64,000 nt of DNA, from contig JAACJK010000226.1 of NCBI GenBank assembly GCA_013368325.1, forward strand, positions 451,301 through 515,300, read 5' to 3'. The stretch comes from Ephemerocybe angulata (taxonomy: Eukaryota; Basidiomycota; Agaricomycetes; Agaricales; Psathyrellaceae). Position 1 is the stretch's first letter. Each line of letters starts with the position of its first letter. Below, piece after piece: positions 1 through 64,000 of this stretch. Made by a program: the position numbers and the translations under genes. The notes beneath the pieces are model-generated. The model ran no database searches. It was not told the DNA's origin and saw only the letters and a program-made list of their open reading frames with translations.

Positions 1-13
1 CGTCGACGACAAG

Positions 14-2935
14 ATGCCTGGATTGGTCTCAAATGCGGCGGAGGCAGTGGCGCCGGAAACGGCGATCAAGCCTAACGGAACGACGACCATGATAATACCC
101 ACCCGGAAACCACCTGGCAAGACGTTCGCGCACCAGGATCGCCTCCCCCATCTGCCTGTCCCGCCTCTAGAAGATACGTGCAAGCGCTATCTCAGAGCGC
201 TTGAGGCGCTTCAAGACGAACACGACCATGAAACAACTAAGAAGGCCGTTCAGGACTTCCTTGAAGGTGACGGTCCAAGGATACAGGAGAAGTTGGTGGA
301 ATGGGCGAAGGACAAAGCCAGGTGAGCACATTGTCGAAACGGAATTCAAGATTGTGCTGATCGACGACTGGTATAGCTACATCGAGGAGTTCTGGTACGA
401 ATCGTACCTCTCGCACAGCGACCCCGTCGTCCTTGCTCTTAACCCCTTCTTCGTCTTGGAGTGAGTGGCTTCTTGTATATCGTCATGAGATTCCTATTTA
501 ACGTGGTGCATCTGTACTAGGAACGACCCAACTCCCAGTCGCGGTACTCAGCTTCCAAGAGCAGCAGCGCTCATCGTCTCGTCCCTAGGCTTCGTTCATG
601 ACTTGCAGGCCGGCCTTCTGGAGCCCGACTCTGTGCGAGGTGTCCCGCTGGATATGGATCAGTACTCAAGACTGTTCGGCACAGCAAGAATACCCACTAG
701 CGTAAGTTACATGGTCGATGCCAGTTGCTTGGAGGCTGACCATGTCTTCTAGCGCGGATGCATGATGGCAGGCCATCCAGAGTCCCGGCATATCGTCGTC
801 CTGAGGCGAGGGCAATTTTGTGAGCCCAGCATACCACCTCGACATGTTTGTATCCATTGATCGAATTGATAGATTGGTTCGACGTCCTCGACGATGAGAA
901 CCGTCCACTTCTCACGGAACGAGAGGTTCTTCGCAATCTTACCGCCGTCGTCGCAGATGCAGATAGGGAAGACCCCTCGAAAGCGGCGCGGAACTCTATT
1001 GGGGTGCTGACGACTGAGAACCGCAAAACATGGTCTAGTCTTCGGGACATCCTCACTTCTGATCGAAACAACAAGGCCTGCTTGGAGATTGTCGACAAGG
1101 CATTGTTCATTGTATGCCTCGATGATACGGCCCCCGAGAATCTTGCGGATCTGTGCAGCAATTTCCTATGTGGGACATACCGGTTACAAGGTGGTGAACA
1201 GGTTGGAACTTGCACGAATAGGTGGTATGATAAGGCAAGTGAACGTTTGCTCTCATCGTCAGGGCACTATCTTACCGCGGTTCTCTTCAGCTTCAAATCA
1301 TAGTCTGTGCTGATGGTGCCGCTGGTATCAACTTTGAACACACCGGTGTCGACGGTCACACCGTGCTTCGGTTCGCCGCAGATGTCTTCACCGAAGGTCT
1401 AATGCTTATGGCCCGATCTATTAACCCCTCCGCCCCAACCCTCTTCCACGCTAAGCTTTCCCCGTACGCCAAGTCCTACAAGCCACCTCGCAACGCAGGC
1501 ACAAGCGGCAATGTCCCGAGTAAGTGACCCACTTGCCTCTCCGATCACCCTTCTTACTGACCTTTCCCGCAGAGAAACTCGAGTACTCGATCGACACCAC
1601 GCCGAAGAAGCTCGAGTGGAAGCTTATCCCTGAGCTCCGTGCTGGCGTGCGGTTCGCCGAGACACGCCTCAGCGACCTTATCTGCCAGAACGACTGCCAA
1701 GCCCTCGAGTTCAAGGGATACGGCAAGAACTTCATCACGAGTCATGGCTTCAGTCCCGATGCCTTCGTACAGATGGCCTTCCAGGCGGCGTACTTTGGAC
1801 TGTACGGGCGCATCGAATGTGTCTATGAGCCTGCGATGACGAAGGCGTTCTTGCACGGTCGGACAGAGGCGATTCGGTCGACGCAGCCTGAGAGTGTGGC
1901 GTTCACCAAGACATTCTACTCGGAGGCGGACCCAGCGAAGAAGGTTGCGGCGTTGAAGAAGGCTTGCGAGAGACACGTTAAGCTAACGAAGGAGTGTAGT
2001 CAAGGTCTAGGTCAGGATAGGTTCGTGACGTTCCATTCATCTTGGTTCATCGTACTGACTGAATCGCCCTATCCAGGCATCTATACGCTCTATACTGCCT
2101 CCTTCAACGTGAACTCCACGGAGATCTGAATCCCTCCCCTGAAGATCCCGCACCGCGCCCGGCAGCGCCAAGCAAGCTACCTGCTATCTTCACTGACCCG
2201 GGATACGCAACCTTGAGCACCTCGATTATCTCGACTTCGAATTGTGGAAACCCAGCCTTGAGGCTCTTCGGCTTCGGACCCGTCGCTGCAGACGGGTACG
2301 GTATCGGGTACATCATCAAGGAAGACGGTATATCGATGTGCGTACTAGCCCCAGCTCACGTTAGCCCATGCTAATTTGACTGACATGTACCATGTAGCTG
2401 CGCTTCTTCTAAGCACCTCCAAACCCGACGCTTCCTCGATACGCTTCAGAGCTACCTTCTTGAGATCCAGCGAGTCCTTATCCAGCTGCACCGGTCCGCG
2501 AACCAGAGACCTGCACCCTTCGTAGACCATAGTGGAGTCTTGAGAGACGGAAAGACCGGGCGGTCAATTCATGGAGCTACTTCGGAATCGGAAGAGTCGG
2601 AGGAGGAGGTCTCTATGCGTAAGTCGCATTATCTTGTTTGCTCGCCCACTCCCTTCTATCCTTCGTCAATCGTATTGCGGAGAAGTCATGCTCGTCGTCG
2701 AGTTCTCCGGCTTATCTCCTCCTTTGCGTCGTGTTTCTTGGAACTTGGAATGCTTACGGTGACTGAATAGCGGGATACTCCTTCTTTGATAGTGGGGAGG
2801 TTGAGAAGCTGGGTCGCAAGAGGAAATCTCCGTACTCTGATATCGGTACGTCTGTTTGAAGCAAGCGTTGACCCACTCCATTCTGACGTCCATTCCCTTT
2901 TTTCAGGTAAAGTCATTCCTTTGGTGGAATACTGA
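14..2935 (+). CDS. Carnitine O-acetyltransferase, spliced
   Basis: Transfers acetyl groups between CoA and carnitine, moving acetyl units between peroxisome, cytosol and mitochondrion. Joined exons give the choline/carnitine acyltransferase fold from end to end: an N-terminal segment with LPHLPVPPLEDTCKRYL, then YIEEFWYESYLSH, the acceptor-site segment LFGTARIPT, the active-site segment FEHTGVDGH with the catalytic His in EHT, and the C-terminal GFGPVAADGYGIGYII. Clear introns lie near 323-375, 463-520, 1518-1571 and 2846-2906, and the stop is TGA at 2933-2935. There is no C-terminal peroxisomal SKL-type signal; the tail after the catalytic domain is acidic and ends LVEY. This suggests a cytosolic YAT-like form, which is inference. 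The ATG at 14 is the first in frame, but the window edge is only 13 bases away and an upstream exon cannot be excluded. Confidence 0.92.
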
Positions 2936-3194
2936 TTGATGTGTGGTTATACCTGGCATTGTGGTGAATGTTTTATTGGGGTTAAGGAAATATGTGTATG
3001 AGTACTTATATAGGTCCTTGTTGTATCATTATCGTGTACCTTTAGGAAGAATTGGAAATGCTGTCCGTCTCCAAAATCAACGCCGAGGAGCGTTGAAGAA
3101 GGTTTTGGATACCAGACCATCGGGGGTCAACTGACAACGGTCTGCAAGCGTACATAGGCGCCAAACAAGCGCCAATTCCACAAAGGCTATCTTA

Positions 3195-5246
3195 TTACGA
3201 GTTACCATCATGGGTACGAGAATTGAAGGGGTCAAAATGCTCAGAGCTGAGGGTGTTGTGAGGGAAGCTAATGGTCGGTGGCCAGTAACGGGGCATGATT
3301 TCCTCGATGGGTAGAATCCGAAGCAATCGACTGCGCCTCGGCGCACCTGGTGGACGAACGGGTTCGGAGGCCGCCTCCAGGTCAGATTCAGACTCCTCTC
3401 CGTCCTCATTAATCCTCGTTTCTCCTTTGACTCCATCGTTTTCGGTCCAGATGCCCCAAACGAAGTTATCCCCACCGATATACTGCTGGGCCAAAAGAGC
3501 TGGATTTGAAAGGCGAACTTCCCATGCATCCACCCAAATCGGAGGGATCCGAAGCAGGTCAATGTGTTTCCACATCGACGAGACACGGTCACAGAGTCTC
3601 ATATACTCTTCCAGGCCATCCCGCATACCATCCGAGGCGGTCGGGAAGTTGAGGGCAACTTCACTGGCATGTGGCCAGAGCGCTGCCAAAGGAATATGTG
3701 GTCCGCCTTCGTGCTGGAATAGAGCCAGGAGTGTGTCGAGTCCTTGGTTCTCGCATGAAAAGACGAGTTCGGTCACGGTACACGTCATTAAGGCGAGGCG
3801 GAGCAAGGCGGCGGGTGTCTTCTGACTGGCGTCGGCCAAAGGTGTTGTAATGTCGCAAAGGACGAGCTTTCGCAATGAAGGAAATGCACTCGCAATGCTC
3901 ACGCTATCCTCCGAATAACGTCCCCGAAATGTGGTGCCGCTCGCCCACTCGAACTCTGGCCAGGGATCCCTATCGAGGGCATAATTAGATATGATCAGGG
4001 TTTCGAGCTGCGTGGCGGTGACGTATCGCAGAAGGTACCAGAGGAAGTGACCTTTACTCCCGCTCCGATTGTGCAGCCCTTCGTCGACCGACCCTCCGAT
4101 GCGCAGGTGCTTTAGTGCCGGGAAACCAAGGAAACGATTTCCCTGGACAGGATCGGAGGTAGTGTGACAGTCAGGAAAGCTAGTCCGAAGGAGTACATCT
4201 TCGCAAAGGGATAAAGTTTCGAGATGTGGGGAGCGCAGAATGTCACTGCCTATCAAGGCAAGCCAATTGATGGTGAACATTCTTTGGGAGGTCGAGCGCG
4301 TTTTGTCGCGAGGCCCATGTTCCAATGCTAGATGTGCGAGAGATTGAATCGGTGGTCGGCAAAATGCCAGTCCAGCAGCGTCCAATTTGAGGTAGTGAAG
4401 CGATGGGCATGGCCCTCGCTCATCTTGGCCTTGCAACAAGAGCACCTGGCTCTCCCATCCGGACTCGCTACTCATAGGTGCTGGGGCGGAGGCGTCGGGC
4501 ACAGGCCCTGCGCAGATGACCATGCGCTCCAGCCTTGGAGTGCAGATACAGGAGATCTGATGCCGGAAAGCGTTCAGTGGCACCCTCATGGATGTGTCAT
4601 TGGCTACGATTGTGAGGCTTTTCCACCTTTCCGAGTGCGGCACTATGAGGCTCAAAAACCGTAAAGAAAACTCTTTGAAAAGAGTTCTCGAGACTTGTGA
4701 TTCGGGGGCGGGTTTATCCCAAGTGAAATCGAAATAAAACTCGAGGGCCCGGTCGCATCCAGAGCGCTGGAGGTAGGTTTGAAGGCGCTGTGCCTCGGAG
4801 GCTACGGATTCGCATGACGACAGCTTGTCACACCAGAAGACACACCACAGAGCAGGTGTTTCAAGAGCAATATTTCTCCAAGTACCGCATACTTGTGAGA
4901 CTGATATCTCGAGTCTTGTTCTTGGGGCCGTGAACCGGGAAAGGTCCTGAGAAGTCGAGCCCAAACCCGTTGACTTGGTATTCCTCCAGTTGCCATCCAT
5001 CATAGATGACTCGGATAGGTGGGATATAGAGAAAATAGTCGAAAGTATGTTCTTCGGGAGGCGAGCTATCGCAGGGGCATTGTTGTTGTGAAGTTGGCCA
5101 TGATGTACTTTCGCAGTTGCAAGGCTTTGCGAGACTTTCGCCAGTTTGGCGAGTAGGTCAGATTGCTCTTGCTCCAAAGTCTTTAGTTTCCGACTGTGCT
5201 TGTCATGCAGACGCTTTTCTTCCGCCGTTAACTCGAGTGGCGCCAT
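3195..5246 (-). CDS. F-box protein with N-terminal coiled coil, 683 aa
   Basis: Single uninterrupted frame. Residues 1-55 are charged and helical (a short coiled coil). They are followed by an F-box-like stretch, ARLPKNILSTIFSIS, and the typical second half SQVCGTWRNIALETPALWCV about 50 residues later. The rest is leucine-rich in the loose style of agaricomycete F-box/LRR proteins, with repeated patterns such as FPALKHLRIGG and FPSLRKLVLCD, and an acidic patch near residue 620. Such proteins act as substrate adaptors for SCF (Skp1-cullin) ubiquitin ligases; the target here is unknown. Several long ORFs on the opposite strand are shadows of this frame. Confidence 0.8.
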   Translation of the reverse strand: MAPLELTAEEKRLHDKHSRKLKTLEQEQSDLLAKLAKVSQSLATAKVHHGQLHNNNAPAIARLPKNILSTIFSISHLSESSMMDGNWRNTKSTGLGSTSQDLSRFTAPRTRLEISVSQVCGTWRNIALETPALWCVFWCDKLSSCESVASEAQRLQTYLQRSGCDRALEFYFDFTWDKPAPESQVSRTLFKEFSLRFLSLIVPHSERWKSLTIVANDTSMRVPLNAFRHQISCICTPRLERMVICAGPVPDASAPAPMSSESGWESQVLLLQGQDERGPCPSLHYLKLDAAGLAFCRPPIQSLAHLALEHGPRDKTRSTSQRMFTINWLALIGSDILRSPHLETLSLCEDVLLRTSFPDCHTTSDPVQGNRFLGFPALKHLRIGGSVDEGLHNRSGSKGHFLWYLLRYVTATQLETLIISNYALDRDPWPEFEWASGTTFRGRYSEDSVSIASAFPSLRKLVLCDITTPLADASQKTPAALLRLALMTCTVTELVFSCENQGLDTLLALFQHEGGPHIPLAALWPHASEVALNFPTASDGMRDGLEEYMRLCDRVSSMWKHIDLLRIPPIWVDAWEVRLSNPALLAQQYIGGDNFVWGIWTENDGVKGETRINEDGEESESDLEAASEPVRPPGAPRRSRLLRILPIEEIMPRYWPPTISFPHNTLSSEHFDPFNSRTHDGNS

Positions 5247-5425
5247 GAGCTATCTTGGAGGATGAGAGGAGGAGGGTGGACCCAAGGGGCGCTAGCTAAG
5301 AACAGATTTGAGCCCATCTGACTTTAAATAAATTGAAACGGAGCTGCAGCAACGTGGCCCGCTGCCCCTCGCCCACCAGTTGCTAGCGGGCCGACACTTA
5401 GGTGCGGCAGTACGAGGGTTTACGT

Positions 5426-6403
5426 CTACATACCATTAGGATTCAGCAAAGTCATATTTTCATAAACTACGTAGAGTAGTGTTCTTCCCTTGCATGTCTT
5501 GAGCCAAACACCGTCATCTGTAGCCATTAGTGTACGTTCAAATATGCACTCTTGTCCATTTTGAAGCCCATCTGCATAGAAGACTTGGCCATGATTATCA
5601 ATTATTCTAGATGTGAAGTGCTCTCCTCCACCATAGATGAGTCCTTTCAGGTGATAAGTGTTATGCCCATTTGCACTGAGCAGGTTCAGCAATGATACAA
5701 TTTTCATATGAGGGTCATCAATGCCAAAGCATATGATATCGGTATGCCTCTGTAAAGTAAGCTGCCTTTCATAATGTGCCTTACAAGGTATGCATTTCTG
5801 GCGGATACTACCCCTCACAGTAAACAAGGCATCTTCGATATTGTATGATTCTCCTATTCTGCTTTTTCGGTATTGATTAGCATTTAGAACTGTGAATGCG
5901 GACAGAGAAAATTTGTTAGACAGTTGTACACTTTGTCTTTTACATGAGGGGCATTCAACGATGGTGTTGCCGAGCTCAATATTAGGAATGACTTTAGGAA
6001 CTAGATCTGATATGAATATTCCTGCTGTTCCGTAAGGAAAACGGTCAGGATATCTCCCTCTTAGCTTGAGTCTTAATTCATTGCGGACATTCTCAATAGA
6101 AGTTTGCTGACTGTGGACCTTGGAGAAGCCCGCTGCTATCTGAGCAAGATATCCTCCATGCTCCTGCCATTTAGAACCCCAAAAGATCTGGTTATTTCTC
6201 CAGATATTAAAAAGGATCACAAGAAGACTGTCGTATCCACAACTGTAGTCAACATTGTCCCAAACGATCCCTTGGGGCTGTTGTCCTTCACTTGGGTTAC
6301 CATGAATGGGTAAGTGGTCTATCGACAATATGCAGAGGTTTGCTAAGTATATTGAAGGAACATAAATCAAATGCGCCGATCGCGCCGCTACCTCCGACAG
6401 CAT
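5426..6403 (-). CDS. USP-like cysteine peptidase (ubiquitin hydrolase fold), possibly TE-linked
   Basis: 325-aa frame. The segment WDNVDYSCGYDSLLVILFNI looks like the Cys box of ubiquitin-specific peptidases, and GGGEHFTSRII with following GQVFYADGL looks like the His box. The order Cys before His fits the USP type and not Ulp1/SENP. Between them are two CxxC pairs (CPSCKRQ and QKCIPCKAHY), as in the zinc fingers of USP enzymes. The first 45 residues look unlike coding sequence, so the true start or an upstream exon is uncertain. The region is clearly more AT-rich than the genes on both sides. The frame starts head to head with the + strand gene at 6371 and overlaps it by about 33 bases. Function is inferred from motifs only. 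Confidence 0.55.
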   Translation of the reverse strand: MLSEVAARSAHLIYVPSIYLANLCILSIDHLPIHGNPSEGQQPQGIVWDNVDYSCGYDSLLVILFNIWRNNQIFWGSKWQEHGGYLAQIAAGFSKVHSQQTSIENVRNELRLKLRGRYPDRFPYGTAGIFISDLVPKVIPNIELGNTIVECPSCKRQSVQLSNKFSLSAFTVLNANQYRKSRIGESYNIEDALFTVRGSIRQKCIPCKAHYERQLTLQRHTDIICFGIDDPHMKIVSLLNLLSANGHNTYHLKGLIYGGGEHFTSRIIDNHGQVFYADGLQNGQECIFERTLMATDDGVWLKTCKGRTLLYVVYENMTLLNPNGM

Positions 6404-6837
6404 GTACGCCTAGCAGGTGGTGAATCCACGGCATTTGCGGAGGCAGCAGCTGCAATTCAAAAAGCCTGTGTTCTCTTTGGCGGTCACTTCCCAGACGGTG
6501 GGATGGTCGCTTGGGAAGGATCTACTAGAGAAAATCTTCCAACCATTGAGGCATCGGCCAGGTACTTCACGCCAAAGTCAGCCAGCAATGAAGAGACCGC
6601 ATTGGAGATCGACGACTTGATTGATCCCAGCCATACTCTCCGCCGCATGATGGAAGACGAGTTCATTCATGGCCCAGACAACAAGGTTGACTACAAAAAG
6701 GAGATATCTATTCATGGTGTTCCAAGGTACGTAGTATTACTTCAATATAGTATAAGGTTGTCATAAATATTGGGCCTAGGCACCAGGATCTATCACCTGT
6801 TTCGTTCACACACAAGTCTACCATCCAGCCTGAATAG
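6371..6837 (+). CDS. Small hypothetical protein, two exons
   Basis: Exon 1 runs to about 6726 and exon 2 from 6780 to the TAG at 6835-6837, joined across a clean GTACGT...TAG intron. The product is acidic in its second half and ends HKSTIQPE. No domain is recognised. It lies between the USP-like gene, with which it is divergent, and the family gene on the minus strand. It may be the 3' part of a larger gene, because the N-terminus is rich in Arg and starts at a weak ATG. Confidence 0.4.
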
Positions 6838-6917
6838 CCAATGCGCCAACCTCCACAGGCTCATCGTAATGGCGCTCAAGCCATTCTGCACTGTCACGGC
6901 TAAGGCCATCATGTGCA

Positions 6918-8097
6918 TCAACTGTACGGCAGTTCAGCAGGTGCCAGCAGAATTGATAAGAGAAACTCACCAATCTCCTCATCGTCACACTTGTATCTGG
7001 CAAACTGGTAAACCGACCAGGTTCCAAAGTTCAATGTTGATTTCCCTCTACGGAAGCACGAGTTGCCACATCGCAGCCTCCATGACACGTATAGCTCACA
7101 ACCGTCCCCAAACCGGCTGGAATCCTTGAATGGGTGGTTGAGCCGTTCACTGTTGAACACAAAAGTGGCCTGGCCAACCCCTCGAGCTTCACGGATTTGG
7201 GCAGGACAGTTAATATCCTGACCACATCGATGTTCCTTGAACGCGTCCCAATCCAATAAACTCCTTTTGATCGTGAATCCAGACCTCGTCAATAGGCGCT
7301 CAGGATGTGAAACAGGGTCTTCGGATGGCATAACCGCTGCATTTCGTATACCCTGGCGCATAAGGGTAAGACCAGGGTACAGAACACATAGCCTTCCATT
7401 GGAAATGTAATTCATGAGTGCGGTTGTAGGCTGATCAACCACCGACAGGAGGGGTGATCCTTTGAGTTTTCCAACAAAGAGGATACACCGGTGCACAGGA
7501 TATAGAGATCCAGAAGAGGAACCCTTTGTGAATAGATAGGCCTGAGAGAGTGTACGGCCAAAAAGAGGGTAGTGCAAGTCATCATACAGACTGTACAACG
7601 TTTTGCGGTCTTCAGGACTTGTGGCGTGCGGCATGAAATGGGGAGTGGATGTGACGTCTTCGAGGCAGAAATGTTCGTCCTCCGTGATGTATTTGAAGAA
7701 AGAAGTAATGTCGGCACTGCTGTTTGGGGCATGGATTTCCAGGCGGTACGTGAACTGAGCCCAATCTTTGGGATGAGTATTGGGAAGGTCGGTGAACAGC
7801 AAGGGAAGGATTCCATGTCCTGAGATAACCATGTTGCAGGTGTCGAGGAGGGTGAGAAATGTGTCCGGCTTTGCTATGCCAGAAGAGATGCGGAGGTGGT
7901 CGAGAAGACGCCTTCTGAGGGTAGCTTCAGCAGCAGAACGCAAAGGTCTGCACATTGTTGCAAAGGCAAGCAGGGTACCAGGAGAGTTGGCACCGCTGTC
8001 GACGATGTCGGTAAGCAGTTCAAGAGGAGTGTCTTGTAGAGCATGGAAAGAAGGAAACAGGGTTTGATCGAGGCTACCAAAAGTCCAGTATACTTGT
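6918..8097 (-). CDS. Uncharacterised agaricomycete family, member 1 (F-box-like N-terminus)
   Basis: The frame that holds the 345-aa ORF stays open upstream of its first Met at 7955 up to about 8097. This extension reads as an F-box-like helix pair: PLELLTDIVDSGANSPGTLL followed by FATMCRPLRSAAEATLRRRL. The C-terminal domain shares with the genes at 8171, 9466 and 55674 the blocks PTTALMNYI, CVLYPGLTLMRQGI, HRCGQDINCPAQIR and WRLRCGNSC. The start codon was not settled; a short 5' exon is likely. The conserved His/Cys block could bind metal (inference). No known enzymatic family is recognised. Confidence 0.65.
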
Positions 8098-8170
8098 AAT
8101 CAGATGGGCACATGGCATCAATGCGAACTCTCAATAGATATAAATACCAGAGTCAAACACAGGAAATACT

Positions 8171-9340
8171 ATGGCTCCAGCAACGCCCAAGAATCGCAAA
8201 AACGGCAAGCTGCGCCACAAGGAACCACCTTCACTGTCTGGAGAAGCACGGACAGTGCAGTATATGTCTGAACATCCACAGTATGCTTATTCACCAATTA
8301 TTCACACCCCTTCAATATTGAGCTCACAGGACATTACAGCTGAAAAGGAGGCAACCTTTGTTCAAGTCATCGGAATCGACATTCTGTTGGCTATATTTGA
8401 CACAGCAGATGAGCATGTGGTCCCACACTCGCTTGCGCAAACCTGCCGCCACTTCCGAACAGCCGTCAAGATGTGGCTGCACAGCAACATCAAGAAGCTC
8501 ATGGGACGCAACGGAATCGACTATAGTTCCTTCATGCTCCGCGCGCTAGATCGGACTGGAAGCGTCTTGTCAGGTCCAGAAGCACTCACCGCATGGTACC
8601 CCACAGCACCTGTATCTGGACGCATGGAAGTGTTTTGCCCAAATATTCCAGAAGCGTACATGGGCATGCTTGACCATCTTACCTTGGCAGAAGGTTTTGA
8701 TATCCAGGCTATCATCCACCCTGAAGGCCCCGATCGACCACGCGCATTCAGGAGTATCTATGGAGACTTTGCCTTTGGAAGAACCGTCAAGGCAGCCGTC
8801 ACATTGCAAAAAACACGGCCCATCGGAAATATCACATTCACATGTGTTCTGCTTATCGGAATTGCCAGAGAAAGCCCCACCCCCATGGTTCTGGAACAAC
8901 CATCGACTATCTTCATGAACACGATAACCGGCAAATCAATGGTTTCATATTATCCTGGTCGCACGTTCTACGCTCTAGGCCTCATGAATTATGAGGGGCC
9001 GGTCCTTCCACATGCTATACCCAGCACGCGGGCTATCCATGGAGCCAAATTCAAATTGACCACAAGGAATCCAGATTCATTCAAAACACATCAATGTGGA
9101 ACCCACAGCCTCTGCCCCAATACGATCCGAAACACATTGGACAACCGATCTGCCACAACCGATTTCTGCCATTTTTACAATGACGTGCCGCTGGCAAAAC
9201 GAGAGGCACAAAAGCTTGTTATATGGCGATTACGTTGTGCTGGAATGTGTGGGGAAGCAATGCTCCCTGAGCCATATCAAATTGATAGTGTCATGGGTCT
9301 GTATGTGACGGAGACATATGTTGCCATGGAAAGCATGTAA
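8171..9340 (+). CDS. Uncharacterised agaricomycete family, member 2
   Basis: 389-aa single frame, divergent from member 1 with a short shared upstream region. The first 60 residues are polar. Then GIDILLAIFDTADEHV and LAQTCRHFRTAVKMWL form an F-box-like start. The shared C-terminal blocks are PSTIFMNTI, VSYYPGRTFYALGLM, HQCGTHSLCPNTIRN and WRLRCAGMCG. Divergence between the copies is high, so the duplication is old or the family evolves fast. If the F-box is functional, the protein would be an SCF substrate adaptor with a family-specific recognition domain (inference). Confidence 0.7.
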   Translation: MAPATPKNRKNGKLRHKEPPSLSGEARTVQYMSEHPQYAYSPIIHTPSILSSQDITAEKEATFVQVIGIDILLAIFDTADEHVVPHSLAQTCRHFRTAVKMWLHSNIKKLMGRNGIDYSSFMLRALDRTGSVLSGPEALTAWYPTAPVSGRMEVFCPNIPEAYMGMLDHLTLAEGFDIQAIIHPEGPDRPRAFRSIYGDFAFGRTVKAAVTLQKTRPIGNITFTCVLLIGIARESPTPMVLEQPSTIFMNTITGKSMVSYYPGRTFYALGLMNYEGPVLPHAIPSTRAIHGAKFKLTTRNPDSFKTHQCGTHSLCPNTIRNTLDNRSATTDFCHFYNDVPLAKREAQKLVIWRLRCAGMCGEAMLPEPYQIDSVMGLYVTETYVAMESM

Positions 9341-9465
9341 CGTTATAGCAATCACTGCCACAGCAATTCCATCATATGCGGAAGCAATAGCTAAGCGCCA
9401 CTGGTCTTAATATTAAGCACACACAAGTTACCAACGTCGCCACCTCTACAGGAAGACGCCGCAAC

Positions 9466-10697
9466 ATGGCAGACGCCACAGTTCCTCTCATGAGACTCAT
9501 CAACGGAGACCAGCTCCAGTTCCATGGATTTGATCAAAATCCAGAGATAGCAGAGCGACTGAAGATTCATGCACAAGGTCTGTTTCACGTTGATCAGGGG
9601 ATGAGTATACTAACTCAGGACAAGGTATTTGGGAACTGCTTGAAGACGAACAGAAGCATGAGCTCCTGAAGAACCAACCCCTTCACGTACTCAGACAATT
9701 AGAGGGAGAAGGGAACATCACCAGGATTGATACTGAGCGAGCCGTAGAAGACCAGCTACGGATTCGACTACAATGGATGGATTTACCTTTCGACCAAACC
9801 ATGCATCTCCTCGACGATTACAGCTCTCTCATCACTGGGCAATTCACACTTGGAGTCATTGATGGAGCATTCTACACAAACGAGATCGACTTCCATGTTC
9901 CAGCAGTCCATGTCCAGGACTTCATCAACGCCCTTATACCATTGGGATATGCAAACATCGAGGTACAAGGAGGCGAAGGTGGCGAAGGAGAGGAGGTTCT
10001 GTTCATGGAGGATCTGACATGGGAGTATAGCGTGGGTGATGACGACGAGGACGATGAAGAGTGGACTTTCAACAACAACACATTAGGTCATCGGATACGC
10101 CGAGCTCGCAATGGACCCCTCAAGTACCACATTCGGGATGGACCGCACACCCTTGGACGCTACTACCTTGTCAACCATGATAGAAAACGGGTCAACATTA
10201 TCTCCTGCAAGAAACATCCCCTTGTCAGCATTGCTCACTTCCATACAACAGTGTCCATGAACTATATTGCTCATCATGGCCTGGTTGTCCTTTACCCAGC
10301 CTTGACGCTCCAAAAGCAGGGCTTAGCCTCAGGAGGACCGTGGACAATGGAACCTGGCGCTGCGAAGGCTATCCAGAAATACGAAGGTCGAGGATACACA
10401 ACCACTACCGTTAACGAAAACAAGCATCACACCTGCGGCAGGGACCCTAGCTGCCCTCAGACGATCCGGAATCTTGGTGACAGCGGAGTACTTCATATGC
10501 GCTGGAGTGATTTCCGCGGCCTGCCAGGGAGGAGGGTCCGTGCTTGTCGAGACGCAGTCAAGTGCATATGGCAACTGGCCTCTGGAGACTGGTGCATGGG
10601 CGCGAATGGAGAGTCCATTGGGCTTGTGATGGTTAATCAATACTGTGAACGTGAGTCCAGATATGTGACATTGTGCAACATACGTACTTACCACTGA
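9466..10697 (+). CDS. Uncharacterised agaricomycete family, member 3, two exons
   Basis: Exon 1 is 9466-9577 and exon 2 starts at 9619; the join is phase 1 and opens the frame through GQGIWELLEDEQ into the long downstream ORF. The C-terminal blocks match the family: FHTTVSMNYI, LVVLYPALTLQKQGL, HTCGRDPSCPQTIRN. The final Cys block is altered (WQLASGDWCMG). No clear F-box is seen at the N-terminus. The stop is at 10695-10697, or a small intron starting near 10651 extends the protein by about 20 residues (alternative end near 10770). Confidence 0.68.
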
Positions 10698-10958
10698 TTT
10701 ACAGTCATTCAGAATAATACAAAAAGAGCGAGCGAAAGCGTGGAAGACAGGAGGTCTGTTGAAGTGTAATACAAATTACGTAGAAAATTGATGCATCTGA
10801 AACCAAAGTGATATCAGTGAGCAAAAGGGGGGAAACGGGGGAAACGGGAGGATTTTCCAAAAAAAGACGTTGGTCGGGGTTTTTTTGGAAAGTGATCAAA
10901 ATTGGGTAAATAGATACAAAGTCCACATGCATTACAAGGAACGTTGCAAAACAGGTGC

Positions 10959-12272
10959 CTATGATAAAAACCAGCACGTATCATATGTAAAGGTAACCTG
11001 AATATCAGTGTTAGCAAAATAGTGTACTAGATGGTCCCTCCAGGGGGCATAATTTAAATGGGATGAATCATAATCACAAACTTCAATTGCCTTTAACTGG
11101 GGGAAAGAACGGTTGGGCTGGGAAATGTTATCAAATATATCCAATGTAACCTCCTGGAAGGTCTCTGGAAAGGCAAGTGGAGAGTAATCAGGTGCAGTAA
11201 GAAGGATTTTCTGAAGAGAAGGATGGCCCATAGGCGAAGGAAAATCTCCGTAATAGGAGTCGCGAATTAAAACAAGTGTGGTGATGTTGGGGGTAAGATG
11301 CATGATGTGTGGAACCTCCTCGTCCTCACTGGCATCAACATCATAATCAGAGATATGATAAGACATTGTTCCGTACGTCAGGTAGCGGAGACCATCACCG
11401 TACACATCGCAGAAATCTGCCAATGCTTCATATTCGGAAACCTTGCTGAAGATGTCGAGGTGATTGAGGCAGGGGAGATTATCGAGGGAAGTGAATTCGG
11501 AGAGAAGATCTGTGAAAACGCCAATGTTATGACTATTGATGTCTTCATATTCATCGATAGTTCCAAGGGACAGGCGTGTGAGGTTCGGAAAGTGGGGTGA
11601 AACCAAGACATCGTCAAATGCAAGAGCACCTGCATCGGCAATGTCGGCAATGTGGAGGACAGAAAGATTTGGGAAAGACTCAGCCATTGCAGCGATGTGA
11701 GCCAGAGTAAACAGGTTGAGTTCGGTTGGCACCAAACAACGACTGTCTGCCAGAATAGCCTTGTTGAGTTGAAGGTGGGTAAGGGAGGTGATCAGAGGGA
11801 AGATAGGGGTGGGATTGGGAGAACCGGAAAGATCGACCTGAGTCAAGGCGTCCGAGATAGGCCTTGAAGTGCTGAAAGCTTGGAGATTTGGGAGGTGGCG
11901 GAGAAGGTGGTAAACAGCAGTCGCACTAAGAGAATCTCCAACGAGGTGAAGGCGACGTGTCTGGGACCCCATTGGCTTCCGACCATAACGGGGAATCCGG
12001 CGGGCTCGCAAGATAACCCCAAGCAACTCGCAATCAGATCCGATAACCAACCATCGCCATGCGATGCTCATTGCAATGTCGTTGAAGAGATGGCAAGTAG
12101 CTGCAATTTTGTGGAGAGAGGCTGGAGTTTGATGGTGTCTTGAAAGAGGAAGAAGGGGGGACTGTGTTGTGGAATGGGGAGGACACTCGTCTGCCAGGTG
12201 GGGTGCATTTTGGAGGAAGATATTGTGCCAGATCTCAACAGGAAAGTGCTGGACCCATGCAACAGAAATCAT
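10959..12272 (-). CDS. F-box/LRR protein, 437 aa
   Basis: Intronless frame. The N-terminus has WVQHFPVEIWHNIFLQNAPH and, after a serine/proline insert, SLHKIAATCHLFNDIAMSIA, an F-box split by an insert. Leucine-rich repeats follow (for example LPNLQAFSTS, FPNLSVLHIADI, LPCLNHLDIF), with an acidic loop DVDASEDEE near residue 320. Likely a substrate adaptor for an SCF ubiquitin ligase. It converges on member 3 of the family to its left. Confidence 0.78.
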   Translation of the reverse strand: MISVAWVQHFPVEIWHNIFLQNAPHLADECPPHSTTQSPLLPLSRHHQTPASLHKIAATCHLFNDIAMSIAWRWLVIGSDCELLGVILRARRIPRYGRKPMGSQTRRLHLVGDSLSATAVYHLLRHLPNLQAFSTSRPISDALTQVDLSGSPNPTPIFPLITSLTHLQLNKAILADSRCLVPTELNLFTLAHIAAMAESFPNLSVLHIADIADAGALAFDDVLVSPHFPNLTRLSLGTIDEYEDINSHNIGVFTDLLSEFTSLDNLPCLNHLDIFSKVSEYEALADFCDVYGDGLRYLTYGTMSYHISDYDVDASEDEEVPHIMHLTPNITTLVLIRDSYYGDFPSPMGHPSLQKILLTAPDYSPLAFPETFQEVTLDIFDNISQPNRSFPQLKAIEVCDYDSSHLNYAPWRDHLVHYFANTDIQVTFTYDTCWFLS

Positions 12273-12770
12273 TGGAAGAACTAAGAAGCATCATAAGAGA
12301 TACAGTGTAAAACAGGGCAAAAACTTTCATACATAGCGGAGGGGACGCAGACGTCGGACGAATTCTGAAGAGATGGGCGTGTAGGCAGCAGTAAGAGAAG
12401 CCTATACAAAAACATGAGACAAAGGACAATTGCAGTAGATATAAGAAAATGGCAGACCTTAAATAGGGACACAGGACAAGTGTTTGGGAAGAAAGAGCCT
12501 AGAAGGAGAACCAGACCAGGGAACAGCGGCAGCAATAAAAACAGGAAATAGCGGAGTTTGAAAAGTAACCATCAGAATATTCAACTCCGACAGACTGGGA
12601 ATGACGCCAGCGTCGTGTAAAAGAACGATGATTACTTACGTAAACCCTCGTAATCCACCGCGAGTTTCGGATATATGCTTGTCTCTCTTGGCTTCCATCT
12701 CTTCCTTGCTAATCTCGCCAGACTACACCATTGACCTCGGTCTTCGAATTGCGCATCAAGAATCGGTACG
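12273..12770. other. Intergenic region
   Basis: No convincing coding sequence. Overlapping short minus-strand ORFs here have no coherent composition. The region holds the upstream sequence of the minus-strand F-box gene. Confidence 0.5.
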
Positions 12771-13390
12771 ATGATAGCCTTCGGGACGTCCATACTCCCT
12801 GCGGAGTTCATTGACAGCCTCTACCGCCTTCCGAATCTGAAGTGCTCTCGATCTTCAAAATGGACCTTGATATCCCGGACGAGACGCTTCTTTGGCGCTT
12901 CCTATTACTCGCCCCCGAATCGAAGCGAAACGCTTGGAGCATTTCCGCTGCAATTGGGAGCGTGTCAATAACTTGGGGAGCAACTTCCTTTTACATGTCG
13001 CGGCACCTTGCCTTGAAAGCTATACTGTCACTGAACTGTATCTCGGAACCGAGAAACAGTAGTTCCCTTTTCTGAGAAGCGGAACCGATGATGACCCCTT
13101 CCCATCTCTCCAAATCGTCGCTTTCCTTGGTGCCAGGGTTGACGCAGGCTCCGTGGGCCACCTCAAACACTTCGTCTTGTCAAGCGTTGCTAACAGTCAC
13201 CCCAACGAGCGGCAGTTTCCCTTTACCTTGCTGCGCATGGGGAGCGTGGCCAGACCTCGAGAAAATCACATTCAATGTCTATTATTCTTGCGCCATGCGT
13301 TGGAGCCACTGGTGAAAGAATTCCCGAAACTGAACCAGCTCTCCGTGCCTCAGAAAGCTTTCGATTCTGTGAGGCCGGAAGTCGATTGAG
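12771..13390 (+). pseudogene. Decayed F-box/LRR-like gene
   Basis: Coding-like segments lie in shifting frames: LDIPDETLLWRFLLLAPESK near 12855, SITWGATSFYMSRHLALKAI near 12965, and a last segment near 13095-13389 reading LQIVAFLGARVDAGSVGHLK and ending FDSVRPEVD. The style is that of an F-box/LRR protein, but no splicing joins them into one frame. It lies about 115 bp left of the KDZ element; the element did not cause the decay, since its target site is outside. Confidence 0.35.
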
Positions 13391-13505
13391 CTTGCGCTGG
13401 AAAGCTTACTGGTTGATTGTAACTTAACCCTTCCAGTCCTCTAATCCATGTACTTACACGGGAGACAAGAAGCCAATCAGCCAATAGGGGAGTTCAAAGT
13501 TGAAC

Positions 13506-13812
13506 CACCTGATCCCTCCGTAACAACCGGCTAATTAGCCCGGAAGATGTGGTCCACCTTCCCGGCTAACTAGCGGGGTTTGTGTCGATTTCCCTATCGT
13601 ACAGATATCTGCCCAATATCGAGGGCAAATAACTTCGTCGTTTCGCGCTTTCGCCCTCCAGAACCCGAAACCCTCCACGGCAGATGCCGAGATCGATTCG
13701 GACGCGGCCACGCGGGCGGGGAAGGCATGCCCAGGCCCTCGGGCGGCCTCGGCGTCGTCATCGCGGGTCCAAGCAACCTCGCTTAGGCGCTCGTCGTCGT
13801 CGTCGTCGTCGG
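13506..13812 (+). repeat. Left terminal inverted repeat of the KDZ element
   Basis: About 307 bp, GC-rich, pairing with 24751-25054 read on the other strand. It ends inward in a TCG trinucleotide run (seven units here, six in the right copy). A roughly 100-codon frame crosses each repeat but is probably fortuitous. Confidence 0.93.
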
Positions 13813-14138
13813 TAGCGACATTTCTCCTACTATACTTCACATATACAATATACATTACATTGTCCTCACTACTACTATCACTAAGGCCTGGGCCCCCACC
13901 CAGCGTGGAAATGCTCTTACGTGACCGGTCGCTGCCATCGGCATCAAAGTGTCAAAGCACCCCAACCAAGAACTTCCAGGAATCTTTTCAGAGCCATCGT
14001 GAATTCGTTGAAGACCTCCAGTCCCATGATATACATTCTATGTGAGTACGTCCATGATCTCATGAGCTTAGAGACGTGTTGCACGCAGCAGCACTTTCCG
14101 ATTATCCATCAGGAGACTGATATGGATTTCATCTCTAT
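13813..14138. other. Spacer between left TIR and first passenger gene
   Basis: No gene seen. A short + strand frame has no recognisable content. Confidence 0.45.
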
Positions 14139-15709
14139 CTATGTAGCAGCTACGATCTCGTCTTCCCTGCCGCCTTCGCTCTCATCAGAAGAAGAAATAA
14201 CAGAAGCACTCTTAGGCCCAGGTGGAATCTGACCGGCGACAGCAGACCTTTTGGCCCGCTTCCGTGGACGTGCAGCACCGGATTCGGGCTCGGTGACATC
14301 AGCAGTGGTCGCTTTTTTGGTACCCTTGTCCTTCCGTGGCTTCCTTTTCTTCTTCGGCGCCTCGCCAACCTTCTCCGAGATAGCGGTGTGCTCATCAGTA
14401 CTCAGATTCACCCAGGTACAAGCACCTGATACAAGGGCGTCGCGCAGCCGTTGTACTTCGGCAATGGTGTTGAGATTGTGCGGCGATGTGAACTTGAGGC
14501 TCGCTGGCCACCCGCGTAGCTGTACCTTGTGGCGAACCATGATGTGGCTTTCATAGTTCTCGTATGCCATCAAGATATTCTTTTGCTTCAATAGGCGGTC
14601 TGGGAGGGGCGTGGTAAGTCTTTCGTACAACTGATTCTGAACAATTGGCTAAACACTCACTGAGGCCTTCAGAAATGAGGCATCGACATTCCAGCTGCAG
14701 GACACGGAGGAGGGAACCTTTTGATTTCGTGTCTATTCAGTCTAAGGTGAGTATGGCAGCCATTTATCCAACTACGATGCCGCTGACCGTCACGCCTTGC
14801 ATCGCACCAGCTCTGGAACTTCCGAATGAACTCGTTGGCCGTCATGTCGAGGTGCTCGATGAAGAAGGCCGAGGTGTTGCCAGCATCGCCAAATGTTGGT
14901 ACCAGAGTGTCATTAACGCTGTCGCGGGCGCTCACGAGAAACAGGGTTGCTCCTGTTCTTTCGTGGAGCTTCGCCATCTAGGTACGCAATGTGCGCCTCA
15001 TTAGCTACTCAATCTCGTAGTGCCTTACTGTCACTTACCTCTTCATGCAGTCGTCCAATAGTTGTATCGTAATCAACGGCAGCAGCACGATGGTTTGCCC
15101 TCAGACCCTTCGCGTTGAGTTCCCGTTGTTTGAGAAGGTCCTCAAGAAGCTTCTTCTCCTCGGACGGTGACAGGTCGCACATGTCGGGGTCCTCCTTCAT
15201 ACGACGCTGGATCTCGAGGAGCTTCGACTTGTCTCCAATCTCAGTCTCTGGGTTATCCAGTCATCCACCTGTAAGTCATGATAATACGTAGACCTGACAT
15301 GCGACTCACCCTCGTTGATCTCCTTAGCCATGAAGTGCAGTTTAGCATTGTGGAGATTCGGCGCACGGGTTTGTTTAAAACCAGTCTCTGTAGTCGCCCT
15401 CCCCTGCACGTACTCAAGCTTCCTGCCGTGCTTTTCGGCGATCTCCTGGAGGGCGCGGGCCTGGTCTTCCTTAAACTTGCGTATGTCTGCTGCAAGTTGT
15501 GCTTTGTTCTCCTGGGTCTGCTGTGTTCGGGCACGGGCAGTAATTTTCCCTGCGTCGGTGAGCTTGACTGTATTGTTTTTCTTCGGCGGAATCACAGGCT
15601 TTGTAGGATTTCTTTCTGCCCAGGTCGAAACTTCGTCATGGTCCCGGAGCTCGAGTTCGGTTGGTATAAAGCCGTCGTTGGTGTCATCGGTTGAGCCTGA
15701 CATCGGCAA
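14139..15709 (-). CDS. Passenger gene of the KDZ element: repeated agaricomycete family
   Basis: Exon 1 starts at 15709 (or the Met two codons later) and ends near 15311. Exon 2 reads GDKSKLLEIQRRMKEDPDMC and continues through LEDLLKQRELNAKGLRANHR to about 15041. Exon 3 (about 14979-14785) has MAKLHERTGATLFLVSARD and FFIEHLDMTANEFIRKFQSW. The last exon (from about 14635) has YERLTTPLPDRLLKQKNILM, then a lysine-rich nuclear-type tail (KKKRKPRKDKGTKKA). I recognise the pattern as a family present in many copies in basidiomycete genomes, without known function. The intron between exons 3 and 4 could not be placed exactly, so a defect there is possible. It is divergent from the gene at 15909. Confidence 0.6.
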
Positions 15710-15908
15710 GAAATTTTGTGAGGGTACGGCGAATGGGAGAGACAGACGAGGAGAGACGAAGGTATGTTTTGTGGATTTCCGAGCCTATCCAACGGCGTAA
15801 AAATTTGTGGCTGATATTTGTTTGGTCTCAAGCGTGACGGGCTACACACCTGCCGGGTACTTCCATCGGCGCCTTCCTCCAACATCCTCACCTACGATAA
15901 CACCACCC

Positions 15909-16824
15909 ATGCTGCCAACGCCCTGTAAGAAGATTGAGCGCACTTCTACGCCGGCCCCAGGAAGTTTGTGGATGGAAGAGCAATGGGCGAAGGTGCTCGA
16001 AGACTATGAGCTCAGCGAGTCAGACGAGAAGCCCGATCCCAAGTTTGAGGCTTATCTCGAATGGATCGGAAACCAGCCCGCTCCGAAACCGCTCCCGTAC
16101 GTCGAGATTGACGACATCCCTGGGCATAAATGCTACAAGCCTCTCAAACGAAGTGCGGCGTGCACCCGGGTGCGCAGGGTGACGGGCAGAGGAATGGAGA
16201 AGGCATCTTCAGCTTGGGCAACCAGTACGTATCACGGTTTTATTATTGCTATTATCATACTAACACACTTGATAGGCTCAGACGACTCAGACGGGTGGGA
16301 CGAGGCCGTCCGTGTAAGACAGTTGCCGAAAGATCGAAACCGCCGTAAGTCTCTATCAGAATGGATTACAATTTGTTGCTCATAATTGGGGCCAGTAAAA
16401 AAGCAGAAGCGCAACGCCGCCGGAGCCTCAGGCAACAAGAAAGAGCTTCAAGCGCCTAAAGCCGTTGAGCCTAGTGATCACCACGGGTTGACCCCGGGTC
16501 ACGGCGCAGCAACCCGCACCCGCACCGGGGCTAACCCTACCCGCAAACCCGCGGTTTTACCCGTCAAAACGAGCCCTAGAACGGGCAAATCGGATGGGAT
16601 TTGGCCGAGATATGATTTATTTATGTCATAAGACATAAATGAGCCGTATCTCGGCCAGTTTCCGTCCGATTTGGACGTTTGAGGGCTCGTTTTGTAGGGG
16701 ACGGGTAGGGAAACGCCCACCCGCACCCGCACCCAACGGGGTACAACCCGCGAACCCGTACGGGTCGCGCGACCCGTGGTGATCACTAGTTGAGCCGGTC
16801 AAGAATGAGAGGGTTGAGGCGTAG
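15909..16824 (+). pseudogene. Passenger gene interrupted near its 3' end by a hAT-like MITE
   Basis: Starts MLPTPCKKIERTSTPAPG; acidic and proline-rich, with PYVEIDDIPGHKCYKPLKR. Later exons give SDDSDGWDEAVRVRQLPKD and a lysine-rich end. The 317-bp MITE at 16472-16788 sits in the last exon. If one copy of the 8-bp duplication and the element are removed, the frame runs on for a few codons to a TAG at 16822-16824. With the element present the protein gains about 50 foreign residues and stops near 16631. Because only the tail is changed, the product may still work. No domain recognised. Confidence 0.5.
16472..16788. mobile_element. hAT-like MITE, 317 bp
   Basis: Ends read TAGTGATCACCACGGGT inward on both sides (17-bp perfect terminal repeats). 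The flanking 8-bp duplication is GTTGAGCC at 16464-16471 and 16789-16796. The interior is a long imperfect foldback: GGCCGAGATATGATTTATTT pairs with sequence around 16635-16660. Many ACCCGCACCC-type blocks lie just inside the ends. TA/CA-starting repeats plus an 8-bp duplication fit the hAT superfamily. No coding capacity. Confidence 0.88.
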
Positions 16825-17292
16825 AGTAAACACACCAGGAGGTGATGCTTGTACTCGATGAGCAGGGACCAGGGTCTGTTGAATAGGCGCAGTATTTGGC
16901 GACCTTTTGCATTTGTACCGGACCTTCGTGTCTTTGAGTTGAATTGTAGTAGTCAAATGATTATTTGTTTGATATGCCAGTGTTCAGTGCCTCGACATGC
17001 GTAATTATAAGGGTTGAATAAAGGTGACTATATTTCACTCGGCATATGCATGATTCAACAGCTTGAGGACAAAGTACATACAGGTAGATACCTTTGCAGA
17101 ACAGAATAGTGTACCGGTTTAGAGTCTTTAGACTTGTGGCCTCAATGAAGGAAATGCGAGTTCAATCCATGGTAGTTACATTTTTTACAGGTACCACTGA
17201 GCAACCACTGAGCATAAACAAGTGTGGGACTCGAAGTACTCGTGACTGTCGTCAGCCGCCCCCATCATTTTTTTGCTCTTTACTTCAACAGC
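16825..17292. other. Spacer between passenger genes
   Basis: AT-rich, no gene seen. A tRNA box-B-like string at about 17158-17170 followed by a T run has no surrounding tRNA fold. Confidence 0.45.
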
Positions 17293-18843
17293 TATGGTCA
17301 CTCGCAGGGCCACCAGAAATCTCAAACATGCTCAATCTTCAGAAGACGCTGAGCGAATGGAGAGGCGTCGAGAAGTGAGCCGCCGCTCGAGTCAGAAGCA
17401 CTATCACAAGTACGTCAATTTATAAGTAGTACGACCACGCTTCATTGGCCTCATTCCAAATACTTCTCATACAGAGACATTGATGGATCCCGAGCGAGGG
17501 GTGCAGCGCGCCAGAGAGCCGTGCGTGCTCGTAAAAGAGCACTTTTCTCGGGACTTACAGTCACTCCGCAACCATCCTTGGAAGCTCAACAGGAGGCGAG
17601 TAAAAAGTCTAGTAGGAAGCATTATTACAAGTGCGTATTAAGTCCTCATTTGCACCTAATTTAACTCTGACTGATATGTTGAAATCATAGGGATATTGCA
17701 GCATCTCGAGAGAAATGTGCAGCGCGTGCTCGTAAATACAGGGAGGCAAAAAAGCGGTACGTCGCAGACCATCTCATAGGAATATACTTCCACTAACCTG
17801 CTTTCTTGCCCTTAGACGCCAGATGAAAGAGGCTTCACCCATTCCATTTCTATCCAAGGGGGTCCCGGCCTTCAAAAAACTGACCTAGCGTATAAATATT
17901 TTTTTCAGACCTCAACGGGGACCCTACCTACCCTATGTAAGCATCAAAATCGCCAAATCGGGTAATTCCATCAAATTTGTAAGCGAATTACTCACCGGAA
18001 ATTTACCGGCGACTTCCGGATTTGGTAGCCGGTTATACAGCCGCGTGCGCGCACACCATTCTGACCTCTGCATAGGTATAACACTATATAGAACTGTTTA
18101 GAAGTGTATAAAATCAATGTATAGACAAGTTTTATGGTAATAGATGACCGAAACTCGCCCAAAATGGCCGGTATAAGCCCTAAATTTGGGGTTTCTTGGG
18201 GGGTATAAAAAATTTTTCTCCCTGCCGGGAGGGGGGGGTACCTACCTAACGTATGGTCGGCGTTTTGAACCCCGGGACCCCCTTGTTTCTATCTACCCCC
18301 CAGCCCTTGCGCCCAGGCCGTGACCTACTGCAACTTCGCAGGTGAGTCGGACTATTTTCTATCCTTAAGCGCCGAGTCTTGGGCGTCTAACTGCTGCAAT
18401 CTCACTACAGTTGCCGGGATAGTATTCAGGGCCCGCCTATGCTCTCCCCTTTGCCACCTTCATCTCCGATCGCAGCAACACCTCAATATCGTTCCAATTT
18501 CCGCCGATTGGCGAAGTCAAGCTCCGACGAAGACTCAGAAGACTCGGATGGCGGCGAACTGTCGGACACCTCTTCCCTACCTGCACTTCCCCCATCCCCT
18601 CTCTTTCAGGCGCAGAATCGGCTTCCTCGACTACCCATTGGCCCAGGTTTCAAGCAAGAGCGAAAACAGATTTTGGAGCAGTACGCCGAAGAAGACCAAC
18701 TCTTTCTGAGGGCTGTTTGGTCTGAAGCAATGAGCCAGTGTGATCTGTATGGGCGGGCAGGCTACAGGGTATATTGGGAAAGAGCGTACAAAAAGCACGA
18801 GAATGTAATGAAGGAGATGGAAAACCCGTTTGACCTACTATAG
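17293..18843 (+). pseudogene. Basic-repeat passenger gene split by a 431-bp MITE
   Basis: Starts MVTRRATRNLKHAQSSEDAE. Three small exons, joined by clean introns near 17410-17475, 17632-17690 and 17758-17815, encode repeated very basic blocks: SRRSSQKHYHK, then SSRKHYYK, DIAASREKCAARARKYREAK. Each looks like a short DNA-binding helix rich in Arg, Lys and Ser. The MITE at 17855-18285 follows codon SPIPFLS. With it the frame hits a TAG at 17887-17889. Without it the frame continues through another intron into a C-terminal part (FKQERKQILEQYAEEDQLFL and YGRAGYRVYWERAYKKHENV) ending at 18843. A relative lies at 62508. Confidence 0.62.
17855..18285. mobile_element. MITE, 431 bp, with 8-bp target-site duplication
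   Basis: Terminal repeats CAAGGGGGTCCCGG are perfect for 14 bp and about 26/31 matched overall. Direct duplication TTTCTATC at 17847-17854 and 18286-18293. The interior is AT-rich with a T run near the left end and G runs near the right end. No coding capacity. It differs in sequence from the hAT-like MITE 1 kb away; superfamily undetermined (8 bp fits hAT, KDZ or P). Confidence 0.85.
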
Positions 18844-19551
18844 TTTTATATCTGTACGTAGAGTTGATAGTACGGTAGAGCAGCCGGCGGTGTTGCGTCA
18901 CAGCGTGTGCAATTGTATCCCTGGTTTACAGTTCTCTGCATGAGGTAGATGATGTGCATGCTCCAGAGACACTACTGCATGAATGTCTCGTCGTTGCATA
19001 GAAATTTAACCCAACTCTGGTCCGGGACCGTAATGAACTGCAAGTGAACGCAAAGTGAACGGTCAGACATTGTCAGTGACGGTGATCAGTGACGGGAACA
19101 CACACACACATACCTGCATATTCGCAGACCTTAGAGCAAATTCAAATAGCAGGAACTAATGGTATACTTCCCTAGATGCCATGCAGAAATTTTGAATGCT
19201 ATACGTGTTGTAGCGACCACACAACCGGTCATTGGAAAGCACGTCAGAGACACATCAGAGACATCAAATGTCAGTGACGCACCCTTTCACACTACTTTGT
19301 GAGCTATCTACAGCAGCACAAGTCCTCGTATGTTCCGCACTGCATACTATAGCACATATACACTGTATTCAGAGCTTACTGGGTGATATTTGTTATTACG
19401 CGGTCAATGGTTAACTGATATTGAACCATCGAGGTGATTCCGCGTGCGAGCAGTGAAGAGTGGCATTGGGCACTTGGGTACAACATGTCGCAGAAAGTGC
19501 AATGGAAATTTCGAAATATGTACAATCAAGATATAGTAAGTATCGTATGTT
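18844..19551. other. Spacer inside the KDZ element
   Basis: AT-rich, with a short CA repeat near 19098 and scattered GTCAGTGACG-like words near 19069-19090 and 19260-19280. No gene seen. Confidence 0.45.
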
Positions 19552-19865
19552 CTACATGTTAATGCTATCAGCAGATTCAACGAGTTCTCCAGTCTCTACG
19601 AGTTTCAGCTTTGCGCCCCTCACAATATCATCAAATGTGCTCCAAAGTGCTAAAGTCTTCACCCATCTCGTCGACTTCCTTTCTAACATGTCGTTGTATT
19701 GGTCCTCGTTGTACTGCTTAAGCTCGCTCTCTGTTCGATAGCCATTGTCGGCGTATCTAAACAGGGCACCTGAAGTGTACTGCGTAAATGACACGCGAAT
19801 TTCGCCCGGCTGAATTGCAGTGTTGGAATGCGTGAGTACGGCGGATGGTAGGAGTATAGTCGAAC

Positions 19866-21260
19866 TTGTGGTAAGTAGACCACTGCTTCGCATGGCAATT
19901 CCGAGGCTATTTATAATTTGGTGATTTAACAAATTTATTCTGTATATTCAATTAACAGGACTTTGATTGATTCAAACATAATTTGTGCATGTTACAAGAG
20001 TACTTTACAAATGTAATGAGCTAGAAGCAAAAAAAGAAAAAAAAAGAAATGCAGTAAAAAAGAACGGCACTAGTGGGACTTGAACCCTCGATCTCTTGAG
20101 AAAGTGCATGTGACTGCAAAGTCACATGGCCTGGGATTGATGGGATTCTTGGCACTTTTTCTGGCTCGCTGTCCATGTATGTAGTGGATAGCGGGATACT
20201 GAGTTTGAATTTCCAATCAGCACATGACTTGCTATATTCGGTAGATTTTTCTCAGCGTGTTTTGTCGAAATGAACGCGACGCGTCTCAAAACTTGATCTC
20301 TCTTCACTCTTTCTCAGTCGGTTCCTCCCACCAGCTTCGGAGATCTCTTGGAGATCTCAAAACTGGTCCAAAATTAAAATATAAAGTCAGAATAGCTCGT
20401 TTCGTGATTCTAATGCACTTTTGTGCTCGCTCCCAGACCCTTTGACAGGCGCAGGGGTAAACTGCGGCTGCCGCGCGCAGCGCGAGCTCAGGTGAGCGCT
20501 TGAGAACTCCGAGCCGGGACATAGATGGCCATGACTAGCCGCTATCGAGCTCATGCTCCTTCTTCCAGACAGCCGGTGGATAGCTCTGGCAATTTTGTGA
20601 CCTTGGACACGGTCACTGCAGACTTGCAAGCATCTGGCACTCGAGGGCTGGAAGCTCGGGTCACAGAATCAACTTGAGGCTCTCTGTTTGAAGTGGCAGA
20701 AGCTTGGAGGTGGAAGCTTAGAGGATGCTCATGAGGATAGACTCCATACATAGTCTACATGGGTAGAACCATATGCAGGGTAACTATAATCTGTAGAATA
20801 GAAATGCAGCAACGGTAGTCCTACATAATTCATTGATCCTGCGCTCGCATATCCTTTGCATATCCTACCGACGGACCTAACGGAATCAGCGCCGGGTATC
20901 CGTTCGGTATCCAGACGATTTCGGCAATAATCCAACAAATTCCCTCTTACAGACGCAATTCAGGTCGAACCGTGCTGATGTGATGGCATTAGGACCGGGA
21001 TTCCCAACTACTTTAGGGAAAAATCAAGTGAACCCGTCCCAAGATGGAATCTGTGGCTGTTTCTATCCTGTCCAGTGTGTGCCGTCCAGCATTTTCTCGA
21101 AGTCCTAGCACAGTACCCTTCCCTTCCCTCCTCTTTCTCTTTCTCCTTCTCTCCTTCTTTCCTTTTTTGGAAAGTAATTTCCTTTTTGATTTCACCTACA
21201 CACACCAGTATCGAGCCCTTTTTCTGCCGGGTACAAGTACCCGAGCTATAAATAGCCTCG
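19866..21260. mobile_element. 1,395-bp insertion inside the dioxygenase gene
   Basis: Bounded by GAAC at 19862-19865 and 21261-21264; removing the insert and one GAAC restores the expected reading frame. A 17-bp inverted pair, TTCCGAGGCTATTTATA, lies at 19899-19915 and (other strand) 21247-21263, so the right copy is at the very end and the left copy about 33 bp in. The interior has a tRNA-like relic, A-rich stretches near 20030-20060 and a pyrimidine run at 21110-21180. No long coding frame. Class unknown: it could be a SINE/TRIM-like or an eroded inverted-repeat element. Confidence 0.65.
20061..20155 (-). ncRNA. tRNA-like relic
   Basis: On the minus strand GGTTCAAGTCC (20076-20086) is a good Pol III box B, followed by an acceptor-like CACTAGTGCC and a TTTTTT terminator. 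Upstream is a hairpin TCTC-AA-GAGA like a long variable arm, and a perfect stem CATGTGAC/GTCACATG. The anticodon loop has the wrong size and no matching 5' acceptor strand exists, so it is not a working tRNA. Confidence 0.33.
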
Positions 21261-23036
21261 GAACCAGCGGGGAAGTTGATGACAAGGCCGAGCTCTTCGA
21301 TAACAAGCTGCCCACCCAGCTTCGCGTCGAACGTCCCCAGCGCTGTGATAGCACAGAAACCTCCGGGAAGGTTCATGCAGTCGCGATGCTGGGCGGTCAC
21401 CGTCTGCGGACCAAAGTTAAACGCAGCGGCGGAGAAAACACTCTTTGCGAAGTTCCACTTGAGATGTGGCAGGTGGGACTGGCGCTCGACATCCTGGCGA
21501 AGCCCGTGATACCTCTTGTACAGCTTGGGCAATGGGCATGAATAGCCTGAAGGCGGCTAGCGGGGCAAGAGTAAATATCAACGCTTCATACAGGGAGATT
21601 GGAGAATAAACATACCGCTCTGGAAGGTCGCCATCCGAATGATGTCGGGGTCGGCAATTAGCTCCTCGAGCATCGGCTCGTGTACCCCATTCCGTAGGTT
21701 ATAGGGCTGTGTGGGCCCATGCCCCATGAGAACCCCAATGTTCAGAGCGCCGAACTCATCTCCCCGCTTGTGGTGAACCTCGGCGGGCTTCCATGGCGCC
21801 TTGCGGCCAGCCTGATATATCTTCTGGCATGTGTTGTGCATGGAGAGCACATACAGTGGGTCATCCGGTTGACCGACTCCAGCAGCAACGACTTGCCCAG
21901 TCGTGGGGTTGGTGAAAAGCACTGGCGTGCTATAATTCGAGTCGTTGAGTTGAGTACATCAACGCACTGGTAAATAAAAGCAACACTCACATGCCGTCCC
22001 ACTCGTAATGCGTAAACTTCTTCCTGCCGTCCTCGGTCTCTATCGCCAGGACTTCAGCAAATGTGCGAGCGTCCTTCGGGCCACTGGAACCCTTCGGTAA
22101 AGCTTCGTACCCGCTGGAGTTGACGGGAAGGGCGTTGAAGTCTATCAGTGCTGGTAAAGGCTTTGTCGAGGTCGCCGAGATGCTCTTCTTTGCGGCTTGG
22201 GGCTTGGGTTCTTGCCCTTTAGCAACGCATGCGCTTGCGCGAGCTTCCTTCCGGTATGCGCTAAACCGAGACTTATCGCGCTTTCCCCGGACCGCTGCCG
22301 CGCCAGTCGAGACTGCCAGGGGTGCAGAGTGAGACGAACTCGAAGTGGCGTCGTCCTGTGAGTGCGAAGCCGCAGCGTGTCGCTTGGAGGGCGGAATACC
22401 GTCGCCCGACTCAGTGTCCGCTCGGCCGCGCTTGGGAGCACTGGTGGCCGGGCTAGTCATGTTGCTGTGCACGCCAGGGGCTGCCGACGCTGCAGCAGCC
22501 TCGCTTTCTGTCTCGTGCATGCCTTCGTGGTCGACGTCGACGTGATCCTCGGCCTCGAAGGCCGCTTGAAGAAAGGGGGCGACTGAGAAATCGGACGCGG
22601 GGACAGGCGCCGTGTGGAATGTGCGGTAAGTCTTGCCTGAAAGCGTAGCCCGGGCCTTAGTAAAATTGTGAGCTCCTGTCGCGTAGTCATTAGCTGTTCT
22701 ACTCACAACTGTAGATGAGTGGAATTTCATGTTAGAATGAAAGAGATTTGAAAGCGAACACAAACACTCTCAGTGCGCTCTCCAGTCCGTGAACGATGCC
22801 TGGTGTGGCGTCAGAGCCGGGGGAGGGCAGCAGCGAGGTAGGAAAGAAAGAATGAAGGGTGTGTGGACGAAGAATGCCACGTCGAATGTCCTTATATATA
22901 CAATTGGCAATGCCCGAGCCAACGGTTCAACATTTCAAAACGCGACGCGACGCGTTATATGAACGTGGGAACTGGTTGCCGCCCGGCTTGGACAATCAAA
23001 AAAAAGACCAACTACTCACCTCACAACGCCCATCCG

Positions 23037-24647
23037 ATGAAACGAAAGAAGGCGTCCTCTTCGCGCCAACACATCCGGATCCTCACGTCGCACGCGTCCT
23101 CTTCCGGGGTGCATGAACGCCATGAACTCGATCTCAATTCGCACCGCGGGATCCTTCGAAATGTCGCTGATACGCGGCGAGAGGCAGCAGGTGCGGATGC
23201 TGTAGAGATTGAATGAGACGACCCTGACCTTCATTCAGATATTCGCCGCAAGAATCAATTTGCCCACCTTGACGTCCCAAGTACTTCGACTGGGTCCGCG
23301 TACATGGAACTTGATGGAGAGGGAGACGACGGCGACTGGGTTGACGAGCCCTCGGCGGCTTCGGATATTCTCAGTGGCTCTGCTCGGATGGACCTCAGCT
23401 ATGCTGGAGGCGAGTTGGAGGATCTTACGGGCACTGGTACAAGTAAACGGTGAGTTTCTACTATCAGCGCTTGTGGCGCGCCTGATCTCGTTCAAATGGA
23501 AGTTAACATGGGCTTGTAATTAGGCGGCGCCAAGCTGAACACCGAACCTCGAGGCGCGATCAGATGCACCTTCGTAACGACGGGTTTGAGAAGCAGATGG
23601 ATTCAATGGTTCGGGCCTTCATGAAGTGGGACGAGGTAGTTGGGAGTCGGGGATACAAGGCTGGAGTACCGCAGCACGCGTTCACTGAGAATGACGTGCA
23701 AGGTAGCTATGATCTACAGGTTATTGACTGGCAGCTGCTGACCTTGTCAGTAAACGCCGGTATCAGCTGTGCCTCGACCGATTGGAAAGTCTCATCGTCG
23801 CACGCGTTTTCGAGCTCGGGAAAATGAACATGGCGAAGACAGGTAGGTGTTGACGACAATTTTCCGTTTACAGAGGTCTAACACAATTGACAGGATATAA
23901 ACTGAGGACCCATATCTCAAAATCACTACAAAGTCGATCTCAGGCTATTCGCACAGCCCTAGAACGATATAACGCAGCTGCCAACGCCATGAAACCCCGC
24001 CGACAGAATCTTTCGTGGGATCAAGTGGTCGAATATGCATTTCTTGCAGATTTTGACTTACTTCGAGACTCCCGCCAGGATGTGCGAACACGTCCCTGGG
24101 CCCAGCCGGGACCTCGAAGTATCATGCACCTTGCATGCACCAGCACTTCAAGATTGTGCGCGCCCGTGAAGAAATTCAACGCCTTCATATCGAAATACGT
24201 CGCCTCATCACGTATATACAAGATGAGCGAGCATTCCTGCAACACGCCGAGGCCTCCGTCCCTGTACCACCCACACCCTACTCATCTACCCCTTCACACT
24301 CCACGCCATCCGACGCTGATCCCGCTGAGGCTTCCAGATCCACTCCCATCCCAATCACTCACCACATCCGACAATATGCTAGACAGCGTACACTTTTCTT
24401 CGACCTCCACCTCGGGCGACTAGAAAGGCTGAAGTTGAAGGTGCCCAGTGTCGCGCCATCTCTCGTTCCAGGTGTACCAATCGACAAGGCTTTGAGAAAA
24501 CCTCTGAGAGGGAAGGATTTGGCCACTACTTCGACATCAAGCAGCGAGGCGAATGCGCTCGCCGACGATGATTCCGACGAGAGTAGCGGAGACGAGCACG
24601 AAGACAGGGAGGCAGACCTTGATGCTGTATTGGCCAACGGCGACTAA
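23037..24647 (+). pseudogene. KDZ transposase with catalytic core deleted
   Basis: N-terminal part: starts MKRKKASSSRQHIRILTS, an intron near 23192-23239, then DDWVDEPSAASDILSG-like acidic sequence, an intron near 23451-23524, then FEKQMDSMVRAFMKWDEVVG and NDVQGSYDLQVI. C-terminal part: YQLCLDRLESLIVARVFELG, KMNMAKTGYKLRTHISKSLQ, VVEYAFLADFDLLRDSRQDV, RPWAQP and REEIQRLHIEIRRLITYIQD. I know both ends from basidiomycete KDZ transposases, where several hundred residues holding the RNase H-type core separate them. Here they meet near 23725-23757 and lie in different frames. The gene therefore cannot make active transposase. The last exon ends in a Ser/Asp-rich tail at 24647. Confidence 0.75.
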
Positions 24648-24750
24648 ATACAGTCTGTAGTACTATGATTTGTGGGTATATACATATATATTACTATCAT
24701 TTATGTGGACTTCACATTTTGCTGGGGAAACAGTGTACTCGACGACGCCG

Positions 24751-25054
24751 CCGACGACGACGACGACGAGCGCCTAAGCGAGGTTGCTTGGACCCGCGAT
24801 GACGACGCCGAGGCCGCCCGAGGGCCTGGGCATGCCTTCCCCGCCCGCGTGGCCGCGTCCGAATCGATCTCGGCATCTGCCGTGGAGGGTTTCGGGTTCT
24901 GGAGGGCGAAAGCGCGAAACGACGAAGTTATTTGCCCTCGATATTGGGCAGATATCCGTACGATAGGGAAATCGACACAAACCCCGCTAGTTAGCCGGGA
25001 AGGTGGACCACATCTTCCGGGCTAATTAGCCGGTTGTTACGGAGGGATCAGGTG
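24751..25054 (-). repeat. Right terminal inverted repeat of the KDZ element
   Basis: Reverse complement of 13506-13812 with one substitution in the body. The TSD AGTTGAAC follows at 25055-25062. Confidence 0.93.
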
Positions 25055-25203
25055 AGTTGAACACGGTTTGAACCTCGCGGTTCGCCCAAACGGGCATCGT
25101 GGGAACATCATTAACAATTGGACATGTGGCGACGCGCCTCGCGTCTTCAATCTCAACCACCACCTTCTCTGAGTTGCTTGGACCTCTCATTTGCCTTCCA
25201 AGA

Positions 25204-27879
25204 ATGCTACTTTACTCTGACACAAATGACTTCCTCGACAATTGCTTCATACCCCCTCCAAACGCTTCTGTTCTAGACGACGTACTGAAGAAGCTGCAAA
25301 ACAAACGGGTACTCATCGCCCGGTCCAAACATTCTGCTCGAACCACATCAGCTCTAGCCCGCGGGCAAACATCAAACTGTCGACAGGATGGTTTGCAAGT
25401 CGAAGACCGACCTTTTCCTCTAGTCTTGAGGGGGTTTGCCCATCGAGCATCGGAGGGCAGGTTGACACGCTCTCTAAGTAGCGTAGACAAACTGTGGGCC
25501 AAGCTGGAGACTCTTGCCACGGATATACGCCAGTGCATGGAGAAAGCGGGACTTCAAGAGAATGGACTTCAGCTGTCCTTTGTCCCTGACGCTGAAAGTG
25601 TCGGTGAAAGTGACATCGACGACAGCGCCTCTGATGACTCATTCGAAGGCGGGGACAAGCGGACTGGAGAGGGGTCTAACTCGGTTTCTTCTCTCGGTTT
25701 CGACGGTTTGACTGTGCCAGTCGCTCTGAGCCTGGACGAAGTGAATACAGTCCAGGTGATTACTTTTGCGGTGCCTTCTATGCCTTTTAGAACTGACAAT
25801 TGCTGTTTAGAACAGAGAACGTATCGTTCAAGCTATGCGCGAAAGTATGGAGGGCGATATATCGCGCAATTTCATCTATGGAGTAAGTTTCTACACAAAG
25901 ATGAACTGAACCACCTCTGAATACCAGTAGATCAGTATTGAGGACGACCGAGTTTCGTTATGGTATTCTACGAGAAATACGACTGTCAAAGCGACCTCGT
26001 TCAGCTACGTCAAGGTTAGCCTCCCAATTGCTCCCAGAGCATACCGCGATACAGCCTGCTGATAGTCGCTGTCTAGAGGCCCGACTTACTTATTCGCGTC
26101 TTCGTCTCGCTCTTTTCTGCGGACCGAGACGCCTTGGGATACGAGTCTCATATCACTCGTCTCGCTGACGGTTCCTATCTCTATGAACTAGACCGAATCG
26201 CGGCGAAGGCTAGCAACCTGAAGTCGAGCCAACGGCTGCAGTCAAAAGCAGGCCCAAAGCAAGAGCCCTCGTTTTTTTTCAAGACGACGAACCTTGTCTC
26301 TGCAGGCAACAGTCGCATTTGGAAGGCCGTGGAGGTCATGTCGAAGAGCAACCTCAAGCCTAAGCCCAAGGCCCGGGAAATTATCTTGAAGGATACTTGG
26401 GTCGACACCGACTCTGCGACTGAATTCGATCTCCAATACCGACTTTTTCAGGACATCGATAATCTCAAGCAATCGGACTGGGAATCTTTGCCGATTTTGA
26501 AGAATATACCCGGCGATCGAGAAGAGTTTGATCGACTACGCGGCTATCTGAAGGACGACTCTTACAAGAGTCTCTTCCTACGATACGATGAGAGGATGTA
26601 TTATGCTGGACAGTCTACGAAGTCGCTTAGTCCAGAGCAGGTCTGGAATCCCGCCAACACTCCTGGTGTTGCCCATACTCTCGCTGGCAACCTTCAACAG
26701 CATTGCAGAACCACAACGCGCCCACATCCTCTGACGGACGGATCTGTCCCGAACTTCTCCCTTACCTCGAGGAGGCGCTGTTTCTTCGTCTTCCCTGATA
26801 CCTGCAAGCGTGTGTCTGACCTTCCGACGCTTGGAGACGCGATGGACGTACTCAATCAGGCTTACTATGGTAAATCTTTTCGGAATAATAACACCCCTCA
26901 TTACATGACTGATCCCTTTTTTTCTAGCGCTTCTGCTCATGTTCTGTGCTGGCTGGGTTCATAGAGACATCAGTGATGGGAACGTTCTCGCTACAGAGGT
27001 AGACGGCAAGTGGATTGCCAAGCTTTCCGACCTCGAGTACGCGAAGAAGGTCCCCTCGAACGTCCAAAGATCCCCTGAGCCGAAGACTGTGAGTTTCTCT
27101 CTTTACCTTGCATCGAAACCTATCTCACTGAGCTCGGTCTGTAGGGCACACCATACTTCATGGCGTACGAAATACAAAGCTCGAAGTTCATTTGCCCTCC
27201 TGCTCCCCTCCCTCCGACACTCACCTTTGTAGTCTGGGGCGAAGTTGAATACGAAGAGCGAAAGGAGCCTCCTGCGTGTGTTGTACACACCTTCTTTCAC
27301 GACATTGAGTCACTATATTGGCTTATCCTATGGATTATCACCAGTCGTGTCGGATGTGACGCCTCCGAGGCCGCGGCCCAGATCGTCTTTACTTCCAGGC
27401 CGACCCCTGCACGATATAACGTCCTGCGCGGCGGCATCCCTGCAAGCGTTGCATCGAGGCTCCACGACAGTGTCAAACCCATCGCCTCCGCTCTCGAAAA
27501 GCTACAGTTCCGACTGTTTCAAGACTATTTTCGAAACACTCCAGATATGAGGCTGGATCCCTTAAACTATTCCCCGATTTGCGCCGTTCCTTTGATCTTT
27601 TTTCACACTATCAAGGCGTTTCGGGAATCTTGGGCTTCGTTACACCTTCAGCGACCTGCACCCCCTATAGAAGCACCTCATATCCTATCCCAATCGTCTA
27701 CTACTCGCGGACCGCCCTCCGTTCGAGTTCTGACCGGCTCGGGCCCACGATTGTCTAAGAGGAAGTCCCTTCATGAAGTTGCTGACACCTCAATGGCACG
27801 TTTACCTCTGGAAGGTAGCGATGAAGGTCAGGCAGGACCATCAAAGAGACAGAAGGTTCGTGTTCCTACGGGAGCATGA
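25204..27879 (+). CDS. FunK1-type protein kinase, spliced
   Basis: FunK1 kinases are a fungal family expanded in mushroom-forming fungi. Visible signature parts: an N-terminal helical region (FLDNCFIPPPNASVLDDVLK), the pre-kinase segment NREKV/NRERI-like after a splice near 25757-25811, then RLGYESHITRLADGSYLYEL, the catalytic loop HRDISDGNV (Asp and Asn present), the metal-binding Asp in LSDLEYAKK, GTPYFMAYE and DIESLYWLILWIITSR. Introns lie near 26871-26928 and 27087-27145. The frame is open upstream to about 25072, only 10 bases past the transposon duplication, but the first ATG in frame is 25204. The C-terminal tail after residue RPAPPIEAP is low-complexity. The transposon thus sits directly upstream and may have replaced the promoter. 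Confidence 0.8.
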
Positions 27880-28417
27880 GCATGAGAAACGCAAACAAAG
27901 ACAGATTAAAATGACTCTCTACTTTATTTTTGTTCTTGTCAGCACCGACCTTCTTCTTACCGACCTTCTTCTTCTGCTTCTGCTTCGCCTGGAGCGGATC
28001 AGACGCAGGAGGAGGGGTATATGGATAACCGGCTCTGGGTGTTGCAAAGACGAGCTCGAACTAGAACCAGAGCCTGAATCCTGCGGTGGTGACGGAACCG
28101 GCGCGAGAGGTGGACACTGGACGCGGAGGCGGCGAGGGGATCTGGATGGTCGGCGGAGGCCGCTCAGGATTAGTACCAGCACCCGAGTCCGCAGCCGGGC
28201 TGCCATCGGCAGGTGGGTGAAAATAGTACCATCCTTCCGGCGCTGCTGGCCGATTAGCCTCGTCTGAACGGGTGGCGAGGGATTGGGTATGGCGCGGCTG
28301 TTGTGGTTGATTAGTTCGCGTACTCGTTGGGCGAGGCTGCATACGCACCAGAGCTATGGCTGAGGACGTCAGAACGAGAGAGGAGAGAATGAGACAGGCG
28401 AGCTTCTTGGAGGCCAT
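27866..28417 (-). CDS. Small secreted protein with lysine-rich tail
   Basis: Starts MASKKLACLILSSLVLTSSA, a clear signal peptide. A proline/Ser-rich middle includes EGWYYFHPPADGSP. An intron near 28060-28115 joins to FELVFATPRAGYPY, then a strongly basic run (QAKQKQKKKVGKKKVGADKN). This 3' exon runs to a stop at 27866-27868, overlapping the end of the convergent FunK1 gene by a few bases. Without the splice the ORF stops at 28061. A second secreted lysine-rich gene lies at 32091. Confidence 0.48.
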
Positions 28418-28844
28418 TGTCACAAAAAGGGTCAGGTAAGGAAATCGGTGTTAGAAGATTTGGGCCGGCCAAACCAGTGAAGACATTTCATTAATTTCAT
28501 TCCGAGTCCTCGCCTCCAACAGCTCTGATAGCGATTTCCTATTCGTAGCAAGCCCAGCAGTGACGTCGCTAGTATCATGCATGAAATCGTCCTTCAACAA
28601 AAAGGCCACGGAGAGGTCGGATTCAATAAGAATCCCCCCACACCGTTCCCATTCAATTGAGTCTTGATGCCATTGCTTGAAGCTTGACCCGTGAGGCAAA
28701 TCCAGTGATCAGGCACAGCAGTGACGGATGTCTAGATTCAGCCACGATGCTCAGCAGCTGCATAGGCGCCCCTTGACTCTAATTCACGATCTAGTCCCCC
28801 CTCAACTGGCCTAGGCAGAACTCAACTGAAAGCCAGGTCTCTCG
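28418..28844. other. Intergenic region
   Basis: An 82-codon minus-strand frame at 28451-28699 has plausible amino-acid composition but no recognised domain and no clear start context. Nothing else seen. Confidence 0.35.
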
Positions 28845-31196
28845 ATGAGCCGCTGGTTTGGAGGTAAACCCTCGTCGAGATCGTCCAACCAACCCGCACG
28901 GAGTGCGAACGACACTCCTACGCCCACTGCCAGTTCGCACCCAAGTCCATCCCAGGTCAAGGTCCCACGCCTCGACGTTCCCAATGCAAGCGATCGTAGA
29001 CTTGCTCAAGCCATAGGCTCTGGTGATGGGACTACTAGCAAGGTTAGTCAGTTTTCCCTCCTCGCTATCTATTATCACTCAATGTGCCTGTTGGTATTCA
29101 GCCGGCGAGAAATGGCCTCTCAATGCCCTTCGACGACGCTGTGTATAGCGACCTTGGAGAGGACTCTTGCTTAGACTCTCCCCTTTCCGAGGCTGTTGTC
29201 ATAGCCATTCCTGGTCGTCCACGACAGGGGAAGAACACTAGCGCCCAGCGCCCGGGCTCAGATGGTGAGCATCTCTGAACCAACCCAGCCCACCGCAATG
29301 TTTCAAAGCCAACGAGTCGCCAAATCAAGTTACTTACATACCCTCGATGCTTTAGAGACGAAGAGCCGCTCTTCAGCTGAAGTTCGACTACAATCACTCC
29401 TCGACGAACGAAGTCGAACAATTCGAGCAATGGAGAAGGATAAGGCGGCTTTGGAGAAGGAGGTGGAGGAGATCAGTGCTGCTCTACAGGGACAAGAAAA
29501 CCAAGTCGGTGAGTAGCACACGTTCCGAATATCATTGCACCCGCCTACATGTCTCTCTAATTAAATCCCCCGTTGTCTAGGAAGTTACAAAGAAGAGAAC
29601 CGGAGTCTCAAATCCAAACTCCAAGACTTTCAAGCTTTACACAGAACACATCAGGAGACGCAAACAGGACTGGAGACCAAGGTCAATGCGCTCACAGAAC
29701 ATCTCAACTCCGCCCAAACCAAGTATCGTCATTCTAGAGGTGAAGCCGAACGTCTGGCGGGATTGCTGAAAGACCTCAAGGACCGGTATGAGAAGGATAT
29801 CTCTGAAGCGCAAAAACGTACCGCAGATATCGTGCGCGAGAAAGCAAACCTTCAGAGCACCTTTGATATCCTGAAGGCCGAGCAGGCAGCTCGGTTTCAG
29901 AAAGGTATTACAAGCTCGGGCAGTCCCAGGAGCATCAGCAGCTCTGAGGAAGAAACCGAGGAAGAAGATAGCTCCGATGACTCGGATGACGAAGACCACT
30001 ATATGACTTCAGTTGAAGGGTTGGATCCGACACTCATCGCCAAGCCGTCGAAAGGCGCACCTTCAGGCTCTTCTAATCAAGTCGTGTCTGGGAGAGGTGG
30101 AAACGTTGGCAGACGAGGGACAATCACCTCTGGTGCAGGGCTAGGAAGGGCAGATAACACTCGGGTCAGGGGGAAGGAGTATCGTCAGACAGGTGCTCAA
30201 ACTGACTTCGAAAGTGTTAAGCGCTCCAGTCGGGCTGTCCAGATGGACTCACCTGACCTGTACAAGGTGGAAAGAGATCAGCTCCAGAGACAGCTCGATA
30301 CACTTTGGACGACGCACGAGCTTCATCTCACCAGCCAGGCGGGTTCAGACAGGTACAAGATGGAACGCGACCGCTTGCGCGAGCAGCTCGACACACTCAA
30401 GGCAAATCAACCAAGATCTAGCCGATGTAAGCGGGACTGCGAACGAATTCAAGGTCAACTAGACGCGCTAAGGGCGACCCACGATGCACACCTCGCCGTT
30501 TGCACAACGAAAATAGGCGAATGCGAGGCAGAATCTGCACGGCTTCAGGATCAGCTCAACCGCTTCCAGGACAAGCACGAGACACACGTCGCGCAGGCCC
30601 GAAGGCACGCAGCGGACCTGATGCGGGATAAGGTTGAATTACAGAGCGCGCTGGAGCGGATGAAGATGGACGGTGTAGCATCCTCACGCCTGCAACCCCC
30701 ACCAAACACCAGGGAGAAAGTCAGAAGACCTCGTTCCATGGGAGGAGATATGAGGTACCACGACCCATTCATCGCCTCATCCTCCGCACCGTCGATGAAT
30801 CATCCCTTCAACTCGCCTCATTACAGCGGCAGACTATCCCCACCACCTGAGTCACAGCCGGTGCCTAACAACCCACGAAATCGACACGCACCGAGTCCCC
30901 ACAGACCGACGAGCGGAGTCGGAGAGTGGGAACAGGAGGACCAGATAGACACCATGCATCCTGACTACGGAACACCATCACCCCGCCCTATACCAGCCGG
31001 CCCTGTGGTTAATGTCTATCTTGACACCACGAACCAGGCAGCTTACCATCCTGCGGCCAGTATGCCGTCGCTCGCTCCGCAGCCGCGACCCCAAGCCTCC
31101 CAGCCATCGCCTTCGTTTTGGCCGCAGGCTCATAGCTTCCATCTGGAGAAGTTTGTGTACAATGAGGGGCCGAGGCAGAGGACGCCGCCTCCTTGA
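28845..31196 (+). CDS. Coiled-coil protein, spliced
   Basis: Starts MSRWFGGKPSSRSSNQPARS. Introns near 29044-29100, 29266-29353 and 29511-29580 join cleanly. Long heptad-like stretches follow: RSRTIRAMEKDKAALEKEVE, ENRSLKSKLQDFQALHRTHQ, DRYEKDISEAQKRTADIVRE, and two near-repeats, YKVERDQLQRQLDTLWTTHE and YKMERDRLREQLDTLKANQ. An acidic Ser/Asp/Glu patch lies near the middle, and the C-terminal third is Pro-rich and disordered. Likely a scaffold or cytoskeletal-type protein; no specific function can be assigned. Confidence 0.72.
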
Positions 31197-32090
31197 CCAC
31201 CCTCACTCTCTCAGAGAATTTGCCCGTATATGCTTTTCTTGCCTCTTGACGCGTCACGAACGTTTTAAGTTATGCAGCACCACCTACAGATTCTGTTTAA
31301 TTAGTTTGTTGCATTGCTTCCAGATATCTTTACAGCTGCACAGTTTTGCTTACTGTCACTGACGATTGCATTCTCGAGGAGTAAGTGTCTTCGTGGTCTG
31401 AAACCAAAAGGCTTTTGCCAGGTAGAGATGATCGCGCCTGGGAACTTCGGTACCCACGCTCTGTTGGAGCGCAGCTTGCTTCGCGGCTGTGTATTGCTTT
31501 CCCCAAAGACCATTCTAGTTCCATCTCAACAGCCTCGTAGTAGACGAGTGTGATAGATGAGTAGTACACAAAATTGTTTCGTCTGTGTCATATAGCCTTG
31601 TTAACACCGATATGTGTGCACTTCGTGTTTGAATGCAATCTAGAGAACACCCACTATATCAAGAGATAATCAGAGTCTGTGGTGGACTGTCCTTCAGTTC
31701 ATGCACACACCGACATACCAAACCGGGTTTTGTCTGGCATTTCGCTTTACCAAGCCGCTTTATTTTGGTAACCTTCCGATTTCCCGGGAATTCCAGCTCC
31801 AGAATGTGCGACGCCAACTGTCAAACACAAAGGAGAATCAGCAGCGCTAACACCGGAATGTATACCATCGCCTTCACCTTCAGATTCTCTCCCCGATACA
31901 TTGGCGTCCTTTCTAATTGTAGCCCCTTTTTGTGTGAGCACACAAAGCTGGCGCGAGACCTATTTAACAAGCATTGAGGTGCTCGTGGCTCCCCATTGCG
32001 CTGGACGCACTCATCTACTACAACACTCACAATCCTTTCCCCGGCTGGCCCAGACTACCCTCAGCCTCCCCCTGCCTCCAGAATAGCATA
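31197..32090. other. Intergenic region
   Basis: No convincing gene; short frames on both strands lack coherent composition. The last 100 bases are pyrimidine-rich and TATA-like elements precede the secreted-protein gene. Confidence 0.45.
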
Positions 32091-33004
32091 ATGCTCAGCT
32101 TTACGTCTCTCCAACAGCTCTTCTTGCTCACCCTCGCTCTTCACACATACGCAGCTCCTTTGGTAAGTAACTGTGTTTCCTGTGAACCCCCTATTAACAC
32201 CGACCAGCGACAGGCATTTCATACCCGTGATCTTACTTCGCCTGGCGGCTCTGACGCTTTGGCGCGCCGCGGAAACGGCCCCAGCAGGCCTGAGATGGAT
32301 GATTCATCTTCGATCTCTGAATTGACCCAGCCTGGAAGCAGTATGCACCGGCCGACATTTGAAGAAGCGAGGCCATCTATTGATGCTCAAGTAGCATCAA
32401 CGCAGGTGAGTATAACTGGGCCTTGAACAGGAAATGCCTTGACATCCGCGGTGGCATCTACAGGGTAAGCCAAAGAAGAAGCCGTGGTGGAAAAAAATAT
32501 TCAGCAAGAAGTCGGACAAGAGTTCGGGCAAGAAGTTTACTCCAAGCGTAGTAAGTGCAGGAGGCTGTTTTTCTGGAGAATTGGACAGTGGGCTAATACG
32601 GTGTTCATGTCAGCAGCGGGCTGCGCCGATTAGCAGGGCGAAGGTACGGGTGGTAAATGCTGCAAAGCCTGCGACCGGTCGGAGGTCCGCAGTTCAGCCA
32701 CAGAAAGTGAATCTCTGTTCTTGAAATCGCTAGACCTGTGGACACAGCATTGATCGATTGACCTCCACACAGATCGGAAAGCCTGGACAGAAGCGTCTTG
32801 CAACCAAGAAGGGGCCGGTTTCCGCGCAGGTATGTATGCTGAGAAGCGTAGCTTACAACCGCTCTAACCACGATATACTAGCCGGGAAAGAAACCCAACC
32901 CCCGCCCTGGGATGAAGCCAGTTGTTGCCCGAGGGAAAGCGCAGAGCGTAGGCAAATCAGTTCCCAGGGCGGCCCCGAAGAAGAATGGACCCAAGCGGGC
33001 TTAA
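32091..33004 (+). CDS. Secreted lysine-rich protein of many small exons
   Basis: Starts MLSFTSLQQLFLLTLALHTY with a signal peptide ending near AAP. A Ser-rich acidic part (PEMDDSSSISELTQPGSS) follows, then four short exons of very basic sequence: GKPKKKPWWKKIFSKKSDKS, RAPISRAKVRVVNAAKPATG, IGKPGQKRLATKKGPVSAQ and PGKKPNPRPGMKPVVARGKA, ending PKKNGPKRA at 33004. The introns are 50-70 bases with canonical ends. The product would be an exported cationic protein, perhaps wall- or nucleic-acid-binding (inference). Confidence 0.6.
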
Positions 33005-33623
33005 GGACTGCAGTTGGGGTGTACTTGTGTAGTAATGTGGATGATCGAATGATGTATTGGCCTACTTTTATAAGAACCAGCCCTCAATACCTCGCGTACG
33101 ATATCCATGTGGCTGAGTGTAGCGACTTGGTAGGATCTCCGACGGGCGGCAAAATTAAGCGCCTAGGCGTATGAGAGGAGCTTGGTCAGAGAAACCCTGA
33201 CTATCGGCCTCTCGTTCCATTTGTGATGAATCACAATCTGTTTAAGGTGCATAAGATAAAGGACTCTTTTAGTTGGGAAGCGTAGGTCATAGTTGCCGAA
33301 TAGAAACCATCCCGGAAGGGCGATTCCTGGAGCATCGGATCCTCAAATGGTGTATGGTAGAGAATCTTATACCGACGTCGCTATAATGAAGTAATAATTG
33401 TCATGAGTCATTCCAGATAGAACTCATATGTGATATAATTCAGGCTCTCGACAAAAACGTTCCCGAACCCGTGCCGTTGGCTACTACTAGGCGATATGAA
33501 GACAATTCGGCGTGAGAACATCAGCAGGAGGCCTTGCTACATAAGTAGGACCCTTCAAGTTGTTCCCGAACCACCACCACCTCATACAACAACCTCGCAA
33601 TCGACAAAACCACGACCCGAAGA
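33005..33623. other. Intergenic region
   Basis: No gene seen. The final 90 bases are C/A-rich and unstructured, consistent with the 5' leader of the next gene. Confidence 0.45.
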
Positions 33624-35828
33624 ATGCCCAAGTCGAAACCCACAACCAGCAACAGCGTACCGGATGCCGCAGGATTCGATACCGATTCCAAGTTCATCCT
33701 CCTCGTGGCCCTCAAGGAATATGGCTCGTACTCTGACAAGCTTCTGGCCAAGGCGATATCAACCAAGTACCGGGTTATCAAGACAACCGAAGCACGCGAC
33801 GCCGTCCAGAAACTCTCGACTCCAGGACTCGCCGGCGTCATCGTCACCGACGGCGGAGCAGCCAAACGCAGCGCGGAGGCCGTGCTGAAAAAACTCGCCG
33901 AGTACGCGAAGAGCGGCGGGACCGTCATCGCAGGCTGTGCTTTCAGCAGCTTCGTCAGCGAGGACGAGTTCAGGGCGTTCTTCAGGGCCTTCGGTCTGGC
34001 GTGGAAGCGCGGCGCGTACCATCGGGAGACTTTCTACGTGAACTCGGCGAACGTAGTTGCCAAAGCCAACCCTCTCCTGGCGACTTCCTACAGCATGAAG
34101 GCACTTCAGGTCGACGGAATCTCGCCAAGCATGGCGATATACAAGGAAAACCCGAACGCTACTCGGTTTGGCCAGGCACCCGTGGTCATTACGAAGGTCG
34201 GCTCCGCCAATGGCCGCGTGGGGTACATCGGGGACGTCAACGATGAAGCTCCTTCGGACAAGATCTACCTAGCGATCTTCGAGATGCTGGATGCGTCTAC
34301 TAATGCTCAAGTATCTCCACCACCTAACGCAGTGCCCGAGGAGCCTGTGGTCATGACTATGGCAGACCTGTTTGGTGCTTCGGCGAGGCCCACTCGTGCG
34401 GCACCGTCTGTGGACGCCTCGAAGACGCTCAAGGCCTCTTTCAACATGGCGACACGCTCGATAGCGTTCGGTCCCAACGGTCTGCCTACCTTGATTCTCG
34501 CTGCTCTTAATGGTCCCATTCTCGCGCTAGAAAGGACGTTCAGCCATCAGCTGGCTCGCCTCCGGGAGAAGGCGAACCTTGACATCGTGTGTACACGCGG
34601 AGAACTCGAGCAACGCCTGTGCGCAAACAACTCCATCGGAATCTACATCGTCGATGGCGGGATCCTGAAAGCCGAAAACACAGGCCTTTACCCTCTGCTT
34701 GTCGAGTACGCGGAGGCCGGAGGAGCTGTTGTGTGCGGAGGCTTCTTCCCCTCTCTTCTTAATGAGAACAACTCTGCTGAATTTTTCTTGGCCTTCGGAC
34801 TGACTTGGGTCGCCGGCCCCACGAAGAACGATACGTACGAGATGCTGCCGAGAAGTGAAATCAGGACTCAAAACCCTGCATTGCCCGGCAGGTACAGCAT
34901 GAACGCGCGGGGCCTTCGCGGCCTCACTCTCAATGTTGCTATCTATTGGCCGATCGAAAAGGAAGACGACGACGCCGACGACGAGGAAGAGTGGGATGCG
35001 CCTATCACCTGGGTGAGGATAGGAAAGGGCAGTCTGGGATATGTGGGAGATGTTTCGGGCAAGAAGGAGACAACACCTATCCTGGTGGAACTGCTTGGGC
35101 TCACCAAGCCCCTTGCGCCACCCCCGACGCGTGGATCAAAGAAGTTCTGTATCCTTGTGACTGCACCTGGCCTTGGGCCGGTTGACGTAGAAAAGGAGTA
35201 CGGACCATTGCTGAAGAACATCGAGGAGAAGGTCGAAGTCGTTCGCGGGCTCTCCGTTGAGCGCGTCATCGACTTGATGAGCTCCCCTGACTTGATGGCC
35301 GTCCTTGTGTCCTCAGCGACGATCCTTCAGGCATCCGGCGCCAACGCTTACCTTCGCCTTCGTCTCGTCGAATTCACTCAAGCCGGAGGGACTCTCGTCT
35401 TCCTGGAGGGCTTTACGCGCGAGGTGAATCTTCAAACCTGCCGCGACTTCTTCTTGGACAACTGGGGCCTCGACTGGGTGGCTGGAAGACGGACCTACAC
35501 CGGCAAGGATGTTCGACTCTACGAGAAAAATCCGTTGGTGGTCGCTGGAGCGAAAGGGCTGACGACGAACCCCGGATTGAATGGGGTGGCCACGTTCTCG
35601 TCGACGAGGTCGGAGGATGTGGTGTATGTTCCCGCAGGCTGGAAGGGAGAAGGTGTTGGGACTGGTTTTGCGCAGTGGGATGGGGCGAGGGGTAGGTACT
35701 TTGAGGGACCGGTTCTGTATACAACTGTTGGTAATGAGGCGAAGGGTCGTCTGGGCTTTGTGGGAGGTGTGAAGGACCTGGCCGAGTACGCGAAGTTGGT
35801 GGTTCGCATGGTTCTTTCTGATGCTTGA
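33624..35828 (+). CDS. Protein with three glutamine-amidotransferase-like domains, 734 aa
   Basis: Intronless. The same alpha/beta module is repeated three times, at about residues 20-230, 285-510 and 515-734. Each has a first strand (FILLVALKEYG; TLILAALNGPI; FCILVTAPGLG), a middle block GxxGVIVTDGG or similar, the strand YAKSGGTVIAGCAFSSFV / YAEAGGAVVCGGFFPSL / FTQAGGTLVFLEGF, then FFRAFGLAWKRG-type and GRVGYIGDV-type motifs. This resembles the class I glutamine amidotransferase-like/ThuA fold. The first module has a Cys (GC) after GGTV but no clear His-Glu pair, so catalysis is doubtful. The gene at 44151 has the same three modules behind TPR and CCCH regions. Confidence 0.75.
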   Translation: MPKSKPTTSNSVPDAAGFDTDSKFILLVALKEYGSYSDKLLAKAISTKYRVIKTTEARDAVQKLSTPGLAGVIVTDGGAAKRSAEAVLKKLAEYAKSGGTVIAGCAFSSFVSEDEFRAFFRAFGLAWKRGAYHRETFYVNSANVVAKANPLLATSYSMKALQVDGISPSMAIYKENPNATRFGQAPVVITKVGSANGRVGYIGDVNDEAPSDKIYLAIFEMLDASTNAQVSPPPNAVPEEPVVMTMADLFGASARPTRAAPSVDASKTLKASFNMATRSIAFGPNGLPTLILAALNGPILALERTFSHQLARLREKANLDIVCTRGELEQRLCANNSIGIYIVDGGILKAENTGLYPLLVEYAEAGGAVVCGGFFPSLLNENNSAEFFLAFGLTWVAGPTKNDTYEMLPRSEIRTQNPALPGRYSMNARGLRGLTLNVAIYWPIEKEDDDADDEEEWDAPITWVRIGKGSLGYVGDVSGKKETTPILVELLGLTKPLAPPPTRGSKKFCILVTAPGLGPVDVEKEYGPLLKNIEEKVEVVRGLSVERVIDLMSSPDLMAVLVSSATILQASGANAYLRLRLVEFTQAGGTLVFLEGFTREVNLQTCRDFFLDNWGLDWVAGRRTYTGKDVRLYEKNPLVVAGAKGLTTNPGLNGVATFSSTRSEDVVYVPAGWKGEGVGTGFAQWDGARGRYFEGPVLYTTVGNEAKGRLGFVGGVKDLAEYAKLVVRMVLSDA

Positions 35829-36057
35829 GATGCTTTTCGGTTTCCGCTATAGTAGTTCTGTTCCGTTTCCTTTCATGTTCTGCTGTGCATCGTTCGTCAA
35901 TGTGTATTAGTAGCCCTGACGTCCTTTCGTAGTCAAAATTTCACTGTAACCGCACAAGTCCAAGAGGAAAAGGACTGGTCAGCGACTGGGTCGAATGAAA
36001 TAAGTATATTGCAAGGTTGAGGAATGATAATGCATGAATGAAATAGATACACGGATA

Positions 36058-37406
36058 TTACGACACCTCCTCCATATCCTCGTCGTCATCATCCTCATCT
36101 TCGTCATCGTCGTCCCCGTCCTCCATCTTAAAGTCGCCTGTCATACCCAGAGGTACAGGCACGTCTCCGGAAGAGAACTGTGGCTAGATGAGTAAAGCAC
36201 TCGCAGATGAAAGGACCACGACGCACCGAGGTATCCTTATAGTTGGCCTTGAGCTCCCAAAGGCCGTTGAACTCTCCGCTGCGGTGCAAAAAGGCAATCT
36301 CGCTCATGACTTCCTTGAGATACGCCTCGGGCTGCTGCGTCTTCTCTCTGAGCACCTTGATCGTCCAGCGCTCCTGGTCCCTGAACGCCGCAAACAGCTC
36401 GTCCAGCAGCTGGTTGCGCGGCATGCGGGCGTAGCGCTCGTTCTGGCCCTTCCCAGGCTTGGGCTTGGGCTTGACCATCGTGCCGAAGCCCTTCCCGCCA
36501 ATCCCCACACCCGCGGTGAGACGGTTGATGCGGCCCTGGCCGCCCTGGATCTCCTTCGGGTCCATGTACAGAGTCTTGCGCAGGGGCGTGTTGTACTTTT
36601 TGTGCCGCTCGCGCATCTGGCGGCGGTAGGTCGAGCTGAAGGCGGGGCGCACGTTAACTTCGTGCTTGATGCGGCCGGTGAGGATGACCATGCGGGCACG
36701 GGGGTTGTACGGGGCGTTGGGTTGCGCGTAGGGACGGTCCCGTTGGCGGTTGGCGACGACGATTTGGTTCTCGACGTTGTCGTTCACCATTTCGAGCTCG
36801 TAGATGTCGGGGTCGCTCCCTGTTGTCGGGTTTGTTGCGTACTGGTCGAATGGGGGCCAGTTTGTGATATGTGGGTGGATGAGTGAGGGACCTCTTGGTT
36901 GTTGCGAGGCTAGGGTCTGGCTTTGGCTTGGTGGGAGTGATCCCGGGGGTGTGGGTGCTGCGTGTGCGGGTGACGGGGCGCCTTCCAGCGAGTGGTAGCT
37001 GCCTTCGGTGTTCACTGGATCCTGGTTTGGAGGGAGAAAGAGGACGATTTTGTGCTTTCGGTTAGGGTCGTTCGGTTCTCCTTCGTAGATACGAATGGTC
37101 GCAAGGTGCTTGTCGTCCTCGTCGACCGCTGCCCAGCGCTCCATGAGGAATTTGGGGATCTGGCGGATGAATGACGTTGGAATCAAGGTATTGGTTTAAC
37201 GATTTGTGAATTGGATTTGAGGTTTCGGTTGGAACTGTAAATTCGACTTTACGGTGCTATTGGCCGTTACGAACCTTGACCAGCCACACTTTGCCCTGCC
37301 CTTGTTCCAGCAGCATCTCCTCGTCGGGATCTGGGTGTGTATCCCCCTCCTCTGGCGCGTTCAGTGCGTCCAGAGGCTTCTTCTCGTCTTCTACAATGCC
37401 GTTCAT
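36058..37406 (-). CDS. TFG2: Transcription initiation factor IIF subunit beta (TFIIF beta)
   Basis: RNA polymerase II general factor. Exon 1 from 37406 reads MNGIVEDEKKPLDALNAPEE and ends QGKVWLVK; exon 2 continues IPKFLMERW, together giving the family hallmark. Further marks are DRPYAQPNAPYNPRARMVIL, LTGRIKHEVNVRPAFSSTYR and the winged-helix domain with RNQLLDELFAAFRDQERWTI and QQPEAYLKEVMSEIAFLHRS. The last exon gives an acidic tail rich in Asp/Glu ending EDMEEVS at 36058. Introns lie near 36184-36232 and 37164-37272. A 232-codon frame on the opposite strand is a shadow. Confidence 0.95.
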
Positions 37407-37955
37407 GTTTCCTTTGTAGCGTCTCTATTTTATGTTTTGAGTAACGGCGTGGCAGCAGTGATTGTACGAAAACAAGAGGCGAAACGCAGCCCCAGACCAC
37501 CTTCAGACTTGTTAAACAGTTTAGGGGATAAAATCCCACGATTCAATCACCGACCATTTGATCCGCTTAACCTGACTCGGAGAGCTCTGAAAGACCCATG
37601 TTTCTTGAGAGCTTTTAAGGTCAGATATCTTGATAGACTCGGAAGGATGAGAGGAGGAATGTAAGTGGAAGAGGGTAAGGGATGGGAAAAGGTAGTTTAA
37701 CTTTATGTAATGGTTTGCCAGTTTCAGAAGCCGTCGGCAAATGCCGGATGAGCCGACGAGCTCGGCCTGGGGTGACGCCAGGTTTCGGCGACGGCAGGTT
37801 CGTACAGGACCGCGTTCTTCCCTCATACTATACTATCCAAACCTCGAGCGAAGCGAAGACTCTGAATCAGCCCATCTACTCTGCAATATCTACTCGGCTC
37901 GGCACTATCACCCCACAATTAGACGGCGGAGCACCCCATACGACGAAGAGAAGAA
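37407..37955. other. Divergent intergenic region
   Basis: Lies between the TFIIF beta start and the OPA3-like start, so it should hold both promoters. No specific site could be assigned. Confidence 0.45.
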
Positions 37956-38973
37956 ATGGCGTCAGTAAAGCTTGGAACGCTTTTAATTAGGGTGAGTACG
38001 AGAGCCGCTTCTCGAATATCATATAATTTTTGCCGTTGTGCTCTGTATCTGATTCTGACGTGTCAAGACACTAGCCAAACCTATTGCGACGCAAGTGAAG
38101 GAACGAGCCAGGCAGTACGTTCAATAACGACCCATTTCCAGGTCAAGACCTGACGGATGTTCTTGGCACACTCCAGACATCCAAAATTCCGAGACCTGTG
38201 TATCAACCTCGCCCAGTTCATGTACCGTAGCGAAATCAAGCTACGGACAAACATCCTGGGTGAAGCCGCGCGACCAGCCCATGTTCGCCCACTCTCCGAA
38301 ACGAGGTACCGCGCTCCCAGCTTCGTCTCCGCAACCGAATGACTTAACACAATTTACTGCAATACAGAGCCATAGAACAAGGCGCCAACTTCATCGCTGA
38401 AGGGTTCATGTTCTCTGTCGCTGCAGCCCTCATCCTCGGCGAAACCTACCGAACGTCCCGAAACGAATCCAAGCGACGCGATACTATAAACGACAAAATC
38501 GAAGACCTCGGCGAAGGAATGTCAGATCTTAAAGCTCGCATGGACGCACTGGTGGACAAGTGGGAGGAGGAGAGGCAAAGGTGCGTAATACAAACCCACC
38601 CTTCCACCTCACATCGTACCGAGGGGACTCGGGGGAAGAGCCAAACCCTAACCATATTATTCGTTCATTCTAACAGAAACGACGAACTCGCACGAATACT
38701 GGAGCGCGTAGTAGAGATTGGGCTACGGGGCGGTTGGGCCGAATTCGAAGGGACACCACTCCAGCTCCCCCGCGTCCAGCTCACCTCCCTTCACCCACCC
38801 TCGTCGCTATCCCCTGGTACTTCATTGGACCCGGATCTTCCGAGAGGTTCGGAAATTCACTCAATATCTGATTTACCCCCTCATGATACCAAAATAGAGG
38901 TAGAAGCGGAGGGAGGGCAGCCGAAGGGTGAGGGCGAGGGGAAGGATAAGGGGTCTTCTGATTCGTCGCCATA
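37956..38973 (+). CDS. OPA3-like protein
   Basis: OPA3 proteins are mitochondrial membrane-associated proteins. Exon 1 is MASVKLGTLLIR. Small exon 2 gives TLAKPIATQVKERARQ and exon 3 gives HPKFRDLCINLAQFMYRSEI, ending near PLSETR. Exon 4 has AIEQGANFIAEGFMFSVAAA and LILGETYR, the hydrophobic OPA3 core, then a coiled coil (NDKIEDLGEGMSDLKARMDA). After one more intron (about 38581-38676) a non-conserved acidic tail runs to 38973. The N-terminus is the usual mitochondrial-type amphipathic start. Confidence 0.88.
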
Positions 38974-39857
38974 GGCGCGGGTTGAGGCTGATGATGTTCG
39001 GACAAGTGATGCTTTGTTTTTTTGGAACTTTAGACTTTACTCACAACTCAACACCCTAATATACGATGGACCACGACTCCAGAACGTTGAAAACCGAATG
39101 CACAGGACCAGAGGATCAGGATTCCAATACTCACCTACCTCCGTACCATTCGCAACTCTAAACACACACACACAGACACATCCACACCCACAATCCTTGG
39201 CAACTCTGGTTCCGTCGCATATCTAAATCTGGCTCCAGGTCTCCGGGTCCCATCCCCCTTCAGTTCCGTCCATTTTGTTGAAAGCCCTTCGACTACAATG
39301 ACTATCTACGGGACAGGTTAGCAACAGCATGTCATGAACTGCCGTGCATTTTTGGTGACGAAGGCTGTACTTCTGTGCTCCCAGAGTTAAACGGCTATGT
39401 CGTATCTGAACGCACTAAGATAATCGGGCGCAGTTGATCTTCCTTGGTAAAGATAGGCGCGGGCGCTTATTCTAGCGCTTCCAGCGAATTGAAAGCATCA
39501 AGCGCTAGGCACTTGGTATGGCCTCTAATAGTTGGCGCCATTCACTCCCAGGTTGGATTATGGATACTACCTGGTAGCAAGTGAACTGGACCTTTCTGAG
39601 TGCTCGAGTCATCCACGTTGCCAACCTATCTTGAGGCTTCTTTTTTGTACGTACTCTCAGGAAATTAAAGTCTAATGGACTTTCCTGAGAACTCCTCTAA
39701 TGCGAGCCAACGCACGCGTCACCCTGTTTGCCTTAACCTCTCCTCGACCTATATCCCAGCGTTCCCGAGTACTCAGGTAGGGTTTCCTCCCAAGCCTCTG
39801 ATCCATTGCAAAACTATGTTCTGACTTCTAACTAGGCCATCGAAAGTCATCTTCACC
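38974..39857. other. Intergenic region
   Basis: Contains a short CA repeat near 39161-39190. No gene seen. Confidence 0.5.
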
Positions 39858-40886
39858 ATGGTTGACTCAACCCTCTTACAGCACGGTCTTTACATTCCTT
39901 CGGGATTCCGATGTTTCCCATTGCCTACCAAGGTAGACAGTGGGAAACTCTGTGTTCAGTGGAATGGGCAGCAACCCGCCCAGCTGCCAATAGCTGAGCC
40001 GGTTCCTGCCAGCACAACCACTCTGCAGATAGACTCACCGTACACATATGAGTACAAAGTAAACAACAACCACGCCGCCCCCATCGTTTCTCTCACCTCG
40101 CATGACGACACAGTGTGGGTGTCGCCTTCCCATGGCGCCTCCCCCAGCATCTACACCAGCGACTCGCCAGCATATAAAGCCTTCCTCAAGACGGGCCCCG
40201 TTCAGCGTTTGAGCCTTTTGAGCCAGCTTCCTCCCAAGTTCCCGCCTTACGCAGACTCAATCCTCGCAGAGCTTTGGCCATCCACGCTCTCGAATTTCAT
40301 CCCTCAAGACAAAATCCCGGCGGCAGGACCGCTCAAGATGCTCCAAGAGCTCATTTCCTCCTCATCAGCCATTCATCGCAACCAGGACAAAATGCCGTCT
40401 ATGTTCGCGTATGCCCACGCAAGCTACAGGGCCAACTCAACTTCTGAACCAGAAGGCAAGATACCGCCAAGCTTCTGGTCGCCAGAAGACGGTGTTAGAA
40501 CCATAATTCGTTTCGGCGTTTCCTCTGCGAGGGCGAAGCACAAGCCCCGTGGAATCGGACGTGTCGTACGGGGACACCGTACCCATATGGCCTGGGGTGG
40601 GGCTTTTTCTAATGGGACCAAGCCTCCCCAGGTAGAGAACTGGCTGCATGGCCAGTGTGCGGAGCTGCAGGCCATCCCGGCCGTCGTCGAATGGTGCGAA
40701 CGCCTCGGGCTGGAGGATGTGGTTATCTATTCTCTGGCAATGCGAAGGTCGGGGCAGGAGGTGGTAGCGATGTGTCGAAACTGCTCGGCATACAGGTCTA
40801 TGATATTGAGCAAGCACCCCAGTTGGAAGGTGGTCGATGCGGCGACCGGGAAAGCCTTCTCGAACGACGATGATGCTTGCACTTGA
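39858..40886 (+). CDS. Deaminase-fold protein, copy 1 (342 aa)
   Basis: Single frame. The C-terminal third has WLHGQCAELQAIPAVVEWCE, with Cys267-Ala-Glu269 as a [H/C]AE zinc/proton-shuttle motif. Then comes strand VVIYSLAM and VVAMCRNCSAYR with Cys306-x-x-Cys309, the second zinc site. Order and spacing fit the nucleoside/nucleic-acid deaminase fold, in the style of YwqJ-like deaminases, which have been reported in some basidiomycetes (established knowledge, recalled). The N-terminal 200 residues are non-conserved and Pro/Ser-rich. No signal peptide. Substrate unknown. First of a tandem set with 41478 and 42563. Confidence 0.6.
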   Translation: MVDSTLLQHGLYIPSGFRCFPLPTKVDSGKLCVQWNGQQPAQLPIAEPVPASTTTLQIDSPYTYEYKVNNNHAAPIVSLTSHDDTVWVSPSHGASPSIYTSDSPAYKAFLKTGPVQRLSLLSQLPPKFPPYADSILAELWPSTLSNFIPQDKIPAAGPLKMLQELISSSSAIHRNQDKMPSMFAYAHASYRANSTSEPEGKIPPSFWSPEDGVRTIIRFGVSSARAKHKPRGIGRVVRGHRTHMAWGGAFSNGTKPPQVENWLHGQCAELQAIPAVVEWCERLGLEDVVIYSLAMRRSGQEVVAMCRNCSAYRSMILSKHPSWKVVDAATGKAFSNDDDACT

Positions 40887-41477
40887 ACCGGGCGAATGGT
40901 GACTCGTGTATACTCTAGGCCAACTGGAGGTAGCTGATTGTCATTACGGAGCTTATCTTGAATGTATGTAAATGTACGCCAGCTCTCCTAGGGTTCTTAT
41001 AGCTTGTTTTATCCCCACTGGAACTTGAAACGATCAGCGCTTATAAGTTAGTCGCGGTACCCGATCTTCAGTTGGCGCCCACTGGAAATGCCGAGCTGGG
41101 TTTGGCAGAGCAGTCCCAGAGCTCCTGGCTCTTCTCCAACATCGTCTCGTTCGATTTCGACTCTGATATGGCCCACTGTTGGCAGTGCTCCGGGGCCCTT
41201 CTGTCGCTCCTCCTTCTACTCTCCCGGTTATGACTTGGATGTCAAGCCTTTTGAACGGTCGTAGACTGCGCTTAGGCTGCGGAACCGGCTTCGAGAGGGT
41301 AGAACTTCTTGACTCGGATCTGGCTCGTTCGATGCTTCTGTGAAAGCAAAGCTCGATTTGGATGCCACGCAACACATTTAAAGACGTACCACCCGCTAGT
41401 GAAGGTTGCGCACACCTTTTCCCTTACTTTCACCCCTTCCCACCGGTGAAATCCTCTCCACTAGCTCAATCCCTCTC

Positions 41478-41893
41478 AACGATGTTCAGCGAGGAGGTGA
41501 GTAACTCTGGATCATATCTATCCGCCTCATATCTAACTGTGGATCTTTGATGGATAGACTACCAGATACTTTCATAATGGTTCGGCGCCGCTTTCTCAGC
41601 TTTCCCCCTCAACGGGGTCCCAAAGTCACTCAGCCCTCCACTTTGTGGATGGCGGGGAGCCTTGGGACTCACGTCGAGGCGGAAAGCAACACACAGAATC
41701 ACCCCAAGACACCCTACCCGTGTGCAAGAATTGCATTGCTTATATTAAAACTCGAGTTTTGGCGAACAATCCGAGTTGGGTAGTGGTTGATGTTAGCAGA
41801 GGAGTATGCTTCACCATCTATGGACAAGCGCCAATGGGCAGCGTGGGACAGCATCGAGGATCCACAGCCTCCGGGGAGGGGTTCATGGACTGA
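41478..41893 (+). pseudogene. Gutted deaminase-fold copy
   Basis: A start like that of the 42563 gene, ATGTTCAGCGAGGAG with a following GTGAGT, is followed by coding-like GGEPWDSRRGG. Sequence then jumps to CKNCIAYIKTRVLANNPSW and VVVDVSRGVCF, the very C-terminal part of the domain. The whole middle, including the CAE motif, is missing, and the frame shifts between the parts. Upstream DNA (around 41333) is nearly the same as that before the next copy (around 42453), so this is a product of local segmental duplication. Confidence 0.6.
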
Positions 41894-42562
41894 GGTTCTG
41901 AAGGAGGCGTAACTGTACGTTCATATCCGACTAGTTGTTTGTCTGTTGGTTCGAACTTCTTGTGTTTGCCCTTCGTATCATTTTGTGCATATGTAGTCCT
42001 CTCGGGGTTGAACGTTGAATGTTGAGCGTTGAACGTTGAATTTCAAAATGTAATGGTAAACAGTGTACACAAGGACTGTAAACGTGCTGGTCTTTCAAGT
42101 TATCGACTGATCTCTCCCTTCGAATACCGACCGGGTCCGTGTGGTCCGAGTCTTGTCGTCCGGCAAAGGTCAAATAATGGCTATTCTTTGGACCTTTTCT
42201 CAGTTGACTGTGAGCCTGAGCAACACAGTGATCGAGGTTTGGGGCTAGTTCACTGTCCATAAGCGCGCATTAGCGCCGGTGGATTCAAGTTCCCTTCAGA
42301 CGCTGATTTGACCTGCTACCAACGCCGGGCCCTCCGACCGCTCCTGATACTATTCCCTGAACCATGGTATGCATTTCTAGAATTCTGAAAGAGGTCGTGG
42401 ACTGCGCTTGTACTGCGCAGCGGGCTCCTGAGAGTAGAATTCCTACCCCGATGCTTCTGTGAAAGCATTGCTCGATTTGGATGGCCGGGTCAGCTCTTCG
42501 ATTGCGAGGGATGGAAGGAAGCTTTAATCACGTTCGCTAGCCCTGAAGAGTTTCGACGACCG
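41894..42562. other. Spacer between deaminase copies with duplicated upstream segment
   Basis: Holds short tandem words of the type GTTGAACGTTGAATGTTGAG at 42007-42040 and a copy of the sequence that also precedes the gutted copy (GCTTCTGTGAAAGCA at about 41333 and 42453). Confidence 0.5.
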
Positions 42563-43724
42563 ATGGATCCCTCTTCCTTCTTCCAATCCCTCTCTACTGG
42601 ATTCAACAATGAGGTAGGCATGATGATCCATCTTTCAGCAGCTCACTGACGAGGTTCAATGCTATCAGACTGCAGGCCCGGGTTCCATTCCTGATTGGTC
42701 GACGGCGACGGTGCAAGATACCCAACTCTCCCCCTCAACGGTATCTCAAGGTCACTCAGCCCTCCACTCGGTGGATGGCGGGGAACCTTGGGATCTACGT
42801 CGAGGCGGAGGTACTCACCCCCAAAACGCAGGGTTTGTGGCTGCACAAGGAGTCGACGGACTGTCCGTCTGGTCGTTCCTTGCTCAGCCACCGCACTCAA
42901 GCATGCCCTCAGGCTCATACAGCGCCGGGTTTAGCTGGCCGGGTCAAGTCCCCCATTCTTATGCCAACCCAATGTGCGCAATCCCGACTGTGGGTCTTCA
43001 ACCCCCTTCGCCCGGAACCATCGATCGCATGGCCCTTTTTCAACAGCATCTCCCAGATGATTTTCCACCCCACCAAGATTCCATGCTGGCTGAACTCTTC
43101 CCAAACCTCCTTTCCCAGTCATTTCCATCCTCATTCATATCCAGGTTTAACCCCCTCATCTTGGTCAATATGCTGCGCTGTGAATCCCTAGCCCTGCACA
43201 GCTGGGCCCCAGAGGACTCGGGGCCGACGCCTACGGTGTTCTCATACGCTGCAACGGTCTCTCATTACCCCCTGAACATTACACGATTCGGTGTTTCCGC
43301 CCCTCGCCAAACCAATGTGGGCAATGGGTCGACTGGAGCGCCTGGGTTAGGTGACGCCGTCCGAGCCTACCGAATCCGGAGATGGAATGCAGGAGGGGCA
43401 TCCGTGGCTCCCCAACCCATTTACGAGCCCTGGAAGCATGGAAACTGCGCTGAGATGCAGTCAATTCCACCAGTAGTTGAGTGGTGTGAGAGTCACGGAC
43501 CAGAAAATGTGGTTATCTTCTCGTTGGCGATGCACAAATCGGGGAAGAAGATGCCGACCTGCGCCAATTGCATTACTTACATCTATGGTCGCGTCCTGAA
43601 GAGCAATCCGAGTTGGGTGGTGGTTGATGCTTCGACGGGAATGGGGTTTACGAGTCGTGGTGCCATGCTGCCTGGTATTTGGCCACAGTATTGGCTTGGA
43701 TCCCAAGCTGCTGGGGGTAGGTGA
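42563..43724 (+). CDS. Deaminase-fold protein, copy 2 (about 368 aa)
   Basis: Exon 1 (42563-42613) encodes 17 residues; the intron is 42614-42668 and exon 2 opens TAGPGSIPDWS. The motifs match copy 1: HGNCAEMQSIPPVVEWCE with Cys277-Ala-Glu279, VVIFSLAM, and MPTCANCITYIYGRV with Cys315 and Cys318, then SNPSWVVVDAST. The N-terminal half is Pro/Ser-rich and diverged from copy 1, so only the C-terminal zinc domain is under visible constraint. Intact frame; no signal peptide. Confidence 0.62.
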
Positions 43725-44150
43725 GGTAACTCATTATGTGTTGTCTGATGGCGAAGTGGGACTAAAGCCGTTTCCATTGTCTACCAATTGTACTTGTATA
43801 GCTACACCTGTCACTGTATAGACAGTGGCCTTCCCCAACATCATCCTTTCTGAGGACCCTTCAAGAGAAAAACCAGGAAGTTGAACACGGGAACTGTGAA
43901 CGTTTGAACCCCAGAGGATAACTGACGCATAGACATGCTCGTAGGTCTGTTTACACCCTTACCGAGACTCCGTGACTGGGCTACCTTAGCGGAGCTACAC
44001 TGAGCATAAGCGCGCAGGCGCTGCCCATGTGGTGGCCATTTCGAGCGTTAGCGCCCACGGGAATTGCCGAACTGGAGTTCGCGTGACTGACGCGCGTGAC
44101 GGTTTCATTCAACCTTCTTGACCTTCTACCACCATCATATCCAGCAAGAA
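43725..44150. other. Intergenic region
   Basis: No gene seen. A segment near 44040-44080 resembles sequence near 41065-41100 (GCGCCCAC followed by TGCCGA), another trace of local duplication. Confidence 0.45.
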
Positions 44151-47100
44151 TGGACGCTTCAACCAGTACTTCCAGCATCAGCCAAGATGCCGTGCTCGAG
44201 CGAAGGAAAATCCGAGAAGCAAACGCGAAAAGGCGCGGAGAGGGACTGGAAGCTCTGAAAGCCGACGTCAGTCGTTGACGGTACATGATCATACTACCCA
44301 GGCGCTGACGATATATCTGGTCTGATCAGGGAAACGAAGCGTTTAAGTCAGGGGACTACAAGAAGGCAGCTGCACTATATGGGTCAGCTATCGAGAAGTA
44401 TGGACGGAAGGCGGTTCTTTGTTCGAATCTCGCCGCGGCGCTATACAAACTTGAATTGTGCGTCTGTAAACTTCGTTTCGGAATGGACAACTCAATTTAT
44501 CAATGAATAGGTGGAAAGACGCAGACTGGGCAGCTACTTTGGCTTTGAAGGCAAATCCCAAGATGACCAAAGCTCGGTTTCGCAGAGCAATGGCAAGGAA
44601 GGCTTCTCGTCGATGGGAGGCAGCTGTGCAAGGCAAGACCCTTTACAATATGCACTGCACCATATAGACTTACTTCAGAATTCAGACCTCCAAACCATCG
44701 TCAAAAGCGACCCGACATTCAAAGAAGCTGCGACTGAGCTGGCTATCGTTCTCCCAATTGCAGATCGTGCTTTCGAACAGGACGAGGACGACGAGGACGA
44801 CTACAACTACATTGTTCCTGGACATCCTGGCTGGCCAACTCCTGGACCTCAAAATGACCCTACTGAGCCTGACTCAGACTCGGACACGGAGGATTGCCGA
44901 CACAAAGGCAATGGCATCGCGTGCTACTTTTACAACCACTCGAAATGCACCCGTGGTCAAGACTGCTCTTTCTCGCACGCTCCGGACGACAAGAGTGTTA
45001 GGGATGAGCTGTAAGTTCTCATTTACCTTTCGAAATTTCCTCGGCTCACCTTCCACTACAGGGGAAGAAACGTTTGCATCCATTACATCTTGGGGAACTG
45101 CAAGTTTAACGACGCAGTCTGTATCTACTGCCACGACAAAACCTACCTTCCGGCCTCTGGATGGTGGACGGAACAGGCGAAGATCGGCTTGGCTAAGCTG
45201 TGCAACGATAGCTTGGAAGCAACGCAATTCGACGCGGAGAAGTGCGAATCAACTCTCTACTGCATCCCTACAGGCCTCCATGTCGGTGCACAGTCAATCA
45301 AAGCTCTTGAATCGTCCCGCCTCGAGAAGGTGCTTGAACGTGTACAAGCAGCCAAGAACCCTCTCTCTGCCCCAGCAAAACCTAAGTCGGCTCCTCCAGC
45401 TCCTGCCAGCGTTGCTCCCGACGAAGCGCGATTCATCCTGCTGATCTCCCTGGAACACGAAGATTATTTCTCGTACGCGTCGCTAATCAAGGAAATTAAT
45501 GCGAAGCGACCGGTCGTTCACGTCTTCTTGCTCAATGAAGCCTTGGAGAAGATGGCCTCACCCCTACTCGACGGGGTCATCGTAACGGATGCTGGGATTT
45601 CCAAGAGTCGCTGCCGGGTCCTCACCGACAAGTTAGTGGGGTACGCGAAGTCTGGTGGAACGGTCGTGATGGGATGCAACTTCAGCAATTTCATTGCTGG
45701 GGACGACTTCGAGAAGGTCTTCCGGGCATTCGGTCTTCAATGGCAAAGGGGCTCTTATTTCAGGACGACACATTCTTTGAACCCTACGAATCACGTTGCC
45801 GCGAGCAACCCTTCCCTAGCCCCTTCGTACAGCATGAAAGCCCTTCACGCCGACAAAATCTCACCCGATATGGCGGTGTATAAGCCTACCTCGGATTCGG
45901 TGCTTCAGTCCCATGTGTTCGCGCCGCAGCGTATCAAGAATCTTGGAGAGGCACCTATCGTGATTGGTAAAGTGGGGCTAGGAGAGGTGGGCTATGTTGG
46001 AGACGTGAATGCGGAGAGATATACGACAAAGGTGTACCTCGCGATGCTGGGAATCCTAGACTCCCCCAAACTGCCGCCAGGTTCTTCCACATCTAAAACT
46101 CCCAAGACTGCCACAACCTCGAATCCGTTCGCCTCGATTGGGGTCAAGACGCCGGTGACGGTGCCCACCAATCCTAAGCCATCGACATCTGGATTGACAT
46201 CGACAGCGGCCAAAACACCGACGAAAACCACTATCTCAACCATCAATTTACCGAAAGCGAAGGCGAAATCTTCTGCGGCACCTTCAGCAGCAGCAACCAA
46301 ACCGCTTACCGCTCCAACTAAGAACGCACCTGTTATTCTTACATTCCTCGAAAACAAGACACAACCAAGGTTTATGAAGGCATTCGGACATCAACTCGGC
46401 GTTCTCAAGGGGAAGACCAAGGTCGAGATTGCTACATCTCGGGACGAGTTGGAGCAAAGACTGGCCTCGAGGTCGATTAGGGGTATCTACATTGCAGACG
46501 CTGGAATCCTCAAACCCGAAAACAAGTCCCTCCTTCCCAAGCTAGCGAGTTACGTCAAGGCAGGCGGAACGGTCGTCGCCGGCGGCCTCTTCCCATCCAT
46601 GATCAACATACCTGACTCTAAAGCGTTCTTTTCTGCGTTCGGCCAGTCATGGTCGATGGCCTCCCATAACCGAGCCGTGTACGAGCTTACGCCTTCGTCG
46701 GAGCTCGCCAGGAAGAACCCCTCGCTTCCGGATATGTTCAGCATCAAGTCGTCGAACCTCAAAGACATCAATCTTGAGGTTCCGGTGTACCTTGCATACC
46801 CAGATTCGGAGGATGAGGAAGAGGATGAAGACGATAACGGGTGGGGCGATGATGAGCCATTCGACGCACCTATCGTGCGGGCTCGTGTTGGGCGCGGGAC
46901 GCTGGGCTACATCGGAGATGTCGAAGGATCAGAAGAAATAAGCCCAGTTGTTCTCGCTATGTTTGGCCTCTTACATCCAGAGCCTACGGCTGCTCCGCCA
47001 AAACGCAAGAGCAAGCCGTTCGTGATGGTGCTGTCCTGGAGCCCAGAGGATCTCCTGCAAAGTGCCTATGGCGGCTTCTTGGAGCCCTTGAAGGGAGAAG

Positions 47101-47666
47101 TGGAAACACTGTACCGCGGTTTGTCCATCGAACGGATGGCGGATCTCATCCCCTCGCCTGACCTGCTCGCAGTGTTAGTGGATGGGTCTGAGATAGCCTC
47201 ACCTGATGAAGCATATGTTCTATCCAAGCTCATGGAGTTCACTCAGAACGGGGGGACCGTTATCTTCTTGGACGGTTTTGCGCAGGGCGTGACTGTACCA
47301 GAATGTCGCCCATTCTTCTTGGACGCTTGGGGCCTCGATTGGACCGTTGCTGCAAGTCACTACCCCCTTGAACCTTCGGAAGTCAAGACCAACGAGAAGA
47401 ACGCGTTGGTCGTGGCAGCGAAGGACCGCTTCCCGAAGGCGGCGGACCTTTCTGGATCGCACACGATGGCGTCCTCCAACCCAGATGATATTGTGTTCAT
47501 GCCAAAGAGCGGGTCAGGGTCGCATTTGTGGGACGAGAAGGAGGGGAAGTACGCTGGTCCGGCTCTGTTTACCGAAGTCAGTGAGAAAGGGAAGGTTGGG
47601 TTTGTTGGGTATACGACCCCGGCGGCGGACTACTTCGGCATTGTCTCTGCTATGATTGGACTCTGA
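44151..47666 (+). CDS. TPR, CCCH zinc finger and triple amidotransferase-like protein
   Basis: Exon 1 starts MDASTSTSSISQDAVLERRK. After an intron (about 44268-44330) the TPR region reads GNEAFKSGDYKKAAALYGSA, NLAAALYKLEL and WKDADWAATLALKANPKM. Then follow an acidic linker and two CCCH-type fingers, CYFYNHSKCTRGQDCSFSH and NVCIHYILGNCKF...CIYCH, separated by an intron near 45012-45059. The rest is three copies of the module seen in the gene at 33624: FILLISLEHEDYFSY, DGVIVTDAG, YAKSGGTVVMGCNFSNFI, GEVGYVGDV and two further rounds. The layout suggests an RNA-linked adaptor protein; activity of the modules is unproven. The exon near 44460-44510 is short and its border was set by eye. Confidence 0.78.
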
Positions 47667-47784
47667 AGCGAACTTGAAGCGTCGCCGTTATCTTGCACTT
47701 GTATTTGTATGTTCACAGTTTGCTCATTTAATCGAACGTCTAATTGCTTCGATAGGTCTGGAACTGAGAACGTTTTGAAAGTGA

Positions 47785-49859
47785 TCATGCATTATACGAC
47801 ATCGCGAAATCTTTGAACCACACATATTGGTCCCTCGGCGTGGCGTACTTCTCGTCGTGGCCGCCAAAGAACGTACTGAGAACGAGAGGCACAGCTCAAC
47901 AGAGATTCTTGAACCACAAATTGCAACGAGAACATTATGCTCACCTGAAGAATATACCCAGAAATCCGATGGAGTTTCCGTCCCTCTGCGGCGTGGCCAT
48001 GATGCCGAAAGGTGTGCCGGCTCCTTCGTCATCCAAGGCGCTTTCTTCGTCCTCCGACTCGTTTGGTTCATCGTCTCCTTGGCCACGAGAGTCGTCGAAT
48101 GGTGGAGATGGGCAGGGCGTCGGTTCCGCAGGAGTTGCAGGAGTGCGTGGCCCTCTTCTTCGGATGAGGTGGCCAATCTCGCTGAGAAGTGGGCCCAGGA
48201 TGTCGCCCAGCGGATCATCATTCCTATGAGTGGTGGTTGGCCGTGGTGTTGGTGCCAGAGTGACTGGCCCTCCGGTCATTGGCCCCCGCCCAGAACTCGT
48301 GGTACCTTTCCCATTCTTCATCTTTCCGTCTGGGAACAATACGTCCCTGTAGAACACCCCGTCCTTGGCTATCACCCTTTTGCCGTTAACGTCCAGAGTG
48401 AAAGCACCATCCTGCTTCCCTGGCGTGTTCAAGACGACGGTCTGAATGACCGTCGTCCATGCACCCGCAGCCCAGGTGAACGACCCGCGTCCGATGGAGA
48501 ACCCGTACGCCGCATCGCATGTCGATCGAGGGTCGGAGCACAGTGCTTTGGTCTGCTTGTCCTTTGCAGCGTACTAACCCAAAGAGTTCCGAAGATTCAT
48601 GAGCTTTCTCTTCGCACCAAAGAGAGAAGGACGAAATTACTAACCAAATACAGTTCTCCCGCGCCCCCACTCCTCCACATCAGGCGCGTGCTAAAGCAAT
48701 CCAGCGCCTTGTTCCCTCCACTACACCCCGTATGTCCACCATACATCCCAGGCAACTTCCCCGCCAAAACCCAGTCGAAATCAGCGGGGAAGAACACGCT
48801 ATACCTCAAAGAAACATTCCGGGCCCTAGCAAGATCCAGCGGAGACGCGTAGAATTCCTCTCCTCCTTTTGGCGTTCCCGCGGGGTTGATGGAGTTGGCT
48901 GGGTAGAGAAGTTGCATGGAGGTCGAGGAGGAGGACCAGGTCGTTAGTGGCGGTAGGGTCTGTTCTCTCGAGTCAGACTCGTCCCCGTCGTCGTTGTCTG
49001 GCGTGATGGGTGCTTTCGCTGCGGAGACCCGCTGGTTTTTGCTTGGGGATGCTGATGCTTTTGGGGGTATACCGGTGACGATCTTGAGGTTCTTTCCGCT
49101 CCCCGGGAAGAATGTGATGTTGAAGGGATCAAGGTTTTCTAGATGGCTCGGGGCTGACCAGACTTCGAGTCCGCTGAGACTTGGCAGATTTGGAGAACTG
49201 GACGGTAGGGCTGGTGAGGCCGAGGTATGCGGCGTCGCGTGGCTTGATGATGGTTTGGGCGGAGGGGGAGATGGCGAAAGAGTAACCACGATGGTGTTCG
49301 TGACCGTCTTTGGAGGACTCGTCCGAGTGAGGGTTATCGTCGGTGCATCATGCTCTTCCGTCAGGGTTGTGGTAGTCGTGGTCGTCTCTGTCGCGGTCAG
49401 GGTGACTGTCTCCGTCTCCGTCTCTGGCGGTGTTTCGGTTACTTCGGTTATCCTCGTGGGGGATGCTGTAACGGTCGTCGAGACCTCTTCGTGGAGGGTT
49501 GGTGGAGTTTCATTGTCGGTATCAGGAGGGGCTGGAAGGGTGACAGGGATGGGAGGGAGAAATATCGGCGTCGGGGGTGGGAGGGGCTCGCCGAGTTCGA
49601 AACCGGTCGCGTCGACATACACGGTTGTTGGTGCGACGTCTCCTCCTGTGGCTGCTATCTGGAAAAAAAGTAAGGATCGTGAGTTGGAGGATATGAATAA
49701 GGTCGTTGGAGATGACCCGGGCGATGAGGTGAAAGTCAGTGGTATGAGGGATCCGGATGGAACTAGTGTCGCTGGGGATTGAGCAGCCTGCTCCATGGTG
49801 ACATTGAGTAGCAGGACCGAAAATATCGAGAAGAGAGAACGGGCAGATAAAACAGTCAT
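47785..49859 (-). CDS. Secreted polysaccharide lyase family 14-like protein
   Basis: Starts MTVLSARSLFSIFSVLLLNV, a signal peptide. Residues 30-290 are Thr/Ser/Pro-rich, with a Thr/Glu run and many TxT words, likely O-glycosylated. The catalytic-type region then has SLRYSVFFPADFDWVLAGKL, PGMYGGHTGCSGGNKALDCF and STRLMWRSGGAGELYL. After an intron (about 48576-48642) come YAAKDKQTKALCSDPRSTCD, FSIGRGSFTWAAGAWTTVIQ and LNTPGKQDGAFTLDVNGKRV. A last exon has STFFGGHDEKYATPRDQYVW and ends at 47785. This matches the alginate/glucuronan lyase (PL14) pattern, with a Ser/Pro insert before the final GGHDEKY block that is longer than I expect for the family. Confidence 0.8.
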
Positions 49860-50340
49860 CCACAGGCGTGTGTCTTGGACCTCTTGCGACGGACAGGCAG
49901 CATAATGAGGGCGTCGAAAAGATTGAAACCTTCAATTCGAACTAGGACTGGGGATACTCGACTCCTATGAAACAGCAGTGAGACAGGCGCATGAAGAGGA
50001 GAACGGGACACAACTAACCTTGGATATCACCCTTTGCGACGCGGATGAGGGCTAGACGATCATGTTGAAGCAACGACTGCCTCAGCTTCTTTACTACATC
50101 GCTCTAATTCGATTTGGTAAATACACATGCACTTGAGTAAAGCAGTCAGTATGAGGTCTATTGTGAGGGCGTCAGCAGATCTTAGTCTAGTGAGTGTTCG
50201 TTAAATATATGGTAAGTCCTTGTGGCGGATCGTCGTAAGAGTCAGTAGTCCAGTCTAGGTATCAATCGTCCTTCTCAGCACTAGTGCCGGGCTTCGGCCC
50301 CTCTAATTGTAAAATGTGGTTTAGATGTGTTGTCCACTGG
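49860..50340. other. Intergenic region
   Basis: No gene seen. Confidence 0.5.
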
Positions 50341-51916
50341 TCAAAGATCGCTGGCGAGCACCCTATATTGCCTGTCAGCTACACGTCCAGCTATGAGATA
50401 AGAAGATAACCCACAGTTCAAGCAATCCGTGGGTGGGCTATAATGCGCATCAGGTCTCTGCAGCGTCTGATTCCACACCTCGAGGTATCTCCACTTCGCC
50501 TTCCCCTTCTTCGGCCCAGGATGCAACATGCCGCTCTTCACGTCCTTCTCCCACGTTTCACGCTCGCTATCAAATCGCGACGTCGCCCTCCTCCACACGT
50601 CATTGTGCACCGCGAACAGATCCCAGTCCCACTTGAGCTTCACTTCCCTATCGGAGCTGCTGACCGCTTTGGTCAGGCGTCCGACGACATCGCGCTCGTA
50701 GGCCTCGGCGGTCTTGCTGTTGAGGTATGGGGACGATCTGGCAGCGCAGTTCGGGTGTCCTGGGGTTGTTGCGCGATAGTAGACGGAAAGCTGTGCGATG
50801 TCCTGGAGCGACTTGCCGACGATGCGCACCATCTGGCGGTAGGCTTCTGTGAGCCGGCCCTGCTCGTCGATGGGGCGGTTGCGCGGCTTTAGTAGTGTGA
50901 GGAATTCGCGAGACCACTGGGGGATTGTTAGACAAGAATAGCTAGCTGATGGAAAGAACGACCGTACCGTACTTCCGGTGTTCATCAAGAGTATCGTGTC
51001 TTCTGTGAGGGCTTCTGCCTCACCCTTGTGAGGCGCAGCTGCTGTTTCGACGAAGGCGGGCCAGTTCTCGGCCAACGGGAGTGGGCTGACCCAATTCTGG
51101 TAGTTGGGCACGGCGCCTACCCGCTTCGCAATTCCCTTTAGCTCTTCCAGCGACACCAAAAAGGCATCCTCGATAAGCGTTATCACTGGGCGGGTCGCTC
51201 GCGCTGCGGACACGTTGGCCTTGGTAACCAGGCTCCCTGCCCGCGCATCGTCAGGATTGAGAATATACGAATGGATGTACGGGATGTCCGAAGAGTCCTG
51301 CAGGTCCATAAGAATCCCGGCTCGGCGTAATCTGACCACCAAAGAGCTGAAATACTGGTCCGACATCTCATCTAAAGCAAATTAGGCTTATCTCTGCGAT
51401 ATGTAGGGTCCGTTACCACTCACCTCCGACGATGATGAGCCCACCTGGGCTCCTCAACAACCGAATCACGAACGCCTCTGCCTCGAAATCCTGCAGAACC
51501 CCATTTTCCGGCCTCCACTCCCAGTTCATGACATCCAGGAGGCGTTTGGCGTCCGCCTCGGCCTGCTCCTTCTCGCTCCTCGCGCCTGCCGCCGGGGGCG
51601 GGCTCGGGCATCCCGTCCATGGCCTCAACTCCGCGATATTCGTGTAGGGCGTCTGTCTAGGCGCCCACGCCCCTCGAAAGCAGTCGTCGCCCAGGCACAG
51701 AGCTGTGCTAGTCGGAACGGGCGGACTTGTCGAGGTTGCTTCCAGGACGTTTTTCACGTCGCTTTTGATACGCTCGTTATGGCTCGGACTCGACCATCGG
51801 TTCCGGTACACCCGCTCCTCCGCTGGGGTCGATGTGTGGTAGTAGGTGAGGAGGATGGCGGCACAGGCGGTACAGGCGACAAGTACGACTTTCGTACGTC
51901 TGGTTAGGTAGAACAT
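50341..51916 (-). CDS. Membrane-anchored GDSL/PC-esterase-like protein, probably inactive site
   Basis: Type II membrane protein: RRTKVVLVACTACAAILLTY is the N-terminal anchor. Lumenal marks are CLGDDCFRGAWAPRQTPYTN, WEWRPENGVLQDFEAEAFVI and LLRSPGGLIIV, then, after an intron near 51365-51420, DEMSDQYFSSL. In relatives known to me this block reads VGDS-x-x-x-x-HFFSL, with the nucleophile Ser after Asp. Here Glu stands at the Ser position. Further parts: IHSYILNPDD, NTGSTWSREF (after an intron near 50918-50970) and WDLFAVHNDVWRRATSR. The last exon border near 50414 is ambiguous. The family resembles trichome-birefringence/PC-esterase wall O-acetyl enzymes (inference). Confidence 0.55.
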
Positions 51917-53039
51917 GGAGGTGGGGGCATTGAGCTGAGCGCTTTCGGTGCAAATTAAAAGCGTGCACGCTGGGCTATCGCCGATGGCCTTATTGTGTCA
52001 TGGATCTGATCGCGGTGCAAATGATAAGTAGGCTGGATAAGATAGAGGACCGTTGTGCATGGAGGCCATGATGGTCGTTGTCGGCGCTGGTAGAGTGGGT
52101 GACCTGGTCAGAACAGGGCAATATAGCTAATTGTGGTGCTGGGCAAGGATACTTCACGTAACTCGTCAGGGCCACCAAGCTAGTTTGCACATAACGAGGA
52201 CTTCAAGTTGGACGATCTCCCAGAAGTATGTACATACGGGTTACACAAGGATCCACAAGATGCTTGACATGGACAGGACTTCGATTCTAGGGTGAGATAC
52301 GCCAGTCCTATGTAATCTGCGCTCTTCTTGCGGCTGCCAAATGCCAGTTCCGATAAAGTCGGACCCACGTTTGGTTCACGGGACGATGTCCAACCTAAGT
52401 ACAAGGTATCTACTTTGTTCTGTTCCTCCTCTCCCGGCTCCTGCAAGTGCAGCGAGCTAGCCCGTTCGCGTATACGAGCGCGTCGCGTCGATAGCTGAGC
52501 GGAATAGACATGATTTACCCTCTCGCGCTTACATGGCCTGGATCGATGGCCTGACTCGCTCCGAGGCTCTGCAGATGGTCCGCAGACATGCTGAGATCCG
52601 GGGAAGAGACTGGGCTGTGTCCCACTGATTCTGGACTGAAAGCGTACGCATAGTTAGGAGTCTACTTACCCTCACTGGACTTGAAGCACATTTTGGAATC
52701 CAGCGCGGCGAGGCCGGCGGGCGAGTGGCCAGACGGATGTTGTGGGAACATCATTCGGAACAATTGGACAGTTCAATGGCGGGGGCATCCGTTGATAGCT
52801 ATGTTGGTCCAGACCCTCGCCCGCGAGGATGATTATGTAAGCTGTAAATAATGCCCACGCTAGATCAAACCTGCTGTGTGCCACGCCGTTCAGGCGTGGC
52901 ACAGCTCTTTCAACATCCCAATCCGCTCAGTGCACCTCGGATATCCAGAGCCTAGGAGGAGGAGAAAGAGGGCAGGAGGCTTTTAGATCTTATAGTTCCT
53001 TATCCCTGGCCGTTACGTCCACCCCTTTCTTTTCCAATA
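51917..53039. other. Intergenic region with a hairpin and a FunK1-leader-like segment
   Basis: No gene seen. A perfect 11-bp stem TGTGCCACGCC with 5-base loop GTTCA lies at about 52879-52905. GTGGGAACATCATT..AACAATTGGACA at about 52740-52768 closely resembles 25099-25125, just after the KDZ element. Confidence 0.5.
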
Positions 53040-53104
53040 TGGATATCGAGCGCAGTGCGTCCGCCCACCAATGTCTGTGTAGAGATTACTCCCAGATTTC
53101 AGAA

Positions 53105-55380
53105 TGTGTTTCTTGCGTAACGAGTGTTTATCCATCCTGTGGTTCTACAGGCATTCCCACCGCGCATACCTCGCCAGTCGGTTCCCTGCATCACGAGTGG
53201 CTCTGGTGGATGATTGCAGGTGTCCCGCTGCCCGAAAGCAACCATTGTATCGGCAGACATCGCACCGCCCAAATCACCTCTGCATTGCTTCAGTAGGAGG
53301 TGGTCATCCGACGAGTGCTTCTGGAAGCAAGGTACGCGCGAAATCTGACTTGCATTTCCTGTGGAGGCATCGGTGTTATCGCAGGTGGGTCCGCCACCCT
53401 GAAACAGTGCGCCAGTGTTGACCGTCCATCCATTCCTTCTACAGACAACGCACGACCCAAACCAGTCCTGCAATGCTTCAGTAAGCGGTGGTCATCCAAC
53501 GAGTGCTTCTGGAAGCAAAGAACGATCGAAATGTGACCTACATTTCCTCTGGAGGCATCGGTATTATCGCAGGTGGGTCCGGAGCCCCGAAACAGTGCGC
53601 CAGGGTTGACCGTCCATCCATTCCTTCTACAGACATCGCACCACCAAAATCACCTCTTCATTGCTTCAGTAAGAGGTGGTCATCCACCGAGAGCTTCTGG
53701 AATCAAAGGACGGGCGAAATGTGAGGTGCATTTCCTCTGGAGGCATCGGTATTAAGGTCCCGTCCCTTCTACAGACATCGCACCGCCGAAACCACCTCTG
53801 CATTGTTTCAGTAAGCGGTGGTCATCCAACGAGTGCTTCTGGAAGCAAAGGACGGGCGAAATGTGACCTGCATTTCCTCTGGAGGCATCGGTATTAAGGT
53901 CCCGTCCCTTGCTTCTACAGACATCGCACCGCCCAAACCACCTCTGCATTGCTTCAGTAAGCGGTGGTCGTCCGACGAGTGCTTCTGGAGGCGAAGAACG
54001 GGCGAAATGTGACCTACATTTCCTCTGGAGGCATCGGTATTATCGCAGGTGGGTCCGCCGCCCCGAACCAGTGCGCCAGTGTTAATCCTCCTTCCATTGC
54101 TTCTACAGACATCGCACCGCCGAAACCACCTCTGCATTGTTTCAGTAAGCGATGGTCATCCAACGAGTGCTTCTGGAAGCAAAGGACGGGCGAAATGTGA
54201 CCTGCATTTCCTCTGGAGGCATCGGTATTAAGGTCCCGTCCCTTGCTTCTACAGACATCGCACCGCCCAAACCACCTCTGCATTGCTTCAGTAAGCGGTG
54301 GTCGTCCGACGAGTGCTTCTGGAGGCGAAGAACGGGCGAAATGTGACCTACATTTCCTTTGGAGGCATCGGTATTATCGCAGGTGGGTCCGCCGCCCCGA
54401 AACAGTGCGCCAGTGTTAACCACATCGCACCGCCCAAACCACCTCTGCATTGTTTCAGTAAGCGGTGGTCATCCAACGAGAGCTTCTGGAATCAAAGGAC
54501 GGGCGAAATGTGACGTGCATTTCCTCTGGAGGCATCGGTATTAACCGTTGTTTCTAGAGACATTGTACAACCCAAACCACCCTTGCGATGCTTCTGAAAG
54601 CACCGCCCGGCCGCAACACACGGCCCAAACCAGGCCTGCAATGCTTCGGTAAGGGGCGGTCACCCGACGAGGAGTTCTGGAAGCAACCCACCGACGAAAT
54701 GTGACCTGCGTTTGTTCTGGAGGCATCGGTATTGTCGCAGGTGGGTCCACCGCTCCGAAACAGTGCGCCAGTGGTGACCCTCCTTCCATTGCTTCTACAG
54801 ACATCGCACCGCCCAAATCAACTCTGCATTGCTTCAGTAAAAGGTGGTCATCCAACGAGACGTTCTGGAAGCAATGCGCTGACGAAAAGCGACATGCGTT
54901 TCCTCTGGAGGCGTCGATGATTGCAGTGTACACCGCCTGGCTGTTGCTTCAGCAGACAGTGCACGGCCCAAACCAATCCTGCGATGCTTCGGTAAGGGGC
55001 GGTTACCCAACGAGACGTTCTGGAAGCAACCCACCAACGAAATGTGACTTGCGATTCCTCTGGAGGCATCGATAATTACCGCAGGTGGGTTGGCCGCCCC
55101 AGAACAGTGTGCCAGTGAACCGTTGTTTCTAGAGACATTGTGCCACTCAAACCGCCCATGCAATGCTTCTGTAAGAGTTGTTAATCCGACGAAAGGTTCT
55201 GGAAGCAACTTTCCGATGAAATGTGGCCTGCGTTTGCTCTGGAGGCATTGATTAATACCACAGGTGGGACGGCCGCCCCGAAACAGTGTGCCACTGCTGA
55301 CCACACAACCGTTGTTCCTACAGACATCGTACTACACAAACCACTGCTGCAATGCTTCTCTAAGAGGCGGGCGCTTGCTT
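53105..55380. repeat. Tandem satellite array, 188/146-bp units, 334-bp higher-order period
   Basis: About a dozen units, each beginning near GGTGGTCATCC-ACGAGTGCTTCTGG. Unit starts: 53300, 53488, 53676, 53818, 53964, 54152, 54298, about 54465, 54655, 54845, 55005 and 55180. Long units are 188 bp; short ones (142-146 bp) lack about 44 bp containing GCAGGTGGGTCCGCCGCCCC. The block 53818-54151 recurs at 54152-54485 with a period of 334. The right end (after 54540) is more diverged. ORFs on both strands are by-products of the repeat; no gene is called here. Confidence 0.88.
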
Positions 55381-55673
55381 TTGTATCAACTAGTCATGCA
55401 TTTGTATGGCTGGTTCTGTCCAATGTTTCTGTAGACATTGGAATCCTTATTATTATCTGACTTTCAGCTCACGGGTCTGTGTACCGTTCTGTGCTGACCC
55501 CTTCCGTGTCACGGAGACCCGCCGACAAATGTCGTGTGCCTCGTCGAGCATCGCCGAGAGGGGCTGCCAGATGGGGCGTGGGAAACCTTGAATTGCACCC
55601 ATTGTACGCGCGACACTTCCCATCTCCCTCCCACTTCACTCCCTACGTTTCACTCCTACCTGTCCCATCCCCG

Positions 55674-56776
55674 ATGCGCATCCGAAGGCTCGTTCAGCGT
55701 TATCCGTACCGGGAGGAGCTGGAGTGGTGCAGCTTCTGTAACAAGCGACATAGTAAGTCTCCCGATAGGTCTGATTCAGTCGTATTCATGACCGCCTTCT
55801 GTCAGCGTCTGACAAGGACGCACCAATACTTCGCCTTCCTCTCGATCTCTCCCTCTTCATCGTTTCCTTGCTCCCTTTCTCTGACCGTCGCTCCCTACAC
55901 GACTCGTGCCTTCACATGGAGAAGTTGGTAGCCGCCCCGGTCACTACACGCGTGCGCAACACCCTCCGGACCTTTGGGCTCGATCCCGCTCCCTTTCTCG
56001 AGTCCATGCAGTACTACGGGGCTGTGATCGGAGGCATGGCGGCTCTTCGAATCTTTGCCGAGGAAGTCCCAATGCCTCGCGTCCTGGAGGTGTATACACA
56101 GACGAGCACCGACTCCCACCCGGACTTGGGTGCCCCACACCAACAGGATTACGACGACAACGATGCATCGGATGATCGGGGAAATGGCTACCGCCTTGTC
56201 GACACGCTCCTCCACACGTATGAGAAATGTACGGTGCTGGGATACCGCCACTACGGATACGGAGACAACATCGTCAAGATCTTCCGCATGGTCAATACGA
56301 CGCTCGACCGAGAGATTCTATTCATACAATGTCGTGTCCCCCCTATTGCGTTAATCACCGAAGCCCCAACAACCGCCCTCATGAATTTCATCACCTCCAA
56401 CGACGCGGTTTGCCTTTATCCCGAACTCACCGAGGCTCGCAAGGGGCTTTTCACCATCGTCATCCCTGAAGACGGCTCATCAACGTTCGACATCCCCGTG
56501 TTTGATAGGCTCGTTGGCCACGGTTTTACCATGTTCGAAAACGCAACGCGCGCGATTGGACGTCACCTTTGCCCAATGAACCCCTCCTGCCCCGCACTCT
56601 CCAGGGCGTATCCCGACCTCCTGATGTACTCCGTCCACTTCACCGACGCTGGAAGCTACGGTTCTCGCATTCCTTCGATAACGTGGAACTTAAACGTCCC
56701 TTCGTCATGTGGTTCGTCTGAAAGGATACAAACCGGTGTGTACTTATATTTTACCGTCAAGTGGACACGAAGCTGA
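55674..56776 (+). CDS. Uncharacterised agaricomycete family, member 4 (F-box-like N-terminus)
   Basis: Exon 1 starts MRIRRLVQRYPYREELEWCS and ends KRH; the intron is about 55753-55805. Exon 2 opens SDKDAPILRLPLDLSLFIVS and LLPFSDRRSLHDSCLHMEKL, an F-box-like pair. The C-terminal domain has the family blocks APTTALMNFI, CLYPELTEARKGLF, RHLCPMNPSCPALSRAYPDL and a last block WNLNVPSSCGSS. An acidic Asp-rich loop lies near residue 110 of exon 2. It is 45 kb from the other three members. Confidence 0.68.
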
Positions 56777-56972
56777 TATAAAGCAGTGGTTGGGCCCGGC
56801 AAGTGGCCGAAGGAACTCAGAGGTTGATAGCATGTACCATACGTCGAATCTACTCTTTTGTATCGCCACGTTTGTCTCAAATCTCAGATCTCTTAGTGTT
56901 TGTCGCGCACAGTGAAAGAAAGGCAGATAAAATTCGAGAGACGCAGAAAGAAAACAAAGATCGGTAGATAAA

Positions 56973-59722
56973 TTACGAGCCCAAGTCCATCTCCTCGTCG
57001 CCCATGTCCACGTCCTCGGCTTCCGAAAGGGATAGGTCCGCAAAGCTCCTGTGACCCGAAGGTCCCGGGGTGGGAAGATCGTCAATCTCGACGTACTGGG
57101 GCTTCTGTCGTTGCTTGGGCTGAGGGGTGGGAGGAGCGGGGGAGGGGAGAGTCAGGCCATGGTAAGAGTACCAGTTGAGAAGCGCTTCGGGGGCATTGGA
57201 CGTATCCCTTCGGACGCCGTTCCTGTCAAACAGGTACAAGTCGTCGACCCTAATCCTCAAGGCCCGGAAGATATGGTTGAAGTGACCCCGGTGCCTAGGG
57301 TCTGGAGAAACGCCGAAGTATTCCATTGCGCCGGTCGAGGGGGAGACAAGCATGGGGCTGCTCTTCCACAGGTAGAAGTCGAGGAGACACGTCTCCAACT
57401 CGCACCCACAGTGCAAGTAGTATGCTTCACCTATCTTGCAGAAGAAGGTGAGCAGTTCGGCTTCGCCCATGCCGCTGACGACTGGCGGGACCTTGTGCGG
57501 GTTGTCGTTATGCGATGGCAGCCTCTTGATTACAAGACTTTTGGCTGGCCCTGGAACCTTGGCGACCGACGAAGGAAGGGCGGTCGTTGTCTGCGATGGA
57601 CTGAAGGGAACACCGGTGACCTTCTTGTCGAACTTAGGCTTCCTAACCGTCCCTTTCAGCTCCCTGCTGTCCTGGTCGTTGACGAGGCACTGGTGATCGA
57701 GGACGCTGTGATACGCGCACTTTGTCTGACCGGTGCCGTTGTCCAAGAGAAACATAGACATGGCCAGGATGCGAGATGTCGTGGCAGACTCCGGCAGGTA
57801 CTCCTGGACCTTCCGGGCCTTGCTACGGATCCGACCAGGTAGCATGAGATTGTGAGTGATGAAGTTGTGCATAGAATTCTCGCCGGCCACTGTGAGGAAG
57901 GACATTGTCAATAACTCTTTTTTGGACGAAGCGTGGACGGACAAACTCACGTGCAAATTTATTGTCCTCCTCCGCGAGCTCCGCCTTCGTAAGGATCTGA
58001 GGCACCGACTCAGGTTCTGATCCCTCGCGAAGTAATTGGAAATCGGCGTCATCGATCAACCGCATGCCCTCGTCCTCTGGCTTCATTTTCGATTTTCCCT
58101 TGCCTTTTGCACCGGCCTTGGGCCCCGTTCGTTTGGCGCCTAGAGAAGAAGGTTCGTATTAGCCGTCAAGGTACAACTGAGATGCACATAACTTCAGAAC
58201 ACGTACGTTTTACGGTGGGCTTCACAGGCCCTGGGGTATCGGAGTCACTCGAGATCACAATGACCTCCAAGTCAGCATCCGGCTTTCGCTTGTTTGAACC
58301 TTTAGGAGGGAGATGATCGGCAGCCTCCACCTTGGGCTTGATATGTACTATGAATTTTGTATGATCGTGAGTTCCAATTGAATGAACAGTGTTTACGGAT
58401 CCGGAGGCGTACCTTGCTGGGCTGTAGCGATGGGCGGCGCGCCACTCGCGGGAGGAGGAAGAGCGGCCTCCTGTGCCTCGGGTTTGACAGGCTGCATAGG
58501 ATCTTGGGACAACGTCAGCTCTTACTCAGAGAAATGGTGTGTAGAGAGATGGACACATACCTTGTTGGGCTGGACGTACGGGCACGGGGCGTTCAGGGAG
58601 AGGAACGGCAACCTCCTGTGCCTCTGGCTTCACACGAGTCAAAGGAGCTTGAATGTACGTTAGCTCATATTGTAGTCATGAACGGGTATCACACGAACCT
58701 TGACCGACTGGGGGAACAAAGGAAGATGCAGGAGGAAGTACAACCTCCTGTGCCTCAGGCTTGATGACACCAGTTGTGGTGGGAACGACATTTGGAGTAA
58801 GAGGTGCGGAGGTCTCGGTGACAGGGGGAAGTGCCGCATCAACTACTCCAACAGGCGCAGCGGTCGGAGCGGTCGGCGGGATGACAGCCTCTACAACGTT
58901 AGCGGGCACAGGGACCGGAGGAACGACCGCGTTGATGACTGGAGGAGAAGCGGGATCGACGACTTCAGAGGGAGCAGTGACCTCGTTGACTGGAGGAGAA
59001 GCGGGATCGACGACTTCAGAGGGAGCAGTGACCTCGTTGACTGGAGGAGAAGCGGGATCCACCACTCGAGAGGGCGCAGTGACCTCGTTGACCGGAGGGG
59101 TGGCGGTGGCCTCTTCGACCGGCGGAACTGCAGTGTTGACGGCTCCAGGAGGTGCAGTGGGCTCGCTGACCGGAGGGAGAGCCGCAGAGGTCTCGTTGAC
59201 GGGGGAGGAGTAGAGCCGATGCCTCCGGCTTCAGGGAGCGCAGTGGCTTGGTTGAGCGAGGGGGGAGAGGCGGAACTGACGACCTCAGAAGTCGCAGTCG
59301 CCTCGTTGTCCGGGTGGCGGTCAGTGTTGACGGGGGGAGGAGTGGAGCTGACTCCTCCGGCTTGAGGGGGCGCAGCGGCTTGGTTGAGCGAGGAAGGAGC
59401 CGCGGACTCGGAGTCCTCTGGCACAGGAGATAGAGATGAACCTCTCTCCTCAGACCTCACTTGCGCCATGGCGCCTTCAATACCAGCCAACCGTTGTTTC
59501 ATGATGTTGACCTTCCTCGAAATGTGCGAATAGGTCAACTTCTGCGATCGAGCGAAGTCCCTCCTTTTTCCAAGTCTTCAAGTTCTCCCGTGGAGAACTT
59601 GAACGCTGCTTCAAGGGACGCTGTCAAGACCATTTAGTTACATGCGCGTCGTCGCGAGTGCCCTACACACCAATTTTTTCAGAGTAGGGGAGGAGCCGAT
59701 TGCTCTCTAGGAAGGCGTCCAT
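56973..59722 (-). CDS. Hypothetical proline-rich protein with repeated exons
   Basis: Likely start MDAFLESNRLLPYSEKIG at 59722; the next exon holds LKTWKKEGLRSIAEVDLFAH. A long low-complexity part follows with 17-residue units of the type EVTAPSEVVDPASPPVN (51-bp tandem DNA repeats at about 58937-59100). Then three small exons repeat the theme KPEAQEVVLPPASS / KPEAQEVAVPLPER / KPEAQEAALPPPAS (58730-58775, 58590-58640, 58440-58490). Next are IVISSDSDTPGPVKPTVK and a Lys-rich nuclear-type stretch. The C-terminal exon (57869 to 56973) has LLTFFCKIGEAYYLHCGCEL and YLWKSSPMLVSPSTGAMEYF and an acidic end. No known domain. The 5' exon structure is uncertain, and two separate genes are possible. Confidence 0.5.
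58937..59100 (-). repeat. 51-bp coding minisatellite
   Basis: Tandem units starting GACTGGAGGAGAAGCGGGAT on the + strand, three close copies plus a diverged one, in frame in the hypothetical proline-rich gene (17 residues per unit). Confidence 0.8.
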
Positions 59723-60605
59723 GACAGCTGTACGCGCTGTAAGTATCGGACCCTGAATACACCTCGAAAGCACACACCTTGAGCGGACGTTGGTTGAGCG
59801 GACATTCTGGGTATTCAATGCTTTCAGAGAGTCGGTTTCACATCTGAGTGGGAGTGTAGACAAAGGATGGGGGCAGGAACGTCCATTTGGGGTCGTTTAT
59901 TATCCGTGAAAAGGTCCAAGGGGCACGGCCGGCCGATGAGAGCATATGGAAGGGAGGAGACACGAGTGCGCGCAACACGCGTCCATTCATGAGGCGAACA
60001 AGACATCTTGACGACCAGGAGCCCGGAGGAGACATGCATGCTCGCGACACGCATGCAATCTTAAGCTAAGTAGACATCTTGACGATTGTATGCGCGTCCG
60101 ATGGCTGTGGTTGATACGACCCATCTTGCTCATCGACTGTAAAAACGCTGTGGTAGGCCTTTAATGCTCTGTACAACGGAAATAGAAGAGAGATATACTG
60201 GCTGTGTACCTTGTGGCATGAGACGAATCCAAGTGGGTTGAACTTGGCCTTTCACTTCGACATAGATGATTCAGATAGGGCAGCCTGATGCCGTCGCGTC
60301 GCGGTTCATTTTACCACCACATGACCGTGTAGATTCTCATCAGTGATCTTCACGAAGTTGATCCCTGTGTATCATTATGGACGGGCGCCAACTGCTCCGC
60401 GCTTGGGGTTAAAAAATAAAAAAGATCATATGGTAACAGACTTGAAAAAAATCATATGCCCAACCAGGCCCAACCCTGAGCATTGAGCGATTCTCGGGGT
60501 CAAGGCCACCGTTCCAGAACCCAGGTATTTGGGCCCCAAAACCCCCATCGAAACCATGTCCATGAGTGCGCGGTATGTATATGGGAACTCGATGCTATTC
60601 TTAAT
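59723..60605. other. Intergenic region
   Basis: No gene seen. Two similar words (AAAAAAGATCATATGGTAAC and GAAAAAAATCATATGCCCAA) near 60418 and 60444 form a small degenerate repeat. Confidence 0.5.
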
Positions 60606-61553
60606 CTACTCCTGAAACTCAGTGGCCTCAGCCTCGTGCTCGTCTTCGCTAATTTTGGCCTCCAGGCCGACACTCTCCTCGTTCGCTTGGCTTGAGATCC
60701 GTCCCAGCACGCTAACCCCCGTTTCACTACTGCCATCGCTATCATACTCATCCTCTGACGAATCTAATGCCTCTGGGAATGGGTCATTTAAATCAGGATC
60801 TATTCCAAAAGCCGCCAGACCAAAAGGACTGTGTGGGGAGTGTGATGAGGTGGTGGTAAATAACGAACAGTAGATACACGTACTCGTCAACAGCAGATGA
60901 AGTCCCAGACCTTCCATCTATTCCAAAAGCCGCCACACCAAAAGGACTGTGTGGGGAGTGTGATGAGGTGGTGGTAAATAACGAACAGTAGATACACGTA
61001 CTCGTCATCAGTAGATGAAGTACTGCGACCCTTCTCAGACCTTCCAGCTTGACTGGCTCTAACATGAAACGTATCAGGCAGGCACATATATCGAGAAAGG
61101 AAAGGGAATACGCACTTGGCTACTGCAGACGTGTTGCTCTTCCTGGGCGAAGATCTATCACCCAACGAGGGATAAGCTGGAACTGTACCGATGGGCACGT
61201 AACGACGGCCAAGCGTGTGTCTCCCTGACGGACTCTTGATGATAACGAGGTCTTCCTCTAAGCCTGCATCCCTTAGCTCCTTCCCCCGAGCCACAGATCT
61301 ACACAGGATGCGGGAAAAATCAGGCTACAGTCCTTCTCGCAGTGCAGTGACTTACTCCTTATACTGCTCCGACATCTTCTTGGGCCTGCGGCCTACGTGG
61401 TCCCCCTGAGCTTTACGTTTTTGCGCTGACCTACAGCACTATTCGCATTATTAGGAGTAGCTGCTGTGATACTTGGAAGACTTACACAGGGAGGAGAGGA
61501 AGCTCTCGAGATGGCAAAACCTGGGATGCATCTGCTGATGTGGGGTTGCTCAT
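60606..61553 (-). CDS. Hypothetical protein with a recent exon-intron tandem duplication
   Basis: Starts MSNPTSADASQVLPSRELPL at 61553. The next exon has AQKRKAQGDHVGRRPKKMSE, then RGKELRDAGLEEDLVIIKSP and GRHTLGRRYVPIGTVPAYPS. After further introns come SEKGRSTSSTDDE, SPFGVAAFGIDGRSGTSSAV, then SPFGLAAFGIDPDLNDPFPE, and an acidic tail ending EATEFQE at 60606. The two SPFG exons come from a 118-bp tandem duplication that includes the 55-base intron. Basic N-terminus and acidic C-terminus suggest a nuclear protein (inference). No domain recognised. Confidence 0.55.
60801..61036 (-). repeat. 118-bp tandem duplication of one exon plus intron
   Basis: Units 60801-60918 and 60919-61036 are nearly identical. 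Each has a 55-base intron (60829-60883 and 60947-61001) and 63 bases of exon, 21 codons, so the copy keeps the frame. Confidence 0.85.
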
Positions 61554-62507
61554 GGTATTGTCGATGGTGGTGTCGATGAAAGAGTGTGCAAGGTCACGGG
61601 GAGAATGCATGATAGATCAGATTCCGCCGGAGGTTGATGTGATCCGTCATGGCATATGCCGTTACGGAGCTTTGTTGCGCGCCTCTGCGATATTTGTGAG
61701 CGCCTCTTGACGTTCCCGCCCTATCACACACAGCCCTTTGTAGGATTTCGAAGATATTATGTATCTCAGTGATTTAGACCAGCAAAAACTATACTCAGAT
61801 AATTCTCCAGTAAGCCTCGCGCCATCCTCTAGCGATAGCGAGTACATTAGGCAGTGAGTACGTGCGTGAAGCGACGTACAAAGTACTTTCATCTCTTGAC
61901 ACCTTCCACGCCACTATAAATTCAGTGAGACTCGCAGGGTAGTCTAAAGCTAGGCTCACACCTTCCTTTTGTGACAGCAGGGACATCAGGCAGCCAGTGC
62001 GCGCCCCCTTGTGCGCGAAGTACAATGTGCGTTCATATGCGACGTACGAGCACTCATTTTCCGCTAGTATTCTACAGTTCAGTAAGATTGATCTGCAAGA
62101 AGTTTAACGAGCAGTGTCTGACAGTGAAAGGGTGCGTACCTCATTCTACTGTTGCTAAATCCGAGCTGGCAAGGTGCGACTTGACGCCCTTCCTTTGTCA
62201 CTTGGTTTAGTATGATATATGTTTATATATGTCTAGATTTTTTCATAGCATGTACTGTGTGCTATTCATTTATTATTCTACGTACATACTTTTACTTTAA
62301 ATGTATTGAGCGAGCCTGGAGAGCATGAACAGTCTTGATGGTGGAGTAAACGTGAGACGAAACGCGCAAGTCAGACGCGGAACTGTGAATCCTTACCGGT
62401 TTCGACTTTAGCAACAACCATCAAGCACACCCCACCCCCACTCGAGTACGGGTCGTCCAGACTGCGCACTCACTACAGCTGGTATAGTAAATTCTAGTAT
62501 AGCTGAA
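61554..62507. other. Intergenic region
   Basis: AT-rich with repeated words around 61870-62040 (TGCGTGAAGCGACGTACAAAG at about 61861 compared with TGCGCGAAGTACAATGTGCG at about 62011), perhaps a diverged local duplication. No gene seen. Confidence 0.45.
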
Positions 62508-63375
62508 ATGGGGCGCCCTGTTCTCTATAAACGGAGGAGGAGAAAAAGGCCGCTGCATGCGAACGAAGCAGGAAGTACTATGAACGGTTAGGGCCCGGCA
62601 TCCTTGTACCACTTACGCCGTCCAACTGACTTTATTGCAGATTCCGGGGAGAACATCTCCATTTCCAGGAAGCAGAAATATGCAGCCAAAAGGCGTAACG
62701 ATCCTTCGAAGCATGAGAAAGTAAAAGTTGTTAAATCTGACGAGGAGCGCAAGTACGACAATCGTCAGAAAAGCAATCGGTCGTATCAGCGGTGCGTACT
62801 TCATTGATTGTATACATGGATGCGCTCTCAAAAATGGGTGTACATTTCTAGAAGGAAATCTGCCCCAAAGAATGAAGGCAGTAGTAGCAAACAATCGAAA
62901 CCGGCGAGTGATTTAAGGTGTGTTAAACGAGCGACAAATGCCATTCCATACCTCATAGGAACTGTGTTTCTTAGCACTGCAGTGGTTAGCCGCCGGCCTC
63001 CGAGGGACATCTGGGAAGGCATACCAAATTTCTCCTCACATCCTACAAGGACATGCTGGAAATAGGTCGCTTCACGAGTTCCTGGAGGATATTTCAGCTC
63101 GGTACATCGAGAGTGGTGCGGTCGAGGACCTTGTATTGGTCTTGCCGTGCCTAATCCGGCTTCGAGAAGGTGTTACGCCCATGAGCAAGATATCTCATTG
63201 GAGGTGGGAGCAGCAGCTCAACTTGGTGAGCTCGAAGCGCTGGGTGCCAAATAGACCAAGCTGTGGAGATGATTCAGGACTTGGAGGACATGGCCAGGTT
63301 CCTGGGCACGACGAATTTATTGATTTGTATAGCGAGGGTGACCTGTACTATCAGAGCTCACATTTGTTAGATTGA
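62508..63375 (+). CDS. Basic-repeat protein related to the 17.3-kb passenger gene, 3' end uncertain
   Basis: Starts MGRPVLYKRRRRKRPLHANE. A canonical intron (about 62587-62638) joins to ISISRKQKYAAKRRNDPSKH and RKYDNRQKSNRSYQR. A second intron (about 62791-62850) joins to RKSAPKNEGSSSKQSKPASD. The rows of short basic blocks resemble the gene at 17293. Downstream, coding-like pieces (WEGIPNFSSHPTRTC, LHEFLEDISARYIESGAVED, VEMIQDLEDMARFLGTT) lie in different frames with a stop between them, so the 3' part may be decayed. No transposon ends were found around it. Confidence 0.42.
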
Positions 63376-63987
63376 ATGGCATGGCAAGTTGACATCCCAA
63401 GGGATGTTATACTCCTTCTCTTTCTGTTGAACTCCGTTCTGAGCTACCAGGAAGGTATTAACTGACGTCGAGCGTGACTTTATCAATACGATACTTATGT
63501 GATTATAGACAGAGTAACTCAAATATCGAATGAAGGGGCAAAGGATAAAAGATATCATTTCGATGGTGACAGGAAAAAGGTATTGAGGTAATGGAGGGTG
63601 GCTACAGGGTTCTTCAGTTTCAGAGAACTCCTCTTCGTCATCCTCCTCCGGCTCGTCCTCGGGCGGGTACAGTTCGTTCTCCTCCGTGATGACAGTCAAC
63701 GATTCCAGCCTTCTTTCCAGCTCCTCCAACCTCTCGTTCGCCAGTGCCAGCTTTTGCTCCGTGGCAGCTGTCTTGGCTTCAGCGGCCTCCGCTCGAGCCT
63801 TGTTTCTCAACGCCTCAACGATAGATTCAACCTTGGCCTTACGGTCAGCGCGGACTAGACTGGTCATTGTCATGCTAACATCCTTATGAAAGGACGCGAG
63901 CGCAGCCGGAGCTTCAGCACGGAGCTTTGGGGACGAATAATGCGTGAAGGGAGTCCGAGCAGATGGATGCTGCACGGCAACATACAT
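63367..63987 (-). CDS. Coiled-coil protein, possibly cut by the right window edge
   Basis: The coding core is DRKAKVESIVEALRNKARAE, AAEAKTAATEQKLALANERL and EELERRLESLTVITEENELY, one long charged coiled coil, followed by an acidic run PEDEPEEDDEEEFSETEEP. The last 60 codons of the open frame (from about 63600 down) look non-coding, so an intron or earlier end is likely. The first Met at 63987 is 13 bases from the window end and its context is poor; the true start may be outside. Confidence 0.5.
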   Translation of the reverse strand: MYVAVQHPSARTPFTHYSSPKLRAEAPAALASFHKDVSMTMTSLVRADRKAKVESIVEALRNKARAEAAEAKTAATEQKLALANERLEELERRLESLTVITEENELYPPEDEPEEDDEEEFSETEEPCSHPPLPQYLFPVTIEMISFILCPFIRYLSYSVYNHISIVLIKSRSTSVNTFLVAQNGVQQKEKEYNIPWDVNLPCHSI

Positions 63988-64000
63988 CCAGCAACCTGAT

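What the first reader, a model, noticed from the sequence alone, without database searches (positions are those of the whole stretch)
13498..25062. Complete 11.5-kb KDZ transposon carrying a TET/JBP gene, both ends and target duplication resolved
Seen: terminal repeats of about 305 bp with one mismatch, perfect 8-bp direct duplication AGTTGAAC, and inside them KDZ transposase ends plus a TET/JBP-type dioxygenase. Known: KDZ elements in basidiomycetes travel with TET/JBP genes. Inference: near-identical terminal repeats mean recent movement, and the five-gene cargo makes it a small gene island able to move DNA-modification genes.
Basis: partly seen in the sequence, partly recalled or inferred. 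Interest (0 to 1): 0.88.

Follow-up and report, generated by a model that had tools for sequence, protein, structure and literature searches.

The report
Disabled mushroom transposon with dioxygenase gene
A mushroom genome holds a jumping gene with intact ends, but its own jumping enzyme has lost its core and its DNA-modifying enzyme gene is split by inserted repeats, so it is a disabled copy of a small family whose sister copies still look working.

Summary
In detail: an 11,549-bp element (13506-25054) with inverted ends of about 305 bp and a perfect 8-bp duplication AGTTGAAC, in Ephemerocybe angulata. Eight paired copies in this genome all have perfect 8-bp duplications; four sister copies carry a KDZ transposase core. 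The window copy lacks it: a ~1.84-kb frame-shifting deletion removes the whole KDZ domain, a second frame change follows, and a 1,395-bp nested insertion splits the dioxygenase between its HxD motif and the distal His/Arg. It is a non-autonomous derivative, not a complete transposon. Near-identical ends do not date the last move: the two ends of a copy resemble each other far more than those of other copies, so they evolve in concert. The family's dioxygenase folds like CcTet/NgTET1/TET2 but is very divergent; the published AG and PE hallmarks that I could test do not fit, and the genome's 25 ordinary TET/JBP matches are a separate set. In another strain dioxygenase, transposase and an orphan gene share a contig. 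TET-bearing KDZ elements are in print (Kojima 2025); this family looks like a new variant. Two uninterrupted repeats with one AGTTGAAC support insertion; a true empty allele could not be tested.

The parts
13498..13505 (.). left target-site duplication AGTTGAAC
25055..25062 (.). right target-site duplication AGTTGAAC
13506..13812 (+). left terminal inverted repeat, 307 bp, begins CACCTGATCC
   Evidence: 2 mismatches to the right end over 307 bp
24748..25054 (-). right terminal inverted repeat, 307 bp
14151..15730 (-). gene 1, orphan protein of about 450 aa in several exons; conserved in C47, C86, C112; no Pfam match
15882..16469 (+). gene 2, conserved coding region, weaker evidence, exons not settled
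17252..17776 (+). further conserved short frames, possibly later exons of gene 2 (basic repeats)
18439..18843 (+). gene 3, about 134 aa, conserved in C47, C86, C112
19552..22730 (-). TET/JBP-fold dioxygenase gene, interrupted in this copy
19866..21260 (.). 1,395-bp insertion in the dioxygenase gene, two nested repeats, flanked by GAAC; absent from C47 and C86
23037..24647 (+). remnant of the KDZ transposase gene (N- and C-terminal parts only)
23730..23731 (.). junction of the ~1.84-kb deletion that removes the KDZ domain and shifts the frame

Best explanation
A non-autonomous, internally deleted copy of a cut-and-paste KDZ transposon family of Ephemerocybe angulata that carries a divergent TET/JBP-fold dioxygenase. 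Mechanism: a KDZ transposase recognises the ~305-bp ends and inserts with an 8-bp staggered cut. The window copy lost its transposase core by an internal deletion (breakpoints compatible with 1-3 bp of shared sequence, as after aborted gap repair) and its dioxygenase by a nested repeat insertion; it could now move only with transposase from sister copies such as C47 (ends about 96% alike), C86 or C112/C120. In intact copies the dioxygenase most likely oxidises a methylated base on the element's DNA and so eases silencing. Shown: ends, duplications, copies, deletion, insertion, predicted fold of a homologue, constraint on the coding regions. Inferred: movement in trans, how the deletion arose, exchange between the two ends, enzyme substrate and purpose.
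Against: No movement, expression or enzyme activity was or could be tested. CpG O/E is about 1.0 in the copies, so there is no mutational trace of methylation to escape from. The deletion and insertion rest on one assembly. The end-to-end likeness fails in one short copy, C207 (77.9% over 300 bases).
Confidence: 0.85

Rival explanations
1. A complete, autonomous, recently moved KDZ transposon acting as a small mobile gene island.
For: Perfect duplication and near-identical ends; conserved neighbouring genes under constraint.
Against: KDZ core absent and frame broken; dioxygenase split; likeness of ends is found in copies that are far apart, so it is no clock.
Confidence: 0.05
2. The deletion or insertion is an assembly artefact and the real locus holds an intact element.
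For: One assembly only; G000 gives no reads and no second haplotype.
Against: Both changes are single clean junctions; the insertion has a 4-bp duplication and consists of repeats found elsewhere; a second frame change lies in the same gene.
Confidence: 0.06
3. The family's dioxygenase is not a 5mC oxidase; it acts on another base or substrate.
For: Only 12% identity to CcTet over the fold match. PMC12730594 reports CcTet Gly331 and Asp337 as key residues; here the first place is Asn in 38 of 38, and neither possible counterpart of the second (Cys378 ungapped, Thr381 in the profile alignment) is ever Asp or Glu.
Against: Metal and 2OG residues kept: H 37, D 37, distal H 37, R 35 of 38. The nearest solved structures are TET and CMD1 enzymes that act on DNA bases, and the gene sits with a DNA transposase.
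Confidence: 0.3

Closest known systems
TET+ KDZ transposons of Agaricomycetes (Kojima 2025, PMC12730594; Iyer et al. 2014 cited there, not read here)
   Same: KDZ transposase and a TET/JBP-fold dioxygenase between transposon ends with a target duplication, in mushrooms.
   Different: Kyakuja there has 7-bp duplications and no inverted repeats; here 8 bp and ~305-bp inverted ends. The dioxygenase lacks the tested AG and PE hallmarks. The window copy is disabled.
KDZ1 of Cryptococcus neoformans (PMC12810828, passages)
   Same: About 11 kb, 241-bp inverted ends, 8-bp duplications, KDZ core; seen to insert into a reporter gene.
   Different: The passages that I saw name no dioxygenase gene in it; the host is distant.
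CcTet of Coprinopsis cinerea (PDB 7w5p, 7vpn, 8jkk)
   Different: About 12% identity; the Gly331 and Asp337 places differ.
Ds-like internally deleted copies of Ac (recalled)
   Same: Intact ends, internal loss of the transposase, presumed autonomous sisters in the genome.
   Different: Another transposase superfamily; movement in trans not shown here.

Membership tests
KDZ transposon superfamily | KDZ transposase domain (PF18758) | tested here: met
   Met in the family: C47, C86, C112, C120 over the cut-off, C112 composite 246.7 bits. Not met in the window copy, where it is deleted.
KDZ transposon superfamily | target duplication and matching ends | tested here: met
   8-bp duplication in 8 of 8 paired copies
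Kyakuja | 7-bp duplication and no inverted repeats, as stated in PMC12730594 | tested here: not met
   8 bp and ~305-bp inverted repeats; the KDZ core also lies apart from 9 transposases beside ordinary TETs (98/92), which I take to be Kyakuja without a reference
Zisupton | 8-bp duplication and inverted repeats | tested here: met
   not specific, since the paper gives Dileera 8 bp too
Zisupton | place in the transposase tree | not testable with these tools
   no named Zisupton reference sequence at hand
TET/JBP dioxygenases | TET/JBP fold of the double-stranded beta helix | tested here: met
TET/JBP dioxygenases | Pfam Tet_JBP over its cut-off of 34.9 bits | tested here: not met
   6 of 10 homologues match, best 21.2 bits; two family members in this genome reach 28.2 and 27.7 bits (C107, C150)
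TET/JBP dioxygenases | HxD, distal H and R | tested here: met
   37, 37, 37 and 35 of 38 in A1; split by the insertion in the window copy
AG-type TET/JBP (Kojima 2025) | Gly and Asp at the CcTet 331 and 337 places | tested here: not met
   Asn in 38 of 38; no acidic residue at either candidate for 337. Ordinary TETs here: Gly 14 of 14, Asp 13 of 14. The paper states the hallmark for Kyakuja-borne members.
PE-type TET/JBP (Kojima 2025) | HxE in place of HxD | tested here: not met
   D in 37 of 38, N in 1
PU-type TET/JBP (Kojima 2025) | conserved residues of its figure 7 | not testable with these tools
   figures and supplements not held; reported there from Pucciniomycetes

The most novel reading that the evidence does not exclude
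KDZ elements of mushrooms carry a fourth, undescribed type of TET/JBP enzyme whose active site lacks the residue that CcTet needs for 5mC, and which therefore oxidises or decorates a different base or substrate.
Probability: 0.3. Interest if true: 0.65.

Novelty: new variant of a known kind. Interest (0 to 1): 0.42.

Why it matters
It gives a bounded family with intact-looking and broken copies in one genome, in which the idea that a transposon carries its own anti-silencing enzyme can be tested: do copies with a working dioxygenase stay less methylated or spread better? It warns that identical ends of a DNA transposon are no clock, unlike those of LTR elements. And it adds a divergent TET/JBP branch whose substrate cannot be assumed.

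Tried and rejected
Rejected: 'complete transposon'; likeness of ends as a clock (with one contrary copy, C207, whose right end is nearer to C151 than to its own left end); the 46.7-kb copy C120 as a giant cargo element: most of its extra length lies in four direct-repeat pairs of LTR type, three of them with 5-bp duplications read by eye. That the insertion in the dioxygenase might be spliced out was judged by eye from the sequence only; the one splice that I saw would shift the frame.

Led nowhere: Pfam on single exons; PDB by sequence (one chance-level row, none); structure of gene 1 from two sequences (pLDDT 43; not searched further); profile comparison of A1 with 14 ordinary TETs, weak by probability (20%) though E is 0.0011; PU-type and Zisupton references not at hand. 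Related loci C125:2081500, C37, C128 and C47:373000: no ends like those of this family. L026 has an 82.7% inverted repeat of 98 bp and L027 one CACC/GGTG pair with the same 8-mer on both sides and no longer inverted repeat (1046-7780); neither was pursued. No tRNA gene in the window. Pfam on 22 frames outside the element: 4 over the cut-off or near it.

Rows dropped before counts: of the 20 rows, C117 (2), C18 (1) and one internal partial at C47 are not among the 8 paired copies. A1 holds 38 of the 45 homologues. The tree leaves out L026 and C120. The C133 rows of KDZ_Cterm run past a frame change and were redone on 78 codons. Of 25 ordinary TETs over the cut-off 14 were fetched.

Full report
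What is there. The window lies in a 58.67-Mb assembly of 232 contigs, at C133:451301-515300. Two proteins found with the C112 transposase composite, 97% and 54% identical to it, are listed on contigs of exactly the lengths of C120 and C47 (1,322,814 and 1,608,714) and are named Ephemerocybe angulata D9611; I infer that this is the host. The element runs from 13506 to 25054, 11,549 bp, with AGTTGAAC on both sides. Its ends are inverted copies with 1 mismatch in 300 bp and 2 in 307 bp. In 10 shuffled versions the best inverted repeat scored 25 to 36 bits, against 558 here.

Family in the genome. A search with the left end gave 20 rows. They make eight paired copies, and 8 of 8 have a perfect 8-bp duplication, all different: C133 (this one), C47 (11,283 bp), C86 (11,213), C112 (10,889), C120 (46,685), and the short C207 (2,488), C151 (2,369) and C125 (234). 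C117 and C18 are unpaired remnants. C112 and C120 are 99.8-100% identical in most of the right part, 97% in one stretch and 94% over the first 4.4 kb; C120 also holds four direct-repeat pairs of LTR type.

The window copy is broken. C47, C86, C112 and C120 carry the KDZ domain; the C112 composite scores 246.7 bits for it. At 23730/23731 the window element lacks about 1.84 kb that C47 and C86 have, the whole domain included, and leaves the reading frame. A KDZ-core model built here matched 27 of 28 loci, the window element being the one miss. A further frame change lies at about 24130. In the dioxygenase gene 1,395 bp stand between two GAAC copies. Their parts recur elsewhere, the outer piece at C196 and C126 and the inner piece at C232 with 95% identity. 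The split lies between the HxD motif and the distal His and Arg. Over 78 codons of the C-terminal stub the copy differs from C47 by 23 bases, 20 of them at third positions, and by 2 residues, so the loss came late compared with the split of the two copies.

Ends do not date the move. Left and right ends agree at 99.7% in C133, 98.3% in C47, 99.6% over the 285-bp repeat of C86 (95.7% over 300 bases), 100% in C112 and C120 and 99.0% in C151. Between copies, C133 and C47 agree at about 96%, C133 and C86 at about 80%, C112 and C86 at about 73%. A DNA transposon takes both ends along when it moves, so without exchange the two ends of a copy should be at least as far apart as the copies are. The pattern asks for exchange between the two ends within each copy, for example by gap repair or gene conversion (inference). 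C207 is the exception: 77.9% over 300 bases (89.2% over its 176-column repeat).

The site. The joined flanks found no uninterrupted copy of the whole site; 18 rows were parts. The right flank is repeated on C22, C21 and C88, and a neighbouring frame resembles a fungal protein kinase below the cut-off. The junction itself recurs uninterrupted at C11 and C226, 46-47 columns with one AGTTGAAC, and an exact pattern gave these 2 places only. C11 and C226 share about 70 bp there, so the element probably landed in a small dispersed repeat.

Cargo and selection. Gene 1 found only two relatives among 7,999 scored candidates, both named Ephemerocybe angulata DFP72. In DFP72 three contig lengths link the genes: 103,669 (dioxygenase P0003, transposase P0048, gene 1 P0167), 275,024 (P0051, P0166) and 1,596,396 (P0001, P0073). 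Order and distance there were not seen. dN/dS is 0.05-0.38 where computable, the C133 rows of KDZ_Cterm left out; 11 or more pairs were saturated or not computable. CpG O/E is 0.97-1.02 in C133, C47, C86 and C112, and 0.83 and 0.93 in the window on either side: no mutational trace of methylation, which neither supports nor excludes an anti-silencing role.

Lineage. In a tree of 38 KDZ cores the 9 transposases beside ordinary TETs form a clade of their own (98/92) away from this family. With 8-bp duplications and inverted ends the family is not Kyakuja as that paper describes it; Zisupton is likely, not proven. The nearest described anatomy is KDZ1 of Cryptococcus neoformans: about 11 kb, 241-bp ends, 8-bp duplications, seen to insert (PMC12810828, passages). 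KDZ and Plavaka make up about half of the DNA elements of Marasmius oreades (PMC8290104, passages), and Agaricus bisporus has 4 Kyakuja and 14 Zisupton families listed (PMC7473861, one passage).

Verdict. A real, well-bounded but disabled copy of a KDZ family with a divergent TET/JBP-fold gene. The kind is in print; the family and its enzyme look like a new variant. No paper on this family came up, all in one open library that lacks most subscription journals.

Noticed in passing
C120:1013955-1060639 (L020-L025): A 46.7-kb copy of the same element, swollen by four direct-repeat pairs of LTR type, two of them inside the largest pair; its own ends and 8-bp duplication are intact.
   Followed up: partly
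G000, 32 rows, e.g. C128:280796, C36:18757, C150:76315, C107:110651: More members of this dioxygenase family than transposase relatives; several have long open frames and no relative of this transposase beside them: truncated elements or host genes.
   Followed up: partly
window 16472-16788: A repeat with an 80% palindrome that is 89% like part of the interior of the short element C207: probably a further small inserted element.
   Followed up: no
window 53242-55367: Dense tandem repeats of 73-92% identity, seen in the self-comparison.
   Followed up: no
window 25087-26961; C22, C21, C88: The element lies beside sequence repeated at about 3-kb steps on C22, C21 and C88; the next frame resembles a fungal protein kinase at 18.9 bits, below the cut-off of 24.1.
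   Followed up: no
C112:342315-353203 and C120: Two copies that are 99.8-100% alike in most of the right part but 94% in the first 4.4 kb and 77% in one stretch, which points to exchange between copies.
   Followed up: no
G000: 25 ordinary TET/JBP matches over the cut-off, many a few kb from a KDZ match, as known for Kyakuja in other mushrooms.
   Followed up: partly
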